A stretch of DNA of 46,493 nt, from the NCBI GenBank assembly GCA_944332535.1, contig CALVKE010000079.1:1-46493 (forward strand), written 5' to 3'. This document shows, one piece after another, positions 1-46,493 of this stretch. The stretch comes from an uncultured Bacilli bacterium (GTDB lineage Bacteria > Bacillota_I > Bacilli_A > RF39 > UBA660). Numbering within the stretch: the stretch's first letter is position 1; each line of letters starts with the position of its first letter. The translations under genes and the position numbers were made by a program. A model generated the notes under the pieces. The model ran no database searches. It saw only the letters and a list, made by a program, of their open reading frames with translations, and was not told the origin of the DNA.

Positions 1-42
1 GCACCACAGAATAACCAAACAATAAGGAATCCATTTTTTCAT
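1..42 (-). CDS. N-terminus of an exported protein (partial)
   Basis: Fourteen codons run off the left edge, starting at the ATG complementary to 40-42. The start is preceded on the minus strand by a strong AAGGAGGAG ribosome-binding site 4-5 bases away. The peptide begins MKKWIPYCLVILWC, two lysines followed by hydrophobic residues, as in a signal peptide or lipoprotein leader. Its function cannot be told from this fragment. It is divergent from the deacetylase gene to its right. Confidence 0.6.
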   Translation of the reverse strand, partial: MKKWIPYCLVILWC

Positions 43-147
43 AGTCTCCTCCTTTTTATGGAAAGAATTATACTCTTTTCTTTTCCTTATGACAATACTT
101 TTTCGCTTTTTTCCTGGTGCTTCACATATAATTTACAAGGTGATACT

Positions 148-1428
148 ATGCGAAAAATTGGGTTTTTGTTCCTTATTCTTGTTTTAATTACTGGCTGCCA
201 AAGTAAAAAAGATTCTGTTGGAATGATCATGGAAAAAGGAGAAAATGGAATGATTAGTATGCATTACCCCATTACCCATATTTTTGCTTTGGATAAAATA
301 ATTACTCGACATGTGGGAAGTGTTTACCAAGATTTTCAAGAAAATGTCTCTAAGATTAATACGCTTCAACCAGAATTGAACATGGACTATCGTTATGCCG
401 TTTATCAGAAGCGTTGGGTGAATGTAACTCTTTTTACTTATATTTACGATTACTCCTTCGTAGAACCGAAAGAAAGTGTATTTTCTTGGGTCTACGACAA
501 AAAAGAAAAATGTTTTTTAACATTAGAAGACGTTATCTTAGAAGAGAAATTTTCTTCTTTTGCTTCTCTTGTAAAGCAGGAGTTGCTGAAACGTTATAAA
601 AATGATATCAATTTACACAAATTAGAAGAAATCTGTGAAAATTCTTTGAAAAATAATGTCTCTTTTTCGCTCCAGCCACAAGAATTAATTCTTTATTTTG
701 AGGAAGCAGACCTTTTGGATCACTCATCTTCTCGCTATCTTACTCTAACACTTCCTCTCAGTAGTATCCCATTTCGATTGGAACTAGGAAAAGAAGAGGC
801 AGAAGTTTTATCAAATGAAGAAATTCCGGTCATCGATAATCTCATTGATCCCACCAAACCAGTCATCGCTCTCACCTTTGATGATGGTCCAACGGCTTAT
901 ACTTCTGATATTTTGGAAATATTAAAACGAGAAAATGCTGTTGCAACTTTCTTTGTCTTAGGAAATAAAGTAGATATGTATCAAGACGTAATCAGAAATG
1001 CCGTATCTCTTGGCAATGAAATCGGAAACCACTCTTATAATCATAAATGGCTAAGTCGTCTCTCTATTTCAGATATTCGCTGGCAAATTGATGCGACACA
1101 AGAAAAAATTGAACAAATTACCGGAAGAACACCTCGTTACTTACGACCTACTTATGGTTCTATCAATCAAAAAATTCGTTCTGCTACTGACTTAAATATC
1201 GTTTTATGGGATATCGACCCAAAAGATTGGAAGAAGAAACAACCAAGGGCAATTGCCGAAGACGTTTTAGAAGTAGCAGAAGATGGAAAAATCGTTCTTC
1301 TTCACGATAATCATAAACGAACTGTCGATGCTCTTTCTATTTTAATTCCAAAATTGAAAGAAGAAGGCTATCAATTTGTTACTCTTAGCGAATTAGAAGA
1401 GGTAAATTATTTACGCTCTCTCTATTAA
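148..1428 (+). CDS. PdaC-like polysaccharide (peptidoglycan) deacetylase lipoprotein
   Basis: 426 residues from the ATG at 148, chosen because AAGG-TGATACT precedes it and the protein then opens with a lipoprotein signal peptide ending in the lipobox LITGC. An upstream in-frame ATG at 58 would bury this signal. The N-terminal half (about 30-230) looks like the DUF4163/DUF3298 region found in PdaC. The C-terminal half is a NodB deacetylase: TFDDGP at 243-248 (catalytic and metal Asp), H295-S-Y-N-H299 (metal His pair), RPTYG from 333, DPKDW, and LLHD with H386. The family removes acetyl groups from peptidoglycan sugars outside the membrane, here presumably membrane-anchored. It sits just upstream of the cotJ operon, but nothing shows they are co-transcribed. 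Confidence 0.88.
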   Translation: MRKIGFLFLILVLITGCQSKKDSVGMIMEKGENGMISMHYPITHIFALDKIITRHVGSVYQDFQENVSKINTLQPELNMDYRYAVYQKRWVNVTLFTYIYDYSFVEPKESVFSWVYDKKEKCFLTLEDVILEEKFSSFASLVKQELLKRYKNDINLHKLEEICENSLKNNVSFSLQPQELILYFEEADLLDHSSSRYLTLTLPLSSIPFRLELGKEEAEVLSNEEIPVIDNLIDPTKPVIALTFDDGPTAYTSDILEILKRENAVATFFVLGNKVDMYQDVIRNAVSLGNEIGNHSYNHKWLSRLSISDIRWQIDATQEKIEQITGRTPRYLRPTYGSINQKIRSATDLNIVLWDIDPKDWKKKQPRAIAEDVLEVAEDGKIVLLHDNHKRTVDALSILIPKLKEEGYQFVTLSELEEVNYLRSLY

Positions 1429-1502
1429 CTTTTTCTTTCCTAGGTCCCTGCCCATTCCCCGCTAGGTTTTCGACATATATTAAAATGGAGGGAGAAAGAA
1501 AT

Positions 1503-2030
1503 ATGAGAAATGATTATGGATTGGAACCTAATTACTATACAAACGATTCTATCGCTATTTATCCGGATCGGGCGATTGGTTCAAATCAAAATCCAATGAT
1601 GCCAAATTGGAACTTTAATACAACGATACAAGGTACTATGCTAAATATGAATTCTAATATGAATACAAACCAAAATAGTCCTTTTTTAAATAGCTACGAA
1701 GGCTATATTCGAGGAAACTTATTTGCTAATTTATATGACCCTTATAAAAATTATCAACCAAATCGCTTAATTCCCAATAGTGAACAAGCAGAAATGTTGC
1801 TTGCGGTCAACGAATTAACATTTGCATCTCATGAATTAAGGCTTTATTTGGATGTGTTCCCAGAGGATCGACAAGCAATTGCTTTATTTAATCAATATCG
1901 TCAAGCAGCAAATGAAGCCATTCAAAGATACGAGGAAAAATTTGGTCCTATGGAATGGAATGCATTATCTGATGCAAACAGATTTAGTTGGGAACAAGGA
2001 ACTTGGCCTTGGGAAATGGGGGTTATGTAG
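1503..2030 (+). CDS. CotJA-CotJB fusion, spore coat protein
   Basis: 175 residues from the ATG at 1503, which has GGAGGG eight bases upstream; an in-frame ATG at 1485 lies before that site. Residues 1-60 are Asn/Met-rich low complexity. A CotJA-like piece follows (about 64-90, SYEGYIRGNLFANLYDP). Residues about 92-175 match CotJB: LAVNELTFASHELRLYLD, a long helix, then the Trp-rich tail WEQGTWPWE. CotJA and CotJB are normally separate small proteins, so this is a natural fusion. Its TAG is followed immediately by the cotJC ATG, so the genes form an operon. In Bacillus subtilis cotJABC is transcribed by sigma-E in the mother cell. CATATATT at 1474 weakly resembles a sigma-E -10, but I see no convincing -35. 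Confidence 0.82.
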   Translation: MRNDYGLEPNYYTNDSIAIYPDRAIGSNQNPMMPNWNFNTTIQGTMLNMNSNMNTNQNSPFLNSYEGYIRGNLFANLYDPYKNYQPNRLIPNSEQAEMLLAVNELTFASHELRLYLDVFPEDRQAIALFNQYRQAANEAIQRYEEKFGPMEWNALSDANRFSWEQGTWPWEMGVM

Positions 2031-2243
2031 ATGTGGGCTTATGAAAAAAGATTACAGTATCCAGTAGATATTAAGAAAAAAGACTTGAGAATGGCTCGCT
2101 ATTTAGTAGAACAGTATGGCGGAGCTAATGGTGAAATGGCAGCGGCTCTTCGTTATTTAAATCAACGATTTACGATGCCAGATAATCGTGGAAAAGCATT
2201 ATTAACGGATATCGGGACAGAGGAACTTGCACATACACGATAA
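2031..2243 (+). pseudogene. cotJC: cotJC 5' part, interrupted by the prophage
   Basis: Starts at the ATG directly abutting the cotJB stop. Residues 1-67 are typical of the CotJC/manganese-catalase coat protein and end in DIGTEELAH. The frame then enters phage DNA (T-R) and stops at TAA 2241-2243. The ExxH motif in TEELAH corresponds to the Glu/His metal ligands of Mn-catalases, so the insertion point is at the most conserved sequence of the gene. The remainder of the gene is at 39230-39607. Joining the halves at the shared core restores TEELAHIEMIATMIYQL in frame. It is a split gene rather than a decayed one: neither half has other lesions. Confidence 0.93.
2223..2235. other. attL core
   Basis: GAACTTGCACATA, identical to 39230-39242. 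Host cotJC sequence lies to the left and phage sequence to the right. The rightward phage half-site contains TACACGATAA (2234-2243), which is the exact reverse complement of TTATCGTGTA (39211-39220) at the other end. In the excised circle these become the two arms of a symmetric attP with 20 bp between them. The dyad centre falls at the first two bases (GA) of the core, which is where a serine-integrase crossover dinucleotide is expected. Confidence 0.88.
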
Positions 2244-2260
2244 CCTTTAGAAAGAGGTTA
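2241..2260 (+). promoter_or_regulatory. hairpin sequestering the RBS of the first phage gene
   Basis: TAACCT (2241-2246) pairs perfectly with AGGTTA (2255-2260). The 3' arm holds the Shine-Dalgarno (AGAGGT) of the gene at 2265. The 5' arm begins with the TAA stop of the truncated cotJC. A ribosome terminating on the cotJC stub would open this stem, so translation of the next gene is probably coupled to the cotJC stub. The stem is directly visible; coupling is inference. Confidence 0.55.
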
Positions 2261-2264
2261 TTTT

Positions 2265-2813
2265 ATGAATAATTGTAAACACTTAAAAATCAAATTAAAT
2301 AGACAATTAGAATGTAGAAAAACAAATAAACTAATTTCATTCAAGGATTGTAAAAACTGCCCTTATAAAGAATACAAACAGAGTTCTTCAAGTTCTCTGC
2401 AAAACTCTGCGAAAACTCCTCAGAAAATGAAAAAGAGATCAAATAACAGTCAAATAAGAAATGCTGCTGATAATAACGATAATAAGTCAAAAAACACTCG
2501 AAAAATGAAAAAGAAATCAAATAAACTAGTCAAATTGGAGAAAAAACGATTTAGCTTATTTACGAGCGATGCAAAAAAATGCTATTTCTGCTCTTCTTCG
2601 TATCACTTGACTTGGCACGAAATTTTCAGAGGTAAAAATAGACCTAATTCAATTAAGTATGGGTTATGCTTGAGGATGTGTTTGAATTGCCACGAGAAAT
2701 ATCAAGACGACAAAGAATTCAATGATTTTTGGCACAAAAAAGGACAAGCCATGTTTGAAAAGACTTATCCTGATTTAAAATTCGAAGATATTTTCAAAAG
2801 GAATTATAAATAA
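2265..2813 (+). CDS. HNH-like zinc protein, first phage gene after attL
   Basis: 182 residues. An N-terminal Cys set (C4, C17, C29, C32) could bind zinc. Residues 45-95 are basic low complexity with a repeated KMKKxSN. The C-terminal half has an HNH-type layout: C106-x2-C109, TWHEIFRG with H118, and C139-x2-C142-H143 (CLNCHEKY), as in small Firmicutes phage HNH proteins whose usual form reads HHIFGG. The second His of the HH pair is Glu here, so nuclease activity is uncertain. It is co-directional with the cotJ operon and, in the excised circle, directly downstream of the integrase across attP. No sigma-A promoter is visible in front of it, so in the lysogen it should depend on cotJ read-through. 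Confidence 0.6.
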   Translation: MNNCKHLKIKLNRQLECRKTNKLISFKDCKNCPYKEYKQSSSSSLQNSAKTPQKMKKRSNNSQIRNAADNNDNKSKNTRKMKKKSNKLVKLEKKRFSLFTSDAKKCYFCSSSYHLTWHEIFRGKNRPNSIKYGLCLRMCLNCHEKYQDDKEFNDFWHKKGQAMFEKTYPDLKFEDIFKRNYK

Positions 2814-2865
2814 TGGTTTATTTTTGACTAATTTACATATAATTTTAATGTACATGATAATTTTT

Positions 2866-2894
2866 TTGACAAAATATCAAAATTATGTTATTAT
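2866..2894 (+). promoter_or_regulatory. strong sigma-A promoter of the structured RNA
   Basis: -35 TTGACA (2866-2871), 17-bp spacer, -10 TATTAT (2889-2894) preceded by an extended -10 TGT. Expected start is near 2901, immediately before the first hairpin of the RNA. Confidence 0.75.
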
Positions 2895-2900
2895 GTATAT

Positions 2901-3010
2901 ACCGAGGGAGAAATCCCTGACTGGTGTACAATTGAGTTGTGAACGAGAGTTTAAGCGTATCTTTTAAATACGCCACCTCAATTGGAGGGCTGACTTTGTC
3001 AGTCCTTTTT
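2901..3010 (+). ncRNA. structured small RNA next to a DUF3800 gene
   Basis: About 110 nt between a strong promoter and an intrinsic terminator, with no reading frame. Stems seen: AGGGA (2905-2909) with TCCCT (2914-2918) closing a GAAA tetraloop; CAATTGAG (2929-2936) with CTCAATTG (2977-2984); nested inside it GCGTAT (2955-2960) with ATACGC (2968-2973); then the terminator stem 2987-3005. The neighbouring convergent gene encodes a DUF3800 protein. Comparative genomics has described several 'DUF3800' RNA motifs associated with such genes, and this is probably one or a relative; I cannot test it against covariance models here. Its role is unknown. Options are a guide or cofactor RNA, or an antitoxin RNA for the DUF3800 protein. 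Confidence 0.72.
2987..3010 (+). terminator. intrinsic terminator of the structured RNA
   Basis: GGGCTGAC (2987-2994), loop TTT, GTCAGTCC (2998-3005), then TTTTT. One G-U pair in an 8-bp stem. There is no T run on the minus strand, so the convergent DUF3800 transcript is not obviously terminated here and may run antisense through the RNA. Confidence 0.8.
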
Positions 3011-3012
3011 AT

Positions 3013-3744
3013 TTAGAAAAATAATTGCACATCTACAAAATTTAACTTTGTATTTTCTGGTCTCCATGACAAAGCAGCATTTACATATCCGATAAGAAAA
3101 TCTGATGCTTGTACTAATGTTTCTTTTTTAGAGTCCACATATTTTAAATCTAATTTTAATCCACCAAAAAGTATAGGAGGAAATGTACAACCGTAATCAA
3201 AATTCGTTATACCATATATAAATTCTTCTATTATGCTTTCTTCTAATCTATATAATCCATCTGTTGCAGTAGGACTCTCGTCAATTCTGATAATTAATTT
3301 TAAGGGTTTATATGGATCGATAGTTTTTTCAGTTATAAGCCTTTTAATAATTTCCTTGATTACCCTCTTTTGATAGTAATCTGCTCTTCTACCTCTTGAA
3401 TGTTTTACTCGAAGGACTTCTGATGGAATTCTTCGCGTATATACTGTTGTTGCATATGAATTAGCATATTGACTGTTTTTTATCAAATTAACAATTCTTC
3501 TTCTGAATTTTGTATTTGTAGAATGTGACTTTATTTCTGGACAATTTCTGGAACAATTCATTTTGTCTTGATCGCAGAAACTGCATTTGCTTTCTTTTAT
3601 AATATCTAGATAATGTCTTTTAAAATTATCCCTATCACTTCTATTTTTGAAATATACTCCTCCATAAGAACAGCACCTATCAGCATGCGACATTCTCCCA
3701 GAGTCATCCATATAAATATAAACTACTTGTTCTGCCTCTTCCAT
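3013..3744 (-). CDS. DUF3800 domain protein (probable moron)
   Basis: 243 residues, starting at ATG 3744 after AGGTGA. Conserved DUF3800 elements: YIYMDDSG near the start (D13, D14), SYGGVYF, IRIDES with D155, and the C-terminal VDSKKETLVQASD (D204, D215). The scattered acidic residues fit an RNase-H-like metal-dependent nuclease fold, which I infer and cannot confirm. An inserted C54-x2-C57-x6-C64-x3-C68 cluster looks like a zinc knuckle, which I do not remember as a usual feature of the family. It has its own promoter at 3773-3801, lies outside the late operon and converges on the structured RNA. That is the arrangement of a gene expressed in the lysogen, possibly for defence or as a toxin-like element. 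Confidence 0.78.
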   Translation of the reverse strand: MEEAEQVVYIYMDDSGRMSHADRCCSYGGVYFKNRSDRDNFKRHYLDIIKESKCSFCDQDKMNCSRNCPEIKSHSTNTKFRRRIVNLIKNSQYANSYATTVYTRRIPSEVLRVKHSRGRRADYYQKRVIKEIIKRLITEKTIDPYKPLKLIIRIDESPTATDGLYRLEESIIEEFIYGITNFDYGCTFPPILFGGLKLDLKYVDSKKETLVQASDFLIGYVNAALSWRPENTKLNFVDVQLFF

Positions 3745-3772
3745 TTTTACTTCACCTATACCTCATTTTTAT

Positions 3773-3801
3773 ATTATATGATGTTTAGATGATTTTTTCA
3801 A
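3773..3801 (-). promoter_or_regulatory. sigma-A promoter of the DUF3800 gene
   Basis: Reading the minus strand: -35 TTGAAA (3801-3796), 17-bp spacer, -10 TATAAT (3778-3773). It lies about 30 bp upstream of the ATG. Confidence 0.72.
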
Positions 3802-3816
3802 TGGTCAAATTCTTTC

Positions 3817-4193
3817 TCAAGAGAGATGCGGACATTTCCATATCTCTTTTAAATATTTTGATAATTGCACAAGATGTTTTTTACAAATATAAATTTTGCT
3901 GTTTAACTGATTTCGTACTTGATAAATAGGATATCGAGTTTTGCAAAAAACGCAAGATTTGATATGCACACAATTTTTTTCTAATAATTCCACTTCTCTT
4001 TTGTTTAATTTATCAACAAAAATAGAATTTTGATAATTAAATGATAGTTCACGAGAATTTGCAATTTTCTCAAAAAACTTAACAATTTCGTCAAATTTTA
4101 CATCTTGAAATTCAATTAACGAATTTTTATTAGCATATAATTCTACGTATGTTGTACCAATTTCGACTTCGATTTTATATTTTCGTTTTTCAT
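3817..4193 (-). pseudogene. Cys-rich small protein gene with a one-base lesion at its start
   Basis: A long frame on the minus strand stays open from about 4190 down to TGA at 3817-3819 and encodes about 123 residues. The only well-placed start (ATG 4193 after AGGAGG) is in a different frame and gives a 16-codon dead end. One extra base just after that ATG would join them: 377 nt are present and 378 are needed. The frame reads EKRKYKIEVEIGTTYVELY early on. It ends with a probable zinc site C-V-F-C plus I-C-K-K-H, separated by about 20 residues. Codon use is like its neighbours. Either a real frameshift, an assembly error in an A-rich stretch, or translation by a -1 slip on AAA-AAC. No family recognised. 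Confidence 0.6.
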
Positions 4194-4235
4194 AAATCCT
4201 CCTAAAAAAAGAAACATTTTTGTCTTTTTAAACGG

Positions 4236-4273
4236 CAAAAACGACCGAGTCGAAATGACTAAAGTCGTTTTTA
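4236..4273 (-). terminator. leader hairpin/attenuator upstream of the Cys-rich frame
   Basis: AAAAACGAC and GTCGTTTTT form a 9-bp stem, enclosing a second small stem AGTC/GACT. On the minus strand it starts about 10-15 nt after the expected transcription start of the promoter at 4282-4310 and ends in a T run. A transcript from that promoter would therefore meet an intrinsic terminator before reaching the coding frame, suggesting attenuation or a very short RNA. Confidence 0.6.
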
Positions 4274-4281
4274 TATAAATG

Positions 4282-4310
4282 ATTATAGCAATTATCGAGT
4301 ATTAAGTCAA
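4282..4310 (-). promoter_or_regulatory. sigma-A promoter upstream of the leader hairpin
   Basis: Minus strand: -35 TTGACT (4310-4305), 17-bp spacer, -10 TATAAT (4287-4282) preceded by TGC (extended -10). Faces the leader hairpin and the Cys-rich frame. Confidence 0.72.
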
Positions 4311-4320
4311 TATTCGAGCA

Positions 4321-4355
4321 TAAAAAAAGAGCCTAGCCGCAATAGACTAGACTCT
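4321..4355 (-). terminator. terminator of the late (lysis) operon
   Basis: On the minus strand an 11-bp stem AGAGTCTAGTC/GGCTAGGCTCT (two G-T pairs) with a 6-base loop is followed by a run of seven T. It begins three bases after the endolysin stop and closes the leftward late transcript. Confidence 0.85.
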
Positions 4356-4358
4356 ATT

Positions 4359-5183
4359 TTATTCTTTAAATCCGTATTCTTTTAATTTTGCTAAAGTGAG
4401 CGGCCCAACGCATCCATCTTGCTCGAGATTAGTTCTTTTTTGGAACTCTTTAATCCATGCTTCAATGTTTTCTCCATAATAATCGCCAAGCAGCTTTGCT
4501 TTATCGCGTTTTAATGTTCTCTCATATGCTGGGAAAGTGTCGTACATGAATTGGCACAACTTTTCAACGTTTTCTCCGCGATCCCCACGTTGTAGCCATC
4601 CTCTTTCAGGTAAAAAGCTATCTTTCGGTGCATCTTTTGGCTTATCCTGAAAAGTCAAACCGCACGTATCAACGACCTTTGTAAACTCTTTGTCTATATA
4701 CATTACTTTTTCTGGTTGTAACGATTGCCCGCTCATTACCCATGAGCCCTTATCATTTTTTAACCAATTGTCGCAATGACCTCGACCGCAAGTCAAATGA
4801 AGATGGTTTGCATAAGCACCATCAGTTCCTTCGTAGCAAATAATTTCTCCTGATTTAATCACATCCCCTACTTTATATTTTGAAGTGATAGAATCATCGT
4901 TCCAATGTGTCAAAGTAAGCCAGGCAATGTCTTCGAATGCCGGAGTTTTAACTTTTTCTGTTGTTTCTAGCCAGATCGTGTTTGTTGCAGAATTGCCTTC
5001 TCCTCTTTTTGCAACGACCTTCATATCGACAGTTGCAAAATAAGCGGACTGGCCACTTCCAGCGCCAGCTACGTCAATTGGATAATCCGCGGGATTACCA
5101 TGTGAATGATTGTAGTGGCTCGCCTTACCATTGTAATTTTGCGTGATGCGCATTGTTTCCATACCAAAAGTAAAAAATTTCAT
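4359..5183 (-). CDS. endolysin: M23 peptidase domain plus peptidoglycan-binding domain
   Basis: 274 residues. Residues 1-150 are M23/LytM-like: an N-terminal His/Asp metal segment (H26/H28, D37 in NHSHGNPADYPIDVAG) and the HxH motif H127-L-H129 (NHLHLTCG). Residues about 198-272 are a PG_binding_1 repeat (GDRGENVEKLCQFM, then EFQKRTNLEQDGCVGPLTLAKL). It should cut peptide cross-links at the end of infection. No signal peptide, so export would depend on the adjacent holin. Last gene of the late operon, three bases before the terminator; holin is immediately upstream. Confidence 0.87.
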   Translation of the reverse strand: MKFFTFGMETMRITQNYNGKASHYNHSHGNPADYPIDVAGAGSGQSAYFATVDMKVVAKRGEGNSATNTIWLETTEKVKTPAFEDIAWLTLTHWNDDSITSKYKVGDVIKSGEIICYEGTDGAYANHLHLTCGRGHCDNWLKNDKGSWVMSGQSLQPEKVMYIDKEFTKVVDTCGLTFQDKPKDAPKDSFLPERGWLQRGDRGENVEKLCQFMYDTFPAYERTLKRDKAKLLGDYYGENIEAWIKEFQKRTNLEQDGCVGPLTLAKLKEYGFKE

Positions 5184-5185
5184 TT

Positions 5186-5440
5186 TTATTCCTCCTTCTG
5201 ACTTTGTTTAACAATTTGATTTCCTAAAACAGTTGTTCCTGCCACTAAAATTCCCTGAATAATGTTGTTGATTGCTGCATCTCCTCCCATAGCAAGCGAA
5301 ATAACAATCCCAAAAAACAATAAAATCAAAGGAATAAATTTGTCTTTAATAAATTCAGTTCTTTTAATAAACTCCCCTAAAATATAAAGGACAGGCACTA
5401 AAACTAGCCGATTTTCAATAATATAACTAATAATTTCCAT
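5186..5440 (-). CDS. phage holin
   Basis: 84 residues. A hydrophobic segment around 10-25 (VLVPVLYILGEFI), a short basic turn, a second at 36-53 (FIPLILLFFGIVISLAMG) and a third around 60-77 (IIQGILVAGTTVLG), with a charged C-terminus KQSQKEE. This layout and the GVLVAG-like motif fit the A118-type holins that precede endolysins in Firmicutes phages. It would form membrane lesions that release the endolysin. Start overlaps the stop of the upstream gene by one base. Confidence 0.82.
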   Translation of the reverse strand: MEIISYIIENRLVLVPVLYILGEFIKRTEFIKDKFIPLILLFFGIVISLAMGGDAAINNIIQGILVAGTTVLGNQIVKQSQKEE

Positions 5441-5733
5441 TATAATTTCCCTTCTTTCTCTAATTTTTCAACTTTTCTATGAATATAAGAATTCAAATGC
5501 AAATCTTTTGTGTAATGATCATAAACTTCATAAAATCGTTCATATTCTACTTCGTCAATTTTCTCTTGCTCTTCTACTCTTTGCAAAAATTGAACTAGAA
5601 AATTTTTTGAACAAGATTCGTCAACTTTTTTGATATCTTGTTTAATATCGTTTCTGATGTCATCAAGTTTTTTATCTAAACTTGCAAGCAAAATATTACT
5701 GATCATCTCTGATAATTTATTCAATAGTTTCAT
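5440..5733 (-). CDS. small phage protein upstream of holin
   Basis: 97 residues, helical and charged: a coiled-coil stretch at 18-45 (LDKKLDDIRNDIKQDIKKVDE) and a conserved tail YEVYDHYTKDLHLNSYIHRKVEKLEKEGKL-type helix. Proteins with this tail are common beside holins in Firmicutes phages. Whether it helps lysis or belongs to the baseplate is not known. One-base overlap with the holin start. Confidence 0.6.
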   Translation of the reverse strand: MKLLNKLSEMISNILLASLDKKLDDIRNDIKQDIKKVDESCSKNFLVQFLQRVEEQEKIDEVEYERFYEVYDHYTKDLHLNSYIHRKVEKLEKEGKL

Positions 5734-5735
5734 AA

Positions 5736-7613
5736 CTAATTCTCCTCGACAATCGTTGAAGAACTTGAACTCGTTAAATTTTGAATTACTGTATTAATGT
5801 CTTGCACATAAGTCAAATTCATAGTTGTATCGAGTTTAGCAGACAATGTAATATTAGTAGTATTTTTGTATGTACGAGGCATTGCTGTTACTCCTAAATC
5901 AACTTCTACTTCGTCGGTTATTCCATAAATAATCGTAATTGGATTTTGGCTTAGCCAACTTCGAAATGTCTCCACAGAATTAGCGAGCGTTTCAGGAATT
6001 GAGAAAACGAACGGAGTAGATGCTTCCACTATTCTAATTCCTTGATCTTGCTTTATATTTTGGTGCGCTGATACATAATATTTAAAATGTGAGCAAATAA
6101 CATTTGACCCGCTATTTGAATTGTCGATATTATCGATTTTATTTCGATAATTGATTTGCGAATATCCATTCACAGAATTGTTTGAAACATACAAGTAATT
6201 CTCGTCCGAGCTTCCGTCGAGAACAATTTTTCCAGTCTTTTGAACTAGCTTGACATTTTTATTTTGCAAAATGACTTGGTCCTCCACATTGCCGGCAGAA
6301 CGGGCTTCATTTTCAGCTAAATCAACGTTGACTATATTTTGTTGAATATTTTGAGTAGATTTTATTGAAATAGCCGTTTTATAAGGCATGTAATCATGTG
6401 CAATAGAGCCCTCTTCAATAACAATGCTGTTGAGAATGTCTTGTTCTTGTGCCGGATTGTTATTAACAAAATAGTCAACGACTAAATAATTATTACTTGC
6501 ATTTGATTTCAACGTTAACGATTGAACGTTATTGTCATAAGTTAGTGGATTACAAGTCGAATTGATTGCTGGCAATGAATCGGTAAAGCCAATTCTAAAG
6601 ATTCCGCTTAAAATTTTTGAAACCGTGTAAGTTTTGCCTCCTTCAATTGAAACATATAAACACTTGTCGTTCGACGAGCCAAGAATTTTACCCGTCGACG
6701 GTTGAATGTAGCCGTTAATAACGTTAACATTTTCTTTATCAAACAAGTTATATGAATTTATTGATTCGATTTCTTGCGGTGATGTTGGACTTGGCGTTGA
6801 TTGCTGAGATGATTTTCCAGCAACAATGACTTGTTCAACATCAAAATTTGCACTATCAGTAATGTTAGCAGGGAAATCTACAATATTCTTCATAGGCATA
6901 TTATTATAACAATCATTAATTTGCTGCCTCATACTAGTGATATTCGCATTAAATTCATTTGTTTTGGTAGTGGCATTATCATTGTACTCTTCTATCTTTT
7001 CCAAGCAGTTTGCATTAAATTCATTTGTTTTGGTGGTGGCATTCGAATCAAATGTAGAAGTATATTGATCTAAATCATTCGAGAACTCGTCAATAATAGC
7101 ACTTGCTGCATCAGTTGCTAATATTACACTTTCTGCTTTGGATTTAGCATAATCACCTTGTTGTTGAGCATATGATGCTTGCTTTTCGCTCTCTTGAATG
7201 CTTTGAATAATATCATTAATTAGCTCATCAAATTCAGTTTTACTCGTTTCTTCTAATTCTATATCAGAATTATTTACTTGTTCATCTATTACTTTAAACT
7301 TTCCTTTAACAGACGTCAATTTACTATTATTGTCATATTTTGCAATTTCAAAAATATACGTTCCTTCTTGACTCAATAAAGGAATTGTTTTATTCAGTTC
7401 ATCAGTATCTGTAAGAATAATTTCATTATTTATGATTTCTTTAATCCATTTTGTTGTACCGTCCGGTTTCAATAATTCAAACATTTTAACGCCACTGTCA
7501 TCATCAAATTCAAAAACTAATTTACTAGAATTATAATCTCCCTTAATTAAAGTACCGATTTTATAGCTAATTCTCCCGCTTGCAAAATAAACTTTAATAT
7601 TATAAATATTCAT
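5736..7613 (-). CDS. BppU-family baseplate/receptor-binding protein
   Basis: 625 residues. Residues 1-115 match the BppU N-terminal domain (MNIYNIKVYFASGR, LLKPDGTTKW, QEGTYIFEIAKYD), which anchors receptor-binding assemblies to the baseplate. Residues about 120-245 are coiled coil with an internal repeat (NATTKTNEFNAN twice). The remainder (about 250-610) is beta-rich with a PTSPQEIESIN motif seen in phage tail proteins and probably binds host carbohydrate. BppU is best known from siphoviruses, so its presence in a short-tailed prophage suggests module exchange. Confidence 0.75.
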   Translation of the reverse strand: MNIYNIKVYFASGRISYKIGTLIKGDYNSSKLVFEFDDDSGVKMFELLKPDGTTKWIKEIINNEIILTDTDELNKTIPLLSQEGTYIFEIAKYDNNSKLTSVKGKFKVIDEQVNNSDIELEETSKTEFDELINDIIQSIQESEKQASYAQQQGDYAKSKAESVILATDAASAIIDEFSNDLDQYTSTFDSNATTKTNEFNANCLEKIEEYNDNATTKTNEFNANITSMRQQINDCYNNMPMKNIVDFPANITDSANFDVEQVIVAGKSSQQSTPSPTSPQEIESINSYNLFDKENVNVINGYIQPSTGKILGSSNDKCLYVSIEGGKTYTVSKILSGIFRIGFTDSLPAINSTCNPLTYDNNVQSLTLKSNASNNYLVVDYFVNNNPAQEQDILNSIVIEEGSIAHDYMPYKTAISIKSTQNIQQNIVNVDLAENEARSAGNVEDQVILQNKNVKLVQKTGKIVLDGSSDENYLYVSNNSVNGYSQINYRNKIDNIDNSNSGSNVICSHFKYYVSAHQNIKQDQGIRIVEASTPFVFSIPETLANSVETFRSWLSQNPITIIYGITDEVEVDLGVTAMPRTYKNTTNITLSAKLDTTMNLTYVQDINTVIQNLTSSSSSTIVEEN

Positions 7614-7616
7614 TTT

Positions 7617-9443
7617 TCACACTCCCTCTTCAAATTTTTTATATCCAATGACATTCAGAACAGCCATACAAATTCCTGTTTTTTCTGCACACGCTTTAGC
7701 ATTTCCATACCACTCATTTCCGTCATAACTAGGAGGGTCATCGGCACTTGCAATGCGAATACGATTAAGTTTGCCGCTAATTAAACTAGAAGAAATGTCG
7801 GTCGACACTACTTCTTGAACTGTATGTGAGGAATCACTTGGTATACTGGCAGTAAATCCATTTGCTCCAAAAGCACCAGAAATTTCTTCGTAAGAAAAGT
7901 TTTCCGTTTCTTCCGAACTCGAAAACAGAAAACTTTTTCTATAATAGTCACTAATATCAGTTGTTTTATATAACTTTAGTTTTCTAGAGTAACCCCAAAA
8001 ATAATGAACACCACTATCATCTTCGTAACCATAATTGACAGGAGCGTGGTGAAGACGAATTGTCGCTTTTTCTACTATAAAATCGGCTGGAATTTCTGCA
8101 TTAAAAATTAATTCATTACGTAAATTAGTAGTTAAATCACTCCCATCGTTTGGGGAAAAACCTAATTCGTTAAACTCACCTGTTATACTTTTTTGAGAAT
8201 TCTTCCTTCCTGTACCAACAAATTGCAAATTGGTCAATAAACCTTTTTCGCTAACCAATTCGGCACCATCAACAAGTTTTAAAATACCACCTTCAACAAC
8301 ACCGTTTTTCATGTGTGCGGTCCCTTCTTCATCAATCGCGAATCCCTCATTAATCGAAGTATACCCTTCGATGGCTAATAGACTCGATTTGATTTTTGCT
8401 GATTGTGGAGTCATGTTAAGGCTTGTGGCAATTTGGTTTGCGCCAACTTTGGTAGCAACTACTGCCGCAAGCGAATCGGCTTGCACATCTAACGATGCAA
8501 TATGGTCGGTAGTTTCTTCAACCACCTGCTCTAATTCTGTTACCTTTTCTCCTTGTTCGCTGATTGTTTTTTCTAAAACAGTAGTGGTAGTTCTCTCTGT
8601 ATATGTTTGACTTGCGTACAGCTTGATTGCTCCTTCTGATTTTAAAATATCTGCTGCAATTTTTTGATTAATAATTTCTGTCCTTTTATCGATTTCTTGA
8701 ATACTATAAAAATAAGTATCAAAATATTTTAAAGAGATACTATCATTTTGTTTTTCCCAATCATCAATTGCAAAAATAGAAGAACTTTGTTTTGCATAAA
8801 CATAGTCCCCTTCTTGAAAACCAGAAAAGAGAGACAGATCTTCTTTCGATAATCTCCATAAATCATTTTTTAAATATGATTCCGGTTTTTTTAAGTAGAT
8901 GCTTTTGTGACCTGTGCCAACATCGAAAACAACAAAAGGAACATCAATTTTTTTCCAATCATACTGCAAAGGAGATAAATTGATTTTAGTATAAACATAA
9001 TTTTCATAAGCATCGTCTTTCTGCACACGCCAATAATCATTTAAATGTTTTTCCTTTTCTAATGATGTCAACCATTCATTGGATGGATCTGTGTCTTGAT
9101 AAAAAGTTTCGATCTTGCCGTCGCTTTGCGCCGAATAAGTAATTTCCTTTAAACTCAAAAAATTTTGAGTAATAAAATTATCTAATGCGTTGCCGTCTAA
9201 AACTAGTTCCCAATCATCCCACGAAAATGATCCTATTTTTCTCGATGATTTACAACGATATAGTTTATTTTCATACGTCAATGTAGAATTCGCAGAATAT
9301 GGGGGAACAGGAGGAGAAGAATAGTTATGAGTCAAAAATTCTAACTGTTTATCTTGTTTTTGATTTTGCTGATCAAGAAGTCGCTTCAAATATCCGAATG
9401 ATACTAAGTCATTGTCATACTTGGGGGTTTTAACATTGTTCAT
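7617..9443 (-). CDS. tail fibre / host-specificity protein
   Basis: 608 residues. The N-terminal 30 residues form a probable attachment helix (YLKRLLDQQNQKQDKQ). Then come several W/Y-rich short repeats (SFSWDDWELV, EKHLNDYWRVQ, KNDLWRLSKED), a coiled coil at about 280-330, and a segment typical of phage tail fibres (AAVVATKVGANQIATSLNMTP, then GFAIDEEGTAHMKNGVVEGG) that leads into a C-terminal beta-rich domain. Likely a receptor-binding fibre. The gene lies between BppU and the polyvalent ejection protein, three bases from the next gene. Confidence 0.7.
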   Translation of the reverse strand: MNNVKTPKYDNDLVSFGYLKRLLDQQNQKQDKQLEFLTHNYSSPPVPPYSANSTLTYENKLYRCKSSRKIGSFSWDDWELVLDGNALDNFITQNFLSLKEITYSAQSDGKIETFYQDTDPSNEWLTSLEKEKHLNDYWRVQKDDAYENYVYTKINLSPLQYDWKKIDVPFVVFDVGTGHKSIYLKKPESYLKNDLWRLSKEDLSLFSGFQEGDYVYAKQSSSIFAIDDWEKQNDSISLKYFDTYFYSIQEIDKRTEIINQKIAADILKSEGAIKLYASQTYTERTTTTVLEKTISEQGEKVTELEQVVEETTDHIASLDVQADSLAAVVATKVGANQIATSLNMTPQSAKIKSSLLAIEGYTSINEGFAIDEEGTAHMKNGVVEGGILKLVDGAELVSEKGLLTNLQFVGTGRKNSQKSITGEFNELGFSPNDGSDLTTNLRNELIFNAEIPADFIVEKATIRLHHAPVNYGYEDDSGVHYFWGYSRKLKLYKTTDISDYYRKSFLFSSSEETENFSYEEISGAFGANGFTASIPSDSSHTVQEVVSTDISSSLISGKLNRIRIASADDPPSYDGNEWYGNAKACAEKTGICMAVLNVIGYKKFEEGV

Positions 9444-9458
9444 TTTTTTCGCCTCCTT

Positions 9459-12400
9459 TTAATACAAACGTTCCCAAACCTGTCGCTTTTCTATTGCAGT
9501 TAATGGAAGACTTTCTATATATTGATAAACCATATTCTTGTAATTTGTTATAGAGTATCCTGTCTGTTTAAAAAGAATAACTTTTTCTAGAACCGTTGCG
9601 TTTAATCCATTAATATATTGTTGAATTTGATTTTTTCGATAAGAAGTGTATGTATCACCTTGGTAGTTTTGTTTTATATCATCAGCGAACTTTATAGTAT
9701 TCAAATAATTATCTGATTTTATATTAAAAAGAGACAATATTTTCACATTATCATCAGTTGAATATTCTTTCGAATATAAATAATACTTTTGATCATCGCT
9801 AAAGTCCGAGTTCAATAAATAATCAATAACAAGTTCTTTTGCTTTTAAATTAACATAAGAATTTTGATAGTCATTTTGTGTTGTGTAAAAATCCACGAGT
9901 TGATATGAAGTAAATCCTTTCTCTTCTATGTCCTTAATAAAAGTTTTTCTTCCTTTGTCGTTCAATTTAAAAAAGAACTGATAAATTTCCTCATCATTTC
10001 CAATCTTTTGTAAATCGCTGACAGTTATTGAAGCGCTACTTGTTAGAGTATCAAGTAAATAGTTTTTTTCTTTATTGCTGATAGTATCATTATTCATGAT
10101 AGCGTAGGCTTTTTTTCCAGATGCAGAGCCCTTAATCGTTTTTCCAGAAGGGTCTTGATCAGATTTAATAGAAGATAAATTGGCGAGGTCTGTTCTATAC
10201 TTCCTGTATTCTGATAAACTTATATTTAATTCTTGCCACTCATTTATTTGTTTTTGCGTTAATGGGGCATACCCTTTATCAAAATATTCTTGAGCACTTT
10301 TACTAGAATATTGCCCAAATATCAAACTTTTAGCTACTCCGGAAAAATTAGTAGGTGCTTCAAATCTTAGTTTTCCAGTGGAGGTATAACTTCCCGGATA
10401 TTCATAAAAATACATAGAAGCACCCTCTATCGTTTTTTTCAATTGTCCTCCACCAAACGGCATAACAACGTAAAATAATGGCTTTGTTAATTCTTTTGAT
10501 AAATTTTTAATAGCCTTCTTCTTAGACTCTGGATCAAATAATTGAGTAATTGATTCGGCAGTCACTCCAATATCAGGAATAGCAGATTGAATTGGTAGCC
10601 TTCCACCGCCTAATAAGCCACCTATAAAAGGCAATTCCCCGACTAATTCCGTTGTTATATTCGATATTTTATCGTATGTTGACAGATTATCATTGGTTAC
10701 ATTACGAATGGAATCATTAACAATATCAATAGGACTAAATGCAGACTGTCTTCCAGTTGTAGCTTCATTAAATTTGTTATATAGCCACGCACCTACAAAC
10801 ATCTTAATAAAAGCCCCGACTAGCTTCTTCTTAGCCTCATCTCCTAAGTCTCTCGGTATATCTTTCAACATATATCCATATTGATTGTTGACCTCTAATT
10901 GAAAAGCTGTTACCAATTTAACAAGAGGGCTTTTTCTATTAAAAATTGTTGGCATGCTTCCTTTATCTCTTCCTGCCATAATATCTTTTGCAAATTCATT
11001 GGCGTTTTTAATAGCTTGTTCTTGAGACATTCCTTTGTCAATATTATCATAATATTTTCCTCTAACAACCGTATTAGATGTAATGGAATCAATCGCCTCG
11101 AAAATGATACTGGCTTTAGAATTGATGCTGTCTAATTTCGTTTTATATAAATTTTCTGCTTGCTTCGTTCTATTAATTAAAAAACTAGAACAATTGTCAA
11201 AACCATCGTTTCTGAATTGATTTGAAATACTTTCTTTGATCGCTTTTGCCATATTTTTTGTAGAAACTTGACTCCACGCTTGTGTAATAGGGATAAAATT
11301 AGTTAGAGCGGACGAAATATTGAATCCAACCATATTTGCACTGACTCTAGACTGTACATTTTTCATAATGGTATATGTTTCACGCCCTAACATGTGCTCC
11401 ATGCCGCGATCTCCAATATCTTTTTTGTTTGCCAAACTATCCGTATAATTTCTTAATTCTGTTACTAAGTTAGGAAGAGGATTATTAATTTTTGCGAACT
11501 CTAAATCAATTAATGCTTGTTTTTGGTCTTGATCATAGTCGTTGTTATTTGCTATAGACTCTATATTTTTGCGAATTGCATCATCTGTATACTGCGTTCG
11601 GATAACCGTTTCTAGAGCTCTAAGTTTTTGAATATCTTCGGTATGGAAAATTACGTCTGCAGCACCACGAATATAATTGTCGAACCCTTTCAAGGCATTG
11701 TAGTCAGTTACTTTTCCCAAACGTTGTTGAGCATTTTTAAAATAAGTTTTTCCTGGTTTAAAAATTTCAGTCATACCGGCAATATCTGTCGGTAATTGAT
11801 TTTTATCAATTTTAAATCCCATTTTTTCTGCTAATTTAGCAAATTTGCTTTGTGGTTTTTCTTCTTGAAAATGAGGAAAATATCCTTTTCTATATTCAAT
11901 TTCTTTATATCCTTGTTCTTTTAACACTTTATTTGTTTCAACAATCAATTCATCATAAATGTTTCGGAATTCTTCTACTGCTTTTGAGAGCTTATCATAA
12001 TCTAATTTATTATCGCTAATATATTGATCTAATTGTGGCCCGGTTATTAAAGTTTCTTTATTATATTTATATTCTCCTAACATTTGCACAGCAATCGATT
12101 CTTTATTACTTAAATTAAGTTTCTTGATACGATCGTTATAAGAATTAATAAACTTTTCACTTCTAGCATTGTTTTCTGAGATTGGTTGAAAATAAGTAGA
12201 ATAAATCCTATCCGCATCTGTTTTTGACATAATATCATACATATTTCTTTTCATTGTGTTTATCTGATATTTAATTCCTGCAGATTTATCTTTCCAATCG
12301 ACCATATTTTCAGTTAATTCATACGCTTGATCAATATATTCTTGTTTTTTAGCTATACGCTGTTCTTGGATTTTAAACTCTTTAGAGTTCATCTTTTCAT

Positions 12401-15400
12401 TTTTATTTTTATAATATTCAATTCTACGATCATAGTCTAATTTTCTATTTTGAAGCTGATTGTTTAAATTAGATATTTGAATATTTAATTGTGTAGATAA
12501 TTTTGTATCTTTATTTTGTTTAGAATTTAACAATTGTTGTTTTTGTTTTATTTTATCTTCTATTCTTTTGGCTAATGCATCTTTTTCTTGTTCCAAACGT
12601 TTTATAGCATTTTCATTATTTTCAATTTTCTTTTGATTAACTTTTTTGATTGGTGTTTCTTTTTTTATCTCATTAGTTATTTTTCTTGTTTCTTGAGAGG
12701 TAAGTTTTGGAGCAATAGAGCCTTTTTTTATTTTATTCATTTCTGTCCTCGTTCCAGTTGATTTATAATTTTCTTCTAAATATTCTTGCCACGTTTGGTT
12801 GTTTTGAGAAAGTCTAATATCTCCATCAGGAAAATATCCAAATTCATTTATATCATCACCAGCAAATCGTATGTCTTTTGCCTTTACTTTCATTTCAAGT
12901 ATATTGCCTTTTCCATCAAACTGACTATTATTGTGATATTCAGCGTATGATTTTGATGGTGTAACCCAGTCACCAGTATTTATTTTATTACCAATAGTTG
13001 CTCTATATATTGTTAACTCCGCTTCTGGTTTATTTCGGACTTTTTTTAATGCATTTAATGATTCTTTATTATACTTTTCATCTAAATTCAAATACCATTC
13101 AGGGTGTTCAAAAATGTCAGGCATATTCTCTTCAAAATTAGAAGCGTTTCCATAATCTTCGCTTGGTCTGTGATTCATAAAATAATCAGTATCTGTTCCT
13201 AAATTATTTATATCATTACCAATATCTAGTCTTTGATTTGTATCTGTTGCAGTTTCATATATTTTGTTTCCTAAATTTTCTCCAAGTTGCTTAATAGCAT
13301 AAGTATTTGACCATAAATCGAGCTGATTTACTAAATTATTGTTGGAATCTATCAGATTTACTTGTACATCACCATTATCTTTTCTAAAATACTCAATATA
13401 ATTTGTTTTTAATAAATCATCATATCTTTTTGCTTTTGAATCTAAAGAAAAAGAACTATTTTCTAGTTCCTGCGTATTTTTTATATCTTCTTGCATAGAA
13501 TATTTAGTAGATGATGTGTACAATTTGACATTGCCGTCAGATTGTGATATATTATCATTAGAAAAAGAACTTGCTGCGGGAATTAGACCCGTACCTCGTT
13601 CTTTTTTTTGTTCATATATTTTTTGAAATTCTTTTTGATTAATATTTCTTTTTATATAGTTGTTCAAGTTTCCTTTGCCATAAACAGATTTCACTCGGTT
13701 AATATCCAATTTTATATTATTTGCATTAGTAGTAGTTTCAATTTCTATTGGAACAATGATATTGTTTCCTTGACTATCTTTTATAGTCGTTAATACCAAA
13801 TAATCTTTATTGTTTTTGTTTTTAAATATTACTCTAGGTTCATCTAAACTATCTATTACTCTTATATATAAATCTTTGCCCAACCCGTGATAATGATCTT
13901 TCGGCATAACAACTAATCCTAATTCTTGGGCTTCTCGAGAGGTTAAAATGTTTTTTCTTACATGCGAAGGGTTTTCATACATTGGCAAATTTTTTATACC
14001 ATTATTAACTAAAACTTTTGGTGTATAATCTCTTAGCCTAATTGGATTTCTTTCGTTTATATTATTCAATATATTGTCTATTGCGCTGGAGATGTTAGCG
14101 TTCGTATGATACAGAACTTTATTATTCAAATTGTTATTTTGTGTTCTATACGCCTCTTCCCATTTGTTTTTCAAATCTTGAATAAATAGCGATTCTTTAC
14201 TATTTCCGGTTATCTTGTTAGCAAGGGAAACAATTGCGTTATATATTTTCTTGAATATATTTGGTTGTTTAGTTGATAAATCATTTATGAACTCTTGATT
14301 ACCGAATAATTGTCCGGAAATGTCTGCCAAAACTTCGCTACTAACTTCATCAGTGCCATATGTTTGTTTTAATGATTCTAAAGCTTGATTAAATTCATTA
14401 TTTTTACTTGCATAATCTAATACAAGTTCTTTCATGGAATTTGTTTCTATTGCATGTGTTACTTCATGCATAATTAAAAACTCTCCTGCACGATCTGAAT
14501 TAGGGTTAATTTTGATTTCAGTATCACCGTCAGGAAGAGTTTTTATCTGAGCATTCACATATTGATTTTTATTATTCGTTATTGTGTCATCAAAAATGAT
14601 GTTATATCCTTTGTCGCTTATTATTTTGGCGTATGTATTTAATAAGTTTTTAGTATTTTCTGAATTGTTAAAATATTTGGATGCACTTTCGTTTAAAGAA
14701 TTTATTTTTGGGTTATCTGATTTTTCATATTGATATGGAGTTATGTTATCATTTGATAATATAGAATTACTTATGTCTAAATTTCCTTCTAATAGTGATT
14801 GATTTAAATTTGCTGAGCCAATATTGTTTTCTGATGAATTTGGATAAGATGGCATTTTTTCTGATAAACGGTTTGTAATCTTTTGCGTAGATGTATTTGT
14901 AATATTGTTTTGTGAACGTTTTGTGCTTGTTTTAAAATTATGGATATTTTCCGGTGCTTCTAAAATCCCTCCAGTTATTCCACCAACGATAGCACTATTT
15001 AAAACATCGTTCCAATTAATTTTTTCTCCTTTTGAATATGTTAAATTTTTAAGTAACGGATTGATCATTTCAGTAAGCGCTTCTTCTCCTGCTTCTCCAA
15101 CCATTTTATAGCCCGCTTTTAATATTTCTTTTGAAAGCTTTCCGCTTACTTCATCTAGCGTTTTATATCCAAGTTTCTTCGCAACAATATCGTCTAAACC
15201 TTTCGAATTTTTTAATCCAGGAATTCCTCCTGTTAAAAATTCGCTTCCTATTTCTGCTCCAGCACTTAGCGTTCCATATTTCAATGCATCTGCGGTTGAA
15301 GCATTATTTGAAAAAGCTTCTTGAGTTCCACCGCCAAATGATTTAGCCCCTAAAATACCATAACTTAATGCTTTGTTAATTGGGGCAGTTCCCCCTACCA

Positions 15401-15908
15401 ACATAGACGGAAACATTCCGCCAATTCCCTCGGCGATTTGGCCACCTAAATTATCTCTTTTAATAAGAGAACCGCTTTCCACTTGATTATATAAATTGTC
15501 GGTCCACCCAAGATTTTTCATAACATTATCGACTTGATCTTCAGCTATAAATTGTTTAATCTTGTCACTGTTTTCCTTTTTATCTATTTTTCCATCTAAC
15601 GAATCGATCCACTCAGCTAACCCAAGTCCTAAGCTTGCTCCTGTATCAATTACTCCTTCTAATGTAGAAGCAGCTCCTTTTGCAACTTGTATTGGAAGAT
15701 TTATAGCAGTTTTTCCAATCGTTTTAGTAATATCTCCAAACTGATAACCATCATCAAAATAGCTTTTTGATTTTTTAAAACTTTCTTGATTTGTTACGGA
15801 GGGCATTTCGAGCGCAGCTATCCGCTTTCTTATCTCATTGTATTGTTTTTGATAATCATCAATTTTACTTCCATACTTTTTTTTAAAATCATTATAAGAA
15901 ACTGCCAT
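9459..15908 (-). CDS. giant polyvalent ejection protein (protease, nuclease-like, ADP-ribosyltransferase-like and LPD regions)
   Basis: 2149 residues, the largest gene of the prophage. Regions in order: residues 60-320 glycine/alanine-rich, partly amphipathic; a zinc metallopeptidase motif HEVTH at 481-485 within a domain at about 410-560; at about 600-790 a segment like the MuF C-terminal/PBECR nuclease group (DYTPKVLVNNGI, IFKNKNNKDYLVLTTIKD, NRVKSVYGK); at about 950-1035 a segment like the ADP-ribosyltransferase domain of polyvalent proteins (LTIYRATIG, GDWVTPSKSYAEYH, INEFGYFPDG); a coiled coil at about 1060-1200; then a long helical C-terminal part resembling phage LPD38-type regions. 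Such proteins are packaged and injected with DNA to remodel the host on entry. Domain names are by motif resemblance only. Confidence 0.75.
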   Translation of the reverse strand: MAVSYNDFKKKYGSKIDDYQKQYNEIRKRIAALEMPSVTNQESFKKSKSYFDDGYQFGDITKTIGKTAINLPIQVAKGAASTLEGVIDTGASLGLGLAEWIDSLDGKIDKKENSDKIKQFIAEDQVDNVMKNLGWTDNLYNQVESGSLIKRDNLGGQIAEGIGGMFPSMLVGGTAPINKALSYGILGAKSFGGGTQEAFSNNASTADALKYGTLSAGAEIGSEFLTGGIPGLKNSKGLDDIVAKKLGYKTLDEVSGKLSKEILKAGYKMVGEAGEEALTEMINPLLKNLTYSKGEKINWNDVLNSAIVGGITGGILEAPENIHNFKTSTKRSQNNITNTSTQKITNRLSEKMPSYPNSSENNIGSANLNQSLLEGNLDISNSILSNDNITPYQYEKSDNPKINSLNESASKYFNNSENTKNLLNTYAKIISDKGYNIIFDDTITNNKNQYVNAQIKTLPDGDTEIKINPNSDRAGEFLIMHEVTHAIETNSMKELVLDYASKNNEFNQALESLKQTYGTDEVSSEVLADISGQLFGNQEFINDLSTKQPNIFKKIYNAIVSLANKITGNSKESLFIQDLKNKWEEAYRTQNNNLNNKVLYHTNANISSAIDNILNNINERNPIRLRDYTPKVLVNNGIKNLPMYENPSHVRKNILTSREAQELGLVVMPKDHYHGLGKDLYIRVIDSLDEPRVIFKNKNNKDYLVLTTIKDSQGNNIIVPIEIETTTNANNIKLDINRVKSVYGKGNLNNYIKRNINQKEFQKIYEQKKERGTGLIPAASSFSNDNISQSDGNVKLYTSSTKYSMQEDIKNTQELENSSFSLDSKAKRYDDLLKTNYIEYFRKDNGDVQVNLIDSNNNLVNQLDLWSNTYAIKQLGENLGNKIYETATDTNQRLDIGNDINNLGTDTDYFMNHRPSEDYGNASNFEENMPDIFEHPEWYLNLDEKYNKESLNALKKVRNKPEAELTIYRATIGNKINTGDWVTPSKSYAEYHNNSQFDGKGNILEMKVKAKDIRFAGDDINEFGYFPDGDIRLSQNNQTWQEYLEENYKSTGTRTEMNKIKKGSIAPKLTSQETRKITNEIKKETPIKKVNQKKIENNENAIKRLEQEKDALAKRIEDKIKQKQQLLNSKQNKDTKLSTQLNIQISNLNNQLQNRKLDYDRRIEYYKNKNEKMNSKEFKIQEQRIAKKQEYIDQAYELTENMVDWKDKSAGIKYQINTMKRNMYDIMSKTDADRIYSTYFQPISENNARSEKFINSYNDRIKKLNLSNKESIAVQMLGEYKYNKETLITGPQLDQYISDNKLDYDKLSKAVEEFRNIYDELIVETNKVLKEQGYKEIEYRKGYFPHFQEEKPQSKFAKLAEKMGFKIDKNQLPTDIAGMTEIFKPGKTYFKNAQQRLGKVTDYNALKGFDNYIRGAADVIFHTEDIQKLRALETVIRTQYTDDAIRKNIESIANNNDYDQDQKQALIDLEFAKINNPLPNLVTELRNYTDSLANKKDIGDRGMEHMLGRETYTIMKNVQSRVSANMVGFNISSALTNFIPITQAWSQVSTKNMAKAIKESISNQFRNDGFDNCSSFLINRTKQAENLYKTKLDSINSKASIIFEAIDSITSNTVVRGKYYDNIDKGMSQEQAIKNANEFAKDIMAGRDKGSMPTIFNRKSPLVKLVTAFQLEVNNQYGYMLKDIPRDLGDEAKKKLVGAFIKMFVGAWLYNKFNEATTGRQSAFSPIDIVNDSIRNVTNDNLSTYDKISNITTELVGELPFIGGLLGGGRLPIQSAIPDIGVTAESITQLFDPESKKKAIKNLSKELTKPLFYVVMPFGGGQLKKTIEGASMYFYEYPGSYTSTGKLRFEAPTNFSGVAKSLIFGQYSSKSAQEYFDKGYAPLTQKQINEWQELNISLSEYRKYRTDLANLSSIKSDQDPSGKTIKGSASGKKAYAIMNNDTISNKEKNYLLDTLTSSASITVSDLQKIGNDEEIYQFFFKLNDKGRKTFIKDIEEKGFTSYQLVDFYTTQNDYQNSYVNLKAKELVIDYLLNSDFSDDQKYYLYSKEYSTDDNVKILSLFNIKSDNYLNTIKFADDIKQNYQGDTYTSYRKNQIQQYINGLNATVLEKVILFKQTGYSITNYKNMVYQYIESLPLTAIEKRQVWERLY

Positions 15909-15920
15909 TTTGAACGCCTC

Positions 15921-17003
15921 CTACCATTTCATTGGGCCTTGATAATTTTCTCTAAAATTCACTTTACTCGTAACGTCGATGTAGTCGTTAATTGATCCGT
16001 CCCAAACATAATACTTATTATCGCTGGTCTTCCATACACTTTGGTTATTTAAACTGATTCCAGTAGATCCATATGCACTGTTATCGAAAATCTGCCCTGC
16101 TGTATATCCAGATTTTGATAGTTTTTTTCCGTCCACATTATTAGGTTGATATCCTGAATCTGTTCCATTATAACTGAATACACCATACTTTGCATCAGGA
16201 TTTACTTTTCCCGTATATGGATTGGCAATAATAATTCTACCGTTTGCAGCTTTAGAACTAGAAGAGGAACTTCCAGAAGAAGAACCATTGCTAAATCCAT
16301 AATTTTGAGATTTTTGCAACGCATATTCTTTTTCCCAATTTTTTTGAGATTGTGCTGCCTGTTGTTTTTCGAATTCCAATTGCGCCTGTTGAAGTGCAAG
16401 ATTGGCATTATACTGTCTAATCGCTTCTTGACGTTGTAATTCTGCTAATTGATTTTCCCATTCTTGTTGCTTTTGTGCTAACAATTGTGCATACACTGTA
16501 TTATATTGATTTAATGCTTGTGTATCAATTTGATTTTGCAAATTGGCAATGTTAGAATCATATTGGTTAATTGCATTTAATCGGTTGGTATCATATTGAA
16601 TATTAGCATTATTAACCTGGTCATCTACGGCTTGCAATTGATTAGTTCTATCTCTAATAATAGAATTTAAATTTGTACCATAACTATTATTAATAGAATT
16701 AACTTGACTACCTACTATTCCTTGTGTACCAAGCCCTGCACGACTCATAGCAGATTGATTATCTTTTAACGATAACAATCTATTAATATTTGCCTGCTTA
16801 GCATTATTTAATGCTTCTTGCCTGATAGTGTCTTTCCCAGCATTTAAATTATTGATCGCATTTAATCGTTCATTTTCTATTGCGTCTAAAGTGTTTTGCT
16901 TAGCCTGATTTTGTTGATCAATCAAATATTGACTTTGTTGTTTTAACGCGTCTGCATATTTTTTCGCGGTTTCCTTTGCTTCTTCCATCCAAGAAACTGC
17001 CAT
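15921..17003 (-). CDS. putative internal virion / ejection protein
   Basis: 360 residues. The first 230 are one long Gln/Asn/Ala-rich helical array with heptad character (repeats such as NERLNAINNL and QAQLEFEKQQAAQSQKNWEKE). A Gly/Ser linker follows (SNGSSSGSSSSSSK), then a beta-rich C-terminal piece of about 100 residues (YGVFSYNGTDSGYQP, NKYYVWDGSINDYID). This composition and the place between the tail propeller protein and the giant polyvalent protein fit a podovirus internal core protein. Its N-terminus MAVSWMEEAKE resembles the MAVSYNDFKKK start of the next gene. Confidence 0.55.
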   Translation of the reverse strand: MAVSWMEEAKETAKKYADALKQQSQYLIDQQNQAKQNTLDAIENERLNAINNLNAGKDTIRQEALNNAKQANINRLLSLKDNQSAMSRAGLGTQGIVGSQVNSINNSYGTNLNSIIRDRTNQLQAVDDQVNNANIQYDTNRLNAINQYDSNIANLQNQIDTQALNQYNTVYAQLLAQKQQEWENQLAELQRQEAIRQYNANLALQQAQLEFEKQQAAQSQKNWEKEYALQKSQNYGFSNGSSSGSSSSSSKAANGRIIIANPYTGKVNPDAKYGVFSYNGTDSGYQPNNVDGKKLSKSGYTAGQIFDNSAYGSTGISLNNQSVWKTSDNKYYVWDGSINDYIDVTSKVNFRENYQGPMKW

Positions 17004-17007
17004 ATTA

Positions 17008-18855
17008 TCACTCTCCTCTATACTTTCCAGAGTTAATGTACTCTAAAATTAATCGTTCAAATGTCATTCTATTAACAGTCGCATTTTTAAAGAAGAACTT
17101 AACAAACATAAACTTCTGGATTTTTTCCTTTTCTTGTATTGTTTTTGGAAAATCATCTTTTAAAGCACTATAATTTTTACTAATAATTTCAACGCTTCCA
17201 TCATCCAAAATATATCCAAAAGTAATGTCACAATCTCCTCCAGGATTCAAAATTAAAGTAACTATTTTAATAGTTTTGGCTAAATTACTAGAATTAAGTT
17301 CCAAAAATGGAGTTTCCCAATAAACGTCGACTGGAATTTCGCCATCCTTGTATTCGTTATCAAAAATATATATTTTTCCATCATTTGATCCAAAGATTAA
17401 TTGGTCATTCCAAGAGCATAATACTCTCGCTGGAATATTATCCCAATAATACCATTCATATTGATATTGTTCTGTTTTGGAATGCTTTGGATAACTCAAA
17501 TATCTACTATCAGCGATGTACATATGATTATTAATTGCTAAATAATATTTTCCTGCTACAGTAATTGCAACAGCATTTTCCAAATTAGGTTCTTGCATTA
17601 GACGATTATTAATATAATAACTTCTTTGTTGAACGTACTTTTCTCCCGCGCTTGATCCGATAATAGCAAAAATTCCTTGATTCGTTAACGTTAATGGATC
17701 GTTCAATAAATTGGCATTAGCATACTTCGAAATACAGCCAATATTTTTTACTCCATCTCGCAAAGGAAAAACTTCAACTGTATCTAAGAGATTAGAAGTA
17801 CGATAATAAACAGTGCAGTCAGTATCAGTTTGTTTTTTTTGAACTGCTAAAGTACCATCATTAAGTCTTGAATAATTAATAATCGGTTCAATACCGATCT
17901 TTGTAAAGTTCTCATCAGGAAAATATGTGGGGTCATCTTGTTCACTGTGAAAGTCATAATTCGGGAACTCTGGATTACCGCTAATGAAAATACGATTGTT
18001 ATTACCGTCGTATCCATATAAAGTAGCAATTGTGCATTTATTTACTTTTTCGGTATTATCAGAATATTCTTTTTTAAAACGAATACTTACGCTATCACGA
18101 CCTAGTACAGGACTTTCTCCTGGAGCAGTTTTAAAAGTTACCTTGTTATTACCATCAAATGTATAATCAGTATTCGGGATAATTTCCCATTCTCCTGTAT
18201 CGCGAAGTACCTGAACAAGAGTAACTTCTTCTATTTCTGTATCGCTCAGTATAAAGTCCGTTTGATCAATTTCCTCGTAGATTACTTCTCCTTCTGATAC
18301 TGTTTCTTTTTGAATTTTTTCAGGCAAAAAGGTATTAATTTGATAAGAGCTCAGCATATTTATCTTCTCGTAATCCGTCCCTCCACCAGAAGAATCTCGA
18401 GCAATAGATGTTGTTGGAATATATCCGCATTGATCTAAAAATTTCGCTTCATAGCTATCTACAAATTTACTATATATTACTGCTCTTTTCCCGTCAAAAA
18501 TAACAAAATACTCATTAAAATAAAGCCCTATGGAGCGTTCGTTATTCATTCCAGATAAAAGAGGCACAAAAGTAGAAAAATCAGAAGAGCATTCATACAA
18601 AGAACTTCCAGAATGTACCAAAAAAATTTCTCCATCTTCGGTATCAATATTCCAAATTCCATTAATGCAGCTTCCAATTGTATTTAATAAATGATAACCA
18701 TTTCTTGATTCGTTATAACCATTTTTGTTAATTATATTTTTAGCGTTCGGGCTCCGCCTTTTATCAATTTCAATTGGAGAAGAAGTAAAATCTACTCCTT
18801 TGAATTCTTCGATTGAAAATAATAATTTAGCAGCCTGACTAGGGACAGAATACAT
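17008..18855 (-). CDS. beta-propeller-like podovirus tail (stabilisation) protein
   Basis: 615 residues, mostly beta strands with recurring blade-like units (GIWNIDTEDGEIFLVHSGSS, LCSWNDQLIFGSNDGKIYIFD). The opening FKGVDFTSSPIEIDKRRSPNAKNI is like that of phage tail/stabilisation proteins. Podoviruses of the P22 group carry a comparable tail accessory protein between adaptor and ejection genes, which is where this one sits. It probably forms the short tail tube or nozzle. Assigned by fold impression and context. Confidence 0.6.
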   Translation of the reverse strand: MYSVPSQAAKLLFSIEEFKGVDFTSSPIEIDKRRSPNAKNIINKNGYNESRNGYHLLNTIGSCINGIWNIDTEDGEIFLVHSGSSLYECSSDFSTFVPLLSGMNNERSIGLYFNEYFVIFDGKRAVIYSKFVDSYEAKFLDQCGYIPTTSIARDSSGGGTDYEKINMLSSYQINTFLPEKIQKETVSEGEVIYEEIDQTDFILSDTEIEEVTLVQVLRDTGEWEIIPNTDYTFDGNNKVTFKTAPGESPVLGRDSVSIRFKKEYSDNTEKVNKCTIATLYGYDGNNNRIFISGNPEFPNYDFHSEQDDPTYFPDENFTKIGIEPIINYSRLNDGTLAVQKKQTDTDCTVYYRTSNLLDTVEVFPLRDGVKNIGCISKYANANLLNDPLTLTNQGIFAIIGSSAGEKYVQQRSYYINNRLMQEPNLENAVAITVAGKYYLAINNHMYIADSRYLSYPKHSKTEQYQYEWYYWDNIPARVLCSWNDQLIFGSNDGKIYIFDNEYKDGEIPVDVYWETPFLELNSSNLAKTIKIVTLILNPGGDCDITFGYILDDGSVEIISKNYSALKDDFPKTIQEKEKIQKFMFVKFFFKNATVNRMTFERLILEYINSGKYRGE

Positions 18856-18863
18856 GTTATCAC

Positions 18864-19466
18864 CTACATTCCTATAGAATAAATCGTATTAATGTTTTGA
18901 TTGGAATTGCTATTACTATTGTATTTCTGGGCGATGCTACTAACATTTGTCATAAATTCATTCATATAAACGGTGGCAAGAGAAATGTCGTCATCCTTAT
19001 AAAGCTCGCCGGCAATGTAAAGCGGAATTAATTTTGCTAGTTGCTTATTTATTTCTATTTCAAAGTTAGCTGGAGTTTTATCTGTGATGTCGTCAATATA
19101 AGATTCGTAAAAAACGGTAATAGGAGCACTTTTCCAATTGTCTATCACTAAAATATTGTTACCAATTGTTCGATATCGAATAGGTTCGTCACAGACAATT
19201 TCCGCGATACATTTGAAGTTGTCTATCAGTTCCTCTAACGCATATTTATTAGTGGTTTCATCCCTTTCAATTTCATAACTTTGAATAAAAGGAATCCCGT
19301 TGTCTAACAAATAATTAATTGCCTCGTTGCAGGCTTGTGGCATAGCAAATAAATAAGTCTTGTATTTTTTATCTTGCTTGTACTCTTCTAATTTGCTTAT
19401 TTCTAATTTGTCCTTATTTAAAAACATCTTTTTTAAAGCTTCTATTTGAACTTCTCCCCACTTCAT
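18864..19466 (-). CDS. head-to-tail adaptor protein (P22 gp4-like)
   Basis: 200 residues, largely alpha-helical, starting KWGEVQIEALKKMF. The centre (IEIVCDEPIRYR-like stretch) and the QLAKLIPLYIAGELYKDDD segment match the style of head-tail connector proteins; the C-terminus is Ser/Asn-rich. It lies just after capsid genes and before the tail propeller gene, the place of the gp4-type adaptor in P22-like phages. Function inferred from order and size. Confidence 0.6.
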   Translation of the reverse strand: MKWGEVQIEALKKMFLNKDKLEISKLEEYKQDKKYKTYLFAMPQACNEAINYLLDNGIPFIQSYEIERDETTNKYALEELIDNFKCIAEIVCDEPIRYRTIGNNILVIDNWKSAPITVFYESYIDDITDKTPANFEIEINKQLAKLIPLYIAGELYKDDDISLATVYMNEFMTNVSSIAQKYNSNSNSNQNINTIYSIGM

Positions 19467-19483
19467 ATTTATCCTCCTTTAGG

Positions 19484-19525
19484 TCAAGTTTGTAGGATTT
19501 GCACCCACATATACTTTTAACTTGA
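19484..19525 (-). other. tRNA-like mini-structure in an intercistronic spacer
   Basis: On the minus strand TCAAGTT and AACTTGA form a 7-bp acceptor-like stem. Inside lies GTGGG-TGCAAAT-CCTAC, a 5-bp stem with a 7-base loop very like a T-arm. One base separates the two, and CC follows the stem. There is no D-arm or anticodon arm, so it is not a tRNA gene. Its place is between the capsid-associated gene and the adaptor gene of the late mRNA, overlapping the run-up to the adaptor RBS. Confidence 0.4.
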
Positions 19526-19538
19526 TAAAGAGGCTAAA

Positions 19539-19925
19539 TTAAATATATTTAGCCTCATGCAAAATTCGTTCTACTTCTTCTGGAACTTCTACTTTTTCGC
19601 CTCTTTTAATCTGCCAAGTATATCCGTTTATAGTAACTGGAACAACTAAATCTTTTGGATTTCTTTTATCAATTGGAATAGTTAAAGTTACTGTTTTTTG
19701 AGTATTTTTTAAAATTCGATTAGTAGATAGTGATTCTTTTCTTAGCTCTTTATCAGACAATTCCTTTAATTTTTCTTCCACTTGTTTATTTTTTTCTTCC
19801 AACTTTTCTTTTTCCTTTTGGAAATTGTTTAAGATTTCTAATTGCTCCGCTGTGATTTTTACAGTAATAGCTTCGTCTTGATTAGAACTGTCAGTATTAA
19901 TTACACTTTCTTTAGTATTTGCCAT
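19539..19925 (-). CDS. capsid-associated small protein
   Basis: 128 residues. Residues 20-65 are a charged coiled coil (LEILNNFQKEKEKLEEKNKQ). Residues 75-125 form a small beta domain (VTLTIPIDKRNPKDLVVPVTINGY, then IKRGEKVEVPEEVERIL) that recurs in uncharacterised proteins beside capsid genes. RBS AAAGGAGGAA precedes the start. It could be a head decoration or completion protein. Its last codons lie in a 10-bp inverted repeat (GAGGCTAAAT/ATTTAGCCTC) without a T run. Confidence 0.6.
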   Translation of the reverse strand: MANTKESVINTDSSNQDEAITVKITAEQLEILNNFQKEKEKLEEKNKQVEEKLKELSDKELRKESLSTNRILKNTQKTVTLTIPIDKRNPKDLVVPVTINGYTWQIKRGEKVEVPEEVERILHEAKYI

Positions 19926-19960
19926 TTTAATTCCTCCTTTAATAAAGCAAGAGCCTGCAA

Positions 19961-20899
19961 TTAAGCAGTAGCTCCTGTTTCAATTCTTACAATTGCCAAT
20001 TCATTTAAACGAATAGCAGTAAACATATTTTTCCATCCGACAGTATTTCTTTGTTCTAATGGATCTGAGGTCCCAGATTCACTAGCTCTTTTTACGATGA
20101 TTCTTGGTTTTCCGCGGCCATTTTCTAAATCAACCATACCGTAAGAATGTCTTCCATAAACAACAGCTCTATGAATTTCTACATCTGAAGTGTTTTCCAC
20201 AGTGGAAGCGTTGGTTGATACTTTAATTCTAGCTTTATCGTATGTACCAATTTCTCCTTTTAACAAGGCTTTTTGGTTAGCGTATTTTGCAACCTCAGTA
20301 AAACCATTTGATGAAGTATCATTTTTCATATCAAATTCTTGATCAGCGTCGATAATTGCATGGTAATAACCATCTTCAAATGGTTTCGCCCCAGCTTTTT
20401 TTAATCTTTTAATAGCCTTTCTAATTTCAAGACCAGTAAGAACGTCGGTTGCTGCTAGAGTGTCTCTTGAAGCTTTACCGTTTGCATATTGAACGGTTGT
20501 TCCTGCAATTACAACATCTCTAACAATAGTATCTACTAAAAGTGAGGCTTGTTCTCCTAAAACTTCACTGGATTCTGTAATGACAGGGTCTTTTGCTTGC
20601 ATGTCTAATACATCAGATACAGTTACATAATCTCCGTATTGATCAGCAGTTGCTTTTAAACTAGTAATGCTTAAAGATTTCCCATCTGGGGTAACTCCTT
20701 CCGTTAAAGGTGTAGTTGGGATTTTGAGAGATTCGAATCGTCTAAATTCTACTTCAGTCCCTTTTCCTTTTGGAATTTTCTTCTTATCAGCGTCTTCTGC
20801 ATATTGAAGCTCTGGTAATAATCTTTCTAACAATGTTCTGTCATAAAAGACTTGGTTTTCGGCTGTTAGAGTACCGATTGTATTGGGCGTATTTGCCAT
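19961..20899 (-). CDS. major capsid protein, N4-gp56 family
   Basis: 312 residues. The opening (QVFYDRTLLERLLPELQYAEDADKKKIPKGKGTEVEF-type region), the LTEGVTPDGKSLSITSLKATADQYGDYVTVSDVLD stretch, and the later HAIIDADQEFDMKND and VVYGRHSYGMVDLENG are characteristic of the N4-gp56/P22-like HK97-fold coat proteins. It builds the icosahedral shell. A strong AAGGAGGAATTAAA ribosome site and its place after the scaffold gene agree. This family is the best single marker that the phage is a podovirus. Confidence 0.88.
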   Translation of the reverse strand: MANTPNTIGTLTAENQVFYDRTLLERLLPELQYAEDADKKKIPKGKGTEVEFRRFESLKIPTTPLTEGVTPDGKSLSITSLKATADQYGDYVTVSDVLDMQAKDPVITESSEVLGEQASLLVDTIVRDVVIAGTTVQYANGKASRDTLAATDVLTGLEIRKAIKRLKKAGAKPFEDGYYHAIIDADQEFDMKNDTSSNGFTEVAKYANQKALLKGEIGTYDKARIKVSTNASTVENTSDVEIHRAVVYGRHSYGMVDLENGRGKPRIIVKRASESGTSDPLEQRNTVGWKNMFTAIRLNELAIVRIETGATA

Positions 20900-20911
20900 T
20901 TTAATTCCTCC

Positions 20912-21712
20912 TTAATCTCCGTTTTTAACACGTTCTACTTCTTTTAAAAATTCTTCTCTGCTCATAGACGCATAATCTATAGTATTAGAAGAATAGTTAT
21001 TCAAACTTCCGGGTGTTGAAATAGTATTTGCTATAGTTTGCTCAGCTTGTTTTATTGACTCTGCACGAAATTTACTTTTTAATTCATTAAAATTATCATA
21101 AAGTTCTACTAAAGATTTGCTTTTTCCCTCAATGTAGTCTTTAAAAAGAGGGTCTGCTAGTAACTCATTTAAATCAACTTTAGGATATTTATTAATAAAA
21201 TCTTCCACATCTTTTTTCGCGTTTTCTTCTATCTCTTTTTGACGTTCTTTCTCGCGAGATTCTTCTCGCCTTTTATCAGCAGCATATATCGCATAATCAC
21301 TTATAGGATCTTTTCCTTCAGCTTCTAACTTGCACATGGCTTCATAAACTTCAATATCTGCTTCGTCTTGCATAACAGTTTGAGTAAAAGGATTTACGCG
21401 TCCTTTGAATGCTTCTAATCTACCTTTTTTATAAGCATCTTGGATCGCTTTTTCACGCTCTTCACGTTCTCTCCTTTTTTGTGCAAATGTTGCTCTTTCT
21501 TCCTTCGTTTGAATTGATTTATTATCTTTTTTGCTTGATTCTACTTCTGAAGAAATTTCGTTAGATTGCGTTTCGTTCTCATTAGAGTCATCTATATTAT
21601 TGCTCGTATCAGTAAATGTCATTTCCTCATTAGAATCATTGATAGCAGACTCTTCCTCTGCCTCGATTGGTGCAGCGACTCCCAATTCTTTTGCGCTATT
21701 TTCGTTTTCCAT
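20912..21712 (-). CDS. capsid scaffold protein
   Basis: 266 residues from the ATG at 21712 (MENENSAKEL), which follows AAAGGAGGAAAA. An upstream TTG start would begin in the tandem repeat. The protein is very rich in Glu, Lys and Ser, disordered for about 80 residues, then helical (EERATFAQKRREREEREKAI) with a C-terminal helix (SMSREEFLKEVERVKNGD-like end). Composition, helix content and the place between portal and capsid genes are typical of phage scaffolding proteins. Confidence 0.75.
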   Translation of the reverse strand: MENENSAKELGVAAPIEAEEESAINDSNEEMTFTDTSNNIDDSNENETQSNEISSEVESSKKDNKSIQTKEERATFAQKRREREEREKAIQDAYKKGRLEAFKGRVNPFTQTVMQDEADIEVYEAMCKLEAEGKDPISDYAIYAADKRREESREKERQKEIEENAKKDVEDFINKYPKVDLNELLADPLFKDYIEGKSKSLVELYDNFNELKSKFRAESIKQAEQTIANTISTPGSLNNYSSNTIDYASMSREEFLKEVERVKNGD

Positions 21713-21724
21713 TTTTCCTCCTTT

Positions 21725-21776
21725 GATTTTTACGCTATTCAATGCGTTATCTTAGATTTTTACGCTATTCAATGCG
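21725..21776. repeat. tandem 22-bp direct repeat upstream of the scaffold gene
   Basis: Two identical 22-bp copies (21725-21746 and 21755-21776), beginning GATTTTTACG and ending CAATGCG, separated by 8 bp. They fill most of the portal-scaffold spacer. Each copy on the minus strand contains TTG followed by six sense codons, so the repeat looks like a duplication of a former gene start. A protein-binding or processing role is also possible. Confidence 0.8.
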
Positions 21777-21787
21777 ATTTTTTAACC

Positions 21788-23479
21788 TTATTGATTAATC
21801 ATTTGCCCCCCAACCAGGGCATTAGTATTCATTTGACTTTGTTGCAAAAGATTCTGTTGTAACAGTTCTTCTTTCTTTTTTCTTCGAATTTGTTTTAGTT
21901 GTTTTTTAAAGGTCATGATCGATTCTGGATAAAGTTCAATATGGTCATCTGCATCGATCGTGCCATCGGCTTTAAGCTGATCTAATAATTGAATGGTAAG
22001 GCTTTCGCTCCAAGCTCCGCCGGCTCCGACTTCTACATTTTGAGAATAGTCAAATTCCTCATACTCTTCTCCTGACATTTGCTCAAAGTATTGATGGCCA
22101 TCTTCTTCAAAAGAAAATAATCTACCATCGTTATAGTAATATTTGAAAAATTGAAGCCAAATTGCTCCGATTTTTTCGTATGATCGGTAATATTTCTTCT
22201 GATACATTTCAACAGGTTTTTTTGCCTGATTTTGAAGAGCAATTATAGCAGACGCTGCCATATTTGCTCCAAGCACTTCTCCAGTCACTACCTCGGTAGA
22301 ACCTGTTGTCGTCCTTGTTAAATCCATCAAAGTGCTGGTTAACTGCAAAGCTTGTGGATTAAACCCAGTGGTTTGCATATATTGAATTCCCCAGCCGTTT
22401 GTTTTTGAATAATCCGTTAAAATTTCTCCAGGAGTGTTCGTGACTACTTGCTTAGCGAGTGCTCCAACTTTTTGAAGGATTTTTGGCCATGCTGTCTGCT
22501 GCACAGAAAGCAGCATCATTCCAACATTAAAATTTAATGCTTTATTGTTTGGAATAGCCTGTTCGACTTCACCAATTCCATAAATACATCGTTTTCTAGA
22601 TTTATGGCTGCCTACAACGATTGGATACAACTGTTTTTGCAAAGAATACTCTTCTTTTGGAACATCCGGCTCGTTAATTTCTTCTAAATCTTCTGATTTG
22701 ATTTTTTTACTATTTAAACGAGGTTCCCAATAAGTAGTTGGCTGTATCTCTACATTTTTGGTAGCTTTTCTCCAAACCACTTTACCATTAACTCTTGAAT
22801 ATTCAGTTAATACTGTGCACACTTCTTTATCTTTTAAAGCTTCATCGTCTATCTCATTGTCGGCACAAATTTCTTCCCAATTGCTTATATGATTTTTTTG
22901 GGCTAACTCACGTACGCTTTCTACCGATTCACTGCTTACGATAATAATCCATCTTTGCTTTTGCTCGTCTTTTACCATCGGATTATCAAAAAAAATATTT
23001 TTAGGATGAATAACCTCGCCTCGCATGGCACCGACAAAAGGAGACTGAACACCGCCGACCACTTCATTATCCCAAAAATAATGTATTGCATAGCTTCCTA
23101 ATTGGGTCGCTTCATCTTGTGCTTCATCATCTAAATCTTCCTGTTTCAATTCTTTTGCGATGTTTTCGGCAAATTTTGTGAATATTTCAGCTCCTTTTGT
23201 TGCTTTATCTAAATTAAAAAACACTTCACTTGGACGATAAATAATTTTAATTTTAGAACTCAAAATATTAGATTTCTTATTTTCAGCAATCATAGAACAT
23301 AAATTTATGACTGGACGCGGCATATTTCTTGTTCGTGGAGTAGGAGGCGGCCAATGTTTTCCTTCGACGAAATTTTCACACTCATCCCACATATCTTCTA
23401 AACCCATGCGTTTGGTATAATTTAACGCGTCTTGATATCTTTTCCAAAGGATTGTTACTTTTTCATTCATCATCATCAT
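21788..23479 (-). CDS. portal protein, P22-like
   Basis: About 564 residues. The opening (LWKRYQDALNYTKRMGLEDMWDECENFVEGKHWPPPTPRTRNMPRPVIN-type region), the middle EGDEVIHPKN-like and GSTEVVTGEVLGANMAASAIIALQNQAKKPVE segment, and the acidic tail match P22-type portal proteins. It forms the dodecameric DNA gate and docks the terminase. Four ATG codons in a row (23479 to 23468) follow AAAGGAAG, so the exact start is uncertain; MNEKVTIL at 23470 is the last possibility. Overlaps the end of the upstream small gene. Confidence 0.85.
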   Translation of the reverse strand: MMMMNEKVTILWKRYQDALNYTKRMGLEDMWDECENFVEGKHWPPPTPRTRNMPRPVINLCSMIAENKKSNILSSKIKIIYRPSEVFFNLDKATKGAEIFTKFAENIAKELKQEDLDDEAQDEATQLGSYAIHYFWDNEVVGGVQSPFVGAMRGEVIHPKNIFFDNPMVKDEQKQRWIIIVSSESVESVRELAQKNHISNWEEICADNEIDDEALKDKEVCTVLTEYSRVNGKVVWRKATKNVEIQPTTYWEPRLNSKKIKSEDLEEINEPDVPKEEYSLQKQLYPIVVGSHKSRKRCIYGIGEVEQAIPNNKALNFNVGMMLLSVQQTAWPKILQKVGALAKQVVTNTPGEILTDYSKTNGWGIQYMQTTGFNPQALQLTSTLMDLTRTTTGSTEVVTGEVLGANMAASAIIALQNQAKKPVEMYQKKYYRSYEKIGAIWLQFFKYYYNDGRLFSFEEDGHQYFEQMSGEEYEEFDYSQNVEVGAGGAWSESLTIQLLDQLKADGTIDADDHIELYPESIMTFKKQLKQIRRKKKEELLQQNLLQQSQMNTNALVGGQMINQ

Positions 23480-23666
23480 CACTTCCTTTAATAATTCCTG
23501 TCTGCCACTCTTCAATTAGGTCAGGAGTATAATGATTTAAGTTTTGAGGAGGCTGATATTCCTCTGCCTTTTGATTATGATTTTTCGTTTCTTTTAAATG
23601 TCTTTCTAAAATCAAGGGTAAAAGTAAACCTAAGACTAAACCTAAAATAAATGTTATTGTTTCCAT
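23463..23666 (-). CDS. small membrane protein between terminase and portal genes
   Basis: 67 residues from the ATG at 23666 (AGGTGGTGAAT upstream). One N-terminal membrane segment (ITFILGLVLGLLLPLILE) and a polar tail ending GSDDDDE, whose codons overlap the portal start. No known function. Confidence 0.6.
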   Translation of the reverse strand: METITFILGLVLGLLLPLILERHLKETKNHNQKAEEYQPPQNLNHYTPDLIEEWQTGIIKGSDDDDE

Positions 23667-23668
23667 AT

Positions 23669-25312
23669 TCACCACCTCATATAAATATCTTCATCATAAC
23701 AATCTTCATCATCTTTTGTCTTCAAAGGATCTGGCCATTCTATTTTTGAATCGTGTTCTATTTCTTTTACGACTAAATCCTGCTGATCACGAATCATCAA
23801 ACAAATACCTAAAGTCATTACTCTATCGTCATGATAGCCGTTTTCTGCTTCTTTTTTTCCGTTTTCCTTTTTTACAAAAGTCAAACATTGCTTCAATGTT
23901 TTTATATTGTTAATTTTGTCAACACTTTCTCGAATAAATTCTGTTAATGTAGCTAGTAAAACAGCTCTTGTTGCAACTGTCGTAAGCCATCCAATTTTGT
24001 CTTGATACTGGACTTTAATAGAATCGTCTGTCATTCTTACATACTGTTTAGGATAGCTCATGTTCCAAAGCATCTTTGTCGGATATGTTGAATAATTGTT
24101 CTCGATACCAATCAAAGCATCATTATAAAATTTTCCGAGACAATACATTTGATCTGCATATAAATCTTCGTCTGTTTCTATTGTTAAAGAGGCAACCTGA
24201 TCACACGTTATATTATTAAGCACATCTCCACAAAATTCATCGCTACCGATACCTGCTGTATCACCAGCCAAAACGTAGGGGTATCCTTCTCTTGGATCTT
24301 CATAAATTTCTATGCATCCATTTGGATCATCTATCCATCGGATATTACTAATTGATAACTCATTTTTCTCATATAAAAAAAGCCCGATTTTTAATGGCTT
24401 TTTATCTTTTATTTTTTCTAATCTTTGAATTAGTTTTTCTTTATCAAAAATACAAGAACCTGTGCCCAAAAATGCTTCTGCTGGACAAATCGGATACTCT
24501 TGTTTAAACATATCAATATCTCCATTACATTCGGTATTGATTTTATGTCTTCTCCATGCTATTTGTTCATAAGACAATTGATACATTAGTTGTAATTCTT
24601 TTTCTTCCTCAGTTAAATCAAAGCCATCATAGAAACGTTGGTATTCCGGAAGTTCGTTCCACCCAATAAAAACAGGAAGAAAATCACTTTCTCCTGCTAC
24701 GGCTTTATCCCATCTTTCTTTAAAATCTTCATATCCGTTGGCTGTTGATTCTATGATAACCATAGTTCCTGGAAGGTCGGGAACGGTTGCCAACAAACCG
24801 GATAAAGTTTCATGCTTTTTTCCTGGCCAAAAAGCATACTCAGAAATATGTAAAAAATGAAAGGTATATGAGCGACCCACACCAGATGAACCAGCCGTCA
24901 TACAGCGAATAGAGGAATTTAGTCCTGTTCCTTTATCGTTATTGAAAACTAATTCTTTGGCATTAGAATATTGAGTTTGTGGACGAAAATTCTCTGGCAT
25001 GTTATTATACATTAACTTAGTCATGTTATATAAGTTACTAGTGGCTTCATCTTTATGTGTAATGATTCCGGCTTGTTTGTTAGAACTATTGATGATATTA
25101 GTAAATATTATTGATTCTGTTGCGGTAGAAATCCCTTCTTGACGTGCTTTTAAAACGATTAAACGAATTGGCTTGTTCTGAGCAGCTTGGCTCTTAATAG
25201 CATCATAAAACTTTTCTTGAGGAATGTTGAATTTTAATGGGACGATTGAACCATTTTTATCCTTAATTTTAATAAATTTTTCAATAAAGAGTTTTCTATT
25301 AATATTCCTCAT
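23669..25312 (-). CDS. terminase large subunit
   Basis: 547 residues. ATPase: Walker A-like LKARQEGIST near residue 55-65, the Walker B-like strand MVIIESTANG with its Glu near 190, and WPGKKHETLSG between them. Nuclease: LAGDTAGIGSDEF with the first catalytic Asp near 350, GIENNY, and the late DDRVMTLGI acidic motif near 505. It packages DNA into the capsid through the portal. ATG 25312 is preceded by a GTG in frame. The gene starts inside the last codons of the small subunit, so the pair is translationally coupled. Confidence 0.9.
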   Translation of the reverse strand: MRNINRKLFIEKFIKIKDKNGSIVPLKFNIPQEKFYDAIKSQAAQNKPIRLIVLKARQEGISTATESIIFTNIINSSNKQAGIITHKDEATSNLYNMTKLMYNNMPENFRPQTQYSNAKELVFNNDKGTGLNSSIRCMTAGSSGVGRSYTFHFLHISEYAFWPGKKHETLSGLLATVPDLPGTMVIIESTANGYEDFKERWDKAVAGESDFLPVFIGWNELPEYQRFYDGFDLTEEEKELQLMYQLSYEQIAWRRHKINTECNGDIDMFKQEYPICPAEAFLGTGSCIFDKEKLIQRLEKIKDKKPLKIGLFLYEKNELSISNIRWIDDPNGCIEIYEDPREGYPYVLAGDTAGIGSDEFCGDVLNNITCDQVASLTIETDEDLYADQMYCLGKFYNDALIGIENNYSTYPTKMLWNMSYPKQYVRMTDDSIKVQYQDKIGWLTTVATRAVLLATLTEFIRESVDKINNIKTLKQCLTFVKKENGKKEAENGYHDDRVMTLGICLMIRDQQDLVVKEIEHDSKIEWPDPLKTKDDEDCYDEDIYMRW

Positions 25313-25712
25313 CACTTATGCAGGACTCCATTTTTTTTACATATTCTTCGTAAGTCATCTCAACATTTACATTTTCTACCTTTTCACGTTCTGCCCAGCC
25401 AAAATTATTTTTTAAATTAAAAATGGTTCCGGTCACATTTTTTCCGTACAAACACATTTCCAAATACGCTTCAATTTTAGCACGCGACTGTTTAATAATT
25501 GGGCCAAAAGTGTCTGGATAATTTTTTTCATATCTATAAAGTGTAGAGCGATCAATATCTAAAAATGAGGCGAGACCGCAAACTCCAACAGGAAGATGAT
25601 TTTTAGTACAGTAGTTAAAATATTCAGAGCATTTTTTTTCAAATTCTTCTATATTTGAATAACTCTTTGGCTTTCCTAGGTGTTGTTTTATCTTTGCTTT
25701 CATGTCTATCAC
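25299..25712 (-). CDS. terminase small subunit
   Basis: 137 residues (or 134 from the ATG at 25703; neither spacing to AAAGGA is ideal). A helix-turn-helix lies at about 45-70 (GVCGLASFLDIDRSTLYRYEK), followed by a helix and an acidic tail. This arrangement is typical of small terminase subunits that recognise pac or cos DNA, and the large subunit follows with a 14-base overlap. Confidence 0.78.
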   Translation of the reverse strand: MIDMKAKIKQHLGKPKSYSNIEEFEKKCSEYFNYCTKNHLPVGVCGLASFLDIDRSTLYRYEKNYPDTFGPIIKQSRAKIEAYLEMCLYGKNVTGTIFNLKNNFGWAEREKVENVNVEMTYEEYVKKMESCISDEEY

Positions 25713-25776
25713 TCATCCTTTCATAGTATATTTCACATTTTCGGGACCGTACACAACCTCTACAATCGTGTTTCAT
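25639..25776 (-). CDS. possible small Cys-containing protein overlapping terS
   Basis: 45 residues from ATG 25776 (MKHDCRGCVRSRKCEIYY), or 67 from a GTG at 25842. C-x2-C-x5-C suggests metal binding. AAAGGAG lies 19 bases before the ATG, which is far, so the start is unclear. Overlaps the terminase small subunit by about 70 bases in another frame. Confidence 0.4.
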   Translation of the reverse strand: MKHDCRGCVRSRKCEIYYERMSDRHESKDKTTPRKAKELFKYRRI

Positions 25777-25807
25777 GAAATAATCAAGGTTGCAGAACTC
25801 CTTTTTT

Positions 25808-26047
25808 TTAAATTTCACAGTCAAACGTAATCGCTGTAACACTCACGATTCTAATTTCGTTACGGCCAATATGTACACAATTCTTATCATACGCTTTTTT
25901 ATAATATTCTAATTTATTATTTAAACTACTATTTCTGTTGATAATAAACTCTGTTTCTTCTTGTCCTGGAATTGTTACTTCCACACAAATATCACATTTC
26001 TTTTCCTTTGCCTCTTTAAAAATGTCTTCCAACATCTCTATGCGCAT
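25808..26047 (-). CDS. small phage protein, first gene of the late operon
   Basis: 79 residues from the ATG at 26047, chosen because AAAGGGG lies nine bases upstream; longer readings would begin inside the leader terminator. A helix (MLEDIFKEAKEKKCD) is followed by a beta-rich part (ICVEVTIPGQEETEFIIN, VSVTAITFDCEI). Unrecognised. Common-looking small protein of Firmicutes phages upstream of terminase genes. Confidence 0.6.
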   Translation of the reverse strand: MRIEMLEDIFKEAKEKKCDICVEVTIPGQEETEFIINRNSSLNNKLEYYKKAYDKNCVHIGRNEIRIVSVTAITFDCEI

Positions 26048-26069
26048 ATTGCAACCCCTTTCTTTCAAA

Positions 26070-26101
26070 ATAAAAAACTGTCCTATTAATATGAACAGTT
26101 C
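26070..26101 (-). terminator. leader terminator of the late operon
   Basis: Minus strand: AACTGTTC (26100-26093) pairs with GGACAGTT (26083-26076), one G-T pair, followed by TTTTTT. It lies about 20-50 nt after the predicted late start and before the first late gene, as in phages whose late transcription needs antitermination. Confidence 0.72.
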
Positions 26102-26126
26102 TTTTATTTGAAAATTTTGCATTTTA

Positions 26127-26159
26127 ATAATAACATATATTTTCGGGACATTTAGGACA
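26127..26159 (-). promoter_or_regulatory. probable activator-dependent late promoter
   Basis: Extended -10 TGT-TATTAT (minus strand, 26135-26127). The sequence 17 bp upstream (CTAAAT) is not a -35. Instead a direct repeat TGTCC-N4-TGTCC (26159-26146) covers that position and could bind the regulator encoded immediately upstream. Confidence 0.5.
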
Positions 26160-26583
26160 AATTTTCACTTTTCTCCAAAAATCTATTATGCTCTTTCTTT
26201 ATACTTTCTTCTGAAGCATTTCCAATTCTTTGCGCAACTTGTCTCCATGTCAATTGTTCAATGTAACGATATTCAAAAATTCTTCTTAATCTGCTATTCG
26301 AAATGTTATCAATAAATTCTTCAACTCGAATTTGTTCTTTTAAAAGACGATCGTATCGTTCTTCCAGAATCGTTTTATAATATTCTAATTGTTTAATCGC
26401 TCTTTGATTTAATCCTTTAATTTTTAAATGATTTTGAACGATTGGAAAATGTTTAGTCGTTGATTCGACTGACTCTGAAACAATATCATGGGTTTTCGGT
26501 TCGAGCTTTTCAATTTTTTCTTCGAGCTCCTTGATTTCTTTTTGGATATCACAATATTGGACAAGACATTCTTTTAAATTCAA
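26152..26583 (-). CDS. ArpU/DUF1492-type late transcription regulator
   Basis: 143 residues. Residues 1-75 are coiled coil (IQKEIKELEEKIEKLEPK) leading to a helical linker. The C-terminal 50 residues are a sigma-70 region-4-like helix-turn-helix (RRIFEYRYIEQLTWRQVAQRIGNASEESIKKEHNRF-type), the signature of the DUF1492/ArpU family. These control late gene expression in Firmicutes phages. It is the last early gene, and the candidate late promoter overlaps its end, which fits direct control of the late operon. Confidence 0.8.
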   Translation of the reverse strand: MNLKECLVQYCDIQKEIKELEEKIEKLEPKTHDIVSESVESTTKHFPIVQNHLKIKGLNQRAIKQLEYYKTILEERYDRLLKEQIRVEEFIDNISNSRLRRIFEYRYIEQLTWRQVAQRIGNASEESIKKEHNRFLEKSENLS

Positions 26584-26615
26584 TAAATCACCTTCTTTTT
26601 ATTCTTTTTTAAAGA

Positions 26616-26819
26616 TTACTTGTTTGTGTTTGTTTCTTCGTCTTCTAATATTGCCATAATACGCTCTTTCAAAATATTGAAATACTCGGTCATGGCTTTC
26701 AATTGTTTATCAATCATTTGCGCTTGCTCTTCTGTTAATAGTCTGTTAAATTTTTGCAAACGAACGATTCTTTCGTTTAATTCTAACAATTCGTTGATCA
26801 TTCTTTGTTTATAGTTCAT
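26616..26819 (-). CDS. small helical phage protein
   Basis: 67 residues, almost entirely helical: MNYKQRMINELLELNERIVRLQKF, then EEQAQMIDKQLKAM. Similar short proteins occur in many Firmicutes phages without known function. Its start overlaps the stop of the upstream gene by 11 bases. Confidence 0.6.
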   Translation of the reverse strand: MNYKQRMINELLELNERIVRLQKFNRLLTEEQAQMIDKQLKAMTEYFNILKERIMAILEDEETNTNK

Positions 26820-27228
26820 TGTTTTTGGCTCCCTTCTTTATTTTATTTACTTCTCTCACTAATTCGTTGATTTTGTCTTTTAAAGCGCTTGTAATGTTTT
26901 CAACACCATCAAATCCCATTATTCCGCTGGTACACATATCTATTTCTTCTATCTCTTTTTCTTCTTTCGGTTCTATGAGTTCAAATTCTTTTTTTAATGT
27001 TTCATAATTAAGAAACCTATTTTGGAATTTACTTCCTAAAATTCCCTTTTCATTACATCTGTGAAATTGATTATCACCAAAATAAATGTAATAATCATAA
27101 TCTCTATCATCAAAATATTGTTTTTCGTACTCTGTTTTTAATATAGTTCTAGACTTCAATTTATTATCTCTTGCCATCTCTAGCAATGTAATTCCGTCTA
27201 CTTTCAATCTAATCACTCCTTTTTTCAC
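26809..27228 (-). CDS. phage protein of unknown function
   Basis: 139 residues. N-terminal part: LKVDGITLLEMARDNKLKSRT, YYIYFGDNQFHRC; a C-terminal helix LKDKINELVREVNKIKKG. RBS AAAAGGAGTG precedes the start, and the gene overlaps both neighbours by a few bases. No recognised family. Confidence 0.6.
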   Translation of the reverse strand: MKKGVIRLKVDGITLLEMARDNKLKSRTILKTEYEKQYFDDRDYDYYIYFGDNQFHRCNEKGILGSKFQNRFLNYETLKKEFELIEPKEEKEIEEIDMCTSGIMGFDGVENITSALKDKINELVREVNKIKKGAKNNEL

Positions 27229-27485
27229 TCATTCGGCATTTCATAAACAACAATTTTTTTGCTCTCGAAATATAATGCGTTGGCCGTTTGCTTAATAACT
27301 GTGCTATGTAACATGTTTTGTATTTCATCTAGTATTTTTAGCGCTCTTTCAAAAGTATTATAAACCCCTAATATGTGAGATGTTCTTTTTGCTCTGATAA
27401 CATACATATTGCATTGTTCTGCAATGTATATTTCGTAACTTCTAATCAATGTTGTTCTGTCCTGCGTTCTTATCCACAAATCCAT
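27225..27485 (-). CDS. phage protein of unknown function
   Basis: 86 residues, alpha/beta: MDLWIRTQDRTTLIRSYEIYIAE, then GVYNTFERALKILDEIQNML. This pattern (short strand, 'Y.T.ERA..ILDEIQ' helix) recurs in small Firmicutes phage proteins of unknown role. Four-base overlap with the next gene. Confidence 0.6.
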   Translation of the reverse strand: MDLWIRTQDRTTLIRSYEIYIAEQCNMYVIRAKRTSHILGVYNTFERALKILDEIQNMLHSTVIKQTANALYFESKKIVVYEMPNE

Positions 27486-27683
27486 CTATTTATCTCTCCC
27501 ATTTTTTATCATTCTTGGCCACAAAATTTTTTGACAGCCACAATTAGGACAATCAATCGCATTGTAAATTTTTTTACCTGTCATTACGCCACTTACTCCG
27601 TTATCTTCGACCACTTCTTTTACTTTTTCTTTTTCGATAAAAAATTTGTAATTGCAAACATTACATTTTACTTTTTTAATCAT
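27486..27683 (-). CDS. small zinc-ribbon protein
   Basis: 65 residues with C-x2-C near the start (KCNVCNYKFF) and C-x2-C-x-C later (CPNCGCQKI), a probable zinc ribbon. Its ATG overlaps the stop of the 58-residue gene upstream (TAATG), so the two are translationally coupled. Confidence 0.65.
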   Translation of the reverse strand: MIKKVKCNVCNYKFFIEKEKVKEVVEDNGVSGVMTGKKIYNAIDCPNCGCQKILWPRMIKNGRDK

Positions 27684-27859
27684 TATCTATTCTCCTCTAA
27701 TAAATCTTCTGTGGTTTTTTCTAGCATATCAATAAACTTTTCTATTTCTTTTTTAGTTTTAAATTTATTCCAATCAATATCTAAAATAGTAACACCTTTT
27801 ATTGTCATAATTTCTTTAGCCCACTTGAATTGTTGAGAATTATAATCCATTTTATTCAT
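27683..27859 (-). CDS. 58-residue phage protein
   Basis: Starts at ATG 27859 after a GGAGAATAGAT ribosome site and ends in TAATG shared with the next gene. Reads MNKMDYNSQQFKWAKEIM, a short strand (GVTILDIDW), then an acidic helix. Unrecognised; coding is supported by tight packing and coupling. Confidence 0.65.
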   Translation of the reverse strand: MNKMDYNSQQFKWAKEIMTIKGVTILDIDWNKFKTKKEIEKFIDMLEKTTEDLLEENR

Positions 27860-27864
27860 ATTAT

Positions 27865-28104
27865 CTATTCTCCTTTATTATCTAATATTTCTAATAAATC
27901 TTCTTGAGACGTATTATCCCATGTACAACAATCAGTTGTATTTATGTAATTAATAGCTTCTTTTAACTTATTTTTTAATAACTTGTTTTCTTGTTGTAAT
28001 TTATGTAAATCTCCTAAGGTATATTTAGATTCTACAAATACAAAATCATCGTCTAAGTCACTGAAAATATAAACATATAAATTACTTTTTTCTTCTTCAC
28101 TCAT
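27865..28104 (-). CDS. small coiled-coil phage protein
   Basis: 79 residues: an acidic beta-rich N-terminus (LYVYIFSDLDDDFVFVES) then a leucine-zipper helix LHKLQQENKLLKNKLKEAI and an acidic tail with CC. The LQQEN coiled-coil module recurs in four other genes of this operon. Its ATG overlaps the preceding stop region. Confidence 0.6.
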   Translation of the reverse strand: MSEEEKSNLYVYIFSDLDDDFVFVESKYTLGDLHKLQQENKLLKNKLKEAINYINTTDCCTWDNTSQEDLLEILDNKGE

Positions 28105-28415
28105 TACTTATCACTCCTTTCAATAGAATATACTCCACCTAAACTATTAAAAATTATTGTGTAATTTTTTCCTTCTTCTATTCTGCTAAATAATTGTGCA
28201 TCAACTTCTACTGTTATTGGTTCGTCACAAGATAAATAAAAATTATCAAACAAAATGTCATCTTTATATAATTTTTTAATATTAGTACAATTTGTTGCAC
28301 TCTTTTGATCTGGAGTATTTGCTTGTTCACTAAAAATAATCACAAAAAATAATGGTATAAGACATAAAAATATGAAACATACATAGTCAACTATTTCAAA
28401 TATCTTTTCTATCAT
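28104..28415 (-). CDS. small membrane-anchored phage protein
   Basis: 103 residues. One membrane segment at about 10-30 (VCFIFLCLIPLFFVIIF), then a soluble domain of about 70 residues rich in Asp and beta strands (FDNFYLSCDEPITVEVDAQ, NYTIIFNSLGGVYSIE). The soluble part would face outside if the N-terminus is inside. No known function. Confidence 0.55.
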   Translation of the reverse strand: MIEKIFEIVDYVCFIFLCLIPLFFVIIFSEQANTPDQKSATNCTNIKKLYKDDILFDNFYLSCDEPITVEVDAQLFSRIEEGKNYTIIFNSLGGVYSIERSDK

Positions 28416-28417
28416 AT

Positions 28418-28726
28418 TTACTCCTTTTCTATTTTAGATAATATTTCAAACATCTGTTTTCTCAATATTAAAAAATTAATATCTATACCTACTTCATGCC
28501 ACAAGTCATAATGTTCTATTTGCTCGCTTATTTTATTAATTTCTTTTTTTAAATAATTTATAAATTCTTTTTGCTGTTCTTTTAGTTGCTGGTTTTCTTT
28601 ATATAGTCCGTCAATTACTTTCTTTTGATTTTTATATTCAAACTTGTAATCAACATAATCATTTCCAAACCATTGTCCAAATTCTGACACTTTTATATCT
28701 TCATTTTCAAAACCTTTTATTATCAT
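28418..28726 (-). CDS. small coiled-coil phage protein
   Basis: 102 residues. N-terminus beta-like (GFENEDIKVSEFGQWFG), then long coiled coils (GLYKENQQLKEQQKEF, NKISEQIEHY). Member of the same coiled-coil set as its neighbours; role unknown. Confidence 0.55.
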   Translation of the reverse strand: MIIKGFENEDIKVSEFGQWFGNDYVDYKFEYKNQKKVIDGLYKENQQLKEQQKEFINYLKKEINKISEQIEHYDLWHEVGIDINFLILRKQMFEILSKIEKE

Positions 28727-28732
28727 TATTTA

Positions 28733-29206
28733 TCACCTTTTTTCTAATTCTTGCTCTATAAATCTATTCCAGCATTTAACGAAAATGGCTTCGTCAACAC
28801 TACAATTTTGACTACAATATTCTAGGTTTTCTTCTTTCATATTAAAACTGTCAATTTCGCAAGGCGGATACATTTCTGACAATATCTTTAAAGCGCAATC
28901 TAATTGCTTTTTTAATTCTTGGTTTTCTTCTAACAGCTCTGTATTTCTATGCGTCATATCAATAAATTCTCTATCTTCTTTTGATACTTCCGCATTATCT
29001 ACTACATGTTCTAACATATCTCTTTCAAATCTTAACTGATTGTAATATTCTCCGCTTCTTAAATAATCTAGTTGTTTTTTCAGTTTTTGATTTTCTTGTT
29101 GTAATTTTAATATTTCTAATTCATAATTTGCATATCTATTTTTATAATAATTAAAAGTATCTATTTGTTCATTTATTGTTTTTGAATAATCTAACTTCAT
29201 ATTCAT
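28733..29206 (-). CDS. coiled-coil protein with Cys-rich tail
   Basis: 157 residues. Two coiled-coil blocks (LEILKLQQENQKLKKQL and TELLEENQELKKQLDCAL), then a Cys-rich end (PPCEID, YCSQNCS, FVKCWNRF) that may bind metal. Duplicated coiled-coil blocks suggest internal duplication. Unknown function. Confidence 0.55.
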   Translation of the reverse strand: MNMKLDYSKTINEQIDTFNYYKNRYANYELEILKLQQENQKLKKQLDYLRSGEYYNQLRFERDMLEHVVDNAEVSKEDREFIDMTHRNTELLEENQELKKQLDCALKILSEMYPPCEIDSFNMKEENLEYCSQNCSVDEAIFVKCWNRFIEQELEKR

Positions 29207-29419
29207 TTACTCCACCTCTTTCATGGGTTCTATTTTTAAATACTCTATTTCATTCATATCTATTGTTTGTATCCAACAATGGTATTCCTCATCATAGTAA
29301 GCTGGTACTATATCTACACATGTTAAAATAATTCTATTATCTTTTATTGTTATCTTTTCTAAATTACGTCCTCCAATTTTATTACCATTTTTATATTTAT
29401 ATTCATAAAAATATCTCAC
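29207..29419 (-). CDS. small phage protein
   Basis: 70 residues, mainly beta: YFYEYKYKNGNKIGGRN, ITIKDNRIILTCVDIVP, then an acidic end. Possibly a small nucleic-acid or protein binder; unrecognised. Abuts the next gene. Confidence 0.5.
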   Translation of the reverse strand: MRYFYEYKYKNGNKIGGRNLEKITIKDNRIILTCVDIVPAYYDEEYHCWIQTIDMNEIEYLKIEPMKEVE

Positions 29420-29424
29420 CTTAT

Positions 29425-29715
29425 TTATTCCACCTCTTTTAATATTTTTTCAATCATTTCTAATGAGAGTAATAATTTACTGGGGCTATCGCCATATTCG
29501 ATTTTGTATTCTTCTATTATTCTATTGTTTATATCTGTTATTTCATTTATTGCTTCTTTATATTTTTGGTTTTGTTCTAGCATTTCTTTTATATCTAAAC
29601 AATGCTGTATACAAAATTTATCAAAATCACTAACGCAACTTGTATTATTATCAAGCCATTTGTCATATATTGTATCTTCTTTTATATATTGCTCTAATCT
29701 TTCTTTAGAAGTCAT
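29425..29715 (-). CDS. small helical phage protein
   Basis: 96 residues, helical: LEQYIKEDTIYDKWLDNN, HCLDIKEMLEQNQKYKEAINE and a C-terminal LLLSLEMIEKILKEVE. Related in style to the other coiled-coil genes of the operon. Unknown function. Confidence 0.5.
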   Translation of the reverse strand: MTSKERLEQYIKEDTIYDKWLDNNTSCVSDFDKFCIQHCLDIKEMLEQNQKYKEAINEITDINNRIIEEYKIEYGDSPSKLLLSLEMIEKILKEVE

Positions 29716-30174
29716 TTATTTCACCTCTTTTGCAATTGGCAAGCCGTTAGAATCAAGGTCGTTTATAATTAGTCTTTTACATAATACATTTTTAATTGGT
29801 ATAAGATAGCCGACACAAAGACAACTAATAACGACATCATCTTTAAAATAATCTCTTACTTTTTCATAAGACGCATGAACAAATTTTATTTTATCAGTTA
29901 TAAGTGGTTGCATAAATCCATATCTGTTGGGCAAACATGTTGCGTTATCTATCCCGATGTATTCAATTCCTTCATTTGCAAATAAATATCCATATTGATT
30001 TAAATTGCTGCCTATATCTACAACTCTTTTAGGTTTATCTTCGAGTACTTTTTCCAGTATCCTCTTGTACCATCCCTCGTTGTCGTAGGAATGCCATTTA
30101 CTATCTAAATAAATATCGTTGTTGGTGTCGTTTATTTTATCCAAATAATCAAACACGTCATCCAAATTTTTCAT
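29716..30174 (-). CDS. class I SAM methyltransferase-like protein
   Basis: 152 residues. A Rossmann-type motif I is visible at about 49-60 (RVVDIGSNLNQYGYLF), followed by YIGIDNA (motif II acidic residue) and a downstream strand VVISCLCVGYLIP. No catalytic motif for a specific substrate is recognisable, and the protein is short, so it may be inactive or bind SAM only. It sits next to a Dam-like methylase. Confidence 0.5.
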   Translation of the reverse strand: MKNLDDVFDYLDKINDTNNDIYLDSKWHSYDNEGWYKRILEKVLEDKPKRVVDIGSNLNQYGYLFANEGIEYIGIDNATCLPNRYGFMQPLITDKIKFVHASYEKVRDYFKDDVVISCLCVGYLIPIKNVLCKRLIINDLDSNGLPIAKEVK

Positions 30175-30179
30175 TCACT

Positions 30180-30605
30180 TCACCTCATAATTGCTATTAA
30201 ACTCGGAAATGGGGCGCTATTTTGGGAACCTCCAAATTTTAGTCTACCTTTTATAAATCTCAATTCTACATTGGGCTTATTATATAAAAACTCGTGAAAA
30301 TATTTTGTGTCAGTTCTGCTAGGAATTAGAAGGACAACAATTGTATTTTCTTTTTTTGACTCTTCGCTTGCTTTCTTTACCCATTCATAAATTTTTCTAC
30401 CATAAGGAGGATTGCAAAAAACTGTTTGACCCCCCCAGTTTTGCTTTAAACCATCATCTTTAATAGTGAAATATTTATCACACTTATGGTTAAGCTCGTT
30501 TGCACAGGGATCCAAAGTAAAATGAAACTCATCATTTAATGTGTCATAAAATTCTTGTGGTGTCTCCCACTCATCGCTTTGACTGCTAAACAATATTTTA
30601 TTCAT
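30180..30605 (-). CDS. phage N6-adenine DNA methyltransferase (Dam-like)
   Basis: 141 residues, the usual short length for the phage DNA N-6-adenine-methyltransferase family. WETPQEFY at 13-20, LDPCANELNH, the catalytic NPPY at 65-68 and a late GRLKFGGSQNSAPFPS motif are all present. The enzyme would methylate adenine in phage DNA, perhaps to escape restriction. RBS AAAGGAG upstream. Confidence 0.87.
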   Translation of the reverse strand: MNKILFSSQSDEWETPQEFYDTLNDEFHFTLDPCANELNHKCDKYFTIKDDGLKQNWGGQTVFCNPPYGRKIYEWVKKASEESKKENTIVVLLIPSRTDTKYFHEFLYNKPNVELRFIKGRLKFGGSQNSAPFPSLIAIMR

Positions 30606-30616
30606 TCATTTCTCCT

Positions 30617-30946
30617 TTATTTATAGTTTCTAATAATATTCTGCACTCTCTCTTCGAGCTCTTCTTTTTCCATGTCATCAGCCATCATGTAATCAATTAA
30701 AAATTTGATATCTGATTTTATTGACTTGTTATCATCGAGCAATTTTGTATTTGCTCTTATTAAAGCATCATAATTGAATTCTTCTTCTGATTTGTTAAAG
30801 TGTTTTAATAATCGAACTAACTTCAAGCAAAATCTTATTAAATCAACTCTCTTGATGCGAATGTACTCTTTTTGCTTGCCGTTTTTAATTTCGAAATCTG
30901 CTTTGGCAGCTATTCTTTTTAACTCTTTAATCGCATCATCTAACAT
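30617..30946 (-). CDS. phage protein of unknown function
   Basis: 109 residues, all helical (LDDAIKELKRIAAKADFEI, IKRVDLIRFCLKLVRLLKHF, EKEELEERVQNIIRNYK). RBS AAGGGGTG. No family recognised. Confidence 0.5.
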   Translation of the reverse strand: MLDDAIKELKRIAAKADFEIKNGKQKEYIRIKRVDLIRFCLKLVRLLKHFNKSEEEFNYDALIRANTKLLDDNKSIKSDIKFLIDYMMADDMEKEELEERVQNIIRNYK

Positions 30947-31037
30947 ACATCACACCCCTTTTTTTAAAATGGAAAAGAAAAAAAGGAAGTGAAAATGAAC
31001 GTAAAATTATGTAAATACAATTTTGATATAAAATTTA

Positions 31038-31109
31038 ATTGTAGCCAACAACTTCTCAAAAACTCGCTACAATAATAGAAAGGAGAATTTTTCGGAAAAA
31101 AGAGAAGTT
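31038..31109. other. pseudoknot-like inverted repeats between genes
   Basis: ATTGTAGC (31038-31045) pairs with GCTACAAT (31066-31073). Its loop holds AACTTCTC (31050-31057), which pairs with GAGAAGTT (31102-31109), followed by TTTT on the plus strand. The arrangement is an H-type pseudoknot or a pair of competing stems. The 178-base spacer also holds a 26-codon plus-strand frame (30995-31075) with a good RBS. Strand and role are unknown. Confidence 0.4.
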
Positions 31110-31124
31110 TTTTAATTAAAAATA

Positions 31125-31376
31125 CTACTTATTAAATTCATTTATAATTGCATTATTTAATTCTTCACGAAACGTATTTACGATAGGATGAACTAAATCA
31201 AAATACTGGTTATCTCCGCTTTTTATCGATGGCATTGCAACAAATAAACCTTTATTTCCTTCTAGAAGTCGAATGTTGTGAATTGCTAAAACATCATCAA
31301 GAATTACAGTTACGTAAGCTTTACATTTGTCATCTTTGTTCTCTGTTTTTCGAATCGCAATATTTGTTATCTTCAT
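31125..31376 (-). CDS. spoVG: phage-borne SpoVG homologue
   Basis: 83 residues, close to the host SpoVG length and aligned over its whole length: MKITNIAIRKTE, a middle LDDVLAIHNIRLLEGNKGLFVAMPS, and the end HPIVNTFREELNNAII. SpoVG is a small nucleic-acid-binding regulator that affects septation, sporulation timing and virulence genes in Firmicutes. RBS AAAGGAAAT upstream. Genes of this family are known in phages. Here the phage sits in a spore-coat gene, so an influence on host sporulation is worth considering. Confidence 0.85.
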   Translation of the reverse strand: MKITNIAIRKTENKDDKCKAYVTVILDDVLAIHNIRLLEGNKGLFVAMPSIKSGDNQYFDLVHPIVNTFREELNNAIINEFNK

Positions 31377-31381
31377 GTTAT

Positions 31382-31888
31382 TTATTTCCTTTCTTTTTTT
31401 AAATATTTTGGTAAACCATTATTCGCGTATTCAGAAGTCGTATGCTTTTGCATTTTACTAAACTCTTGTATTTTAAGTGCTTGAATTTCAATTCTCTTGT
31501 TTGCATCAGAAAGTTGATTTTTTAATTCTTGATTTTCTTTGACATGTCGATTGTTACTTGTTTTTAATCCGCCAAGTGAAGATCTTAGTTGGTCGTTTTT
31601 GTGTTTTAATTCAGTTTTTTCTTCAATCAATTCCAAATATATTTTATTTAAATTGTCACGTTCTTTTTGCAAATTGATACTACTTTCTTGCAATTTTTTG
31701 ATTTCTTTATTTTTTAAATTTTCTAACCCGTTGTAATCTTCTTTAAGTTTTTTAATTTCATTAGATTTTTCTCTAATCAAATAATCTCTATTATTAATTT
31801 CGCGATCAAGCGCTTTGTTACTTTTTTCCAATTCTTCAATATATTTGATTTTTTCTTCGTACGATGATTTTAATAAAATTTTTATCAT
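31382..31888 (-). CDS. long coiled-coil phage protein
   Basis: 168 residues. About 140 are continuous coiled coil (EEKIKYIEELEKSNKALDRE, IKKLQESSINLQKERDNL, KENQELKNQLSDANKRIE). Overlaps its upstream neighbour by four bases. Structural or scaffolding role possible; unrecognised. Confidence 0.55.
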   Translation of the reverse strand: MIKILLKSSYEEKIKYIEELEKSNKALDREINNRDYLIREKSNEIKKLKEDYNGLENLKNKEIKKLQESSINLQKERDNLNKIYLELIEEKTELKHKNDQLRSSLGGLKTSNNRHVKENQELKNQLSDANKRIEIQALKIQEFSKMQKHTTSEYANNGLPKYLKKERK

Positions 31889-32118
31889 AATAACTCAATC
31901 TCCTCATTATTCTTTAATTCTTTTAATTTGTTTAATAATTGTTTCTTTTCAATTTCCACTTCTGAAAGTTCGTTTAATAAAGCGTTTATAATTTCTATGA
32001 AAATTCCTCTACATTTAAATGATTTTAAAATATGTGCAATTTCTTCGATGCTTTCTGTTTTTTTTAATGCATCTATAATTGTCTCTTCATTTTTTTTAAC
32101 CGATACTATAATTTTCAT
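31885..32118 (-). CDS. small phage protein
   Basis: 77 residues: a strand (MKIIVSVKKNEETII), helices and a coiled C-terminus (EVEIEKKQLLNKLKELKNN). Its ATG overlaps the TGA of the 23-codon gene upstream, and its stop overlaps the next start, so all three are coupled. Confidence 0.5.
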   Translation of the reverse strand: MKIIVSVKKNEETIIDALKKTESIEEIAHILKSFKCRGIFIEIINALLNELSEVEIEKKQLLNKLKELKNNEEIELL

Positions 32119-32186
32119 TTTTCATTCTTTCCTTTCTTTTTTAGTGTTGCAAGAACTTCATCATTTTTTCGTACATTCATTCGCAT
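32115..32186 (-). CDS. 23-residue basic peptide, coupled to the next gene
   Basis: MRMNVRKNDEVLATLKKKGK followed by three residues, with AAAGG nine bases upstream and an ATGA overlap with the following gene. Too short for family recognition; could be a leader peptide or a spacer gene. Confidence 0.4.
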   Translation of the reverse strand: MRMNVRKNDEVLATLKKKGKNEK

Positions 32187-32342
32187 TTTTTTACCTTTAA
32201 ATAATTTACATAATCCCTTAAAGTGTAAATTTTTAATATCTTGTGGAAAACTTCTTTTAAGGTTGTCCTACCTGGCAAAAAATAACTTTTTTTAAAAATT
32301 ATCGAAAAAATAATTTACCATTCATTTCAATCTCGTTATTTA

Positions 32343-33020
32343 TTACATTTTTGAGTTTTTATGCACAGCTCCAAGATAAACAGCTTCGCGATCATTTTCC
32401 GCATCTTCTGTGCCCCAATGAACATATCTTTTTGTATAATCGTAATCATCGTGATTATACATCTTCATGAGAGTGTCGGGTTTACCCCCATTTTTGATAT
32501 ACATATAACCAAATGTTTTTCTTAAGCTGTGGAGACCAAATACAAAATAAATTCCGACTTCTTTTCCGTTCTTACTAATAATCTTGTGCCCTTGCTGTCT
32601 TGTTATTGGGTATATGACAGGATATGTTTGGCCGTTATAAGTTTGAATCTTCTTTTGACCCATAAACAGGTAATCTGATCTTGTTAAATGATTTCTTTCA
32701 ACATAATTTTTTATGTCGTCGTGAAGCTTACTGTTCATTTTAAAATTCTGCATTTTTCCAGTCTTATTTTCTTTTATATGAACATAACCATCAATGACAT
32801 CAGCAACGCGCAATTGCAGTAAATCCTCTGCACGAAAAGCAGTGTTAAAGCCAATCAAAGCAAGCATATAATTACGATCAGCTTGATATTTTCGGGCTGG
32901 TGTTTTGGCGTGCTCATATTTTCTCAAAAGATGAAGCATATATTCTTTTAACAATTTAACGTCTTTGATAGGAAGAGTTTCTTGCTGGCCACCAAATTTT
33001 TTAATTCTTCTTGTTTGCAC
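32343..33020 (-). CDS. small tyrosine recombinase (catalytic domain)
   Basis: 225 residues from GTG 33020, after AAAGGAAGTGATAAA. Tyrosine-recombinase residues: R63 in NTAFRAEDLL, H164-S-L-R167, H190, and the probable nucleophile in TKRYV at Y199. The core-binding domain normally in front is almost absent, so this is shorter than a full integrase. The prophage already has a serine integrase at its edge, so this one, in the replication module, is more likely a resolvase for phage genome dimers or a second recombinase acquired with the module. Downstream of dnaB and a 56-residue gene. Confidence 0.8.
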   Translation of the reverse strand: MQTRRIKKFGGQQETLPIKDVKLLKEYMLHLLRKYEHAKTPARKYQADRNYMLALIGFNTAFRAEDLLQLRVADVIDGYVHIKENKTGKMQNFKMNSKLHDDIKNYVERNHLTRSDYLFMGQKKIQTYNGQTYPVIYPITRQQGHKIISKNGKEVGIYFVFGLHSLRKTFGYMYIKNGGKPDTLMKMYNHDDYDYTKRYVHWGTEDAENDREAVYLGAVHKNSKM

Positions 33021-33035
33021 TTTATCACTTCCTTT

Positions 33036-33206
33036 TTATCTCAAAATATATAAAAGATAATTAAATTGTTGTGGAGTCAAATCTAATAGTTTTTTAACCT
33101 TACATAATTTAAAAATAATCCTATAATTTAATTTTTTCTTTTGAAAAGTATCCAATAATTTTAATAATTGCTCTTCATTGATTTTTTCACTAGTAACATT
33201 AAACAT
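33036..33206 (-). CDS. 56-residue phage protein
   Basis: From ATG 33206, after AGAGGAGCTATTAA, overlapping the DnaB stop region. Reads MFNVTSEKINEEQLLKLLD, then a basic helix and an end LTPQQFNYLLYILR. Unrecognised. Confidence 0.6.
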   Translation of the reverse strand: MFNVTSEKINEEQLLKLLDTFQKKKLNYRIIFKLCKVKKLLDLTPQQFNYLLYILR

Positions 33207-34451
33207 TTAATAGCTCCTCTTTTCTGAAAACTTTTGATTCTTTTTATTGTATTCGAATTGAATGAAACCCGTTTGTCCGTTACGATTTTTTCCAATTATA
33301 ACATCAATGTCTTCGATTTCTTGATTAGATCCTTTATAATAACCTTCATCATGTAACATTATTACTGCTGTTGCTGATTGTTCAAGCTCACCTGATTCTT
33401 TTAAATCAGAAATTCTTGGACGCTTATCTCTCTCTTTTTCGGAAGAACGATTGATTTGAGCGAGACAAAAAATCGTGCATTCATAATCTAAACTTATCTG
33501 ACGTAACTCCTTTACAATTTCTGTAACTCTTTCGTAAGAGCTTCTGTTCTTTATCGTATCTTTTATTAATCCAACGTAGTCGATAAAAAAAATTGTATGT
33601 TCTTTACTTGACTCCTTTATTATTTTACTTCGAATGGAACGAATAGTTTGTCCACTTGTTATAACTTGAATTTTCTTTTTAGAAATATTGTTACAACCAT
33701 TTAAAATAGCTTTCTTTTGATAATCTGTCTCTGGCTTATCATGAAAAAACATAGGAACATTCGAATTGATCGCAACTAATCTTCTATAAACTTGCTGCTC
33801 GGTCATTTCCATATTGAACAAGACACAATTATAAGTTTCGCTTAAATTTTCCAACAAATTTAGTGCAAAACCTGTCTTTCCAATACCAGGACGTGCAGCA
33901 ATAATTACTAAATCGTGTTCTTGAATATCTGCATATTTGCATAATTTAGAAAAATTAAAATTTATTTTTTTGTTTTGCTTACTAATCAAGTCATAAATTT
34001 CATTTGCATTTAAATTGATACTATCTGTTTTTATACTTTCTTGCTCATATTTATGAATTGATTCTAGTAATTCCTCTTGTGTAATTTGATTTTTTTGAAA
34101 TTTAAAAATTTCTTCCATAATTTTTCGATTAGAGTAACGTTTGATTAAAGTTTCTTGATAATAGTTAAACTGACTCGGTAAACAGTCAACACACATCAAA
34201 ATAGACAAATAATTTATAAACTCTTCTAATTCTTTTTGATTTTGAAAAAATGATTTATAATTGTCTTCTATTCCTGCAATCGAGACAATTTTAAATTCCT
34301 CATATTGCTTCTTAAAAATTTGCATCGCTTTTTTATTTTTTGAATCAAAAAAGTATGCTTCATCTATAATTATCTTCTCTGACAGCTCTGGTTTAAGTAG
34401 TAAACATGCTAAAAATGCTTCTTCAATGTTTAAACGTTCGTTTTCCATCAT
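33207..34451 (-). CDS. replicative DNA helicase, DnaB-like
   Basis: 414 residues. N-terminal DnaB domain (NIEEAFLACLLLKPELSEKII) at about 5-110. RecA-like domain with Walker A ARPGIGKTG near 186-194 and Walker B IFFIDYVG near 288-295, plus later CLAQINRSSEKE and KNRNGQTG motifs. It unwinds phage DNA at the fork. The initiator gene upstream overlaps it by four bases, so loader and helicase are coupled. RBS ACAGGAGATTAGA. Confidence 0.88.
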   Translation of the reverse strand: MMENERLNIEEAFLACLLLKPELSEKIIIDEAYFFDSKNKKAMQIFKKQYEEFKIVSIAGIEDNYKSFFQNQKELEEFINYLSILMCVDCLPSQFNYYQETLIKRYSNRKIMEEIFKFQKNQITQEELLESIHKYEQESIKTDSINLNANEIYDLISKQNKKINFNFSKLCKYADIQEHDLVIIAARPGIGKTGFALNLLENLSETYNCVLFNMEMTEQQVYRRLVAINSNVPMFFHDKPETDYQKKAILNGCNNISKKKIQVITSGQTIRSIRSKIIKESSKEHTIFFIDYVGLIKDTIKNRSSYERVTEIVKELRQISLDYECTIFCLAQINRSSEKERDKRPRISDLKESGELEQSATAVIMLHDEGYYKGSNQEIEDIDVIIGKNRNGQTGFIQFEYNKKNQKFSEKRSY

Positions 34452-35173
34452 TCTAATCTCCTGTAATAACTAGCACCAGCTATTTCTGGTTCTTTTGCTG
34501 GCAAGTTATACTTTTCTTTTCTTTCTTTCAATCTTTTAAAATCAGCGATACTCTTTTCTGCATCTGCAACTGATTTAATGCCTTTTTTCTCCCAGTTATA
34601 TAAAATCTTATCGATATATTTAATAGCGCAATTATTGCTGGTCACTGCTTCTTTAATTGCAAGTTTAATCATTTCAGCAGGAAAATTCCAACTATCGATA
34701 ACTTGCATCTCCATTGGAGAAATTGGTCTACCAAATTCTTCTTCGACTATTTTATATATATTATTACTATCTATACTATACTTATCTATACTGGGTATAC
34801 CACTTGGTATACCAGTGGTATACCGTTCATCTTGAAGTGAATAAGCACCGGATTTTTCTAACTTTAATTGTTCTTTTTCTTCAATATGAATTGTCGGATG
34901 ATATCTGTCAGATCTTAAATAATTATTGATTCTCCAATGTCTTATAACGCAAATTCCACTTTCAAACGGAATAATGTATTTTTTTGCGAGCAAAACTTTA
35001 AAATCATCTTGTGTTGCTTTAGTCATATCTATTATTTGTTTAGGATTTGATACAAAACCATCATCATCTGCTCTCATGCTTAAATGAAAATACAAATTTT
35101 GAGTAGACGGTGGCATTTCCAAAAAAGAGTCAGCTCCAATTATTTCCGTATCAAACATTCTTTTTCTGGCCAT
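34448..35173 (-). CDS. DnaD-like replication initiator/helicase loader
   Basis: 241 residues. N-terminal winged-helix region (FLEMPPSTQNLYFHLSMRADDDGFV, VIRHWRINNYLR) typical of Firmicutes phage replisome organisers. The middle is a short variable stretch that contains TGIPSGIPS, encoded by the GGTATACC repeats. The DnaD/DnaB_2 helix region follows (EEEFGRPISPMEMQVIDSW, YIDKILYNWEKKGIKS). It probably binds the repeats inside its own gene and recruits the helicase. The first gene of the replication pair, with the antisense RNA in its leader. Confidence 0.82.
   Translation of the reverse strand: MARKRMFDTEIIGADSFLEMPPSTQNLYFHLSMRADDDGFVSNPKQIIDMTKATQDDFKVLLAKKYIIPFESGICVIRHWRINNYLRSDRYHPTIHIEEKEQLKLEKSGAYSLQDERYTTGIPSGIPSIDKYSIDSNNIYKIVEEEFGRPISPMEMQVIDSWNFPAEMIKLAIKEAVTSNNCAIKYIDKILYNWEKKGIKSVADAEKSIADFKRLKERKEKYNLPAKEPEIAGASYYRRLE
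34741..34824. other. candidate phage replication origin inside the initiator gene
   Basis: Three copies of the palindrome GGTATACC at 34794-34801, 34806-34813 and 34817-34824 (spacing 12 and 11 bp), next to about 45 bp of almost pure A/T with CTATAC steps (34750-34792). Iterons beside an A/T-rich block in the initiator gene are as in lambda O. Protein sequence there is a low-complexity repeat, suggesting DNA function drives it. Confidence 0.6.
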
Positions 35174-35186
35174 TTAATCCACCTAC

Positions 35187-35215
35187 TTGACAATATTATT
35201 AATTTAATGTAAAAT
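35187..35215 (+). promoter_or_regulatory. promoter of the antisense RNA before the initiator gene
   Basis: -35 TTGACA (35187-35192), 17-bp spacer, -10 TAAAAT (35210-35215). Reads rightward, against all surrounding genes. Confidence 0.7.
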
Positions 35216-35221
35216 ATAGAC

Positions 35222-35268
35222 GTCTTTTTAGACAAGGGACTTTTTCCTGCCGAGGTCAAGTCCTTTTT
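35222..35268 (+). ncRNA. short antisense RNA in the initiator leader (OOP-like)
   Basis: About 47 nt from the promoter at 35187-35215 to an intrinsic terminator: GGACTT (35237-35242) with AAGTCC (35258-35263), inner CCT/AGG, then TTTTT. A small 5' stem GTCT/AGAC precedes it. No reading frame. It is complementary to the leftward mRNA about 50-95 nt before the initiator start. This matches the position of lambda OOP RNA and of plasmid copy-control RNAs. Role is inference. Confidence 0.6.
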
Positions 35269-35285
35269 ATTTTGTTCTAGAATCA

Positions 35286-35456
35286 TTACTTACTCCTTTC
35301 ACAATAGAATTCACTGTAACCATTACTCATGCAATTCTCAACAAAACCTTTGTCAAGCTCATTTAATGAAATAACTACTATAAGCAAAATGAGTAAAATT
35401 GTAATTGCTAACATTGCCTGTTTAACCCACGACTTTAATTTCAATTTCTTTTTCAT
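35286..35456 (-). CDS. small membrane protein
   Basis: 56 residues from ATG 35456 (AAAGGAGGCGGATCAAAA upstream). Basic N-terminus, one membrane segment (MLAITILLILLIVVISL) and a short outer tail with two Cys (ENCMSNGYSEFYCERSK). The paired Cys could form a disulfide. Function unknown. Confidence 0.6.
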   Translation of the reverse strand: MKKKLKLKSWVKQAMLAITILLILLIVVISLNELDKGFVENCMSNGYSEFYCERSK

Positions 35457-35499
35457 TTTTGATCCGCCTCCTTTCAACTGCTTGTCCGTTTATAGAAAA

Positions 35500-35718
35500 T
35501 CACAACAAGATGTAATTTTCACTTTTTTTAATATCTTCTAATTCTTCTTGCGTGTAAAACCAATCATTTGTTTTCGTTCCTCTTTGCTGTTCTTTAATAG
35601 CAATTTTGTTAATTATTCTATACGTTTCGATTAAATTCTTCTTTTTTTCTTCTTGCGTGATATTTGAATAGATCTCTACTGTTGCATTGCCAGATTTTAT
35701 TGTCTTTAAAAAACTCAT
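35500..35718 (-). CDS. small phage protein, early leftward operon
   Basis: 72 residues, RBS CAGGAGATGATAACAA. A strand region (SGNATVEIYSNIT) is followed by a helix (EEKKKNLIETYRIINKIAI) and WFYTQEELEDI. Similar short proteins are seen after Cro in Firmicutes phages. Its leader holds the 14-nt complement of the sRNA at 37552-37629. Confidence 0.55.
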   Translation of the reverse strand: MSFLKTIKSGNATVEIYSNITQEEKKKNLIETYRIINKIAIKEQQRGTKTNDWFYTQEELEDIKKSENYILL

Positions 35719-36003
35719 TTGTTATCATCTCCTGATATATTTTAGTTTTATTTTTAGATTAAATTCTTGTCGTGGCTTAAAATGCATTGTTTTTTATACC
35801 TCTATGCATTTTTTTAAAAGAAAAGTGTAATTTAAATTTAGTCCATGGCGTGTTCATAGTATAACGCTAAATATTAAAAATAGCGTTTTCAATTAATTAG
35901 CTACAAATTAGATGTATTGATTCAAGTTTTTAAGTCTAAAAAATATATGGATTCAAAAAATAATCTCTTCTCTATAACTAGCCTAATTTCATTGCTCTTA
36001 AGT
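35719..36003 (-). other. non-coding early leader with inverted repeats and an sRNA match
   Basis: 285 bases between Cro and the next gene without a supportable reading frame. Visible: an inverted repeat AACGCTA/TAGCGTT, another AAATGCAT/ATGCATTT, and at 35762-35775 AATTCTTGTCGTGG on the plus strand, whose complement is in the leftward mRNA. No promoter is clear. Confidence 0.5.
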
Positions 36004-36018
36004 TTAGTTTTTCTCAAC
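36002..36018. promoter_or_regulatory. operator O4 at the 3' end of cro
   Basis: GTTTAGTTTTTCTCAAC matches operator O1 at 15 of 17 positions and covers the stop codon of cro. A remote operator of this kind could allow repressor looping. Confidence 0.6.
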
Positions 36019-36243
36019 TTTTTGAGTAAAAAAATATTCTTGAATTTCATTATTTGGTATTTTTAACACTTTTATTGAATTGTAAATTTCATTTTGTGTA
36101 TAATAAACTTTATTATTTAACTTGTAGTTTACAGATGCGGCAGACAATCCAATGCTTTTTGCATATTCTTCTTGAGTACCAAAGAACTCTTTTATTCTTC
36201 CTTTTAATTTCTGGTAATTATATTCTGTTTTTTCTTTTTTCAT
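36004..36243 (-). CDS. Cro-like repressor (DUF739-type)
   Basis: 79 residues with a helix-turn-helix at about 18-42 (FFGTQEEYAKSIGLSAASVNYKLNN), the style of DUF739/Cro proteins. First gene of the leftward early operon, divergent from the CI-type repressor over a 173-bp region with three operators. It would repress the lysogenic promoter during lytic growth. Confidence 0.78.
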   Translation of the reverse strand: MKKEKTEYNYQKLKGRIKEFFGTQEEYAKSIGLSAASVNYKLNNKVYYTQNEIYNSIKVLKIPNNEIQEYFFTQKVEKN

Positions 36244-36261
36244 ATTTACTCCCTTCTCTCT

Positions 36262-36278
36262 GTTGAGTTTATCTCAAC
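36262..36278. promoter_or_regulatory. operator O1
   Basis: Perfect inverted repeat GTTGAG-TTTAT-CTCAAC, just downstream of the cro start point. Defines the consensus for the other three sites. Confidence 0.8.
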
Positions 36279-36287
36279 TATGGTTCA

Positions 36288-36316
36288 AGTTTAGCATAGT
36301 TCAGTTTATATGTCAA
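36288..36316 (-). promoter_or_regulatory. leftward early (cro) promoter
   Basis: Minus strand: -35 TTGACA (36316-36311), 17-bp spacer, -10 TAAACT (36293-36288). Flanked by O1 downstream and O2 upstream. Confidence 0.65.
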
Positions 36317-36323
36317 TCAGTTT

Positions 36324-36340
36324 TTTTAGTTTTTCTCAAC
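36324..36340. promoter_or_regulatory. operator O2
   Basis: TTTTAGTTTTTCTCAAC, 14 of 17 positions as O1, with the right half-site perfect. Lies between the two divergent promoters. Confidence 0.65.
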
Positions 36341-36365
36341 TTTTTTTTATTTTCTTACAAAAATT

Positions 36366-36382
36366 GTTGATTTTATCTCAAT
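36366..36382. promoter_or_regulatory. operator O3
   Basis: GTTGATTTTATCTCAAT, 15 of 17 positions as O1. It covers the -35 of the repressor promoter, so filling it should shut off the repressor gene, as in autoregulated phage switches. Confidence 0.72.
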
Positions 36383-36395
36383 TTATATTTATAAT
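36367..36395 (+). promoter_or_regulatory. repressor promoter
   Basis: -35 TTGATT (36367-36372), 17-bp spacer, -10 TATAAT (36390-36395). It sits 22 bp upstream of the repressor ATG. Confidence 0.72.
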
Positions 36396-36416
36396 AATGG
36401 AAAGGAGGTAAATCGT

Positions 36417-36791
36417 ATGCTTGTAGATACATTTGCTAACAGATTACAAAAAGCTATGAATAATTGTGGACTCAAACAATCAGAATTAGCAGAGAAAACT
36501 AAACTTGATAAATCCCTTATTAGTAATTATTTATCTGGTAATTACAATGCTAAGCAAGATAAATTATCTATTTTAGCAAATGCATTAAATGTTTCTGAAA
36601 CTTGGCTAATGGGATATGACGTACCCATGAACAATAATTGCATTAATAATACTTCTAATGAATCATTAAGCGAATTGGACCGTTTACTATTTTCAAAAGC
36701 TAAAGATTTAAGTGATGATGAAAAAAAACAAATTTTGCAAATAATAGATATCGTTCACAAAGAAATAGACAAAGAATTAGATGGTGAATAA
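36417..36791 (+). CDS. CI-type HTH repressor
   Basis: 124 residues, RBS AAAGGAGGT eight bases upstream. HTH_XRE at about 5-65 (FANRLQKAMNNCGLKQSELAEKT, SLISNYLSGNYNAKQDKL). The C-terminal half is an acidic helix region (KDLSDDEKKQILQIIDIV), with no LexA-type self-cleaving Ser/Lys domain. Since an ImmA/IrrE protease follows, the repressor is probably removed by that protease rather than by RecA-stimulated self-cleavage, as in ICEBs1 ImmR/ImmA. Confidence 0.82.
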   Translation: MLVDTFANRLQKAMNNCGLKQSELAEKTKLDKSLISNYLSGNYNAKQDKLSILANALNVSETWLMGYDVPMNNNCINNTSNESLSELDRLLFSKAKDLSDDEKKQILQIIDIVHKEIDKELDGE

Positions 36792-36854
36792 AAAAAGTAC
36801 AAGCAGTATCCGTACTTTACATATATAAAACAAATGACGTAAGGAAGTGATATT

Positions 36855-37217
36855 GTGATATTTTCACTATTAAATAATGAAATAACCGAAGAAGATTATC
36901 TTAAAATCAATAACATCTGTGTAATTTATAAAAAAATGCCTAAAAAAATATATGGATTCATTCATAGATATAAAGACATAAACATCATCATTATAAATTG
37001 GAATATTTCTAAAGAAAGAAAAAAACGAACATTACTTCATGAATTCGCCCATTTAGAATTAAATCATCTTGATAGCAATAATCCGTTATTTGCATTTTAC
37101 ATTGAGAATGCAGAGGATGAAGCTGATGCATATTTAGATTTATTAGAAGATTATGTAGAAAGATATCAAGGTCAGATAAAGCAAATTTATGATGAATATG
37201 AAATTAAAATGTTTTAG
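36855..37217 (+). CDS. ImmA/IrrE-family metallopeptidase
   Basis: 120 residues from GTG 36855 (AAGGAAGTGATATT upstream). Zinc motif H62-E-F-A-H66 in LLHEFAHLELNH and the third ligand region ENAEDEADAYLD near 84-95. Short but complete for the ImmA group. It should cleave the adjacent repressor to trigger induction. Downstream of the repressor in the same orientation, 63 bases away. Confidence 0.85.
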   Translation: MIFSLLNNEITEEDYLKINNICVIYKKMPKKIYGFIHRYKDINIIIINWNISKERKKRTLLHEFAHLELNHLDSNNPLFAFYIENAEDEADAYLDLLEDYVERYQGQIKQIYDEYEIKMF

Positions 37218-37284
37218 TATAAATGTTTAGATGTTTTTAAACAACTATTTGTTAAATTTTAATAAATAAAAGGAGCACGAGTAT

Positions 37285-37557
37285 TTGAAAAAGCATAGTT
37301 TCAATTTTTTTCAATTTGGATATTGTTTATTTTCATTTATTGTTTTAATATCAGTGTGCGATTTAGCTAATATTTTTAATAAATATAGTGAAAGCGAGTA
37401 TACCATAATTGGAACAGTAGCTCATTTTGTAACTAATATTATCATTTTATTTTTATATTGTGTTTATAGCAAAATGAAAAAAGAAAATGAACAATTACGT
37501 AAAAAAAACGATATCTATATTAAAATTATTGACCAACACATAGAAAATACGAAATAA
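37285..37557 (+). CDS. two-pass membrane protein in the immunity operon
   Basis: 90 residues from TTG 37285 (AAAAGGAGCACGAGTAT upstream). Membrane segments at about 8-30 (YCLFSFIVLISVCDLANIF) and 44-64 (VAHFVTNIIILFLYCVYS), then a coiled tail (KMKKENEQLRKKNDIY). Expressed in the lysogen from the repressor promoter, so superinfection exclusion or a toxin-like role is possible; nothing shows which. Its 3' end converges on the sRNA transcribed from the other strand. Confidence 0.6.
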   Translation: MKKHSFNFFQFGYCLFSFIVLISVCDLANIFNKYSESEYTIIGTVAHFVTNIIILFLYCVYSKMKKENEQLRKKNDIYIKIIDQHIENTK

Positions 37558-37629
37558 AAAACCCCGCTCTGGCAAGCGAGGCAATACAAAAAGAAAAACT
37601 TAATCAACCACGACAAGAATTCTCTTTGC
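37552..37629 (-). ncRNA. small RNA between the immunity genes and the integrase
   Basis: About 78 nt on the minus strand, with no reading frame. Expected start is 37629, after the promoter at 37636-37664. An unstructured 5' half containing AATTCTTGTCGTGG (37621-37608) is followed by a terminator: CCTCGCT (37582-37576), loop TGCCAG, AGCGGGG (37569-37563), then TTTTTT. The 14-nt stretch is perfectly complementary to the early leftward leader. The 3' end overlaps the membrane-protein gene, so it may also act in antisense. Confidence 0.62.
37563..37582 (-). terminator. terminator of the small RNA
   Basis: A 7-bp stem CCTCGCT/AGCGGGG (one G-T pair) with a 6-base loop and a T run on the minus strand only. 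On the plus strand the stem has a mismatch and no T run, which argues that it serves the minus-strand RNA. Confidence 0.75.
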
Positions 37630-37635
37630 TATTCC

Positions 37636-37664
37636 ATTATAGCATAGAATTTCGTGAGTTTCAA
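37636..37664 (-). promoter_or_regulatory. promoter of the small RNA
   Basis: Minus strand: -35 TTGAAA (37664-37659), 17-bp spacer, -10 TATAAT (37641-37636) with extended TGC. A dyad GCTAT-N6-ATAGC (37628-37643) overlaps the -10 and could be a regulator site. Confidence 0.72.
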
Positions 37665-37690
37665 TAAAATTTTAGAGAGGAAGTGCTATA

Positions 37691-39208
37691 ATGTACGGAG
37701 CTTATTTGCGAAAGTCAAGAGCTGATTTAGAGCTCGAAAAAACAAGTGGAGTTGACACATTGCAACGACATAGAGACATAATCAAAAATACCGCAAAATA
37801 TATGAATATCACAATTTCGAAATGGTGGGAAGAGGTTGTGTCGGGCGAAACTATAAAGGATCGTCCAGAAGTGCAAAAGATGCTTTTAGAGGTGGAACAG
37901 GGAAAATTTGATGGAATACTAGTCGTAGATGTGGATCGTTTAGCACGCGGAGATACTGCGGACCAAGCAAGAATTTCTAAAGCCTTCGCCTTCTCTTCTA
38001 CAAAAATTGTCACTCCTACTAAAATTTACGATCCAAACAACGACGCGGACGAAGAGTATTTTGAATTTGGCCTCTTCATGTCGAGACGCGAGTATAAAAC
38101 AATTAATAAACGATTGAATCGTGGACGTATATCTTCTGTCAATGAAGGGAAATTTGTTGGCTCTGTTTGTCCATATGGGTATTCTAAAGAAAAATTGAAA
38201 GGGCAGAAAGGATATAAACTGGTTATTGACGAAGACGAAGCAAAAATTGTTAAAATTATCTTCGAATCAGCTTGTAAAGGTACGGGAGCATCTAATATAG
38301 CAAATCACCTGAATAAAATTGGTTCTAAGCCGCGAAAGGCAGACGTTTGGGTATCGGCATCGATTCGAGACATTATTCAAAATCCCGTTTATTATGGAAT
38401 GATAAAATGGAATTATCGAAAAACAGAAAAACGAATGATCAACGGCGTTGTATATACATCAAGGCCAAAACATAAAGAATTTATTCTAACGCAAGGACTA
38501 CATGAATCGATTATTAAAAAGGAAGTATGGGAGATGGCAAATGAAAAGTCTAAAATTAAAACGGGAAAGTCCGTCAAAAAAGAGTTAAAAATGCAAAATC
38601 CTCTTGCTGGATTAGTCGTTTGCGGAATTTGTGGAAGAACAATGCAACGACGCAATTACAGCTCTGGCCACACAGACAGCTTGATGTGTCCTTTACCACA
38701 TTGTAAAAATTGTAGTTCGCATTTATATTTAGTCGAAAATGCTATTTTAGACGGGCTACGAGCTTATTTAAAAGAATTCAAGCAAATAATAATTGACTAC
38801 AAAGATGAACAAAATGAGACCAATTTAAATAATGATAATAAAGAAATAATTGAAAAAGAAATAGAAAAAACAAATCAGCAATTAAATAAAGCATATGACT
38901 TGCTTGAGCAAGAAATTTATGACAACGATACTTTTTTAAAGCGTAGCAAACAGTTAAAAGAAAAAATTGATCAATTAAATTCGGAATTAGAAAAATATTC
39001 TGTTGAATCAAAGAACAAAAAAGTTCAAAAGATTAAAAATGTTATTCCAAATTTAGAAAAAATTTTAGACGATTACTCTACAGACTTAAGTCCAGAGAGC
39101 AGAAACGAATTGCTAAAGTCCGTAATTAATAAAGTAATTTATTTAAAAACTGTTAAAGGTAGAGGACACGAAGATGAATTTACTTTAAAGCTCGATATAA
39201 AATTATAG
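37691..39208 (+). CDS. large serine recombinase (phage integrase)
   Basis: 505 residues, RBS GAGAGGAAGTG. Resolvase domain with catalytic S9 in AYLRKS, then DRLARGD and the EYFEFGLFMSRREYKTIN helix. Recombinase domain at about 160-270 (NKIGSKPRKADVWVSASIRDII, NPVYYGMIKW). Zinc ribbon at about 305-345 (CGICGRTM, CPLPHCKNC). Coiled coil at about 370-445. It ends 21 bp before the attR core, as expected for this class. Its reading frame continues in phase into the cotJC 3' part after one TAG. No directionality factor is recognisable; the HNH gene is the first gene past attP in the circle. Confidence 0.93.
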   Translation: MYGAYLRKSRADLELEKTSGVDTLQRHRDIIKNTAKYMNITISKWWEEVVSGETIKDRPEVQKMLLEVEQGKFDGILVVDVDRLARGDTADQARISKAFAFSSTKIVTPTKIYDPNNDADEEYFEFGLFMSRREYKTINKRLNRGRISSVNEGKFVGSVCPYGYSKEKLKGQKGYKLVIDEDEAKIVKIIFESACKGTGASNIANHLNKIGSKPRKADVWVSASIRDIIQNPVYYGMIKWNYRKTEKRMINGVVYTSRPKHKEFILTQGLHESIIKKEVWEMANEKSKIKTGKSVKKELKMQNPLAGLVVCGICGRTMQRRNYSSGHTDSLMCPLPHCKNCSSHLYLVENAILDGLRAYLKEFKQIIIDYKDEQNETNLNNDNKEIIEKEIEKTNQQLNKAYDLLEQEIYDNDTFLKRSKQLKEKIDQLNSELEKYSVESKNKKVQKIKNVIPNLEKILDDYSTDLSPESRNELLKSVINKVIYLKTVKGRGHEDEFTLKLDIKL

Positions 39209-39229
39209 GATTATCGTGTAGGAACAGAA

Positions 39230-39242
39230 GAACTTGCACATA
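39230..39242. other. attR core
   Basis: GAACTTGCACATA identical to attL. Phage arm TTATCGTGTA (39211-39220) lies to the left, cotJC continues to the right. Encodes the E-L-A-H of the Mn-ligand motif. Confidence 0.88.
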
Positions 39243-39607
39243 TCGAGATGATTGCAACGATGATTTATCAATTAACAAAAGATGCTACAGTAGAAGAGTT
39301 GATTGCAGCAGGCCTTGGTACGAATTATGCTGCACACGGAGATGCTCTTTATCCAACGGATGCTAATGGAGTTCCATTTACGGTCGCATACTTTGCCGCA
39401 ACAGGAGATCCACTCGCAGATTTAATGGAAGATATGGCAGCAGAAGAAAAAGCAAGGGCCGTTTATGAAAACTTGATTGATATGACGGATGACGCAGATA
39501 TTTTAGGGCCATTATTATGGCTAAGACAAAGAGAAATTGTGCATTTTAACCGGTTTAAAGAACTTTACGAGTATTATAAAAAGAACTTACCACAACCTCG
39601 CAATTAA
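39230..39607 (+). pseudogene. cotJC: cotJC 3' part, interrupted by the prophage
   Basis: From the core onward the frame reads ELAHIEMIATMIYQLTKD and continues to the end of a normal CotJC: GLGTNYAAHGD, EEKARAVYENLIDMTDD (third Glu ligand), LLWLRQREIVHFNRF (second His ligand). It has no start of its own before ATG 39248. With the 5' part at 2031-2235 it makes a protein of about 193 residues, the usual CotJC length. The prophage is therefore needed to be excised for a functional Mn-catalase-like coat protein. Confidence 0.93.
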
Positions 39608-39632
39608 GGACGTAATAAGTTCTTTTTTTGTT
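39578..39632 (+). terminator. cotJ operon terminator
   Basis: AAAAAGAACTTA (39578-39589) and TAAGTTCTTTTT (39616-39627) form a 12-bp stem with a 26-base loop and continue into T. The 5' arm lies in the last codons of cotJC. Confidence 0.65.
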
Positions 39633-39639
39633 TTTTATT

Positions 39640-42591
39640 TTACTCAATCCACATTTGATATAAGTATGCGGTTAGTGACTCTCCGCTTCCTCCAGCAAAC
39701 CCACCGAATGTTGCATAATATTGTGATGCATTGGTGCCTAGATACAACAAAGTAGGAGAAGAGGTGAGCGTTCGATATGTTGTGGTTACCCCATTTGCTG
39801 GTCTTTCACTCCAAAGACTTGCAACACCAAAAGTTAATCCAGCATCTCCACTAAATACAGGCATAGAAGCATTTGCCACTATTTTACTATGATTAGCAAC
39901 CGAAACAACATTCGCTGTTCTAAAATGATAACTCGTCCATCGATTCGCCATACCCGGTAAAATAACTGATAGGTTAGAAGCGTTATAGCTTCCTGCACCA
40001 TTGTCACCACACTTATGTCCTCCTGTACAATCAATGGTTCGTGTTGCTACAATCCAACCACCAGTAATATTGTAACATTGGTTCCCGTCTTTATAAAGGT
40101 ACGCTTTTGCTCCAACTTTATAGTTTAATAAATTAATCGTATCATTGAAGGAAGCGTTAATTCGATTGGTTAATTCCGCTTTACAAGTAGCATTTGTCTT
40201 TATTATATTAATCGCTGTAGTACTAGCAGCAAGTTTGCTACAAGCCGTCGTACTTGCCCAAAGATTACTACGGAAAGTGCTATTTGCTAATCCACTATTA
40301 ATATAGGTAGCATTTCCGGCAAAAGTCGTCATATCATTGGCATTGTTTACATTCCAATAATAAATTGTTCGCGTGATAGTTGTTGTTCTTCCAGCACGGT
40401 CTTTCGCAATAACTGTAACGGTATTTGCTCCACTGGCCAGAGAGATTGTTCTTGAAAAACCAGATCCAGAAAGACTTGCATTCACTCCGTTTACGGTAAC
40501 GTTTTGAATTCCTGAGGCATCCGTTGTTGTTCCAGCTACTGCATAAGTTGCTGTTGCCGATGTTAACGTAGTATTTGGAGCCGTGACACTTAAACTTGGC
40601 GCTGCACTATCATAAAATAAATATCTTGTTTGTGTTGTCGTCTTTCCAGCGCGATCTGTTGCAACAATTGTGACAGTTGTCGTCTTATTAGCAGTTATTC
40701 CTAAATTATAACTCCAATTATTTCCTGATAACGTTGCTGCGTTACCATTGACGGTTACACTTCTAATTCCTGTTTCGTCACTTACTGTTCCTTTTATGGC
40801 ATAGCTAGCAGAAGTTGTATAAGTCGGGCTTGAACTATTCGTCGACGTTGGTGCTGTGACTGTTAAATTTGGTGCACCAGTATCATAAATCACGTATCTA
40901 GTCACTGTGATGGTATTTCCTAGATTATCCGTTGCAATAATTGTTACTGTCGTCGTGACATTGGCGTTTAATGTTAAATCATAACTCCAATCATTTCCTG
41001 TAAGCGTTGCTTCGTGACCATTAACTGTTACACTTGTTATTTCGCTACCTTCTCCTATACTTCCACTTACCGTATAACTAGCCGTACTACTTGCTGTTGG
41101 AGAAGACGGATTGGTAGAAGATGGTTGATCAACAATTAAACTTTGATGAGTAACTCTAGCCCATCCATTGCTTGGATTTCCGGCCATTAAATTAGAAGAG
41201 GTGGCATCTGGTATTCCTACATACCCTTGTTTGCTATCAGTCCATTCATACCCTCTTCCATCGATCATAACAGTATTTGTAAATACATATCCACTATAGT
41301 GATTTGGTTGATTGGTGTGAACAATATTCGTAGCAGTGGAAGAAGCTGAAATCGCATTGCATCCTTTATGTCCTGAAATAAAGGAAGACCCTCCTCCAGC
41401 TCCTGGCCAGCTTCCTCCTGGATGAGTTCCATGCCCTCCACCGTAGTATCCACTTCCTCCACCACTTGATCGGCCTCCATTATTAATAAGTAGATAACCC
41501 CCTCTTCCAAATTGCCCAGTCATCGTCGTGGTAATAGTATCTGCTCCCTGCTTTCCGGGCGCACCTCCAGCTGTTTGGGTTGCACCGTAACCACTATATC
41601 CATATCCAGCAAGACTATTTCCGTTTCCATAAGGAGGATTATAGTTTGCATCGTATCCAACAAGTCCTCCTGCATCTCCTGGTGAATTTCCTTCATAATT
41701 ACTAGTGCTCCAAGAAGGATTTTTATAGACTCCTCCACCGCCTCCTGCGGCAACCATAATTCGAGATTTTAAACTGTTAAAGTCACTCCATGTTCCTTTT
41801 GTTAAACGAACATCTGTTGCTCCTCCACCAGTACTTTCTCCAGCTCCACCTCCATTAAAGGTCCAGCCTTCAAACCCTACATAGAAATAAAGAGGAGTTC
41901 CCTTTTCTAAATAAATCGTTCCTTTGGTGTATCCACCTTTTCCAACGGTCTCGGGATAAACACTTGGACCATTAATATCTCCTGCTGCACCCCATAGTTC
42001 TATGGTATAACTAGCGCTTTTCGGAACAATCCATTCATAATAATTACTACTGGCCGTATAATCTTGGACGTAGGCAATTTCTCCTGTGATACTATGCTTA
42101 TCGCTTGCTAGCACTAATTCATTTGGGACAAGCCCTCCATCCATTCCAAACAACACTTTAATTTCTTTTCCAGTCTCGTTTCGAATGGCAATATAAACTT
42201 CTTTTTCGTCCTCTTTCTCCATCGTTCCCTTTGCCACTTTTTCCGATACCGAAGAGTAAGCAACTTCTACCTTACTCTCTTCTTCTGCTGTTAAACTTGT
42301 TGTAATCTGATAATAAAGCTCATATCTTGATGCAATTTCATTCAAACTTTTCATGTTGATGGAAAAAACAAGCGTTTGATTAGGTAAAACCGTTACTTGC
42401 GGATTATCTGTAAACTGCGTACTCGACAATTCATAGGTTAAACCTCCTACGATAATCTGAAACGATTTGACTTCTTCTCTATTTACGAAATACGAGTAAG
42501 AGTAGCCCGCCATTAACACGCCTACTAATGCGATCAGTGCTACAAAAAGTATTGGATGAAGACGACCACCTATTTTTCTTTTTTGGCTCAT
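39640..42591 (-). CDS. large exported surface protein, glycine-rich and Ig-like repeats
   Basis: 983 residues from ATG 42591 (AAGGAAGAGAAAA upstream), or 1009 from ATG 42669 (AAGGGAAGTAAGAAG upstream). One N-terminal membrane/signal segment (PILFVALIALVGVLMAGYSY). Then a SipW/camelysin-like beta region to about 190, a Gly-rich domain at about 195-470 resembling the ALK/LTK glycine-rich domain (LWGAAGD, GGYTKGTIYL, AAGGGGGVY, GGGSSFISG), three Ig-like repeats at about 480-760 (VTVNGHEATLTGNDW, VTVNGNAATLSGNNW, VTVNGVNASLSGSGF), and a C-terminal domain with paired Cys. Probably an adhesin or envelope protein. A G10 tract separates the two possible starts. Confidence 0.75.
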   Translation of the reverse strand: MSQKRKIGGRLHPILFVALIALVGVLMAGYSYSYFVNREEVKSFQIIVGGLTYELSSTQFTDNPQVTVLPNQTLVFSINMKSLNEIASRYELYYQITTSLTAEEESKVEVAYSSVSEKVAKGTMEKEDEKEVYIAIRNETGKEIKVLFGMDGGLVPNELVLASDKHSITGEIAYVQDYTASSNYYEWIVPKSASYTIELWGAAGDINGPSVYPETVGKGGYTKGTIYLEKGTPLYFYVGFEGWTFNGGGAGESTGGGATDVRLTKGTWSDFNSLKSRIMVAAGGGGGVYKNPSWSTSNYEGNSPGDAGGLVGYDANYNPPYGNGNSLAGYGYSGYGATQTAGGAPGKQGADTITTTMTGQFGRGGYLLINNGGRSSGGGSGYYGGGHGTHPGGSWPGAGGGSSFISGHKGCNAISASSTATNIVHTNQPNHYSGYVFTNTVMIDGRGYEWTDSKQGYVGIPDATSSNLMAGNPSNGWARVTHQSLIVDQPSSTNPSSPTASSTASYTVSGSIGEGSEITSVTVNGHEATLTGNDWSYDLTLNANVTTTVTIIATDNLGNTITVTRYVIYDTGAPNLTVTAPTSTNSSSPTYTTSASYAIKGTVSDETGIRSVTVNGNAATLSGNNWSYNLGITANKTTTVTIVATDRAGKTTTQTRYLFYDSAAPSLSVTAPNTTLTSATATYAVAGTTTDASGIQNVTVNGVNASLSGSGFSRTISLASGANTVTVIAKDRAGRTTTITRTIYYWNVNNANDMTTFAGNATYINSGLANSTFRSNLWASTTACSKLAASTTAINIIKTNATCKAELTNRINASFNDTINLLNYKVGAKAYLYKDGNQCYNITGGWIVATRTIDCTGGHKCGDNGAGSYNASNLSVILPGMANRWTSYHFRTANVVSVANHSKIVANASMPVFSGDAGLTFGVASLWSERPANGVTTTYRTLTSSPTLLYLGTNASQYYATFGGFAGGSGESLTAYLYQMWIE

Positions 42592-42635
42592 TTTTCTCTT
42601 CCTTTCTTTCGTCTTAGAAGGTTGGGTTAGTTTTG

Positions 42636-42645
42636 CCCCCCCCCC
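42636..42645 (-). repeat. G10 homopolymer between two start codons
   Basis: Ten G on the coding strand, unusual in this A/T-rich DNA, in codons 9-12 of the longer reading of the surface-protein gene. Loss or gain of one G would put the upstream start out of frame while leaving the downstream start untouched. Confidence 0.8.
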
Positions 42646-42759
42646 GACTCTTTTTAATTTATCGTACATCTTCTTACTTCCCTTCTATTTTATACCCTCA
42701 TTATAAGCGTTTTTTCCTTATTTGGCAAGAGACAAGCAATTGTTTTTCTTCTTAGAAAA

Positions 42760-42796
42760 AGAAAAAGACTATTAACAAGAAGCTTGTTAATAGTCT
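42760..42796 (-). terminator. terminator of the arc operon
   Basis: GACTATTAACAAG/CTTGTTAATAGTC, a perfect 13-bp stem with a 3-base loop, followed on the minus strand by TTTTTCTTTTTC. 37 bases after the transporter stop. Confidence 0.88.
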
Positions 42797-42831
42797 CAAA
42801 GTCATTTGCTGGCTTTCCTCTACAAGTTTTT

Positions 42832-44277
42832 TTATAGCATCATCGTTGCAAGTGTTAATACTAAGATATTTAGTAATGCAATTAGTAAAACGACTTTCCA
42901 AGCCCATTTTACCCAAGTAGAATATTCTACTTTAGCAATAGCCAAACCACCCATGATTGCTCCACAAGTTGGTGTAATTAAGTTGACTAATCCGTTGGCT
43001 GCAACCATCGTCATTACTGTTGCCTCTACACTATATCCTAGACTACTTGCAAGTGGTCCCATAATTGGAGTGGATAATGTAGCAAGTCCAGAACTAGATG
43101 GTACTAATACTGATAATACAGCATGTAATATATAATTTAATGGCGTAAATACGATCGCTGGTACTCCTTTTAAGAAGTTTGATGCATTATAGATAATATA
43201 ATTATCTAGATGTGTGGTGGTCATTAACACACTAGCCCCTCTTGCTATCGCAATAATCAAAATAACCCCAATCATATCGTCTGCACCATCTACAAACGTA
43301 TCTACTAATTGTTTTTCTTTCATACCATTTATGATTCCGATGAGAATAGCCATGATTAAGAACCATAATGCTGCCTCATAGAACCACCATTCTCCTAGAC
43401 TAGAACCAGTCAACCATCCAGTAAAGCCAGTAAAGAAGGTGATTCCGAATTCTTCCCAAGGAATGAATCCAATAATCATAATGACAAAAGTTAAAGCAAA
43501 TAGGATTAAAGTAATTTTTTGCTTTCCACTTAAAGTTACTTCTTTTTCCTCACCCTTTAATTCTTTTCCATATTTCTTTTCCATATTCCGTTGTTCTCTC
43601 AAAGTCAAGAACGTAGAACCTTTGTCTTCTTTTACTTTTTTTGCATAGAGCATTACGAAGAAACAAGAAATGATTAAAGTACTTAACCAAAGAATAACAC
43701 CTAGTCCAATGATTAAGCCTTGATTTACTACCGTTCCTTCTGGTAAAGCGGAAACTGCTGCACCAACCGCAAATGGGTTAATGGTAGACCCTAGTACTCC
43801 ACTTCCTGCTCCTAGTAGCACGATAGCACTAGCAACAATGGTATCCATTTTAGCGGCAACCATCGTCGTTGCAAGAAGTGCATAGAATCCAACCGTTTCT
43901 TCTAGCATTCCATAGGTGGTACCACCAACAGAGAAAATGAACATCAAAATTGGAATAAGGATTAGTTCATTTCCTTTCAATTTTTTCACCAAAACTTTTA
44001 CCCCTGTTTCTAGTGCTCCAGTTGAATTGACTACTGCCAAAAATCCTCCGAGAATCAAAATGAAGATTCCCACATCGACAGCATTTTCAAACCCTAGAAT
44101 CGGTGAAAGTAAGATATCAGATAAAGTAGCTCCTACTACTCCACTTCCATCTACGATTTCTCCTCCCACAAACTGTGCTTCTGGAAGTAAGTGAGAGATG
44201 ATTCCAAGGATAAATATTAAAATCAAGATAATACTAAATGATGTTAAGGCAAATTTGAATTTCTTTTTCTTTGCCAC
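42832..44277 (-). CDS. YfcC-family transporter, ArcD-like
   Basis: 481 residues with about 12 membrane segments. Family markers: GGTTYGMLEETVGFYALL near 120, GAGSGVLGSTINPFAVGAA near 157, VLVPSSSGLATLSTPIMGP near 408 and NLITPTCGAIMGGLA near 440. YfcC-family carriers in arginine-deiminase operons are thought to exchange arginine for ornithine. Two bases separate it from arcC. Substrate is inferred from the operon. Confidence 0.8.
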   Translation of the reverse strand: MAKKKKFKFALTSFSIILILIFILGIISHLLPEAQFVGGEIVDGSGVVGATLSDILLSPILGFENAVDVGIFILILGGFLAVVNSTGALETGVKVLVKKLKGNELILIPILMFIFSVGGTTYGMLEETVGFYALLATTMVAAKMDTIVASAIVLLGAGSGVLGSTINPFAVGAAVSALPEGTVVNQGLIIGLGVILWLSTLIISCFFVMLYAKKVKEDKGSTFLTLREQRNMEKKYGKELKGEEKEVTLSGKQKITLILFALTFVIMIIGFIPWEEFGITFFTGFTGWLTGSSLGEWWFYEAALWFLIMAILIGIINGMKEKQLVDTFVDGADDMIGVILIIAIARGASVLMTTTHLDNYIIYNASNFLKGVPAIVFTPLNYILHAVLSVLVPSSSGLATLSTPIMGPLASSLGYSVEATVMTMVAANGLVNLITPTCGAIMGGLAIAKVEYSTWVKWAWKVVLLIALLNILVLTLATMML

Positions 44278-44279
44278 AA

Positions 44280-45218
44280 TTACTTCCCTCCTTTTATAAT
44301 CCTTGTACCTGCTTTTCCTTGTAGAGCTTTTTTCGCTTTGGATAAAGAAGTAATAATAGCAATTCCACGACCACGACTTACAAAATCAATGCACGCTTCA
44401 ATCTTAGGAAGCATACTACCAGGTGCAAATTCTCCGCTTTCGATGTATTCTTTTGCTTCTTTGATAGTCATCGTCTTCAATTTTTCTTCGTCTTCTTCTT
44501 GATAGTTAATGGAAACTCGATCTACTGCTGTTAAAATTAGCAGAACATCGGCTTTCAAATTCGAAGCAAGACAGGCTGAAGTTTTGTCTTTGTCAATGAC
44601 GGCATCCACTCCTTGATATCCTTTGCGAGTATTTATAACCGGGATCCCACCGCCACCACAGGCTATGACGATGTTCCCTCGGTTCATCAAATCACGAATG
44701 GTTTTTAACTCCAAAATTTTCTTTGGAGCAGGAGATGCTACCACTCGACGGTATCCTCTACCAGCATCTTCCTTCATGATATATCCCTTCTCTTTTGCTA
44801 ATTGACAAGCTTCTTCCTTGGAATAGAAAGAGCCAATTGGCTTCGTGGGATTTTGAAACGCTTTATCGTTTTTATCTACTTCTACTTGGGTAATGACCGT
44901 TAGACAATTTCTTCTCATTCCACGGCGAATTACCTCTTTTTGAATTGCTTGTTGTAAATGATATCCAATGTATCCTTGACTCATTGCCCCACACTCGGCA
45001 AACGGCATCTCAGGAGATGCGATCTCGTTATGGGAATATTCCATCGCTAGATTAATCATTCCCACTTGAGGGCCATTTCCATGGGTTACAATAATTCTAT
45101 TTCCTTCTTCTACTAGATCTACTAAACTTTTAGCAGTTGATTTTACTAACTCTAATTGCTCTTCTGGAGTATCCCCTAAGGCATTTCCTCCAAGAGCAAT
45201 GACAATTCTCTTTCTCAT
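44280..45218 (-). CDS. arcC: carbamate kinase
   Basis: 312 residues, normal length. [16 protein letters not shown] at the start, [38 protein letters not shown] and [14 protein letters not shown] are hallmark motifs. It makes ATP from carbamoyl phosphate and ADP. Overlaps arcB by four bases (ATGA). Confidence 0.95.
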
Positions 45219-46204
45219 TTTAACGTCTCGTAAATTACTGCTTTAATGGTGTGCAAACGATTTTCTGCTTGATCCATTACTTTGGACTTGGAAGAAGTGA
45301 ATACTTGATCCGTTACTTCCATCTCTTCTAAACCAAATTTACCTGCAATTTCTTTGCCAATTTTTGTTTTGGTATTATGAAAAGATGGTAAGCAATGAAG
45401 AAAAATAGCATTAGGATTGGCACGTGACATCATTTCTTGATTGACTTGGTAATTCTTTAATAAAGCAATTCTTTGTTCCCAAATTTCGTCTGGTTCTCCC
45501 ATGGATACCCAAACATCGGTATATAATACATCGGCATTTTTTACGCCTTCTTCCGGGTCTTCTGTCAACTTAATGACTGCTCCACTTTCTTTAGCAAACT
45601 CTTGACAAGTAGCAACAAGTTCTGGACTTGGGAACAATTCTTTTGGAGCACAACAAGTAAAATTTACTCCTAATTTAGAACAAACAACCATAAGAGAATT
45701 TCCAATATTATTTCTAGCATCTCCTAAAAATACGAGATTTAATCCGGCAACATGACCAAAATGCTCATCGATCGTCATCATATCGGCTAACATTTGTGTC
45801 GGATGAAATTCATTGGTTAAACCATTCCATACCGGAACACTGGATTCTTTGGCAAGCTCTTCCACGATATCTTGTCCGAATCCACGGTATTCGATTCCAT
45901 CATACATTCTCGATAATACTTGGGCCGTATCGGCAATACTTTCTTTTTTTCCAAGTTGCGATCCGGTTGGGCCCAGGTAGGTTACTCCCATACCCAAATC
46001 AAAGGCACTCACCTCAAAAGCACAACGAGTTCTGGTAGAATCCTTTTCAAAAATCAAAGCGATATTTTTTCCTTTTAAATAAGCATGTGGTTCCCGATTT
46101 TTTTTCTTTTCCTTAAACGACTTAGCAACGCCAATTAAGTGACGAATCTCTTCAGGAGTATAATCCAATAACTTTAAAAAATCACGCCCTCTTAAATCGA
46201 TCAT
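45215..46204 (-). CDS. arcB: ornithine carbamoyltransferase
   Basis: 329 residues. Carbamoyl-phosphate site STRTR ([11 protein letters not shown]), [21 protein letters not shown] and HCLPSFH are all present. In this operon it runs in the catabolic direction, splitting citrulline into ornithine and carbamoyl phosphate. Start overlaps the arcA stop by four bases. Confidence 0.95.
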
Positions 46205-46493
46205 CTCTTAATCTCCTCTCTGACTAATGGCATACTCATACATCTAGGACCTCCACGTCCTCTTGATAACTCGGCTCCTTTAATCTCGATTACTTTTAAT
46301 CCGTATTCTCTTAATACACGATTCGTTAAATTATTTCGGTCATAAACAATTACTACTCCTGGTGCGATACATAATGTATTCGATCCATCGTTCCATTGCT
46401 CTCTTTCTGCCGATACCTTGTCTCCTCCAGCACAAGGAATAAGCGTAACCATATGTCCTAAATATTTTTCTAAAATATTTTCTAAGGAATCAT
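46201..46493 (-). CDS. arcA: arginine deiminase, C-terminal part (runs off the window)
   Basis: The frame is open to the right edge, so the true start is outside. Visible: [33 protein letters not shown] and the catalytic Cys in [10 protein letters not shown], close to the end as usual. Hydrolyses arginine to citrulline and ammonia. First visible gene of arcA-arcB-arcC-arcD-like. Confidence 0.95.

Follow-up and report, generated by a model that had tools for sequence, protein, structure and literature searches.

Probable cassette exchange at conserved linkers in a giant polyvalent protein of a Bacilli prophage

In P22-like phages, ejected proteins are encoded after the terminase, portal, capsid and tail genes, the ejection proteins gp7, gp16 and gp20 of P22 itself following the portal, capsid and tail genes. 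Injected giants of the N4 virion RNA polymerase type are packaged in the virion and include a metallopeptidase region. The three P22 proteins are injected and are thought to build a trans-periplasmic conduit (PMC8402733), and the N4-type giants are discussed in the description of phage polyvalent proteins by Iyer et al. 2017 (PMC5512222), where the metallopeptidase was already suggested to carry out processing and mosaicism was described for H. pylori jhp1044. Besides, for temperate phages of Firmicutes, MuF toxins have been put forward (Jamet et al. 2017, PMC5576092).

The giant protein described here belongs to the phage polyvalent proteins, known since 2017. Like the proteins of PMC5512222, it is large, combines zincin-like, PBECR/MuF-C and, less certainly, ART-type modules and is encoded beside portal and terminase genes, whereas, unlike in that account, its family (a single gene family) has a constant N- and C-terminal frame, an internal exchange bay and joints at the DNA level. 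In the text of PMC5512222 the terms "linker" and "short motif" have 0 occurrences each, and a survey of listed titles and abstract openings of open-access papers returned none that deals with polyvalent proteins having linker joints or exchanging cassettes. What is new is the pattern of variation, i.e., cassette swapping at conserved joints, while the type of protein was already known; polyvalent proteins have been predicted since 2017, and their fast diversification with retained virion fitness has apparently been little explored.

Prophage setting of the giant gene

The window, i.e., the whole stretch of 46,493 nucleotides analysed, carries a prophage in a small-genome bacterium, with close relatives from gut bacteria. 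The open reading frame of the giant has an ATG start and borders of exactly 9459-15908 on the minus strand; the plus strand of this interval contains many stops. The following genes set its context (L- and G-numbers are labels of relatives used in the comparisons):

9459..15908, minus strand: giant polyvalent protein, 2149 aa; its homologues are about as long and lie in the same gene order
15921..17003, minus strand: 360-aa protein, the upstream neighbour, conserved (33-85% in L002, L004, L005 and L015-L017)
17008..18855, minus strand: 615-aa virion structural protein (phrog_3287), present at 13/14 relative loci
19961..20899, minus strand: major capsid protein (phrog_1357, E 4.8e-68)
21788..23515, minus strand: portal protein of P22 type (PF16510)
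23669..25315, minus strand: terminase large subunit (phrog_2)
25299..25712, minus strand: small terminase, GP3_package (PF16677)

The giant gene follows the prophage genes for terminase, P22-type portal, capsid and tail, and in L002, L004 and L005 the giant is preceded upstream by all nine structural genes, from that of the small terminase to that of the 360-aa protein. The context is temperate, with integrase genes. In a phage with a P22-type portal, this position behind portal, capsid and tail genes resembles that of gp7, gp16 and gp20 (PMC8402733), but the window encodes a single giant protein with enzyme-like domains, and PHROGs scans gave no match of it to gp7-, gp16- or gp20-type proteins. 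With the N4 virion RNA polymerase type it shares giant size, a metallopeptidase region and, as we infer, virion packaging; unlike that type, no polymerase domain was found in it by Pfam or PHROGs. The first-pass annotation had described an injected multi-enzyme that could disarm host defences, and the location in a late structural operon together with the zincin-like, MuF-C/PBECR and ART-like domains agrees with a multi-domain, probably virion-borne protein. A membrane-segment scan of the protein found no 19-residue segment with a mean hydropathy of at least 1.3.

Domains of the giant protein

From its N-terminus, the protein is divided as follows:

14727..15908, minus strand: N-terminal chassis, residues 1-394 (blastp; no strongly hydrophobic segment)
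14124..14726, minus strand: zincin-like metallopeptidase domain, residues 395-595, with HEVTH 481-485 at 14454-14468 and putative third ligand E525
14121..14159, minus strand: joint A (WEEAYRTQNNN region), closing the N chassis; DNA similarity to relatives stops here, blastn of coding-sequence pairs ending at window residue 588-597
13620..13904, minus strand: cassette slot 1, MuF_C / PBECR nuclease-like domain, about residues 669-763 (PF18819 above cut-off)
13437..13568, minus strand: joints B and C, residues 781-824, a linker that includes KYSMQE and ELENSSFSL (DNA identity to L005 and L004)
12825..13421, minus strand: cassette slot 2, ART-like module, residues 830-1028, core 913-1025 (phrog_2579)
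12723..12830, minus strand: joint D, DIRLSQNNQTWQEYLEENYKSTGTRT, opening the C chassis, common to L002-L005 and similar in L006, L007, L015-L019, G001 and G008
9462..12722, minus strand: C-terminal all-helical chassis, residues 1063-2149 (blastp, helical model, structure matches to polyvalent proteins)

Structure prediction, suggested in the first-pass annotation as a check, gave a confident zincin-like core and a confident ART-like domain, but a MuF_C model of low confidence and no match to a solved structure: Foldseek against the PDB returned 0 matches at E <= 0.001 for the zincin and ART-like domains, and VIA-align none at Z >= 8, its list being dominated by helices. In the zincin-like model (pLDDT about 85-97), an N-terminal helix is followed by three strands, the HExxH helix and a second helix bearing E525. 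The zincin-like domain of polyvalent proteins is defined by an N-terminal helix, a three-stranded sheet, an HExxH helix and a second helix with a Glu (PMC5512222), and both the secondary structure and the placement of H481, E482, H485 and E525 agree with this definition. These four residues and D529 are kept in 7/7 aligned relatives, and the domain had no match in Pfam, PDB sequences or Foldseek. The HEVTH metallopeptidase claimed earlier is supported as a zincin-like domain by the motif and the modelled core, its activity being predicted.

The MuF-C/PBECR-type part stands likewise, with a predicted nuclease-like role, since PF18819 matches above the Pfam cut-off (E 5.3e-14 in the genome search and 2.2e-13 in the segment search; 50.7-52.1 bits vs a cut-off of 27.6); the match is absent from the output when the whole 2149-aa protein is scanned. 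H672/H674 are candidates for the active-site histidine of PBECR/MuF_C domains and S741 for their C-terminal Ser/Thr, S741 being invariant in an alignment of only three sequences and placed on the low-confidence model. Like the MuF polymorphic toxins of PMC5576092, the giant is a temperate-phage protein with modular effector domains and a MuF_C-type domain; unlike them, its variable part is internal, within a 2149-aa frame, and the MuF N-terminal (head) domain had no Pfam match in whole-protein and segment scans.

The ART-like part is a genuine conserved domain, modelled at pLDDT > 90 and matched by phrog_2579 over residues 863-1027 (E 7e-24). The label of this family is "ParB C-terminal domain", as would suit a DdrB-like ParB domain of the ParB/Srx fold, yet the 27 members tested gave no ParB match and no sensible match of any kind in Pfam. 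Among these 27 sequences eight columns are invariant, R969 and E1022 included, S985 occurs in at least 90%, and the strand-helix order in the model fits. R-S-E is a clade name for ARTs with Arg, Ser and Glu on ordered strands. The same name appears in PMC9503650. The comparison with known ARTs gave no match in Pfam, PDB sequences, hhalign or Foldseek; because the Pfam, PDB-sequence and hhalign tests were negative, the ART identity leans on residue order and predicted topology. The earlier claim of an ART-like part thus stands as regards the conserved domain, its residue order and its confident model, but not as regards ART homology by sequence. T4 Alt, a phage ART entering with the DNA according to database annotation, was rejected as a relative (hhalign probability 0.3%), as was ART-PolyVal by profile comparison. 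In viral contigs the ART-like family (H, R, GDWV, E) is frequent, with 452 confirmed stretches.

The large LPD-type region of the first-pass annotation was not recovered, no Pfam LPD model matching the window protein in whole-protein or segment scans; LPD3, LPD23 and LPD38 are present only in relatives. The last 1087 residues form a conserved all-helical region shared with polyvalent proteins, for which the helical model reaches confidence only close to the C-terminus and in some preceding parts, and the structure search of the giant returned polyvalent proteins bearing other cargo. An assignment of the C chassis to LPD38 was rejected, as its alignment with L006 is confined to the last 118 columns and lies outside the stretch of L006 that belongs to LPD38; a hidden relationship of LPD3 to MuF_C/PBECR3 was likewise rejected (hhalign 0.2%). 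Overall, several disparate domains occur in one polypeptide, with MuF_C above cut-off, the zincin-like core modelled and the ART-like module less certain.

Constant frame and variable bay among relatives

The middle of the giant is an exchangeable cassette, overlooked in the first-pass annotation and the most informative feature of the protein. In the 17 related giant proteins compared, the N and C chassis are constant and the middle is variable, containing MuF_C, PBECR3, LPD3, or LPD23 plus a second HExxH, in some cases together with one of several ART-like domains. In blastp comparisons with the window, L004 and L005 match over 1037-2149 at 83-84% and over part of 50-624 at 52-54%, with nothing between, while the matches of L002 are limited to 1-596 (71% over the N chassis and zincin part) and 1176-2149; the C chassis is 55% identical to those of L002 and L017. 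L015 and L016, alike over about 2000 residues and different only in having MuF_C against LPD3, are 87.96% identical overall with near-identical flanks, yet at about 701-891, where these two domains stand, 7-15 identities per 50 columns are left. L020 and L021 are about 90% identical on either side of differing bays, and L006 has an ART-like insert that L007 is without. Such near-identical pairs differing by one cassette are a natural experiment in which chassis, joints and cargo can be named, and permit a direct test of each cargo with the rest of the phage unchanged.

At the DNA level, similarity between relatives ends at four short linker joints. The linker of joints B and C, of low model confidence, is 85.7% identical to L005 over 119 bp beside an unrelated cassette, and the ELENSSFS stretch is 24/24 bp identical to L004, the bays being otherwise unrelated. 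Identity of the ART-like cassette to L030 (83% at the DNA level) is limited to the module and its linker, the L030 chassis being different, and dN of 0.074 against dS of 0.894 (dN/dS about 0.08) indicates purifying selection on the module. Relatives are mostly metagenome contigs or MAGs, so that assembly artefacts might be suspected behind the bay differences; however, several pairs from different contigs have the same joints and the frames stay open across them, which makes this explanation highly improbable.

Proposed delivery and ejection, and a possible role of the linkers

We propose that the giant probably serves as a chassis for delivery, with an effector bay whose modules are swapped at linker joints. 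The N chassis, with its zincin-like metallopeptidase, and the helical C chassis would be inherited together with the virion genes and most likely bring about packaging of the protein in the capsid and its entry into the cell along with the DNA. The middle bay would carry effector modules, in the window a nuclease-like domain of MuF_C/PBECR type plus an ART-like one, on linkers that are modelled at low confidence and probably flexible. Related phages may substitute modules by recombination at the short conserved linker sequences, and the cargo would therefore change without disturbing the virion part. The metallopeptidase would then separate the modules, which may attack host RNA or proteins early in infection. 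Bay exchange alone gives no proof of cargo delivery.

A less likely possibility is that the giant is mainly a structural ejection protein, a DNA conduit like the P22 E-proteins, whose enzyme-like domains serve entry or assembly and not anti-defence. The late structural position, the very long helical C-terminal part, the chassis as the best conserved part, and the precedent of the injected P22 proteins (PMC8402733) are consistent with it, but nuclease-like and ART-like modules make up a variable bay within the conserved frame, and the ART-like module occurs in a different chassis under purifying selection. This reading and that of a delivery chassis are compatible, and both can hold. On the other hand, the cargo could be a weapon or a lysogeny modulator, as proposed for MuF toxins (PMC5576092), instead of a means of counter-defence. 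We regard this as rather unlikely, as the variable part is internal and not C-terminal and the MuF N-terminal domain was not found by Pfam, even though a MuF_C domain is present, the quick exchange of effector modules recalls polymorphic toxins and the integrase genes fit a temperate phage.

Within the delivery-chassis reading, the giant might act as a loading dock, with constant ends for packaging and ejection around an internal bay and with joints (NNN, KYSMQE, SSFSL and DIR[YL]S..W.E[YH]L..N[YF]...GT) doubling as protease sites at which the built-in metallopeptidase would free the modules after entry. We consider this unlikely; if true, recombination joint and processing site would coincide. 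Against the delivery-chassis reading as a whole, the linker tetrapeptide was picked only after the sequences had been inspected, and its generic form [KR][FY]S[ILM] was rejected as a general signature of large phage ORFs (13 seen vs 13.2 expected in 120 ORFs). Near the ART-like borders, [FY]S[ILMV] is weakly enriched (6 in 2033 residues vs 22 in 21836; p 0.028, with 23 clusters represented by one member each and a clean match in 71/80 loci), and D[IVA]R[FYL]S shows an excess (12 seen vs 0.5 expected) that is weak, several of the sequences being mutually related. Whether the conserved linkers are recombination joints only, i.e., shared DNA without a role in protein cleavage, is a question on which we are evenly divided: the DNA identities of the linker to L004 and L005 between otherwise unrelated bays support it, but peptides similar to DIRYS, KYSMQE and SSFS are kept in the far more distant G001, G008 and L022.

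The giant gene and its prophage setting

The 2149-residue open reading frame that had been claimed at 9459-15908 is exact and lies on the minus strand, while the opposite (plus) strand contains stops throughout. The window (contig C79, 46493 bases) belongs to an incomplete source genome, 1.12 Mb long and split into 96 contigs. Among named genomes, the closest relatives are MAGs that bear the labels Clostridia and Bacilli; one comes from deer rectum. Prophage genes in the window encode a GP3_package-family small terminase, the terminase large subunit, a P22-type portal, the major capsid protein, a phrog_3287 virion protein, the giant, a tail-fibre-like protein and an endolysin; a DnaB helicase and a pair of integration enzymes are encoded as well. 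The following features accompany them.

9459-15908 (-): the giant, a polyvalent protein
12834-13172 (-): domain of the ART-like family
19915-19939 and 20889-20913: identical copies of a 25-nt stretch, spanning the start regions of the capsid gene and of the 128-aa gene
21721-21780: two abutting 30-nt repeats that share 90% identity, located between the portal gene and its neighbour
32343-33020 (-): tyrosine integrase-like gene
37691-39208 (+): large serine recombinase, in the same prophage as the preceding gene
39640-42669 (-): 1009-aa protein containing an ALK_LTK glycine-rich domain plus three Glucodextran_B stretches
42832-46204 (-), right end of the window: consecutive genes for a DcuC-family carrier, an amino-acid kinase and an ornithine/aspartate carbamoyltransferase, probably a host arginine pathway

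Domains of the giant

The HEVTH motif of the first-pass annotation is present at residues 481-485. In a structure model of residues 395-1062, built with 34 sequences, the zincin-like region (pLDDT about 85-97) combines an N-terminal helix and three strands with the HExxH helix and a further helix bearing E525. As modelled, this region agrees with how PMC5512222 (section 8) defines the zincin-like metallopeptidase found in polyvalent proteins. H481, E482, H485, E525 and D529 are invariant in 7/7 aligned relatives, and the region had no match in Pfam families, PDB sequences or PDB folds. The proposed MuF-C/PBECR-type part was recovered as MuF_C at about residues 669-763, with a score exceeding the Pfam cut-off; MuF_C is a predicted RNase of PBECR type (PMC5512222, section 19), and its model is weak here (about 45 pLDDT).

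For the ART-like part, a viral-contig search gave 556 pattern matches, 452 confirmed relatives and 80 kept loci, 22 of which were aligned with four phage records and the window (n=27). Eight residues are invariant (H913, P915, P961, R969, G979, D980, A989 and E1022), and at least 90% of the sequences keep S985. In the modelled core (pLDDT 90-98), one strand carries R969, S985 falls at the next strand or just past it, and E1022 precedes a late strand; R, then S, then E on ordered strands is the arrangement expected for R-S-E ARTs. The module also matches the structure of a Mycobacterium phage Phabba protein over 127 columns at 2.3 Å. Against an ART identity, Pfam and PDB-sequence searches of the module gave no match, and hhalign of the family yielded 0.3% for T4 Alt and 0.1% for ART-PolyVal. 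We name residues 830-1028 ART-like, not ART. ART clades are named in PMC9503650.

The family, H..R..GDWV[TS]..S..YA..E[FW]G, is abundant in phages (loci L025-L109), whose records annotate it as 'ParB C-terminal domain' or hypothetical. The former is also the label of phrog_2579, which matches residues 830-1028; this label could not be supported, and no sensible Pfam match was found among the 27 members tested. In two loci (L042, L057) the domain is preceded by HP.CRC, a motif characteristic of MuF head proteins, which hints that the domain is fused to such proteins there. By eye, the translation of L031/L032 shows one giant in which this domain, of the window's type, is joined by another ART-like stretch, with YHGS, and by a stretch resembling MuF_C.

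The C chassis (residues 1063-2149) is helical with a mean pLDDT of 55, confident modelling being limited to about the last 320 residues and parts before. Its 6 matches to viral protein structures at E <=0.001, the best being to an ART polyvalent protein (1.1e-23) and then to an LPD3 podovirus protein (1.6e-13), have low TM-scores and rmsd about 30 Å and therefore indicate relationship, not superposition.

Frame, bay and joints among related giants

We compared 17 giants: the window's, L002-L007, L015-L017, L019-L022, H1 (L024) and the partial G001 and G008; L003 is also truncated by a contig end, and L018 was excluded as a near-duplicate of L017. Upstream gene order in L002, L004 and L005 is that of the window for 9/9 structural genes tested, and L015-L017 have 7/9, the terminase genes lying beyond the fetched stretch or not being found. 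The 615-aa gene, for the phrog_3287 virion protein, is present in 13/14 loci tested. Across the giants the frame is retained and the middle, the bay, varies. By blastp, L004/L005 align with the window giant at 83-84% over residues 1037-2149 and at 52-54% over the N part, and the stretch between these has no match; L002 matches 1-596 at 71% and 1176-2149 at 55%. L003, L006, L007, L019-L022 and G008 have the zincin part of the N chassis in common with the window, and their C halves are unlike the window's or alike only at its end. The frame itself is thereby not uniform.

Bay contents of the giants (by Pfam unless stated)
MuF_C: window, L015, H1
PBECR3: L019
LPD3, above cut-off: L016, G008
LPD3, below cut-off: L003, L005
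LPD3, through similarity to L003 only: L006, L007
LPD23 and a second HExxH: L002, L004, L017, L020
ART-PolyVal: L022, G008, G001
No Pfam domain detected: L021
Further ART-like segments, by alignment: L002, L003, L006, L015, L016, L019

The clearest pair is L015/L016, on contigs from different datasets, with 87.96% overall identity and both flanks nearly identical. At about residues 701-891 they have 7-15 identities per 50 columns, with MuF_C in L015 and LPD3 in L016; divergence is also moderate near residues 51-200. L020/L021 and L004/L005 likewise have similar flanks and unlike bays, and an ART-like insert present in L006 is absent from L007.

In pairwise blastn between coding sequences, similarity ends at recurring places, the joints. 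At joint A (..KWEEAYRTQNNN) it breaks off at window residue 588-597. At joint B (residues 781-821, including KYSMQE), 119 bp are 85.7% identical between the window and L005, despite unrelated modules in front of it. At joint C (ELENSSFS) the window equals L004 over 24/24 bp, and joint D starts the C chassis; a joint D-like peptide closes other cassettes in G001 and G008. L030, another kind of giant whose N part is its own and whose bay looks LPD23-like with HExxH by eye, matches the window at 83.3% over 648 bp, in the ART-like module from joint C onward only, apart from a 54-bp match close to joint A. The ART-like module (dN 0.074, dS 0.894) is under purifying selection.

Predicted working and linker peptides

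A phage with a P22-type portal would be expected to package proteins and eject them along with its DNA; the frame would then deliver and the bay act. By analogy with the 2017 proposal for polyvalent proteins (PMC5512222), the metallopeptidase might release bay modules. P22 carries about 3.0 million daltons of such proteins (PMC8402733). With a giant of roughly 0.24 million daltons, a dozen copies or so would reach a similar mass, an estimate meant only as a prompt for virion stoichiometry. The window giant is a polyvalent protein, and mosaic architectures of such proteins have already been described for Helicobacter jhp1044 (PMC5512222, section 19). The additions made here are an internal bay within a fixed frame, pairs that are nearly identical, joints seen at DNA level and a module common to different chassis.

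The words 'linker' and 'short motif' have 0 occurrences each in the text of PMC5512222. The pattern [KRS][YFL]S[MLQIK] was counted 53 times across 16 family proteins, where shuffled sequences gave 25.2 +- 5.0. In the 13/16 proteins with both borders located, the bays (4911 residues) have 25 occurrences and the remainder (20320 residues) has 15 (Fisher p 3e-9). Since the pattern was picked post hoc and the proteins are related, this enrichment is no more than a lead. Its generic form has no excess across 120 large ORFs. For D[IVA]R[FYL]S, 12 were seen against 0.5 expected, related sequences contributing in part. This peptide occurs in giant phage proteins of L088, L091, L095, L101, L050, L003, L022 and the window (residue 1029-1033), in several cases directly after an ART-like domain.
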